IMG/VR virus record: IMGVR_UViG_3300021365_000081
Location: 1-27,468 of that record
Reading direction: 5' to 3' (one strand)
DNA: 27,468 nt
DNA from: a virus
Below the pieces are notes generated by a model. The model was not told the DNA's origin. It made no database searches and saw nothing but the letters and a program-made list of their open reading frames with translations. A program made the position numbers and the translations under genes. Shown here piece after piece: positions 1 to 27,468 of the stretch; position 1 is the stretch's first letter; each line of letters begins with the position of its first letter.

Positions 1-2
1 TT

Positions 3-2327
3 TTAAATATGATAGGTCAACATTTTGATATATTATATTCTTATATAAACACTTTAACTGATAGATTTAATAATGATAATAGGTTAGATTATGGTATTTC
101 TAAAGATTTAGTAGCAGATGCTTTAAGGGGAGCAGGCTTAAAATTATACCAAAATAATTTTTCATCAGATGATTTATATTCTGCTCTATTAGGCATTAAT
201 GCTTCAGGAAGTTTATTACCCCCCACAGGTTCAGAAGTAATTACTAACTATGTTACTGCTTCTAATGATGCCTATCCCTTAGAAAATATAAATAAATCTA
301 CTTATAAACGTTTATACCATAATTTACCTTATCTTTTAAATAAAAAAGGTACTGTAGCTGGTTTAAGAGCTCTTATTAATTGTTTTGGTATTCCTGACAC
401 AATTTTGAGAATATCTGAATTTGGGGGAAAGGATAAAGATAATACAAATGATTGGGATTATTTCCAAAATCAATTTAATTATGCTGCTTATGTTAGTGGT
501 TCTTCTAATAACAATCATATAGAAATAAATTGGAATGTAAATTCAGATTGGAATAGTTATGATGATAATCCTGAGTCTATGTTTTTTAGATTTAAAGCAG
601 GAGATATTTTACCATCAGAAGACAAATATAGTATAGTTTCTTTTAATGAAGGAGCTGGTAATTTTTATTTAACTCTAGACTATACTGGTTCGGGGTATAG
701 TAGTGCATCATATTCAGGAGCAATCCCATCAGCTTCTAATGATTATGCTGCTTTATCTTTATGGGATGGTACAACTAAACTTACTAGTGTTGATGCACCT
801 TTTTATGACGGAAATTGGTGGGGTGTTCATGTTGCCAGGGGAGAAGGAGTTTCAGGTGATAATGTTAATGTAGTTTTAAGAGCAGCTAATTCTATATATA
901 ATGGAAATGATGGTTTTAAAATAGGATTTACTACTAGCAGTATTGTAAATACCACATTTGCAGCATGGGTTAACCCCATCTTCGCAGCAATTAATTTTCC
1001 CTATAATAATAATAATAGTGTTACCTTAGGAGGAAATGCTTATTATGGATTAACAGGATCATTTCAAGAAATAAGATTTTACAATGTAACTCAAAGTGAA
1101 AATATATTTCATGATTATGTAATGAACCCCTATTCTATTGAAGGTACTCATCCATCATCATCTGCTGATAATCTTATTTTTAGGGCTCCTTTAGGTAGTG
1201 AATTAAGTACTAGTACAGGTACTTTAACTTCAATTCATCCCAAGATAACAGGTTCATATGTAACTAATTCTTTTAATAGTACTAGTAATTATACTGTTAA
1301 TTCTGATGTGATATTTTATCCTCAAACTGAAGTTATATATTATGACCAGCCTGCTGTAGGTATTAAAAATCGTATTTCTGAAAAGATTAGAAGTCAAGAT
1401 TTAGTTTTACCTGCTACTGGGAGTACTTTATCTCCTTATAGAAGTATTCAACAAAACTACCCACAAAGTAGTAGTGCTTATACTAGAGATGTAAATTATG
1501 TTGAAGTTGCATTTTCACCACAAAATGAAATCAATGATGACATTAATGCTTCCCTAGGATACTTTAATATAGGGGATTATATCGGAGACCCCCGGTTATT
1601 GTCGCAGTCTGTCACCTCATATCCTGCATTGGATAAATTACGCGATACTTACTTTGAAAAGTATTCTAGTAATTATAATTGGACTGATTATATAAGACTT
1701 ATTAAATATTTTGATAATTCTTTATTTAAAATGATTAAAGATTTTATCCCAGCTAGTACTTCATTAGCTTCAGGGGTAGTAATTAAACAACATTTACTTG
1801 AAAGAAATAGAGTTCCCCTTCCTGAGGTATCTTATTCAGAACCTTATTATACAGGATCTATAGAATCAGGGTTTATTAGTGGTAGTACTGGGGGTGGGTT
1901 TAATAATGTTAATACTTTAGCAAATAGTCCTGAGAGTGTTGATTTTCAATCTCAGTCATTATTTAATCCAATATCTCCTTTTGTAACTCAAAGTTGGTCA
2001 TCTTCAGTAGATACACCTGTAGGACCCCAAATTATAGTTCATACTACTCAAGAAGAATTTTATGATGGTGAGTTTAGTGGTAGTGAATTTATAGCTACTA
2101 CAGGAGAATTGAATGATGAAAACACGGCTAAAAAACCTTCTACTTTAGAAATAAATTATGATATTATTTTTTATAGTAGTAGTGTAACTCCATCTACTCC
2201 ATTTCTGAATGCACGTTCTATACCAAAACAAGGAGAAATATATTTATGGTATGATACTGGTAGTTTCTTAGATACTGGGGAAGGAAGCTCTCCAGGCCCT
2301 CAACAATCAGCATTTACTTCAGGATAA
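3..2327 (+). CDS. Large virion structural protein with ConA/LamG-like domain, 5'-truncated by the window edge
   Basis: The reading frame is open to the left edge (TTA AAT precede the first ATG at 9), with no stop or recognisable start signal, so the ATG at 9 is probably an internal Met and the N-terminus lies outside. From the ATG, 772 residues are visible. Residues about 195-385 read as a concanavalin/LamG-like beta-sandwich, with an LSLWDG strand, a GNWWGVHVARG strand and the closing SFQEIRFYNV segment, a fold common in phage tail and baseplate proteins. The region from about 530 to 620 (GDPRLLSQ, then FDNSLFKMIKDFIPAS and LLERNRVPLPE) resembles a conserved block I associate with large structural proteins of marine T4-like phages. 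The tail end is Ser/Thr/Gly rich. It is first of a run of eight structural genes, so a baseplate or tail-periphery role is inferred. The exact structural role is not established. Confidence 0.72.
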   Translation, partial: LNMIGQHFDILYSYINTLTDRFNNDNRLDYGISKDLVADALRGAGLKLYQNNFSSDDLYSALLGINASGSLLPPTGSEVITNYVTASNDAYPLENINKSTYKRLYHNLPYLLNKKGTVAGLRALINCFGIPDTILRISEFGGKDKDNTNDWDYFQNQFNYAAYVSGSSNNNHIEINWNVNSDWNSYDDNPESMFFRFKAGDILPSEDKYSIVSFNEGAGNFYLTLDYTGSGYSSASYSGAIPSASNDYAALSLWDGTTKLTSVDAPFYDGNWWGVHVARGEGVSGDNVNVVLRAANSIYNGNDGFKIGFTTSSIVNTTFAAWVNPIFAAINFPYNNNNSVTLGGNAYYGLTGSFQEIRFYNVTQSENIFHDYVMNPYSIEGTHPSSSADNLIFRAPLGSELSTSTGTLTSIHPKITGSYVTNSFNSTSNYTVNSDVIFYPQTEVIYYDQPAVGIKNRISEKIRSQDLVLPATGSTLSPYRSIQQNYPQSSSAYTRDVNYVEVAFSPQNEINDDINASLGYFNIGDYIGDPRLLSQSVTSYPALDKLRDTYFEKYSSNYNWTDYIRLIKYFDNSLFKMIKDFIPASTSLASGVVIKQHLLERNRVPLPEVSYSEPYYTGSIESGFISGSTGGGFNNVNTLANSPESVDFQSQSLFNPISPFVTQSWSSSVDTPVGPQIIVHTTQEEFYDGEFSGSEFIATTGELNDENTAKKPSTLEINYDIIFYSSSVTPSTPFLNARSIPKQGEIYLWYDTGSFLDTGEGSSPGPQQSAFTSG

Positions 2328-2339
2328 AAATAAATAAAA

Positions 2340-3374
2340 ATGGCAGCAGCACCACCAATCCAACCAGATTTTGGACAAACTTTAACAAAAGGGGTAAAAT
2401 ATCTTAAAATTAATAAAATTGATAAGGATGGGGAAGATTTTGGATCTCAATTAAATGCCGCAGATAATCTTATATTAAACTATCCTGATATAGGCCCCAC
2501 TCAATATAATATTCTAACTACTCAAGAACAAGACGGGTGTTATTTAATGGGAGTTATTCCTGTTGAAAACACTTCTTCACTTAATAATGTTAAAAATTTA
2601 GATCTTAACTTATTTAAATCTCCTGTGTCTAAAACTTTAAATCAATTAGAAGTAGCAGTGTGGAATCCTGATAATGATGGGGGATTGTTTGTTGCAGGTG
2701 GAAATGGGGGTGGGTATTATGATGATGCTACTGATCTTTTAGATTTTAATTTAGCAAATACCCCTACATCTGTAACCTCTAGTATAACTGTAAGTAGTAT
2801 AGTGGGATCACCTATTTATCTTTCAGTTTTAATACCTGAAGGAAGTGTAGATGCTTGGGTAGAAGGGATTCCTATTAATCTTTGGGAAAACTATGGAATA
2901 CAACTTTTAAATGTAATTAATATAACTGGGGCAGGTACCCAAACTATTAGCGCCCAAAGTAGTTTAAATGATAATTTTGGGGGTCGATATTATTTTGGGG
3001 GAGTAAATTTTAGTTTATTTGGGGGGTCTTTTACTATTATTCAAGTAACAGAAGAAATTAATCAATCTACTATACAACCTCCTCAAGTCTCTAATCCTAT
3101 ATTAATTAATATTAATCCTGAAGTTGAAGAATTCGATTGGTCTAATTATAATGCTGTTTTTGGAAATGTTGATACACCCCAATATTCTCAAACTTTTATG
3201 CAGATAGATTACAATACAGGAGGTACAATTCCTACTAATTTTGGATTACTATATAGTGGATCTGCACCAAAAGCTTTTATCCAAGATTCAAATTATACTC
3301 AAATGGGTTGGTCTAATGGTAGGTATGATGGAAGCCAAAATAGTTCAACAGATTTTAATATTTATAATAAATAA
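2340..3374 (+). CDS. Hypothetical virion structural protein
   Basis: This gene encodes 344 residues with no enzymatic motif that I recognise. The protein is rich in Asn, Gly, Ser, Thr and beta-branched residues, lacks Cys-rich or membrane segments, and has a Gly-rich loop near residues 120-125 (GGNGGG), which fits a beta-rich virion protein. The start follows an A/T leader (taaataaaa) 12 bases after the preceding stop, with no Shine-Dalgarno. It ends in a TAATG overlap with the next gene, so the two are probably translationally coupled. Its place between the ConA-like structural protein and other tail proteins is the only functional clue; baseplate or tail accessory protein is an inference. 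Confidence 0.65.
   Translation: MAAAPPIQPDFGQTLTKGVKYLKINKIDKDGEDFGSQLNAADNLILNYPDIGPTQYNILTTQEQDGCYLMGVIPVENTSSLNNVKNLDLNLFKSPVSKTLNQLEVAVWNPDNDGGLFVAGGNGGGYYDDATDLLDFNLANTPTSVTSSITVSSIVGSPIYLSVLIPEGSVDAWVEGIPINLWENYGIQLLNVINITGAGTQTISAQSSLNDNFGGRYYFGGVNFSLFGGSFTIIQVTEEINQSTIQPPQVSNPILININPEVEEFDWSNYNAVFGNVDTPQYSQTFMQIDYNTGGTIPTNFGLLYSGSAPKAFIQDSNYTQMGWSNGRYDGSQNSSTDFNIYNK
3357..3366 (+). promoter_or_regulatory. AATATTTATA motif upstream of the 3374 gene
   Basis: This is an exact copy of a 10-base motif that recurs just upstream of several starts. It lies inside the last codons of the preceding gene and ends 7 bases before the next ATG. It could be a promoter element or an initiation-region signal. 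Because the overlap leaves no true intergenic space, coding constraint could also explain this copy. Confidence 0.25.
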
Positions 3375-4840
3375 TGCCACAAGCACCATCTTCACAACCC
3401 CAAACTTTAATTAATACTTCAATTGAACAACAACAATTGAATAATTTTTTAGGCCCAGTAAATGGAGCTTTAGGAGGTTTACCAGTTGCTGAGAGAAACC
3501 AAAGTTATTTTGCAGTATTTATTGGAGCAGGAGGAACAGGGCCTGAAATTATAGATCAAACTGCTTATTTTATTACTTATTTGGTTGATGAAAATGGTAA
3601 TGTAAGTAAGCCTTCTGAGGATTATGATTCTTTGATTAATTTAAATCAAAATTTTGAAATTGGGAAAAACGTAATTGTTAGAAATGATGCTGCAAGTGCT
3701 GTAAATGGTCAATTAGTAGGGAGAAAAAAAATTGCAGCAATTGGTAAACAAGAACCTATTTTATACTCACAAACAGGATCTAGTGAAGGGGCTAATATTA
3801 ATTCTCTTAATTTTAATAGTGATATAAATACAAATGCTACCCCAAGGGCTTTATTTTGGTTAAATAAAGGAGCAGCTACTATTGGAGATGGGGCTAATTC
3901 ATTTAGTACTTATAATACACCCTCTCAATCTCCAGAAGCTATAATAGCAACTGTAGATGCAACTGCAGGTACTTATACTACGACTGCTTTAGATGTTTCT
4001 CCTGCAGATCAACTTCAAAATGTAGTATTTTCAATAAGTACCGAATTAGAAAGCTGGAATGATGAGGCTGTCTCAGGGACAATTGAATTAACAAAAGATG
4101 GAAGTGTAATTGGAAATACCCTACCTTTTTCTTTAGAAGAAGCACCGGCTACAGGTGTCCCTTACATAGAATCATTTACCCATACTATACCAATTACTAG
4201 AGAAGAATTAATTAGTGGAACATTTAAGGCTCAAATAACTATGAATTTACCAAGTGGAGCTACAAGTCAATTACAAATTAATTATCTTAACTTTAAAATT
4301 ACCTCCCAAACCCCAGAAACCACTGCTCCCGCTACTAATTTACCATTTTGGAGTAAGGACCCTAACTTTTTTAATAGCGATAATTTTTGGGTAACAGCTT
4401 CAGATGAAATTTCTTTAAATTATGGTAATACTCAAAATTCCCAAAATGTTCAAGCTGCACTAGAGCCAGGGTTTAATTTCTCCCCTGTAACTATACCTTT
4501 TATTGTCAACCCAGGTGATAGAATTAGGTTTGGTTATAATAAAGAAAATGATTATACAATTTATGAAGTAATAGAACCCTCAGATGATGCTGATGGAAGA
4601 TTAAAATTACGGCTTAATTCAGTATTACCTTATAACCTAGTTTTAAATAGTTTTGTTTTACATAAAGTAGATGTTACCAATCCTGTTTATATAATTTTAG
4701 ATGTTAAAAAAATAGGTGGAACAACTGGCTTTAATGGTATTATCTTACCAGAATATCCTACTGAAAAATTAAGAAAAAATTTAGATAGTATAATTCTTAA
4801 TTTAAAAGAAAGAGGAATAATAACAGATAACGAAACTTAA
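3374..4840 (+). CDS. Hypothetical virion structural protein
   Basis: This gene encodes 488 residues and starts in a TAATG overlap with the preceding gene. The N-terminus (MPQAPSSQPQTL) is Pro/Gln/Ser rich and looks flexible. The middle, about residues 195-315, alternates hydrophobic and polar residues as in a beta-sandwich. The C-terminal 45 residues carry a charged helix-like stretch (PTEKLRKNLDSIILNLKERG). No catalytic motif is visible. It sits in the tail gene block, and the gap after it holds two copies of an ATATTTATAA motif. I do not recognise the family; a tail or baseplate component is inferred only from context and composition. Confidence 0.62.
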   Translation: MPQAPSSQPQTLINTSIEQQQLNNFLGPVNGALGGLPVAERNQSYFAVFIGAGGTGPEIIDQTAYFITYLVDENGNVSKPSEDYDSLINLNQNFEIGKNVIVRNDAASAVNGQLVGRKKIAAIGKQEPILYSQTGSSEGANINSLNFNSDINTNATPRALFWLNKGAATIGDGANSFSTYNTPSQSPEAIIATVDATAGTYTTTALDVSPADQLQNVVFSISTELESWNDEAVSGTIELTKDGSVIGNTLPFSLEEAPATGVPYIESFTHTIPITREELISGTFKAQITMNLPSGATSQLQINYLNFKITSQTPETTAPATNLPFWSKDPNFFNSDNFWVTASDEISLNYGNTQNSQNVQAALEPGFNFSPVTIPFIVNPGDRIRFGYNKENDYTIYEVIEPSDDADGRLKLRLNSVLPYNLVLNSFVLHKVDVTNPVYIILDVKKIGGTTGFNGIILPEYPTEKLRKNLDSIILNLKERGIITDNET

Positions 4841-4847
4841 AAATAAT

Positions 4848-4872
4848 AATATTTATAACCACATATTTATAA
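4848..4872 (+). promoter_or_regulatory. Tandem ATATTTATAA motifs in a short intergenic gap
   Basis: The 35-base gap before the gene at 4876 contains ATATTTATAA twice (4849-4858 and 4863-4872), spaced 14 bases apart. The second copy ends 3 bases before the ATG. The same core precedes the genes at 3374, 13668, 17676, 21289 and 25684. A direct repeat in such a small gap, within an otherwise gapless gene run, suggests a promoter or other regulatory signal. No experiment supports this. Confidence 0.4.
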
Positions 4873-4875
4873 ACA

Positions 4876-5535
4876 ATGGGATATTTAAATAATTCGGTAG
4901 TAACAGTAGATGCTATCTTAACAAACAAAGGTAGAGAGCTCTTAGCAAGAGGAGATGGTTCTTTTAGAATTACTCAATTTGCTCTTTCAGATGATGAAAT
5001 TGATTATACTTTATATAATCCAACTCACCCTTCAGGAAGTGCTTTTTATGGTCAAGCTATAGAAAACATGCCCTTATTAGAGGCTTTTCCTGAAACTACT
5101 CAAAATTTAAGATATAAATTAGTAACTTTACCTAGAGGTACAGCTAAAATGCCTGTATTAGATTTAGGTTTTTCTCAAGTTACTTTAAAACAAGGTGCTT
5201 CATTAGCAATTACACCACAAACTTTAAATTACTTAGGTAATAACCAAGTATTTGAAGCTAATGGTTATACTGCTACTATAGCAGATGTTAGAGTATTAAA
5301 TACCTTTAACGGTGTAGGAATTCAAACAGAAGGAGCTGTAGCATTAAACCAAACAGAAACGTTAGGTACTAATGTTTCTAGTACAGTTGTTGGCACAACT
5401 ATTAACATGACAGCTACTACAGTGAATACTTTATTTGGATCAAATACTGAATTAAATACTACTTTACAAATTGTAGGAAGAGATAGTGGAGCTAGAATTA
5501 CCATCCCAATAAAAATTACAAAAACTAACGCATAA
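4876..5535 (+). CDS. Conserved-type phage tail/virion protein
   Basis: This gene encodes 219 residues. The N-terminus (MGYLNNSVVTVDAILTNKGR, then ELLARGDGSFRITQFALSDDEIDY) is a pattern I associate with an uncharacterised structural protein of marine tailed phages: a short helix with a conserved TNKGRELLARG stretch, followed by a beta domain. The second half is Thr/Val/Asn rich and beta-prone, with a basic end (KITKTNA). There is no signal peptide or membrane segment. It follows one of the few genuine gaps in this block, which contains the duplicated ATATTTATAA motif, and so may begin a transcript. It overlaps the next gene by TAATG. The role is inferred as a tail or baseplate component. Confidence 0.65.
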   Translation: MGYLNNSVVTVDAILTNKGRELLARGDGSFRITQFALSDDEIDYTLYNPTHPSGSAFYGQAIENMPLLEAFPETTQNLRYKLVTLPRGTAKMPVLDLGFSQVTLKQGASLAITPQTLNYLGNNQVFEANGYTATIADVRVLNTFNGVGIQTEGAVALNQTETLGTNVSSTVVGTTINMTATTVNTLFGSNTELNTTLQIVGRDSGARITIPIKITKTNA

Positions 5536-6587
5536 TGTCATTTACTAGACTTTCTCCTGACGACTTTTTAATTAGTGCTGATAGTGTTACTGCAGGTGCT
5601 TGGACTGGTAATGTCCCTACATTAACTAGCTTTAATACTTCTTCAGTTCAAGTAGCTTCAACAAGTGGAAATTATTATTTAAATATATATCAAACGGGTT
5701 CTACTCAAACAGCGGCAGAAATACAATTTAATATTGCTTTTGGTGATGCTGCGGGTTCTGGATCTTTATTATATGATGCTGGAATTGATGGTAAATCCTA
5801 TACTTCTACTGTATATGGACAATGGCAAAATATTGTTTTAGGAGATGAAAATAATCAATTTATTTTTGGTGGGGTAACTCCTGTTACTCAAAGTTTTTAT
5901 GCTCTTTCTATAGAAAGAAGTAAATACAAAGGTAGTATCTTTCCTGGAACTTTAGATTTATTAATTAGGAGTTCAAGTGCAGGGGGAAACTTTGATTTAC
6001 GGTTAACTGATAATAGCAATGATGTTTCAACTACTGTATTTAATGAAGCAGGAAGAGTATTCCAAATAGTATCAGGATCAGCAGGAAAAGCTGTGGGGAC
6101 AGGAGCAACCCCTTCAGATGCTGTTGCTAATGGCATGACAGCATCAGGTTCTTATGGATTATTCCTCCCAGATATTGGAACTATAATTTTAAATGCAACT
6201 GCTTTAAATTTAGAATCAAGTGGAGGAGGAGTAGGATTAAATACTTTATATAACTCTAATACAACAGATAATAATCCTGCTACATTATATAATGCTATAT
6301 CAAGCTCAGGTAATTTTACTTTAAATAGTCAAGAAAATATAACTTCTGATTATGTCTTCGTAAGAGCAAAAAATAGCCAATTTAATTATTCTGAAAATCC
6401 TTCGTTTATTTCAGGTTCAACAGGGGCTGTACTTTATAATAATTTTATTAATGCACCTCAGACATTTATTACTACTATAGGAATGTATAATGATGAAAAT
6501 GAATTACTAGCAGTAGCTAAATTAAGTAAACCTCTTATTAAAGATTTTACAAAAGAAGCACTCGTTAGAGTTAAGCTAGATTTCTAA
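5535..6587 (+). CDS. Virion structural protein with C-terminal domain shared with the next gene
   Basis: This gene encodes 350 residues and starts by TAATG overlap. The body is Ser/Gly/Thr/Asn rich and beta-prone. The last 85 residues contain FVRAKNSQFNYSENPSF, then TTIGMYNDENELLAVAKLSK and a closing VRVKLDF. The adjacent protein has a matching arrangement (NEYNYSLNPSLL, TVGLYNENQDLIAIGKLSQP, ILINIDK), so the two share a C-terminal domain. I recognise this module as recurrent in structural proteins of marine T4-like phages, but its function is unknown to me. Adjacent paralogues with different N-terminal parts suggest duplication followed by divergence. A role at the baseplate or fibre attachment site is inferred. 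Confidence 0.65.
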   Translation: MSFTRLSPDDFLISADSVTAGAWTGNVPTLTSFNTSSVQVASTSGNYYLNIYQTGSTQTAAEIQFNIAFGDAAGSGSLLYDAGIDGKSYTSTVYGQWQNIVLGDENNQFIFGGVTPVTQSFYALSIERSKYKGSIFPGTLDLLIRSSSAGGNFDLRLTDNSNDVSTTVFNEAGRVFQIVSGSAGKAVGTGATPSDAVANGMTASGSYGLFLPDIGTIILNATALNLESSGGGVGLNTLYNSNTTDNNPATLYNAISSSGNFTLNSQENITSDYVFVRAKNSQFNYSENPSFISGSTGAVLYNNFINAPQTFITTIGMYNDENELLAVAKLSKPLIKDFTKEALVRVKLDF

Positions 6588-6590
6588 TGA

Positions 6591-7691
6591 ATGAGCTATT
6601 TAAAAACACTTACAAACCAAGATGTAATTATAACTCCATTTGGGGTTAATAAAGGATTTTCTTTTATTGGTAGAAGTGTACAATCCTTATCCCCTTATGG
6701 GGGAACAGTTTATGGAACAGGGATATATGGGCAAGAAATTATATTGGGAGATACTTTAAATCAAGCTTATATAGATAGATTTTTAGCTGTTAATACCCCA
6801 GAGGAAGGATTTTTTAATACCATTACTGAACCAACTACAGGGTATTTTTCTACTCAGTATCAAAAATTAGTATATGATTCTATTAAACAGCTTTATTATT
6901 CAAATTTTACTACATCTGCTACAGGGGATTCACCTGCTACTGCAAGTTTAGTACCTGGGGTTGATGTTGAAGGGGATAGGTTAACGGGATTAAAAACTTC
7001 TCGTGGACGGTTTTATAATTTCCCCCAATCAAACCTAACCCCAGATCGGGGATTTTCAACAGATAAAAATGCCGCAATAGGAGTATTGTCAGTACCTTCT
7101 AAATTATATGGAAATTATATTCAACCTTCATCTTTTACTATAAGATTTGGGTCTGGTTCTGCAGGGGCTACTTATTATGATATAAAGGATGATGGTGAAG
7201 GTAATTTATTATTAGATAATGAACATTGTGGTAATATTATATATGAACAAGGAATTGCAATTTTAACGGGTAGAGTTGTTAGTGGTTATGGGGCTGATGT
7301 TTACGGGAATAATTTTTATGGAGGAGATACTGGGAGTTTTACTAATGATCCTTCTTGGATAAGAAATTTTGTGGATACTAGAAATATTAGTTGTTCTTTT
7401 TCTTCATCATTTGATATATACGAAACTCAATATAAATGTACTATAAGAGCTAATGAATATAATTATTCATTAAATCCTAGTTTATTAGAAAATTTTGGAC
7501 AAAATGAAATTCTCATTTCAGGAAGTAACCAATATAAAGGATTTGTAACGGGTTCTGACTTTAGTCCTTATGTTTCTACTGTGGGGTTGTATAATGAAAA
7601 TCAAGATTTAATAGCAATAGGAAAGCTATCTCAACCTCTTCCTACTTCGCAAACTACAGATACTACCATACTTATAAACATAGATAAATAA
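6591..7691 (+). CDS. Virion structural protein, C-terminal paralogue of the preceding gene
   Basis: This gene encodes 366 residues. The N-terminal half has several Gly/Tyr-rich motifs (YGGTVYGTGIYGQ near 36-48, then GYGADVYGNNFYGGDTG near 232-248), typical of loops in beta-structured virion proteins. The C-terminal region (NEYNYSLNPSLL, then TVGLYNENQDLIAIGKLSQP) matches the end of the upstream protein. I chose the ATG at 6591, three bases after the upstream stop. An ATG at 6587 is in another frame and does not give this protein. The function is inferred as a tail or baseplate component next to the fibre-like genes. Confidence 0.64.
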   Translation: MSYLKTLTNQDVIITPFGVNKGFSFIGRSVQSLSPYGGTVYGTGIYGQEIILGDTLNQAYIDRFLAVNTPEEGFFNTITEPTTGYFSTQYQKLVYDSIKQLYYSNFTTSATGDSPATASLVPGVDVEGDRLTGLKTSRGRFYNFPQSNLTPDRGFSTDKNAAIGVLSVPSKLYGNYIQPSSFTIRFGSGSAGATYYDIKDDGEGNLLLDNEHCGNIIYEQGIAILTGRVVSGYGADVYGNNFYGGDTGSFTNDPSWIRNFVDTRNISCSFSSSFDIYETQYKCTIRANEYNYSLNPSLLENFGQNEILISGSNQYKGFVTGSDFSPYVSTVGLYNENQDLIAIGKLSQPLPTSQTTDTTILINIDK

Positions 7692-7695
7692 TCTC

Positions 7696-9471
7696 ATGGC
7701 AAAAAAATTAAAAAAAATATTCGCAGCAGGTACTGATGAAGTAGTACAAGCTTTTACTGTAAATTCATGGCACGTATCTCAATCTGTAGATGCTCTTACA
7801 GCTGCCCAAGATTATGATATTTCAATTAGTGGTAGTTTAAATGTAACTGGGTCAGTAAGTATTAAAGAGTTAAATACAGATGCTGCCCTTACTGATTTTG
7901 TAGTTATTGATACTTCTACAGGTACATTAAAAAAACGCACCTCAGGTGCATCAGGTTCTTCAGGTACTTCTGGTTCAAGTGGCACTTCAGGAAATGGAAG
8001 TTCAGGTACTTCGGGTTCAAGTGGTACTTCAGGTACTTCAGTTGTAGGTCCTGCAGGAAATTCAGGTTCATCAGGTACTAGTGGTTCTTCAGGCACATCT
8101 GCAACAGCTGTAACAGGTTTAGATACTCAAGTATTATATTTTGATGGTGATGATAATCCAGCAGGAGATTCTGAGTTAACTTGGGATGATGTTAATAAAA
8201 CATTAAGAATTTCTTCTGCAGATGATGGAACCTCAGGAAAATCCAATTTAATATTAACTAACGATGTTGCTTCTCCTACACTTTCCACAGTTAATTTAGG
8301 GAATATTGTTGGAAAAATGCCTGATGACGCTACAGGTATAGAACATGCTAAAATTCAATTTGAACCAGATAATGCAAATTGGGTATATGCTAGTGGGGAA
8401 TGGAAAATAGCCCCTTCAGCAATAACTTTTTGGACTAATACTACTAATGTTCCTAGCGAAAAGATGAAAATTGGGTATAATGGTCAAATTCAATTACTAA
8501 AATATGATAGTTCTGGAGATTTTGTGTCTTCAACACCTACTTATAATCTAGGAACAGATACTGCAGGGAATATAGTTCAAGTTTCTACTAACTATTCAGG
8601 TTCTAATTATTTAGATGTAGAAGTTGATCGGATTGATTATAACAGTAATACTGCTGACGATTTAACAGGAGCTGGATCGTATCAATTTATTATAGATGCT
8701 CTTATGACAGATATTCCTGGTGCTAACGAAATGGTAATTAATAATGGGGTTAAAGCAAGTACTAGTAGAATTAAAATTAATATAGGAAGTTTTACTCAAG
8801 AAATGAATGTTGTAACTCCTGTTTCAATGTCTCAAATTGTAATAGGAAATACTGCTACAGGGGCAGGATCAAGTTGGGCTACTTATAATATTAAAAGTGT
8901 TTCGTTATTAAATGATCCTATTGAAGGAGATTATTTAGACATGACTCTCGAGTATCAATCGACTCAAGGAGGTACTGATTTTACCGCAGGTACAGCTGTT
9001 AATGTATTTAGACTCAGACCTAAAAATAATGTTAGTACTTCTACTATATATCCTATTAAAAATTATTACACTACAATTCAATACGGAAACCTTTCAAGTA
9101 CGGATGATGTTAGTTCAACCCTATTTGGATTTTGGTTAGATGAGACTTTTAGATCAGGTTTAAATTCAGGCGATGAATTAATTGTAGAAGCAAAATGGTT
9201 TCCTAATACGGGACAAACCGGAACCACTGGTCCTACTATTAGTTTTATTTCATTTAATACAAGTGATTCAGGAGCTACTCTTCGTAGACAATTTTTACCA
9301 AGAATTGTTACTCCAAGTACCCCCCAAGTATATTCAATATCTACTAATAACGGGAATTATGGCACAACCCAAATTTTTAAATTTCAATATTGGGAAAGAT
9401 CAAGCAGTGAATATGGGTTAATTCCTTTAAATGCATATGATACTTCATTCCAACCTTCTACTCTTAGTTAA
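7696..9471 (+). CDS. Fibre-like protein with collagen-like Gly-X-Ser repeats (paralogue 1)
   Basis: This gene encodes 591 residues. Residues 1-53 (MAKKLKKIFAAGTDEVVQAF, then WHVSQSVDALTAAQDYDISI) are nearly the same as in the next gene and probably form an attachment or assembly head. Residues about 84-136 are collagen-like triplets dominated by GTS and GSS, with a short GPAGNSG interruption; no hydroxylatable Pro is needed in phage triple-helix stalks. The rest is beta-prone, and the last 40 residues (FKFQYWERSSSEYGLIPLNA) again match the end of the next gene. The gene is preceded by aaataatctcATGGC, also identical to the next gene. A trimeric stalked fibre involved in host contact is inferred; collagen-like repeats are well known in tail fibres. 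Confidence 0.72.
   Translation: MAKKLKKIFAAGTDEVVQAFTVNSWHVSQSVDALTAAQDYDISISGSLNVTGSVSIKELNTDAALTDFVVIDTSTGTLKKRTSGASGSSGTSGSSGTSGNGSSGTSGSSGTSGTSVVGPAGNSGSSGTSGSSGTSATAVTGLDTQVLYFDGDDNPAGDSELTWDDVNKTLRISSADDGTSGKSNLILTNDVASPTLSTVNLGNIVGKMPDDATGIEHAKIQFEPDNANWVYASGEWKIAPSAITFWTNTTNVPSEKMKIGYNGQIQLLKYDSSGDFVSSTPTYNLGTDTAGNIVQVSTNYSGSNYLDVEVDRIDYNSNTADDLTGAGSYQFIIDALMTDIPGANEMVINNGVKASTSRIKINIGSFTQEMNVVTPVSMSQIVIGNTATGAGSSWATYNIKSVSLLNDPIEGDYLDMTLEYQSTQGGTDFTAGTAVNVFRLRPKNNVSTSTIYPIKNYYTTIQYGNLSSTDDVSSTLFGFWLDETFRSGLNSGDELIVEAKWFPNTGQTGTTGPTISFISFNTSDSGATLRRQFLPRIVTPSTPQVYSISTNNGNYGTTQIFKFQYWERSSSEYGLIPLNAYDTSFQPSTLS
7945..8103 (+). repeat. Imperfect 9-base minisatellite encoding collagen-like GTS/GSS triplets
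   Basis: Short in-frame units of the form tcaggtacttcaggttca repeat imperfectly and encode Gly-Ser/Thr-Ser triplets. The third codon positions vary, so selection acts on the protein. The same unit type forms a longer array at 9735-10031, giving two homologous repeat arrays about 1.8 kb apart that could recombine. Confidence 0.8.
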
Positions 9472-9485
9472 TTTTAAATAATCTC

Positions 9486-11477
9486 ATGGCTAAACAACTA
9501 AAAAAAATATTTATTCCTGCTACTGATGAGGTAGTTCAAAATTTTAAGATACAATCATGGCATGTATCTCAATCTGTAGATGCCTTTACAGCTGCCCAAG
9601 ACTATGATATTTCAATTAGTGGAAGCCTTACAACATCTGGAAGTGTAATCTTCCAGGGATTAAGTACTACTACAGGTCAAACTGATGTTTTAGTTTTAGA
9701 TGGAGATATTGTTAAAACACAATCAACCACTCTAGGTACCTCAGGTTCAAGTGGTACATCAGGTTCATCAGGTACTTCAGGTTCATCAGGATCTTCAGGT
9801 ACATCAGGATCAAGCGGTACTTCAGGTAGTTCAGGTACATCAGGATCATCAGGTACAAGCGGATCATCAGGCACATCAGGTACCTCAGGATCATCAGGTA
9901 CTTCAGGTTCTTCAGGTTCTTCAGGTTCATCTGGTACTTCAGGAATATCTATAGCAGGTTCTTCAGGAACATCAGGTTCATCTGGTGTTTCAGGTACTTC
10001 AGGTTCTTCAGGTTCATCAGGTACAAGTGGTTTAACTTGTTATCAATATTCTATAACCCCTAGTACTTCAGGTCAATCTACTATAACATATGATAGCTGT
10101 GACTGTGATGGTGGTACACAAAATTTAATTGTATTACCCCCTATTGATTGTGGAAATAGTGCGGGATATTCGGGTGGAGTTGGATACCCTATCCAACAAC
10201 CTATTAATTTTGGAACTTCAACAGGTAATGTTGCTATAATAGGAGTTGCTTATTCTGTACCTGATAGATTTATAGTTGAATATAATGGAAGTATAGCTGC
10301 GGATAGTGGATATAGAGGAGCTTCTTCATATAATATTGGGGGAGGTAACAGATCATCATTTACTACGGCATTAGATGGTCTTATAGATCCCATTACTAAC
10401 CTTGCTTACCCAAATACATCAATCCCAGGTACTGAGAGTGATGGGTATCCTACAGTAACTTCCCCAGGAACTACTACTATTACTTTTGATAAAAATCTTT
10501 CTACTGTGGAATATGGTGATTTTAAAGTATATGCTCCAATGAATAACACGGCGTGGGATGCTGAAATTGGATGTCCTAATGGAGAAGCTTCACCCGTAGG
10601 TACTTCTACTTATTCTGCTACAGTATTTGCTACGAGTGCCCCTACAGTAACTTCAGGAGAAGCTGCTACAATAACTTGTCAGGGAATTGCAGGAAGTATA
10701 GATAACTCAACTGCTGGAGGGAGTACTTCTACAGGTGGAAATGGAGATAATAATTATATTAGAGTAGTTCAACCTAATCTTGTTTATAGTATTGATGAAA
10801 GTGTCTCAGGATATACTATTGATACTACAATCTCATCAGGAAATCCTGGAGCAGATACTATTGGATTCGATGGTACAACTCCTACAGCACCAGGTCAACT
10901 TTTTATAAATACGGGAAGTGCAGGAGGAGCAGGGGATTATTATTATTTGTTTACTCAACAACTTGCTAATAGTGGATCAATTAGACTTGTTGGACAAAAT
11001 GGAGCCGATCGCACATTTAGTGGTTTAAGTGTTTCTGAGGGGGTTGGATTTATTACAGTAGCTTATGATACAGTAACAGTTAATAATGCCACAGCTTATG
11101 TTAGAAGTGAAAATGCAACTACATTTGATGTTAATGCTGATTGGTATGAATATACAATTCCTAGAGGATATAATCGTATAGCAGTACAAAATCTTAGCGA
11201 TGATACAACTACACCTTTTATTTTAAGAGCAGATAGTACCTTAGATGTAGGAGATAATGCTATTTTAGAAGTAGAATTAATAGCAGGAAGTTCAAGAACT
11301 TTTTATGGATATTTCTATAACGTAGGACATAACTCAAGTAGTTTTTATAATAATGAAGGGGTTCAAATGTTCTCAAATGCAGATACTACATCAGTATTCC
11401 AAGTAATGTATTGGGAATCCGGAAGTAGTGCTAATAATGGTTTAGTACCTTTAACAGCACAGCAAGTTAATCCTTAA
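9486..11477 (+). CDS. Fibre-like protein with long collagen-like repeat (paralogue 2)
   Basis: This gene encodes 663 residues. The head (MAKQLKKIFIPATDEVVQNF, then WHVSQSVDAFTAAQDYDISI) matches the upstream paralogue. The triplet repeat spans residues about 84-182, nearly twice as long as in paralogue 1, with a short ISIAG break at 154-158. A Cys-containing segment follows (C185, then CDCDGG near 205-210 and C222), which the first paralogue lacks. The central body differs, while the end (MYWESGSSANNGLVPLTA) again resembles it. Shared ends with a replaced middle are expected for host-range modules under diversifying exchange. An adhesin or tail-fibre role is inferred from architecture, not demonstrated. 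Confidence 0.72.
   Translation: MAKQLKKIFIPATDEVVQNFKIQSWHVSQSVDAFTAAQDYDISISGSLTTSGSVIFQGLSTTTGQTDVLVLDGDIVKTQSTTLGTSGSSGTSGSSGTSGSSGSSGTSGSSGTSGSSGTSGSSGTSGSSGTSGTSGSSGTSGSSGSSGSSGTSGISIAGSSGTSGSSGVSGTSGSSGSSGTSGLTCYQYSITPSTSGQSTITYDSCDCDGGTQNLIVLPPIDCGNSAGYSGGVGYPIQQPINFGTSTGNVAIIGVAYSVPDRFIVEYNGSIAADSGYRGASSYNIGGGNRSSFTTALDGLIDPITNLAYPNTSIPGTESDGYPTVTSPGTTTITFDKNLSTVEYGDFKVYAPMNNTAWDAEIGCPNGEASPVGTSTYSATVFATSAPTVTSGEAATITCQGIAGSIDNSTAGGSTSTGGNGDNNYIRVVQPNLVYSIDESVSGYTIDTTISSGNPGADTIGFDGTTPTAPGQLFINTGSAGGAGDYYYLFTQQLANSGSIRLVGQNGADRTFSGLSVSEGVGFITVAYDTVTVNNATAYVRSENATTFDVNADWYEYTIPRGYNRIAVQNLSDDTTTPFILRADSTLDVGDNAILEVELIAGSSRTFYGYFYNVGHNSSSFYNNEGVQMFSNADTTSVFQVMYWESGSSANNGLVPLTAQQVNP
9735..10031 (+). 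repeat. Long 9-base minisatellite encoding collagen-like triplets
   Basis: About 297 bases consist of imperfect 9-base units (tcaggtacatcaggttcat-like) giving about 33 Gly-X-Ser triplets. The low-complexity array produces long spurious open frames in other frames and on the other strand. Length variation by slippage or recombination is plausible because unit boundaries are in frame, so gain or loss of units would keep the protein intact. Confidence 0.82.
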
Positions 11478-11486
11478 AAATTAATA

Positions 11487-11936
11487 ATGAATTGGTTATA
11501 TAATGAAAAAGAAATCACGGACATATCACAATTTCCCCTCAATACATTTGGGTTTGTGTATAAAGTGATTACCCCCGAGGGTAAAAAATATATTGGAAAA
11601 AAGGTTTTATATCACAATAAAAAAACAAAACTCAAAAAATCCGAACTAGCAGAACAGAGCGGTCGGGGGAGAAGAGCATTGCATAAAATTGTGAGTAAAG
11701 AAAGTGATTGGAAAAAATATTATGGATCTAATAAACATCTAAAAAACCAAATCGCTGAAGGTGAAGTTACGCTGGAGAGTTTGCATAAACAAATTATCGA
11801 AATAGGCTTTAATAAAAAACACCTTACATACCTAGAAACTAAATACCTATTCCAGCTAGAGGTATTGGAAAAACCTGATGAGTATTATAATGATAATATT
11901 TTAGGTAAGTTCTTTACCAAAGACTTGGATATTTAA
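11487..11936 (+). CDS. GIY-YIG family nuclease (Seg-like homing endonuclease candidate)
   Basis: This gene encodes 149 residues with a GIY-YIG core: GFVY at 22-25 followed by KYIGKK at 34-39, the basic segment GRGRRALHK at about 59-67 supplying conserved Arg, YYGSN at 78-82, and LETKYLF at 116-122 with E117 as the likely metal-binding Glu. The end EYYNDNILGKFF is also typical of phage members. The family hydrolyses DNA phosphodiester bonds, and phage versions are often free-standing homing endonucleases (T4 Seg proteins) or repair-type nucleases. There is no obvious separate DNA-binding domain, so a small GIY-YIG-only enzyme is likely. It sits at the border between fibre and replication genes, a common site for such insertions. 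Homing activity is inference; the nuclease fold assignment is fairly firm. Confidence 0.8.
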   Translation: MNWLYNEKEITDISQFPLNTFGFVYKVITPEGKKYIGKKVLYHNKKTKLKKSELAEQSGRGRRALHKIVSKESDWKKYYGSNKHLKNQIAEGEVTLESLHKQIIEIGFNKKHLTYLETKYLFQLEVLEKPDEYYNDNILGKFFTKDLDI

Positions 11937-11943
11937 ATTATTC

Positions 11944-11959
11944 AGCGTATATTCACGCT
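11944..11959 (+). promoter_or_regulatory. Small hairpin directly upstream of the primase start
   Basis: An inverted repeat AGCGT-atattc-ACGCT (5 bp stem, 6-base loop) ends one base before the primase ATG at 11961. In an AT-rich phage with nearly no intergenic space, a GC-containing stem at the initiation site could lower translation of the primase. The stem is short, so chance cannot be excluded. Confidence 0.3.
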
Positions 11960-11960
11960 C

Positions 11961-12884
11961 ATGGTAAATCACCTACTAGTAACTCTAGTTGATTCTGTTT
12001 TAGGAAAAGGAAAAACCACATCCAGAGGTAATTATGCTTATCACTGTCCTTTTTGTAAACATCAGAAACCCAAATTAGAGGTTAATTTTACGGAAAATAA
12101 AAAGGGTCATAACCCTTGGCATTGTTGGGTATGTAATACTCGAGGTAAAACTATACCTAATTTACTTAAAAAAGCAGAGGCATATGATAAAATAGCCGAA
12201 GCCAAGAAATTAATACCCCAGGGATCTTTTGTTGAAGAAACAATAGTAAAACATGATTTATCTCTCCCCCCAGAATTTACTAGATTTATAGACAAGCCTA
12301 CCAGCCTAATGTCTCGCCATGCCTTAGCTTATCTAAAGAAAAGAGATGTTACAATGGAGGATATGATTAAATATAATATGGGATATTGTGAAGGTGGAGA
12401 ATACCAAAACATGATTATTATCCCTTCATACGATGCTAATGGTACTTTAAATTACTTTACAGCTAGAAGTTTTGAAAAAGAACCTTTCCGTAAATATAAA
12501 AACCCATCAGTATCGCGTGATATAGTGCCATTTGAAATGTTTATAAACTGGAGTAGCCCGTTGGTATTGTGTGAAGGACCATTTGATGCCATAGCCATCA
12601 AAAGGAATGCTATCCCGCTGTTAGGAAAAAATATTCAATCTAGCTTGATGAAAAAAATAGTATCATCTAAGGTTGAAAAAATATATATTGCATTAGATAG
12701 TGATGCTATAAAATCTGCTTTAAAATTTTGTGAAATGTTTATGAATGAAGGGAAAGAGGTTCATTTAATTGAAATGGACGATAAAGACCCTGGGGAGTTG
12801 GGATTTAAACGTTTTACTGAACTTATTCAAAAGTCTGTTCCATTAACTTTATCTGGGCTTTTGAGTAGAAAATTATTTATATGA
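11961..12884 (+). CDS. DNA primase with zinc ribbon and Toprim domain (T4 gp61-like)
   Basis: This gene encodes 307 residues. An N-terminal zinc-binding ribbon is formed by C29-x2-C32 and C55-x2-C58 (HCPFC ... HCWVC), the CHC2-type DNA-recognition domain of primases. The Toprim catalytic core follows: VLCEGPFDAIA (202-212, E205), ALDSDA (244-249, D246 and D248) and DKDPGELG (274-281). The family makes RNA primers for lagging-strand replication with a partner helicase. The length is close to that of T4 gp61, and no helicase domain is fused. No helicase gene is visible in this window. The gene follows the GIY-YIG nuclease after a 24-base gap carrying a small hairpin, and overlaps the next gene by ATGA, so primase and exonuclease-type nuclease are likely made together. 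Confidence 0.88.
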   Translation: MVNHLLVTLVDSVLGKGKTTSRGNYAYHCPFCKHQKPKLEVNFTENKKGHNPWHCWVCNTRGKTIPNLLKKAEAYDKIAEAKKLIPQGSFVEETIVKHDLSLPPEFTRFIDKPTSLMSRHALAYLKKRDVTMEDMIKYNMGYCEGGEYQNMIIIPSYDANGTLNYFTARSFEKEPFRKYKNPSVSRDIVPFEMFINWSSPLVLCEGPFDAIAIKRNAIPLLGKNIQSSLMKKIVSSKVEKIYIALDSDAIKSALKFCEMFMNEGKEVHLIEMDDKDPGELGFKRFTELIQKSVPLTLSGLLSRKLFI

Positions 12885-13645
12885 GTACTTTAAAAAAACA
12901 TTATGGACGTATATTAGAAATTTCTGATGACCATAAACAAATAACCCTCCCAGATGGAAGATATTACCAACGAAATGGTGAATATTACCCCTCTGTAACT
13001 TACGTATTGAGCCATTACCCTAAAGGTAAATTTTTTGAGGATTGGCTTAAAAAGGTAGGATACGCTTCAGAGTATATTGTAAAAAAAGCGAGTGAAGAAG
13101 GTACACAAGTTCACGAAATGATTGAAGCTTACCTTAATGGTGAGGAATTAAAATTTTTAGAATATGGTGTTCCTATGTACCCTACTTTAGTATGGCAAAT
13201 GTTTCTACGATTTGTTGATTTTTGGGAAGAATATAAACCTACATTAATCGAAGCTGAAGTTCATTTATTTTCTGATAAACTTAAAATTGCAGGAACCTGT
13301 GATATGGTTTGTGAAATAAATGGTGAATTATGGGTTATAGATTTTAAAACATCTAACCATTTACAAACTACCTATGATTTACAAACAGCTATTTACGCCC
13401 AATGTTTTGAAGAATGTTTTGGTAAAAAAGCAGATCGTACTGGTGTATTATGGTTAAAATCTTCTAAGCGGGGTCCTAAAAAAGGTGCTATGCAAGGTAA
13501 AGGATGGGAAATGTATGAATCCAAACGTTCTCAAGAAGATAATTTAAGTATCTATAAAGCAGTTCGTACTTTATTTGATATTGAAAACCCAAAACATAAA
13601 CCTGCATTTACAGAATTCAGAACTACAGCTAAAAGAAATTCGTAA
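12881..13645 (+). CDS. PD-(D/E)XK superfamily nuclease (RecB/Cas4-like exonuclease fold)
   Basis: This gene encodes 254 residues. The motifs of a RecB-type PD-(D/E)XK nuclease appear in order: GTQVHEMIEAYL (74-85), a Glu within LIEAEVHLF (122-130), AGTCDMVCE with D141, WVIDFKTS (151-158, D154 and K156), and YDLQTAIYAQCFEE (165-178) as the QxxxY-type motif. These residues coordinate Mg2+ for DNA cleavage. There is no Fe-S Cys cluster as in Cas4. It overlaps the primase by 4 bases (ATGA) and so probably acts in phage DNA replication, recombination or processing. Such proteins are common in T4-like marine phages. Substrate polarity cannot be told from the sequence. Confidence 0.85.
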   Translation: MSTLKKHYGRILEISDDHKQITLPDGRYYQRNGEYYPSVTYVLSHYPKGKFFEDWLKKVGYASEYIVKKASEEGTQVHEMIEAYLNGEELKFLEYGVPMYPTLVWQMFLRFVDFWEEYKPTLIEAEVHLFSDKLKIAGTCDMVCEINGELWVIDFKTSNHLQTTYDLQTAIYAQCFEECFGKKADRTGVLWLKSSKRGPKKGAMQGKGWEMYESKRSQEDNLSIYKAVRTLFDIENPKHKPAFTEFRTTAKRNS

Positions 13646-13653
13646 TATTTATA
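13644..13653 (+). promoter_or_regulatory. AATATTTATA motif upstream of the kinase gene
   Basis: An exact copy of the recurrent 10-base motif overlaps the stop codon of the nuclease gene and ends 14 bases before the GTG start at 13668. It supports a real gene boundary here and the choice of the GTG over an upstream ATG. Confidence 0.35.
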
Positions 13654-13667
13654 GTAAACATTTTACT

Positions 13668-14462
13668 GTGAAATTATACGATATCTTACAAGAAATACAA
13701 GGTAAACCTAAAGCTATTATATTAGCGGGTGCTCCTGGAGCTGGAAAAGGATATATCTTAAGGGGCTTAGACTTAGGGGGCTTAAAAATAATGAATGTAG
13801 ATGATCAATACATTGCCAATTTAAAACAATCTAATGTTAGTTTAGATTTAAAAAATTCAACTCCCGAAGAAAGAAGTAAAGGAGCTTCAGCAATGGCTTT
13901 AGCAGTTAAAGATTTTAAACAAGATGTAGCATTTACTATTAAAAATAAAGAATCATTTATTTTAGATGGTACAGGAGCTTCATATAACCAAACAATAAAA
14001 TTAAAAACTGAATTAGAGGAGGCAGGATATGAGGTATTTATGCTTTATGTTTATACTGATTTAGAACGTTCTCTAAAACAAAACCAAAACAGATACGAGA
14101 AATCAGATGGCAAAGACAGAAGTCTAGCCCCAGGTATTGTAATGAAAACTTGGAAAAACGTAACTCAAAACTTTAAACCCTACCAAGATCTATTTGGTTC
14201 TAATTTTACTTCAGTAGCTAATACCTTAGAAGACCAAGAAATATCAGACTTAGAAGATATAATTGACACATATCTTACACCTTTTACTCCCAAAGGAACT
14301 AAACCTAAAACTCCTAAAGAACAAGCCCGATCTGATGCTAGAAAAGCTAAAGATGCTGAAGAAATAAAAGCTATGTTGAATGATAAATTCATCCAAAATA
14401 TAGTTACCAATTCAGTATCTAAAGAAGAAGCACAATCTAAAATTCAATCTTTCTTATCATGA
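13668..14462 (+). CDS. P-loop kinase resembling Zeta toxin, GTG start
   Basis: I choose the GTG at 13668 (264 residues). The in-frame ATG at 13575 would overlap the nuclease gene by 71 bases and add a segment that looks like an out-of-frame reading of it. The N-terminus then reads MKLYDILQEIQGKPKAIILA. Walker A is GAPGAGKG (21-28), NVDD (43-46) may supply the catalytic Asp, ILDGTGAS follows a kinase strand near 98-105, and a lid-like Arg-rich segment lies near 140-155. This resembles Zeta toxin / AAA_33 kinases, which phosphorylate small molecules such as UDP-activated sugars. No antitoxin is adjacent, so a nucleic acid or metabolite kinase is equally likely. The last 45 residues are a charged helical tail. 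The L-Q-E at 7-9 resembles the leaders of the downstream cluster. Confidence 0.75.
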   Translation: MKLYDILQEIQGKPKAIILAGAPGAGKGYILRGLDLGGLKIMNVDDQYIANLKQSNVSLDLKNSTPEERSKGASAMALAVKDFKQDVAFTIKNKESFILDGTGASYNQTIKLKTELEEAGYEVFMLYVYTDLERSLKQNQNRYEKSDGKDRSLAPGIVMKTWKNVTQNFKPYQDLFGSNFTSVANTLEDQEISDLEDIIDTYLTPFTPKGTKPKTPKEQARSDARKAKDAEEIKAMLNDKFIQNIVTNSVSKEEAQSKIQSFLS

Positions 14463-16780
14463 ATTTTTTAACTGCTGAATTAATTAAAGATTTATTACCT
14501 GAGGGAGTTGATTCTTCTCGAAAAAAGGTAATTGGTATGTTTGGTGGAGGTTTTAAACCTCCTACTATAGGCCACCTTGAGGTAGTAAAACGGGCTTTAC
14601 AAGAAAATCCTGAAATGGATGCCCTTATTATATTAGTAGGTAGTGGAACTCGAAATTCAATTAGCCAGGAAGAATCACTTGCTATTTGGAATATATATAA
14701 AAAATCCCTTCCTAGTAAAGTAAGAGTAATGGCTTCACCTGAAGGTAAAGCACCTATAGCTGCTATATACTCATATGCTAAAAAGAATCCTGATAAAGAA
14801 GTCTATTGGTTTTTGGGTGCTAGAGAAGGAAATGAAGAAGATTTTCAAGATATAATGAAGCGTACTCAATCTCTTCGTAAAGGAGATTATTCAAATCTTA
14901 AAGTTAAAGAAATAGTAACAACGGGAGCAGTCAGTGGTACTAAAGCTAGACAAGCTTTATTAGCCCAAGATAAAGAAACATTCATCCAATTCCTCCCAGA
15001 TATTCCTGAAATAGATGAAATTTGGAACCTGCTATCTGATGTAATTACTGAGCGGATCAATTTTACACCTGATTTTATTACTAAAGGTGATGTAAAATTC
15101 GTAGATGATATGGCCGATAGAAAGTTAGCTCCTATTGAAGTTGATTTATCAGGAAGACATTTTTTTGACAGACTAAATGACCCAAGAAATTTTCCAGATA
15201 TTTCAATTGAAGAATTAGAAGATTTTTTTGATAAATTATCTGATGAAAAAGAAGAATTTATTGAATTCCTCCAAAAATATAGAGAAATAGTAGTAAAAGA
15301 TACAGAAACTAACATAAATATTCCTTTTATGAAATTAGCAAACAAGGCAATTGCTAAAACTATTATGCGTAAAAAGAATTTTTTAAGTTCTACCCCTGTT
15401 TTACCTTTACAAGAAATAAGCTACGATGGTGAAACTACAATGCAATCTCGCTATATAATAAACCAACTTAAAGCTAATTTAGGCACTTATTATGAAGAAG
15501 AAACAGTAGGAAATTTAAGAGATATAGAATATACCCTCGAATTTAAATTAAACCCTGTAAAATCTGAGAAATTAGGTTATGCACCTTATCTTGTAGATGC
15601 CGCTGGTGGTAAAGATGGTATAGAATTAATTGTAAATTATGAACCTTCTTCATATCCTCAATTTTTAAATGATTTAATAGCTGAACTTAAGGATACTTTA
15701 CGCCACGAATTAGAACATGTTGGGCAAGAAAATTTTGAAAAAGGAGTTAGAATAGGAAATGTTAAAAATGACGCTAATCTACCCCTCCCAGAATACCTTA
15801 CTCTTGATTATGAAATTCCTGCTTTTATAAGAGGATTAAATAAAAAAGCTAAAACTAAAGATATTACATTAGGACAAGCTATAGATGAATTTTTCTTAGA
15901 GCGTGCTGACGAACTATCTTATGAAGAAGAGGCATACGTAAAACGTAAATGGGTAGAATGGATAAAAAAGAATCTTCCTAAAACCCCTTTACAAGAAGCA
16001 GATCCTAAAAAAGGTACAGGTAAAAAACCTAAAGGAAGCAGTCGAAGACTTTATACAGATGAAGATCCATCTGATACAGTAGGTATAAAATTTAAAACTA
16101 AAGAAGATATAGTTGATACTTTAAATAAATCTTCATTTAAAAATAAACCTCATGCTCGTCAATCTCAAGTAATTAATTTAATCCATCAACGGGTTAGAGC
16201 AGCTTATGGAAAAGCTAAAGATCCTGATGTTAAATCTAGATTAAAAAGAGGGTTAGATTATATTACAAAACGTAAAGAAGCATCTAAAAAGAAAACCCAA
16301 CGGTTAAAAGATAAAAAAACTAACGAAAATACAGTTTTAAACCATAACCAAAAATCAGCTCCTTATGGCTCAGGATATGAAAAATTAAATGAAAATTTTG
16401 AAGGACGCATCCAATCTTACACAGATTCTCTTTCAAAGTATATGGCTGGCCAAGATTTAAATATTCAACCGCTTCCTTCATTAGAATTTATAGATAACGA
16501 CGAAGAAAACGCAGGCAATATTTTCGGAAAAACCGCATATTATATGCCTTCTGAAATGAAAATTGTTTTATATACAATGGGGAGACACCCCAAAGATATA
16601 TTACGTTCATTTGCACATGAAATGATTCACCATCATCAAAATTTAAGTGGTACTTTAGGTAATATACAAACCACTAATACAAATGAAGATGGTAATCTAG
16701 AAAAATTAGAACGTGAAGCTTATGAAAATGGTAACATAATGTTTAGAAACTGGGAAGATCAATTAAAAAATGAAAACTAA
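14459..16780 (+). CDS. Multidomain fusion: cytidylyltransferase-like domain, unknown phage domain and two HExxH metallopeptidase-like domains
   Basis: This gene encodes 773 residues and overlaps the kinase gene by ATGA. Residues 22-190 form a nucleotidyltransferase fold of the cytidylyl/NMN-adenylyl class: GGFKPPTIGH (30-39, the T/HxGH site) and VSGTKAR (158-164, the ISxTxxR-type site). Residues about 205-308 (HFFDRLNDPRNFPDIS, EELEDFFDKL, TIMRKK) form a phage domain of unknown role. A domain at about 320-505 contains RHELEH (415-420), an HExxH zinc-peptidase signature. Residues about 514-618 are a basic helical module (RRLYTDEDPSDT, HARQSQVINLIHQRVRAAY). The last domain at about 646-773 has AHEMIHHHQ (719-727), a second HExxH. 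The sequences LPE (13-15), LQE (317-319 and 511-513) and LNE (643-645) lie at the leader and domain junctions and fit prohead-protease sites. A polyprotein of packaged enzymes is inferred. Confidence 0.78.
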   Translation: MNFLTAELIKDLLPEGVDSSRKKVIGMFGGGFKPPTIGHLEVVKRALQENPEMDALIILVGSGTRNSISQEESLAIWNIYKKSLPSKVRVMASPEGKAPIAAIYSYAKKNPDKEVYWFLGAREGNEEDFQDIMKRTQSLRKGDYSNLKVKEIVTTGAVSGTKARQALLAQDKETFIQFLPDIPEIDEIWNLLSDVITERINFTPDFITKGDVKFVDDMADRKLAPIEVDLSGRHFFDRLNDPRNFPDISIEELEDFFDKLSDEKEEFIEFLQKYREIVVKDTETNINIPFMKLANKAIAKTIMRKKNFLSSTPVLPLQEISYDGETTMQSRYIINQLKANLGTYYEEETVGNLRDIEYTLEFKLNPVKSEKLGYAPYLVDAAGGKDGIELIVNYEPSSYPQFLNDLIAELKDTLRHELEHVGQENFEKGVRIGNVKNDANLPLPEYLTLDYEIPAFIRGLNKKAKTKDITLGQAIDEFFLERADELSYEEEAYVKRKWVEWIKKNLPKTPLQEADPKKGTGKKPKGSSRRLYTDEDPSDTVGIKFKTKEDIVDTLNKSSFKNKPHARQSQVINLIHQRVRAAYGKAKDPDVKSRLKRGLDYITKRKEASKKKTQRLKDKKTNENTVLNHNQKSAPYGSGYEKLNENFEGRIQSYTDSLSKYMAGQDLNIQPLPSLEFIDNDEENAGNIFGKTAYYMPSEMKIVLYTMGRHPKDILRSFAHEMIHHHQNLSGTLGNIQTTNTNEDGNLEKLEREAYENGNIMFRNWEDQLKNEN

Positions 16781-16922
16781 AGAATTTATAAAAGCAGTGA
16801 ATGGAGAGTTTGATATAGAAACTCTTGAATTAATGCAAGGATTAATTAATAAAAGATTAACTTTATTAAAGTCTATGCAAGATATAGCTAATAAAAAACA
16901 AATAAAAGGTTTTAGAAGATGA
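16770..16922 (+). CDS. Small hypothetical protein, 50 residues
   Basis: This short gene starts inside the end of the large fusion gene (ATG at 16770, 11-base overlap) and ends by ATGA overlap with the next small gene. The protein begins MKTKEFIKAVNGEFDIETLE and ends in a basic stretch (KKQIKGFRR). It is predicted to be mostly helical and fills most of the gap otherwise left between two clear genes. The KTKEFIKA start resembles the leaders of neighbouring proteins. There is no recognised family. The overlap at both ends and the absence of stops support it as a real gene, but its short length keeps confidence moderate. Confidence 0.55.
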   Translation: MKTKEFIKAVNGEFDIETLELMQGLINKRLTLLKSMQDIANKKQIKGFRR

Positions 16923-17086
16923 GTGGTACTACAGGAAAAAGCAAAGGACTGGGAGATACGGTAGAAAAAATCACAACAATCACAGGTATTAAAAAAGTAG
17001 TAGATACTATATCTGAAAAAACAGGGAAAGGATGTGGTTGTAATAAAAGAAAAGAAAAATTAAATAAAAAGTTTCCGTATGAATGA
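16919..17086 (+). CDS. Small Cys-containing protein, 55 residues
   Basis: The ATG at 16919 overlaps the stop of the preceding small gene, and the gene's end overlaps the next start at 17079 by 8 bases. The protein reads MSGTTGKSKGLGDTVEKITT, then GIKKVVDTISEKTGKGCGCN, then a very basic KRKEKLNKKFPYE end. The TGIKK...GCGCNKRKEKLN arrangement recurs, to my memory, as a small protein of marine phages, and the CGC could bind a metal or form part of a larger complex. Function is unknown. Being nested between overlapping neighbours, it is likely translated by coupling. Confidence 0.6.
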   Translation: MSGTTGKSKGLGDTVEKITTITGIKKVVDTISEKTGKGCGCNKRKEKLNKKFPYE

Positions 17087-17654
17087 TAATGTTTTAAAAA
17101 AAGAATTTACCAAAAAAGATGTACAACGCGCACGTAATCTAATCACAGGTGATGCAGGTGCCCGTACTACTGAAGGAGTAGGTTATAAGAAAAAATACGA
17201 ACACCGTGTTGAAGGTGATGTATGGGAAGAAAATGGTAGAAAATGGACTATTAAAAATGGTCTAAAACAAAATATCACCAAAATGGATAAATTTAAAAAA
17301 ATGGGTAAAATGCCCTTATTTTGTCCTGAATGTAATACATTAATGAATGATGGCTTAGATAAAAAAGTTTACCCAGCTTACCAAAAGTGTCTTAATTGTG
17401 TTGTAGACTATGAAGCTGAATTAAAAAAACAAGGTAAAGATAAAGAATATTTTGATGGTTTACATAACAGCCATATATCTAATATTCAAAAAGAGTATAC
17501 AAATTTTATTAATGAAAAGCTTACTGAATCTAGTGATGGATATATTACTGAAAAAGGTGATAAAGAAAATTGGAGAGGAGGCTTATCAAAAGAACAACTT
17601 GAAAAAGAACTCCAAGAAGGTATGGAATTTCTTGAAAATTTGAAGGTTAAGTAA
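17079..17654 (+). CDS. Hypothetical protein with a C4 zinc-ribbon
   Basis: This gene encodes 191 residues. A C4 ribbon is formed by C82-x2-C85 (FCPEC) and C104-x2-C107 (KCLNC), separated by 18 residues, which is suited to structural zinc and nucleic-acid or protein binding. The N-terminal part (KKDVQRARNLITGDAGA, then GDVWEENGRKWTIKNG) has a Trp-containing beta segment before the ribbon. The C-terminus is helical and charged (SKEQLEKELQEGMEFLENLK). INE and LTE occur at 144-150. I associate the domain order with uncharacterised phage proteins. Its position among candidate packaged proteins suggests a virion or DNA-associated role, which is inference. Confidence 0.68.
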   Translation: MNDNVLKKEFTKKDVQRARNLITGDAGARTTEGVGYKKKYEHRVEGDVWEENGRKWTIKNGLKQNITKMDKFKKMGKMPLFCPECNTLMNDGLDKKVYPAYQKCLNCVVDYEAELKKQGKDKEYFDGLHNSHISNIQKEYTNFINEKLTESSDGYITEKGDKENWRGGLSKEQLEKELQEGMEFLENLKVK

Positions 17655-17667
17655 TTTTATATATTTA
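17639..17667 (+). promoter_or_regulatory. Candidate Bacteroidota-type promoter
   Basis: TTTG at 17639-17642 lies 17 bases upstream of TATATTTA at 17660-17667, close to the Bacteroidota consensus TTTG-N(17-23)-TAnnTTTG; the final G is absent. The -7-like box ends 8 bases before the ATG at 17676, so a transcript would have a very short leader. The box also matches the ATATTTAT motif seen before other genes. Chance matches are expected at this base composition. Confidence 0.3.
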
Positions 17668-17675
17668 TCAACAGT

Positions 17676-18095
17676 ATGGCTCAATGTAATATAGAAGAAG
17701 TAATTAAATCTGTAGTAGCAGAAAAAAAACGGGATCGATGTCTCCGCATTGCTGACAGAAAATTTGATAAACCTTCTGCATACAAAAGTGGAGCTGTTGT
17801 TAGATGCCGTAAAGGGAATATTTGGAAAGGTTTAAAAGAAGAACAACAAACTTTAGTTCAAGAAAAAGCTAAAGAAACTTTACGCACCTGGTTTAACAGA
17901 TCAGGAGCACCTGGTAAAACAGGAGGGTGGGTTGATTGTAATGCTCCTATTCGTAAAGATGGTAAAATAACAGGTTATAAATCTTGTGGTAGAAAAAAAG
18001 ACGAAAAACGCTCTTACCCAGCTTGCAGACCAACAGCTGCTAAGTGTAAAGATAAAGGTAAAGGTAAATCTTGGGGTAAAAAAGCCTCAAAATAA
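17676..18095 (+). CDS. Basic Cys-rich phage protein with GGWVDC...PACRPT module
   Basis: This gene encodes 139 residues and is strongly basic. Two blocks are visible: SAYKSGAVVRCRKGNIWKG (34-52), and a Cys-rich module running GGWVDCN (83-89), CGRKKDEKR (104-112) and YPACRPTAAKC (114-124), followed by a Lys/Gly-rich tail. The second block is one I recall from a domain of unknown function widespread in phages and some cellular genomes (possibly DUF5872; the number is from memory). The spaced Cys residues may bind zinc, and the basic tail suggests nucleic-acid contact. The start at 17676 follows a TATATTTATC motif. Function is unknown. Confidence 0.7.
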   Translation: MAQCNIEEVIKSVVAEKKRDRCLRIADRKFDKPSAYKSGAVVRCRKGNIWKGLKEEQQTLVQEKAKETLRTWFNRSGAPGKTGGWVDCNAPIRKDGKITGYKSCGRKKDEKRSYPACRPTAAKCKDKGKGKSWGKKASK

Positions 18096-18126
18096 CATAA
18101 CTAAAGGGAACTTATCAATATTATAA

Positions 18127-18316
18127 AAAATGAAAAAATCTGAATTTAAAGAATATTTGAAAACTGAGATACTTCAAATGTCTGAAGCTACTAAAGAAGA
18201 AGTAGACACACAAAAAGAACTTAATGCCGAATTAGAAAAAACTAAGGAATTAACTTCTACAATGGAAGGTAAAATGAAAAAATCTGAATTTAAGGAATAC
18301 CTTAAAAATGAGATTT
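18127..18316 (+). repeat. Direct DNA repeat of the gene start region
   Basis: A stretch of about 25 bases beginning aaaatgaaaaaatctgaatt is present at 18127 and again at 18271, 144 bases (48 codons) apart and in frame. The identity is highest over the start codon and first eight codons, as expected for a tandem duplication of the leader. Confidence 0.75.
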
Positions 18317-18705
18317 TAGCAGAACTTAGCAATATTGACCCTGGAACCGAACCTAAGTCATTCTTAAGAAAAAAACCAAGTTATGTTCAATTAGAAGCTG
18401 GTGGCAATATTGATCCTGGAGTAGAACTTAAATCTTTTTTAAAGAAAAAACCAGATCATATTCAACTTGAAGAAGAAGAAGAAGTTGATGTTGATATTGA
18501 TGTAACCGATGATGTAGAAGTTGATGACGAAGTATCTATAGAAGCAACCCCAGAGGAAGCTACGCTAGTGGGTATGACAGATGAATTAGTAGCAATAGCT
18601 AAACGAGCAAAAGATGCTGGATTTATAGAATTAGCAAACCAAATTCTTAATTCTGCAAAATTCTCTTCCAAAACTCAATTTGACGCAATCACACCTGAAG
18701 TATAA
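18130..18705 (+). CDS. Acidic protein with duplicated leader and duplicated linker modules
   Basis: This gene encodes 191 residues. MKKSEFKEYLK(T/N)EIL occurs twice, at 1-15 and 49-63, and NIDPGxExKSFLxKKPxxxQLE occurs twice, at 68-89 and 93-114. The segment 115-140 is extremely acidic (EEEEEVDVDIDVTDD and onward), and the C-terminus from about 147 is a helical module (MTDELVAIAKRAKDAGF). The second leader retains its own Met at 49, preceded by AAA-rich sequence, so an internal start giving a 143-residue form is possible. LAE at 63-65 fits the L/I-x-E protease consensus. An acidic, repetitive, possibly trimmed protein suggests scaffold or capsid-interior use. This is inference. Confidence 0.65.
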   Translation: MKKSEFKEYLKTEILQMSEATKEEVDTQKELNAELEKTKELTSTMEGKMKKSEFKEYLKNEILAELSNIDPGTEPKSFLRKKPSYVQLEAGGNIDPGVELKSFLKKKPDHIQLEEEEEVDVDIDVTDDVEVDDEVSIEATPEEATLVGMTDELVAIAKRAKDAGFIELANQILNSAKFSSKTQFDAITPEV

Positions 18706-19649
18706 TGGCTAAGAAAAAAACCAAATTAGAAAAAATGTCTAAAGATGAAAGAACATCTTTAGCATATGCCTTAGCTACTAATTTGGCTAAGCATGGTAAG
18801 CCTCAAACACCTAAAAATGAGCGTAAGTTAACTAAGGGTGAAGCGAATAAAAAGGAAAAGCACGTCATGAAATTTAAAGATTCTTTTGATTTAGAAGAAT
18901 TAAAAAATCCTAAAAAAGCTGATTTAAATAAAGATGGCAAACTTTCTTCTTACGAAAAAACTAGAGGAGCAGCTATTGAAAAAAATATAAATGAAGCACC
19001 AGGATCTACATTAACCCTGTCTCAATCCGATATGGATAAACTACACAAAGATGGGAAATTAGAAATTGATGGTCATAAAATTTTATTCAAAATGAATGAG
19101 GATTTAGATTTGGGCCATCAGGATAATGAACCCCATATGCTTAAAAAAGATCTTTATAGGATTGCTAAGTATGCCTCTGAATTATATATGATAGTAAATA
19201 ATTTTGATAATAAAGGAATGGAAGTTGATTTTCCCCATTGGTGGCAATCAAAAATTATCAAAGCAAAAAGCATGTTAATCTCAGCTAAACATTACTTAGA
19301 TGGGGAATTAACAATCCCTCAAATAGATGCTATGTTAGAAGAAGAAATGGATTTAAACGATCCTATTTTAGTAAAACAAAGAGCAGATAAAATAAATCGT
19401 GAAAAAGGGGATTTTGGTAAAGCATATGGAGATGCTGTTAAAGTTGCTTACGGTAGTGATAAAAACGCTAAAAAAATAGCTTTCCTTAAAAAAGAAAGAG
19501 ATCAATTAATGCGTGATATGGAACAAGAAGCTGAACCAGAGGGAGGACCTATTGCAGATAGATACGGTGCTAAATTAGATCGTATTGATAGTGCAATCGC
19601 CAAATTAGAAGGTAGAAAAGAAATGACTTATGATCAAGCTATTAAATAA
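18705..19649 (+). CDS. EF-hand-containing phage protein of unknown function
   Basis: This gene encodes 314 residues, with TAATG overlap at both ends. The N-terminus is Lys rich (MAKKKTKLEKMSKDER). Residues 73-84 (DLNKDGKLSSYE) form a textbook 12-residue EF-hand or dockerin-type Ca2+ loop with D73, N75, D77, K79, S81 and E84. INE at 95-97 lies just after it and separates the two halves. The second half has a conserved-looking helical block (MLKKDLYRIAKYASELY, then FPHWWQSKIIKAKSMLISAK) that I recall from other marine phage proteins. A C-terminal charged coiled segment follows. A role in Ca2+-dependent assembly, or as a packaged protein, is inferred; no catalytic residues are recognised. Confidence 0.68.
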   Translation: MAKKKTKLEKMSKDERTSLAYALATNLAKHGKPQTPKNERKLTKGEANKKEKHVMKFKDSFDLEELKNPKKADLNKDGKLSSYEKTRGAAIEKNINEAPGSTLTLSQSDMDKLHKDGKLEIDGHKILFKMNEDLDLGHQDNEPHMLKKDLYRIAKYASELYMIVNNFDNKGMEVDFPHWWQSKIIKAKSMLISAKHYLDGELTIPQIDAMLEEEMDLNDPILVKQRADKINREKGDFGKAYGDAVKVAYGSDKNAKKIAFLKKERDQLMRDMEQEAEPEGGPIADRYGAKLDRIDSAIAKLEGRKEMTYDQAIK

Positions 19650-20149
19650 TGCAAAAATCTGAATTCATAGCGAAAATTAAAACATTAGCAAAACAAGTTT
19701 ATGCTGATAAAACAAATCAACCTGAAATTGCTCAAAGTAAATTTCCAATGATTGATGAGTTCCCTCCATTAAAAAGTATAATGGATGATTTGTTTGATTT
19801 TCAATATGAACCTTTTGTAGATGACATACAGTGGATTGCTCCCCGTCCTACTACTTTTAGAATAATGTTAGTTAATGGAGCTAATTTTTATTTAATCTAC
19901 CAAGGTGAAGATGGAGATAAAGAATTATTTACCGCCCAAGTAGCTGGTAAAAATTATTGGCTAGAATCACTTGCTGAAGAACAACAAGCCTCAGAAGCCA
20001 TAGCTCGTTTATTAAGATTTAAGTATGCTGCTGTTCCTAAAGATGAAGAAATTGCAGATGAAGATCTAGGAGATGAATTCTCAGAAACAGAAACAGAAAC
20101 AGAAGTTGAAGTAGAACCAGCAGTCCCTCAATCAGTAGAAGATTTATAA
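19649..20149 (+). CDS. Hypothetical phage protein with acidic repeat tail
   Basis: This gene encodes 166 residues, with TAATG overlap at its start. The N-terminus MQKSEFIAKIKTLAKQVY resembles the MKKSEF leader of the gene at 18130. The core (FDFQYEPFVDDIQWIAPRPT, then FRIMLVNGANFYLIY and GKNYWLESLAEEQQASEAIARLL) is a compact alpha/beta module that I associate with uncharacterised proteins of marine phages. The last 35 residues are acidic and include an ETETETEVEVE run encoded by a gaaaca hexanucleotide repeat. No active site is evident. Its neighbours suggest the same accessory or virion cluster. Confidence 0.65.
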   Translation: MQKSEFIAKIKTLAKQVYADKTNQPEIAQSKFPMIDEFPPLKSIMDDLFDFQYEPFVDDIQWIAPRPTTFRIMLVNGANFYLIYQGEDGDKELFTAQVAGKNYWLESLAEEQQASEAIARLLRFKYAAVPKDEEIADEDLGDEFSETETETEVEVEPAVPQSVEDL

Positions 20150-20150
20150 T

Positions 20151-21272
20151 ATGGATGTTTTAGAAAAATTTTTAAGGAAAGTTTCATACAAATTTCCAAA
20201 AGGATATCCTGACATCACTGATAATCAAGATATGATTTTATTAGAAAACATTTTAAATAATCTTTTAAAAGAAGAAGTTCAATTTCGCCCCTTAGAATAT
20301 GGTGAGTTGAAAAAATCAGGTAGAGAATATAGAATATCTACTATATATAATAAAATTCAAGACAAAAAACCTTTTGTTACTACAACAGGTGAAGTAATAC
20401 TACAGTTTAATAACCCTGAACATGCTGAAGTTTTTAAAAATGAAGATAAAGAGGGAATTAAAACTTTAGGGGGACGTAATGTTAATATTTTTCCATTCTT
20501 TAAAGATAATAAAGATAAAACTTATGGTCTTCGAGATCTTTTAAAAACTACTGAATTTGGGGGAAAAGGATCAGGATCAGGTACGGTGGTAGAAGATAGA
20601 AATTTGGGTATTCTTAAAGAACTTATTAAAGACATACTTGATTCTACTGGTAAATCTTCAATTACTGTTAAAATAGGAAATGAAACCCACCCTAATATAG
20701 TAGGAGCCGAAACCCAGGCAGGAATGCCTAAATCAGATTTTAATCTTATTGATACTTCTGGTAAACCTGTCGTTTTTATTTCTCATAAAAAAGGGTCAAA
20801 CGCTGGTGATTTTATTAGGTGGAGTGGTTTTACTATGTATGCCGATGATTCTGAGGTTCAAGCATTTAACAATGCTTTAAAAAAATTCATCTCAGACAAT
20901 AATCTTGAAGGAGTCCCTAGAGCTTCAGCATTTATAGCTCCTGTTAAAAGTCCTGAACTTATAAGAGAATTAATATATGGACCTGAATATGGGGGAAATT
21001 ATTCTAAAGAAAATGTAAATATCATATTACAAGGAACCCCTAAACTTACAGAAGTAGGGGATGGTGTATATGAATTAGGTTCCAACCACACTCTCATCCC
21101 CCCTCAACTCCCAGAGGGAGATTATGCTCCTTATTTAACTTCCAAATATAGATCTGATAGAACTATGTTTGGTATTCCTGATAATGAAGCTATAGCTAGA
21201 ACAAAAGCAGTATCATACAGAGCCTCAAATGTTTATGAGTTGAAAAATGGAGAATTTATTAAAGTAAAATAA
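20151..21272 (+). CDS. Possible nuclease-fold phage protein with EFGGKGSGSG motif
   Basis: This gene encodes 373 residues and starts one base after the previous stop. A leader of about 40 residues ends in ILLEN and LLKEE (L-x-E at 30-32 and 39-41). EFGGKGSGSG lies at 135-144, followed by GMPKSDFNLID (191-201) and VVFISHKKGSNAGDF (207-221). An Asp followed about 15 residues later by a strand ending in S-H-K resembles the PD-(D/E)XK layout, and the GGKGxGSG segment with this pair is recurrent in marine phage proteins that I have seen described as restriction-endonuclease-like. The catalytic Glu is replaced by Ser, so activity is uncertain. The rest is unassigned. A packaged or host-takeover nuclease is a speculation. 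Confidence 0.6.
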   Translation: MDVLEKFLRKVSYKFPKGYPDITDNQDMILLENILNNLLKEEVQFRPLEYGELKKSGREYRISTIYNKIQDKKPFVTTTGEVILQFNNPEHAEVFKNEDKEGIKTLGGRNVNIFPFFKDNKDKTYGLRDLLKTTEFGGKGSGSGTVVEDRNLGILKELIKDILDSTGKSSITVKIGNETHPNIVGAETQAGMPKSDFNLIDTSGKPVVFISHKKGSNAGDFIRWSGFTMYADDSEVQAFNNALKKFISDNNLEGVPRASAFIAPVKSPELIRELIYGPEYGGNYSKENVNIILQGTPKLTEVGDGVYELGSNHTLIPPQLPEGDYAPYLTSKYRSDRTMFGIPDNEAIARTKAVSYRASNVYELKNGEFIKVK

Positions 21273-21275
21273 ATT

Positions 21276-21285
21276 AATATTTATA
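21276..21285 (+). promoter_or_regulatory. AATATTTATA motif upstream of the 21289 gene
   Basis: An exact copy of the recurrent motif lies in a 16-base gap and ends 3 bases before the ATG. The gap before the gene holds nothing else. Confidence 0.38.
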
Positions 21286-21288
21286 ACC

Positions 21289-21930
21289 ATGCTTAAACAA
21301 TACATTCAAGAAGCAATACAGGGCTATCAAATCCCACAAGAACCATGTTCATGTGGTTGTGGTGGCTGTGATGTAGCACCTAAAATCGCTTTACTGGAGA
21401 GTAAAGCGCCTATAAGCGAAGGTCTCCGATATCACATCGATAATGGCATCTCATTGCAAGACAATGTATTTAGAATAGGATCTAAAAAATACCTACAATT
21501 ATTTGCTGAAGCTCGTATGTTAAATGAATGGAAAACTATTAGCTTAGATGAAAATAGTAAATTCCTTATTGAAAATACTGACATTGGTAAATTTGGAATT
21601 TATGAAGGTAAAAAAGTCCCACTTGATATACCTAAAGCTATAGAAGAAGCAGAATATCAAGGTAAAGAAGTTCCAATTGGTAAACCTAAGCGTGGTGGTT
21701 CTAAAGCTTATTATGTTTATGTAATGGACGGAGACAAAGTTAAAAAAGTCTCATTTGGATCAGGCGGTTTAAGAGCAAAAATTAAAGACCCAAAAGCGCG
21801 ACAGGCATTTGCTGCTAGACACAATTGTGATCAAAAGAAAGATAGAACAACAGCAGGATATTGGAGCTGTAACCTCCCAAGATATGCCCCAGCACTCGGT
21901 TTAGGGCCTAAAATGAATACTTTTTGGTAA
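21289..21930 (+). CDS. Phage protein with N-terminal Cys cluster and RHNC...YWSC domain
   Basis: This gene encodes 213 residues. The leader MLKQYIQEAIQG includes I-Q-E (6-8). A Cys cluster CSCGCGGC occupies 20-27, with no clear family match. The main domain begins near ISEGLRYHIDNGISL (42-56) and runs through LFAEARMLNEW, DIGKFGIYEGKKVPLD (99-113), KRGGSKAYYVYV (134-145) and KKVSFGSGGL to AFAARHNC (173-180) and GYWSCNLPRYA (190-200). I recognise this ordered set as a recurrent domain of marine phage structural or accessory proteins, often fused to other domains; its activity is unknown. The conserved His/Cys pair could bind metal. An 8-bp hairpin lies in the coding DNA at 21387-21408. Confidence 0.7.
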   Translation: MLKQYIQEAIQGYQIPQEPCSCGCGGCDVAPKIALLESKAPISEGLRYHIDNGISLQDNVFRIGSKKYLQLFAEARMLNEWKTISLDENSKFLIENTDIGKFGIYEGKKVPLDIPKAIEEAEYQGKEVPIGKPKRGGSKAYYVYVMDGDKVKKVSFGSGGLRAKIKDPKARQAFAARHNCDQKKDRTTAGYWSCNLPRYAPALGLGPKMNTFW

Positions 21931-22511
21931 TGGATACATTTGATTATAAAGCATACTTAAAAAATAACCCTCTTTTAAAAGAAGAGTTAAAGGATAATGG
22001 CCCCGAAGAAAAAGCATTTGATAATGAATTCGATGCTTTAGGAACTGAATTAGCAGGAGCTATTAAAAATGAGTTAGGCGATAAAGCTAAAAAGCTTGAT
22101 GAAGTAGCAGGTGTAGTAGGTATTATAGGCTATATTTTATTATCTAATACTGTAGCTAACATGCTTGCCAAATTTGCCCAAAAAATGGCTAAAAAATATG
22201 ATTGGGGTAAAGGTGAAGAGGCAGCTAAAAATATATATAAGTGGACACACGACAACGAAAAAGCATTCCAAGCTCCTATTAGACGAATAGTTAGTTTATT
22301 TACTAAAGATGCAAAAAGGCAAGACCAAGTAGCTAAGATACTTTATGCTGTTTTAATTTTATTAATGGCAGGTCAAGCAGGTGGAAATGCAGCCTCTTAC
22401 CTTAAAAAAGCTAGTTGGCTTAAAGGAGGACTATATGGCCTAAAATCAGCTATTAAAGGTAAAGAAGTTCATACCATTTTTAAGGATGTAATAGCAGACA
22501 TAGGAGCATAA
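21930..22511 (+). CDS. Two-helix membrane-associated phage protein
   Basis: I start at the ATG 21930, which forms a TAATG overlap with the upstream stop. A TTG at 21924 is also in frame but adds only two residues inside the preceding gene. The 193 residues begin with MDTFDYKAYLKNNPLLKEEL, a leader ending in L-K-E (16-18) that resembles those of nearby proteins. Two hydrophobic segments follow, VAGVVGIIGYILLSNTVANM at about 60-80 and ILYAVLILLMAGQAGG at about 138-155, separated by a basic soluble loop. Ejected channel-forming or internal virion proteins can look like this, as can simple membrane proteins; there is no holin-specific evidence. It overlaps the next gene by TAATG. Confidence 0.62.
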   Translation: MDTFDYKAYLKNNPLLKEELKDNGPEEKAFDNEFDALGTELAGAIKNELGDKAKKLDEVAGVVGIIGYILLSNTVANMLAKFAQKMAKKYDWGKGEEAAKNIYKWTHDNEKAFQAPIRRIVSLFTKDAKRQDQVAKILYAVLILLMAGQAGGNAASYLKKASWLKGGLYGLKSAIKGKEVHTIFKDVIADIGA

Positions 22512-22762
22512 TGAACCCATATACAGATAATTTAAACATAAGAACATTTACTGAAGACGTAGATCCAATGTCGTTAATTTGGCATGAAGATCAAGAAGAT
22601 AGAACAATAGAAGTTATAGAAGGAAATGGGTGGAAGTTTCAATTTGATGAAGAAATCCCATTTGAACTTAAAGAAAATAGTAGTTTTGATATCCCTCGTG
22701 GATATTTACATCGTGTAATAAAAGGTAACGGAAATTTAACAATAAAAATTATAAAAAAATGA
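22511..22762 (+). CDS. Small cupin-like protein
   Basis: This gene encodes 83 residues. The order IWHEDQEDRTIEVIEGNGWK (24-43), FQFDEEIPFEL, FDIPRGYLHRVIKGNGNL (59-76) follows a small cupin barrel: a first strand pair around an acidic His-containing segment and a later IPxGxxHR turn that could carry the metal His. This small protein type is frequent in marine T4-like phages in my memory, with no known substrate. It overlaps the preceding gene by TAATG and the next by ATGA. The role could be metal binding or a structural scaffold. Confidence 0.65.
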   Translation: MNPYTDNLNIRTFTEDVDPMSLIWHEDQEDRTIEVIEGNGWKFQFDEEIPFELKENSSFDIPRGYLHRVIKGNGNLTIKIIKK

Positions 22763-22929
22763 ATACTCAAGAGTTATTTGAACAAATCGAAACTTTATAC
22801 GGAACGTTTAAAGCAGAACATGAAGGTAAATCTAAAGCAGCACACGGTAGAGCCCGTAAAGCTTTAGGGGAAATTAAAAAATTAGTAACTGAATATCGTA
22901 AAGCATCTGTAGCTGAAGATAAAAAATAA
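22759..22929 (+). CDS. Histone H1-like small basic protein, 56 residues
   Basis: The ATG at 22759 overlaps the preceding stop (ATGA), and the gene runs 56 codons to TAA. The protein MNTQELFEQIETLYGTFKAE continues with HEGKSKAAHGRARKALGEIK and KLVTEYRKASVAEDKK. The pattern (helical N-terminus, K-x-A-A-x-x-R-A-R-K-A-L-x-E-I-x-K-L, then EYRKAS) closely resembles the small histone H1-like proteins encoded in Bacteroidota genomes. Such proteins bind DNA and help compact it. Phage copies could act in genome packaging or in modifying the host nucleoid. I rate the family match as fairly strong; the function in the phage is inference. Confidence 0.75.
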   Translation: MNTQELFEQIETLYGTFKAEHEGKSKAAHGRARKALGEIKKLVTEYRKASVAEDKK

Positions 22930-22934
22930 AAAAT

Positions 22935-23276
22935 ATGTCCCATAAACTTACATCTAACTCCTCAGTAATATACAATGCTGAAAGACAACTTTCAGGAGTA
23001 CTAGAAATAATCCCTGAACAAATCACCTACCAAAATGATGGATCAAGTTATCATAATGTAATGATTAATTGTCCTGTAAAAACCCCAGATAATGGTTATG
23101 TAGCGGGTTTAAATTACAATGTAACAGAGGATGCTTGGAATACTTTTTTTGCATCTTTAACACTTACATCTACAGATGAATTTGATAAACAGGAGGAAGC
23201 AGCTTTAAAATATGTTTTAACTCAAATTGATGGTGATTGGGGGTTAACTGAAAGTGATTGGACATATAGCGCATAA
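22935..23276 (+). CDS. Hypothetical protein, last gene of the upstream transcription unit
   Basis: This gene encodes 113 residues, with a start five bases after the histone-like gene. The sequence is soluble and beta-prone in the first half (SSVIYNAERQLSGVLEII, then CPVKTPDNGYVAGLNYNV) and helical in the second (EDAWNTFFASLTL, then EEAALKYVLTQIDGDWG). It has one Cys and no signal peptide. I do not recognise the family. It is followed by the only clear intrinsic terminator in the window, so it closes the large rightward block. Confidence 0.6.
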   Translation: MSHKLTSNSSVIYNAERQLSGVLEIIPEQITYQNDGSSYHNVMINCPVKTPDNGYVAGLNYNVTEDAWNTFFASLTLTSTDEFDKQEEAALKYVLTQIDGDWGLTESDWTYSA

Positions 23277-23335
23277 TAAAAAAACATATAGACTGATTCA
23301 TAGCCAGTCGTAACTAAAAAAAAAACATGACATCT

Positions 23336-23365
23336 GTGGCGTCTCCTTTGGAGACGTCACTTTTT
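23336..23365 (+). terminator. Intrinsic terminator between the two transcription units
   Basis: The sequence forms an 11-bp stem (23336-23346 with 23350-23360, one G-T wobble) around a TTT loop and is followed directly by TTTTTG. The stem includes several GC pairs, which is exceptional in this AT-rich window. It lies 59 bases after the preceding stop codon and 31 bases before the next start, the expected place to end the long upstream unit. A shorter stem (GACTG 23291-23295 with CAGTC 23305-23309) precedes it and is weaker. Confidence 0.85.
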
Positions 23366-23378
23366 GTTTGTATATTTA
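23347..23378 (+). promoter_or_regulatory. Candidate Bacteroidota-type promoter for the oxidoreductase unit
   Basis: TTTG at 23347-23350 and TATATTTA at 23371-23378 are separated by 20 bases, close to the TTTG-N(17-23)-TAnnTTTG consensus of Bacteroidota, with the last base differing. It lies just upstream of the start at 23397, in the only sizeable gap of the window. The -33 box overlaps the terminator hairpin, so promoter and terminator share DNA. The call is tentative. Confidence 0.4.
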
Positions 23379-23396
23379 CATAATCTTAATACAATA

Positions 23397-24881
23397 ATGG
23401 AAAAAATAGTAATAATTGGAGCCGGTGTAGCAGGTGTTAATGCTGCAACTAAATTAGTAGATGAAGGTTTTGATGGTGAAATTACCATCATTGATATGGG
23501 TAATGATCCATATAACCGTAAACCTGAGGAAGTAATGACAGGTTTTATGGGTGCTGGAGGATGGAGTGATGGTAAACTTACATACCACACTTCAATAGGT
23601 GGTCATTTAACTAAGTATACGGGCGATGAAAAAGCAATGGAGTTAATGGATCAAGTGATTACTAACTTTAAACGTTTTCACCCTAAACCAGAAGAAGTAC
23701 AATGTTCTAATCCTGTAGCAGAACCTGATTTTATTAAACCATATTTTGGATTACGTTTATTCCCTGTATGGCACGTAGGTACAGATTATTTACATGAAAT
23801 TGGTAAAAATTGGTACGATTATCTTTGTGATAAAGGTGTTAAATTTATTTGGAAAACTAAAGTTACATCAATTGATTTTGATAATCAATTAGTTTCTTTG
23901 GGAGTAGTGGATAAAATAAAATATGATAAACTTATCTTTGGTGTGGGTAAATCAGGTATTGACTTTGGTAAAAAATTAGCCGAACAATATGAATTACCAA
24001 CCGAATCAAAACCAGTACAAATTGGTGTTAGATTTGAAGCACCACAAAAACACTTTCAAAAACTTATTGATGTAAGTTATGATTTCAAATTGTACCGTAA
24101 GTTTGAAAATGAAGGTGTATCACTCCGTTCATTCTGTACAAACAATAATGCAGCTTATGTAGCACTCGAAGAGACATATGGTGATTATAGTTACAATGGT
24201 CATGCTAAAAAAGGAGAAGAACATAGAAACGATATGACTAATTTTGGTATCTTAATGGAAGTTAAAGGTATTGATAAACCATTTGATTGGTCTCGTGAAT
24301 TAGTTTCTAAAGTACAAAGACATAATATAGTTTCAAATGAAGGAAGAGGTGGAAAAAAAGCAATAGGACGTTTTGAGGCTAAATATAAAGCTGGTCTTTA
24401 TTATAGCCCTTCGAACAAAGATAAAACCCTCACTTCAGAAGGTGATTGGGTAAAAGCCCATTATATTGGTAAAGAAGGTCTTCAAGAAGTACGAGATGCA
24501 TTTAAAGGATATTTTAAGTACATTGAAGATTTTATTGAAGATATGAAAAAAGTGTTTCCAACACTTGGAGATGATTGGGGAATTTATGTACCTGAAGTAA
24601 AGTATTTATCACCTGAACCACTTGTAAATTATCAAGATTTAAGTTTAACTACATACCCCAATATTCACTTTGTAGGTGATGCATTAAGTGCCAGGGGTAT
24701 TACAGTATCAGGAGCACAAGGTACATTAGTAGCAGAACAAATATTGTTATTACAAAAAGAAGTAAATGATTTTTTAAACGATCCTGCTAATAATCAAGAA
24801 CCTCACGAAATGGGAGACACACATGAATATATTATGGGGGGTTTAACAATGCCTAAAGAAAACACTAATAAACTAAAATAA
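23397..24881 (+). CDS. FAD-dependent oxidoreductase, probable auxiliary metabolic gene
   Basis: I start at the ATG 23397 (494 residues). A TTG upstream at 23364 lies within the terminator tail and only adds non-conserved residues. The N-terminal Rossmann motif is GAGVAG (8-13), with the acidic end of strand 2 near EITIIDMG. The body contains GAGGWSDGKL, FGLRLFPVWHVG and PVQIGVRFEAP, and the C-terminal FAD-binding strand FVGDALSARGITVSGAQG lies at about 424-441. This is the layout of the NAD(FAD)-utilising dehydrogenase family (COG2509-like, near HI0933-type flavoproteins), whose substrates are mostly unknown. It has its own terminator and promoter region, unlike the other genes. It likely alters host metabolism during infection, but the reaction cannot be told from the sequence. 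Confidence 0.82.
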   Translation: MEKIVIIGAGVAGVNAATKLVDEGFDGEITIIDMGNDPYNRKPEEVMTGFMGAGGWSDGKLTYHTSIGGHLTKYTGDEKAMELMDQVITNFKRFHPKPEEVQCSNPVAEPDFIKPYFGLRLFPVWHVGTDYLHEIGKNWYDYLCDKGVKFIWKTKVTSIDFDNQLVSLGVVDKIKYDKLIFGVGKSGIDFGKKLAEQYELPTESKPVQIGVRFEAPQKHFQKLIDVSYDFKLYRKFENEGVSLRSFCTNNNAAYVALEETYGDYSYNGHAKKGEEHRNDMTNFGILMEVKGIDKPFDWSRELVSKVQRHNIVSNEGRGGKKAIGRFEAKYKAGLYYSPSNKDKTLTSEGDWVKAHYIGKEGLQEVRDAFKGYFKYIEDFIEDMKKVFPTLGDDWGIYVPEVKYLSPEPLVNYQDLSLTTYPNIHFVGDALSARGITVSGAQGTLVAEQILLLQKEVNDFLNDPANNQEPHEMGDTHEYIMGGLTMPKENTNKLK

Positions 24882-25138
24882 TGGGTAAAAATAATAAATG
24901 GCCTGAACCAACCCGAACTAAAACCCCAGATGGCACTATATTACACCATTGGGATGGTAAACTTCATAATTGGGAAGGACCAGCTCTTATACCTCAGGGT
25001 GTAAGACGGTTAAGAGAATATTATATTTATGGGATTTATCATACTGAAGAAGAATGGAAAGAAGTCCGAAGGGAAAGAAATGGAGTTCCATGGTATAAAA
25101 ACCCTGCAATGAGAGAATCAGCACGTCAAGGAGGATAA
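24881..25138 (+). CDS. Small hypothetical protein with WDGKLHNWEGPA motif
   Basis: This gene encodes 85 residues, with TAATG overlap with the oxidoreductase gene. The central stretch (DGTILHHWDGKLHNWEGPAL, then REYYIYGIYHTEEEW) resembles one unit of the GKLHREDGPA-type repeats found in many T4-like phage hypothetical proteins, here as a single unit. The C-terminus is basic (RRERNGVPWYKNPAMRESAR). No enzymatic residues are recognised. Its location suggests co-expression with the oxidoreductase and the next kinase-like gene. Confidence 0.6.
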   Translation: MGKNNKWPEPTRTKTPDGTILHHWDGKLHNWEGPALIPQGVRRLREYYIYGIYHTEEEWKEVRRERNGVPWYKNPAMRESARQGG

Positions 25139-25150
25139 AACAATATTATT

Positions 25151-25669
25151 ATGAAAATAGGTTTTTGTGGAACAATGTCTGTAGGTAAAACAACGCTTGT
25201 AAATGCGTTGAAAAAATTACCTGAATTTAAAAATTATAATTTTGCTACTGAACGTAGTAAGTATCTTAATTCATTAGGTATCCCTTTAAATCATGAAACT
25301 ACAATTGAAGGACAAACTATATTCCTTGCTGAACGTGTAACAGAATTAATGCAAGAAAGTCTTATTACTGATAGAACAATTATTGATGTAATGGCTTTTA
25401 CTAATTGTGCTGCAAAAGTAAATTATATAGATGCTGATGCTTTTAACGAATATGCCTCTAGATTTATTAAAGGATACGACTATATCTTTTACATATCCCC
25501 AGAAGGATTAGATATTGAAGATAATGGAATTCGCGAAACAAATGTTGAATATAGAAATGAAATTGACAAAACTATTCAAAAACTTTTATTTAAATATCGT
25601 CCTATTTTTTATACTATTAAAGGATCAACTGAAGAACGTATTCAACAAATTTTAAAAACTATTAATTAA
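25151..25669 (+). CDS. P-loop NTPase (AAA_28/nucleotide-kinase-like)
   Basis: This gene encodes 172 residues. Walker A is GTMSVGKT (7-14). A probable Walker B strand is LITDRTIIDV (71-80) with D74, and a Thr/Arg-rich stretch EERIQQILK closes the fold. The layout (short N-terminal P-loop, NFATERSKYLN, DRTIIDVMAF) is like the small AAA_28 NTPases, often annotated as ATPase or nucleoside/NMN kinase-like, that occur in phages. NadR-type ribosylnicotinamide kinases share this architecture, so NAD or nucleotide metabolism is possible, and it lies near a flavoprotein. The substrate is not determinable here. The start is 12 bases after the previous stop. Confidence 0.75.
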   Translation: MKIGFCGTMSVGKTTLVNALKKLPEFKNYNFATERSKYLNSLGIPLNHETTIEGQTIFLAERVTELMQESLITDRTIIDVMAFTNCAAKVNYIDADAFNEYASRFIKGYDYIFYISPEGLDIEDNGIRETNVEYRNEIDKTIQKLLFKYRPIFYTIKGSTEERIQQILKTIN

Positions 25670-25670
25670 T

Positions 25671-25680
25671 AATATTTATC
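25671..25680 (+). promoter_or_regulatory. AATATTTATC motif upstream of the 25684 gene
   Basis: A one-mismatch copy of the recurrent AATATTTATA motif fills most of the 14-base gap and ends 3 bases before the ATG. Confidence 0.32.
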
Positions 25681-25683
25681 GTC

Positions 25684-25974
25684 ATGAAATTATGGAAATA
25701 CATTTTGGGTGCCCTAACTTTTATAGGAGGACTATTAGTTGTTAATTCTTCTAAAAAAACAAAAGAAATTAAAAAGAAGGTTGAAACTAATAAAAAAGAA
25801 ATTAAGCAAGTTAAAACTAAAGCTAAAAAGGTAGAAGCTAAAAAAGTAGAAGCTAAAAAGGCAATTAAAGATCAAGATAAAAAAGTAGCTAAAACAAAAG
25901 CAAAAGTTAAAAAAACTACTACGGCTAAAAAAACTACGAGTGATTTTAAAAAGAAATATAGGTCTAAAAAATGA
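25684..25974 (+). CDS. Small membrane-anchored Lys/Ala-rich protein
   Basis: This gene encodes 96 residues. One N-terminal transmembrane helix (YILGALTFIGGLLVVN, about 6-21) is followed by a Lys-rich helical region with AKK-VEA repeats (residues about 49-61), probably coiled coil or extended, and a basic end. The DNA also contains two copies of gtagaagctaaaaa near 25833-25860. Single-pass anchor plus long charged coiled coil is the shape of an inner-membrane spanin, but it is also common in unrelated phage proteins. It overlaps the next gene by ATGA and lies just upstream of terL; a lysis role is speculative. Confidence 0.6.
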   Translation: MKLWKYILGALTFIGGLLVVNSSKKTKEIKKKVETNKKEIKQVKTKAKKVEAKKVEAKKAIKDQDKKVAKTKAKVKKTTTAKKTTSDFKKKYRSKK

Positions 25975-26339
25975 AACAAATTCTAATTACACTTTCTTTA
26001 TGTGTATCTAGTCTTTGTTTTTCACAAGATACTCTTCAAATTCCTGCTATAGAACTTGAAGAATTTTTTTTAGCTTTAGATACTCTAGAAACACAAGATT
26101 CTATTAAAACTATTTTAATTGGACAATTAGAAAAACAAATAGAATTCCACCTAGAGTTAAATGATCATAATGAAAATCTCCTTTTATACAAAGATCAAGA
26201 AATAGAATTATTAAATAACCAAATAGATTTACATCTAAACCATTTAAATCAAGTAGATAAATGGTATAAAAAACCTTGGACTGGAGCAGTAGGTATACTT
26301 TTACTACTACATGTTATAGATTATACACTCCCTCAATGA
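25971..26339 (+). CDS. Exported coiled-coil protein with C-terminal membrane helix
   Basis: This gene encodes 122 residues. The N-terminal 19 residues form a signal peptide (MKQILITLSLCVSSLCFSQ, then D), in the style of flavobacterial signal peptides cleaved after FSQ. The mature part has two stretches of charged helix (EKQIEFHLELNDHNENLLLY, then DQEIELLNNQIDLHLNHLNQ) likely to pair as a coiled coil, and the C-terminal 15-20 residues (WTGAVGILLLLHVIDYTL) form a transmembrane helix. This is consistent with a periplasmic protein anchored at its C-terminus, as expected for lysis or envelope functions. It overlaps the upstream gene and terL by ATGA; no small terminase motif is present. Confidence 0.65.
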   Translation: MKQILITLSLCVSSLCFSQDTLQIPAIELEEFFLALDTLETQDSIKTILIGQLEKQIEFHLELNDHNENLLLYKDQEIELLNNQIDLHLNHLNQVDKWYKKPWTGAVGILLLLHVIDYTLPQ

Positions 26340-27468
26340 GTAATCTTAAAAAAATAATAAGGCAGGAATATGTAAAGTGTGCTCAAGATCCTATACACTT
26401 TATGAAAAAGTATTGTATGATTCAACACCCACAAAGAGGTAGAATCAACTTTCATTTATATCCATTTCAAGAAAAAGTATTAAAATTATTTGAAGATAAT
26501 CCTTATTCTATTATTTTAAAATCTCGTCAATTAGGTATTTCAACGTTATCTGCTGGTTATTCTTTATGGATGATGATTTTTCATGAAGATAAAAATATTC
26601 TTTGCATAGCTACTAAGCAGGAAACTGCTAAAAATATGGTTACAAAGGTTAAATTTATGTATGAAAATTTACCTTCATGGCTTAAAGTAGATTTTGAAGA
26701 AAATAACAAATTAACACTCCGCTTAACAAATGGATCTCAAATTAAAGCTACTTCAGCATCAAGCGACGCAGGTAGATCAGAAGCAGTTTCACTTCTATTA
26801 ATTGATGAGGCTGCTTTTATTGATAACATTGGTGAGATATGGGCATCAGCCCAACAAACACTTGCTACAGGTGGGGGGTGTATAGCACTTTCAACTCCTT
26901 ATGGTACTGGTAATTGGTTTCACCAAACATGGGTTAGGGCTGAAGCAAGTGAAAACGAATTTTTACCTATTAAATTACCTTGGTATGTCCATCCTGAGCG
27001 AAATCAAGAATGGAGAGATAGACAAGATGAATTATTAGGAGATCCTAGAATGGCAGCTCAAGAGTGTGATTGTGATTTTAGTACTTCTGGTGATATTGTA
27101 TTCTACCCTGAATATCTAGAATTTATAGAAAAATCTACAGTTAAAGAACCTTTAGAAAGAAGAGGAGCAGACCAAAATTTATGGATATGGGAATCTGCTG
27201 ATTATACTAGACAATACCTAATTTCAGCTGACGTAGCTAGAGGTGATGGTAAAGATTATTCGGCATTCCATATATTTGATGTAGAATCTGCTACACAAGT
27301 AGGTGAATATAAAGGTCAAATAGGTACTAAGGATTTTGGAAATATATTAACAGCTATTGCTACTGAATATAATAATGCTTTATTGGTGGTAGAAAATGCT
27401 AATATTGGTTGGAGTACAATTCAAACTATTATTGAACGTAACTACCCTAATTTATATTATTCTCCAAA
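26336..27468 (+). CDS. terL: Terminase large subunit (T4 gp17-like), 3'-truncated by the window edge
   Basis: The frame starts at ATG 26336 (ATGA overlap) and is open to the right edge; 377 codons are visible, out of about 550-600 usual for the family. The ATPase domain has SRQLGIST as Walker A (63-70), LLIDEAAF as Walker B (154-161, D157/E158) and the coupling motif STP (186-188). The nuclease domain starts with ISADVARGDGKDYSAF, where D299 is the first metal-binding Asp of the RNase H-like fold. The enzyme pumps DNA into the prohead through the portal and cuts concatemers, with a small terminase partner that is not seen here. The rest of the nuclease domain lies outside the window. Confidence 0.92.
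   Translation, partial: MSNLKKIIRQEYVKCAQDPIHFMKKYCMIQHPQRGRINFHLYPFQEKVLKLFEDNPYSIILKSRQLGISTLSAGYSLWMMIFHEDKNILCIATKQETAKNMVTKVKFMYENLPSWLKVDFEENNKLTLRLTNGSQIKATSASSDAGRSEAVSLLLIDEAAFIDNIGEIWASAQQTLATGGGCIALSTPYGTGNWFHQTWVRAEASENEFLPIKLPWYVHPERNQEWRDRQDELLGDPRMAAQECDCDFSTSGDIVFYPEYLEFIEKSTVKEPLERRGADQNLWIWESADYTRQYLISADVARGDGKDYSAFHIFDVESATQVGEYKGQIGTKDFGNILTAIATEYNNALLVVENANIGWSTIQTIIERNYPNLYYSP

Follow-up and report, generated by a model that had tools for sequence, protein, structure and literature searches.

A modular open reading frame and its neighbourhood

The window, by which we mean the whole 27,468-nucleotide stretch that was analysed (IMG/VR record IMGVR_UViG_3300021365_000081), appears to come from a marine T4-like phage. 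It contains a 773-residue open reading frame (ORF) in which a leader is followed by modules N, C, D, E and F, with a linker peptide before the last (Table 1). The preliminary description of this DNA, made from the letters alone, had read the protein as a nucleotidyltransferase joined to two HExxH domains with protease-like sites at the junctions, and the residues are indeed as claimed: TIGH (the TxGH motif) lies at 36-39, VSGTKAR at 158-164, HELEH and HEMIH in modules D and F, and the L-x-E sites at 13-15 (LPE), 317-319 (LQE), 511-513 (LQE) and 643-645 (LNE). The description had overlooked a further junction site, the fifth, which is ITE (196-198) here and [IV]xE in relatives, as well as modules C (~199-317) and E (~514-625). 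The 773 residues hold 12 [LI]xE, an ordinary density within a single protein, so that a single sequence is no proof and comparison with relatives is needed.

Table 1. Features of the modular ORF and of neighbouring genes in the window (arrow, predicted cut).
Feature	Coordinates	Strand	Remarks
Whole ORF	14459..16780	+	773 aa multi-module precursor, 88.5 kDa
N-terminal leader, MNFLTAELIKDLLPE, aa 1-15	14459..14503	+	predicted capsid-targeting propeptide, LPE at end
Module N, nucleotidyltransferase, NMNAT/NadD/PPAT fold, aa 16-198	14504..15052	+	predicted end ITE↓
Module C, aa 199-319	15053..15415	+	LPLQE↓ at end
Module D, zincin-like metallopeptidase domain, aa 320-513	15416..15997	+	HELEH 416-420, conserved E452, end LQE↓
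Module E, KKGTGKKPKGSSRRLYTDED basic domain, aa 514-625	15998..16333	+	
Linker peptide, VLNHNQKSAPYGSGYEKLNE, aa 626-645	16334..16393	+	LNE↓ at end; pLDDT <50 at 614-649
Module F, zincin-like metallopeptidase domain, aa 646-773	16394..16777	+	HEMIH 720-724
Zeta-toxin/AAA-type kinase gene	13575..14462	+	PF06414 1.6e-15; N-terminal ...KLYDILQE↓IQG leader
DUF5872 protein	17676..18095	+	[LI]xE near N-terminus; possible cargo
Two further ORFs (phrog_13937; phrog_7595)	20151..21930	+	N-terminal [LI]xE; possible cargo

AlphaFold prediction of the chain with ten relatives gave folded blocks separated by segments with pLDDT <50 (13-15, 306-320, 513-569 and 614-649). The full-chain model is modest (mean pLDDT 64.8). 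All four sites of the preliminary description lie inside or border these segments, and site 196-198 is intermediate (59); most other LxE of the chain fall in blocks with pLDDT 74-88. The leader is predicted to form a helix at 2-10 before confidence drops at its end. No single fold runs across the junctions, and module F folds alone (pLDDT 88.9, pTM 0.85).

Module N matches PF01467 at the family cut-off and TIGR00125 above its cut-off, and its best structural counterparts in the PDB by Foldseek are NadD/PPAT structures (E 4.5e-5, prob 1.00). It has the Rossmann-type fold, the HIGH-like TxGH and the SxTxxR motif in common with the NadD/NadR/CoaD superfamily, but differs in falling under all equivalog cut-offs, every match to the equivalog profiles for an NMN or NaMN substrate being far below. 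Phages are known to manipulate NAD metabolism to counter NAD-depleting defences (for example PMC12774641), and module N may have a role there. Among homologues, every F module (83/83) and all but one D module (84/85) have the HExxH motif. For module F, Foldseek against the PDB placed IrrE and selecase, both zincin-type metallopeptidases, as best but weak matches (best E 0.03), and the H, E, H and a downstream E are invariant across 48 sequences; in module D, E452 is invariant in a 10-protein alignment. PDB chains searched with the sequences of D and F yielded no useful match. Host or defence proteins are possible substrates of both domains. The domain of module C is also found in phrog_23027 and in Sinorhizobium and Methylophilales T4-like phages, and its version in Flavobacterium phage immuto weakly resembles T4 RegB (PF10715, E 0.0056, below cut-off), so module C is possibly, on a weak match, RegB-like. 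Module E is a stand-alone gene in Pelagibacter phage HTVC033P.

Directly upstream, and overlapping the start of the ORF, lies a zeta-toxin/AAA-type kinase gene, which is likely another cargo; in its homologues the start is apparently an internal Met, not TTG. Most ORFs of the 13575-21930 block carry [LI]xE within the N-terminal 60 residues, and the first six ORFs of the window (9-7691, tail or fibre region) have none there, a contrast that suggests a cargo gene island from 13.6 to 21.9 kb. Within the block, one protein (18130-18705) contains the leader-like MKKSEFKEYLK(T/N)EIL twice, at its N-terminus and around residue 49. Elsewhere in the window, two paralogous proteins with long GTSGSSGTSG repeats (7696-11477) are probably fibres or adhesins, and an AAA_28 (NadR-kinase-type) protein, possibly a nucleoside kinase, is encoded at 25151-25669, on the same fragment as the NMNAT-like module. 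PADLOC gave no match to defence systems.

Module shuffling and the junction motif

A protein search found relatives of the 773-residue ORF on 17 viral contigs. The cultured relatives belong to one group, the Flavobacterium immuto phages, which encode a T4-type terminase, gp20, gp21 and gp23 and in which NMNAT appears as an annotation. The homologue in phage immuto is QQO92100. The relatives differ by whole segments that are present, missing or reordered, more than as orthologues with substitutions. Pairwise BLAST alignments with the window protein break at 513/514 and 643 (L004, L005) and at 196 (L008), breakpoints that coincide with LxE sites. Module D precedes C in L009 and L013, F precedes D in immuto, and only N and F are found in L016/L017. 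Profiles of the two HExxH modules retrieved 160 further rows of related loci, which gave 125 unique proteins. Scored with eleven module profiles, the 111 complete proteins collected via the two HExxH modules show 64 different module orders, a figure that includes 23 single-module D genes and in which unassigned stretches count as order differences. The ORF thus belongs to a large family of module strings in T4-like phages, and in joining several unrelated domains in varied order this family resembles polyvalent proteins.

Homologues also exist as separate genes with leaders of their own, a comparison that the preliminary description had proposed. LxE↓G(R/K)YD marks the start of module D wherever it stands, whether within a string or directly behind the initiator leader in a D gene of its own (MKNLITE↓GRYD, MSNLLNE↓GRYD). 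Similarly, a leader-like 20-mer, DPFGLNxxAxxxxxE, forms the N-terminus of the stand-alone F gene L079 and recurs within many strings, ahead of F or D. These shared starts point to a fusion of genes that may once have been separate cargo genes. In phage immuto, DUF5661 with module C, and a 5'-nucleotidase, are separate leader-bearing genes; the 5'-nucleotidase is fused in L118, and related modules are fused elsewhere. Some relatives have no recognisable leader and begin directly with the NMNAT domain (for example L209, L220 and L250). Very long zincin-free members (L254, L242, L236, L279 and others, up to 1615 aa) open with an MNELSxxLVExIL leader followed by an NMNAT-like domain. Inside one module string (L071:983-4363, residues 555-596) there is a weak ADP-ribosyltransferase match (PF15633, below cut-off), which resembles polyvalent proteins.

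We then compared the junctions, using a non-redundant set filtered at 50% identity. [LIV]xE occurs at 98/105 module junctions and [LI]xE at 85/105, the latter against 15.7 +/- 3.6 expected from same-length windows inside modules (maximum 27 in 1000 draws). The motif is also present in 19/20 non-redundant N-terminal leaders of relatives. Upstream of F it was found in 33/41 cases (9.3 expected, z 8.5), upstream of D in 18/20 (4.4 expected, z 7.4) and downstream of D in 21/25 (6.1 expected, z 7.2); since the sequences are related, these z-scores overstate independence and are descriptive, not probabilities. Ten control motifs, among them [LI]xD/K/N/S, [AGS]xE, altered spacing and reversed order, stay near background (z -2.4 to +2.3), so that the enrichment is specific to L/I(/V), an exact one-residue spacing and E. 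Together, the junction counts and the controls rule out a chance origin of the junction motif.

The sites themselves are conserved in relatives at the junctions, as the polyprotein reading of the preliminary description predicted. In the 10-protein alignment L317/E319 and L643/E645 are invariant and the middle residue is variable; site 511-513 varies to LDE or INE and is lost as FEG in L003 and L007. [LIV]xE is found inside folded domains too, and the motif alone therefore does not define cutting.

Prohead protease and competing readings

L/I-X-E is the published cleavage motif of the T4 prohead protease gp21 (PMC9026906). The T4 internal proteins are directed into the core by leaders of ~10 aa, which gp21 then cleaves off (PMC9026906, PMC9958956). 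A gp21 family match is present in 11/19 and 11/12 records of relatives, including all 13 records of at least 140 kb that were searched, one of which (G028) has a weaker match within a longer frame. A 132-kb record (G007) has no gp21 match and a short gp23-like match, a 122-kb record (G008) has neither, and the 27-kb window holds no gp21 or capsid gene. Most records without gp21 also lack gp23, and those lacking both are probably fragments; a gp21 protein search in the gp21-lacking records came back empty, but had no positive control and is hence uninformative. The gp23 precursors of six relatives and of immuto have conserved LLE, LLE and LVxE in the N-terminal propeptide, and gp21 of relatives has [LIV]xE near its own N-terminus. 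The computation shows that the chain is modular, that LxE marks its junctions, that the sites are disordered, that relatives encode gp21 and that gp21 and gp23 have these sites too.

Quite probably, the product of the ORF is a cargo polyprotein that a T4-like phage packs into its virion: it would be directed to the prohead core, processed by gp21 and expelled together with the DNA; that it is a cargo polyprotein matured in the prohead is strongly supported by sequence comparison. For the cutting, packaging, ejection and role of each piece we infer the following course. The leader would bring the precursor into the prohead core; once the shell closes, a gp21-type prohead serine protease would cut in flexible linkers, after the E of (L/I/V)-x-E. 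The products would be the leader (1-15), the NMNAT-like piece (16-198), C (199-319), zincin D (320-513), E with the linker (514-645) and zincin F (646-773); the predicted masses of the five pieces after the leader are, in this order, 20.4, 14.2, 22.4, 15.0 and 14.8 kDa. These pieces would remain in the head, leave with the DNA at ejection and act immediately on host targets, most likely NAD or nucleotide metabolism and host or defence proteins. A polyprotein cut into four or five pieces, perhaps in prohead maturation, had been proposed in the preliminary description; the junction motif and the shuffling support the polyprotein, and none of the checks named there, on a fold spanning the junctions, on L-x-E conservation and on HExxH in homologues, spoke against it. 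The number of pieces is likelier five or six plus the leader. Counting against the reading are the leaderless relatives, the loss of site 511-513 in L003 and L007, and the lack of a gp21 match in the window, G007 and G008. A published proteome of the virion was found for no family member, phage immuto, the only cultured relative in the collection, included.

The same LxE sites could also be the recognition site of the embedded zincins D and F, which would then cut their own chain, as embedded zincin peptidases have been proposed to release domains of phage polyvalent proteins (Iyer et al. 2017, PMC5512222). Both modules do have an intact HExxH, but 49/80 proteins found via module C have no HExxH at all and still show LxE both in their leaders and upstream of C (for the latter 11/20 junctions, with 3.2 expected, z 4.7), and the motif recurs in gp21 and gp23 and equals the known gp21 motif. 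Because zincin-free proteins keep the motif, cutting by embedded zincins is not needed; these relatives weaken zincin autoproteolysis as the sole cutter, and we regard the polyvalent-protein model as improbable.

The chain could instead be packaged and delivered uncut, with the LxE-rich linkers serving as flexible spacers or as preferred recombination seams. There is precedent in the N4 virion RNA polymerase, which is packaged unprocessed (PMC5512222), and shuffling requires permissive linkers in any case. What makes an uncut chain unlikely is that only L/I/V and E at the exact one-residue spacing are enriched, that the middle residue varies, and that the same motif closes N-terminal leaders, where a seam is unnecessary. 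A third alternative is a conventional auxiliary enzyme with several domains that serves NAD metabolism in the infected cell, where it is produced, and is not packaged. It would suit the NMNAT annotation of the immuto phages and the AAA_28 gene nearby; the leader and junction motifs, the position of the gene among other leader-bearing ORFs and the fact that NMNAT is merely one of many swapped modules leave it very little probability.

We return to the polyprotein cut in the prohead. It is fairly likely that many T4-like phages have such a general modular system for cargo delivery, in which effector cassettes bounded by prohead-protease sites share one leader, are separated in the head and are co-injected. 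Because all cassettes have this one short site at their boundaries, they could be added, lost or reordered without harm, and from the shared boundary a great variety of module orders would follow. If true, this would be the phage equivalent of animal-virus polyproteins, with the capsid maturation protease doing the cutting, and it suggests that phages use that protease for polyprotein processing, a strategy usually tied to eukaryotic RNA viruses. An LxE in a linker would serve as a simple rule for finding and delimiting injected cargo modules across hundreds of sequences from uncultured T4-like phages, and the loading of many different proteins into one T4-like head becomes directly testable. 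Candidate early-acting proteins for host takeover or counter-defence are the nucleotidyltransferase, the zincins, the 5'-nucleotidase and the weak RegB and ADP-ribosyltransferase matches.

Comparison with known systems

The open-licence literature yielded no account of a protein in which several cargoes are shuffled and each junction has a prohead-protease site. Taken separately, T4 internal proteins and polyvalent proteins are known; the combination is new as far as that literature goes. In the giant phages phiKZ and SPN3US, which process head and ejection proteins, many head proteins are cut C-terminal to E, at S/A-x-E, by a gp21 relative (PMC9026906, PMC10052503), but the SPN3US cuts remove propeptides, and the available text of these two papers does not mention a chain that is split into several unrelated folded cargoes. 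With polyvalent proteins (PMC5512222) the family shares great length, many domains, HExxH zincins, nucleotidyltransferases (there of the Pol-beta type), mosaic orders and a proposed co-delivery with the DNA. A text search of PMC5512222 gave no mention of leaders or LxE sites. Release by embedded zincins was proposed for those proteins; here the boundaries have a prohead-protease motif, which is kept even without a zincin. The likeness to T4 IPI-III and Alt, which have a capsid-targeting sequence and are cut by gp21, lies in the short N-terminal leader ending in L/I-x-E (PMC9026906, PMC9958956), in the fact that relatives encode a gp21 homologue and a gp23 precursor that bears these sites, and in a presumed ejection with the DNA. 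In T4, however, one leader serves one cargo, whereas here 2 to 7 or more modules follow in series and are shuffled between phages.
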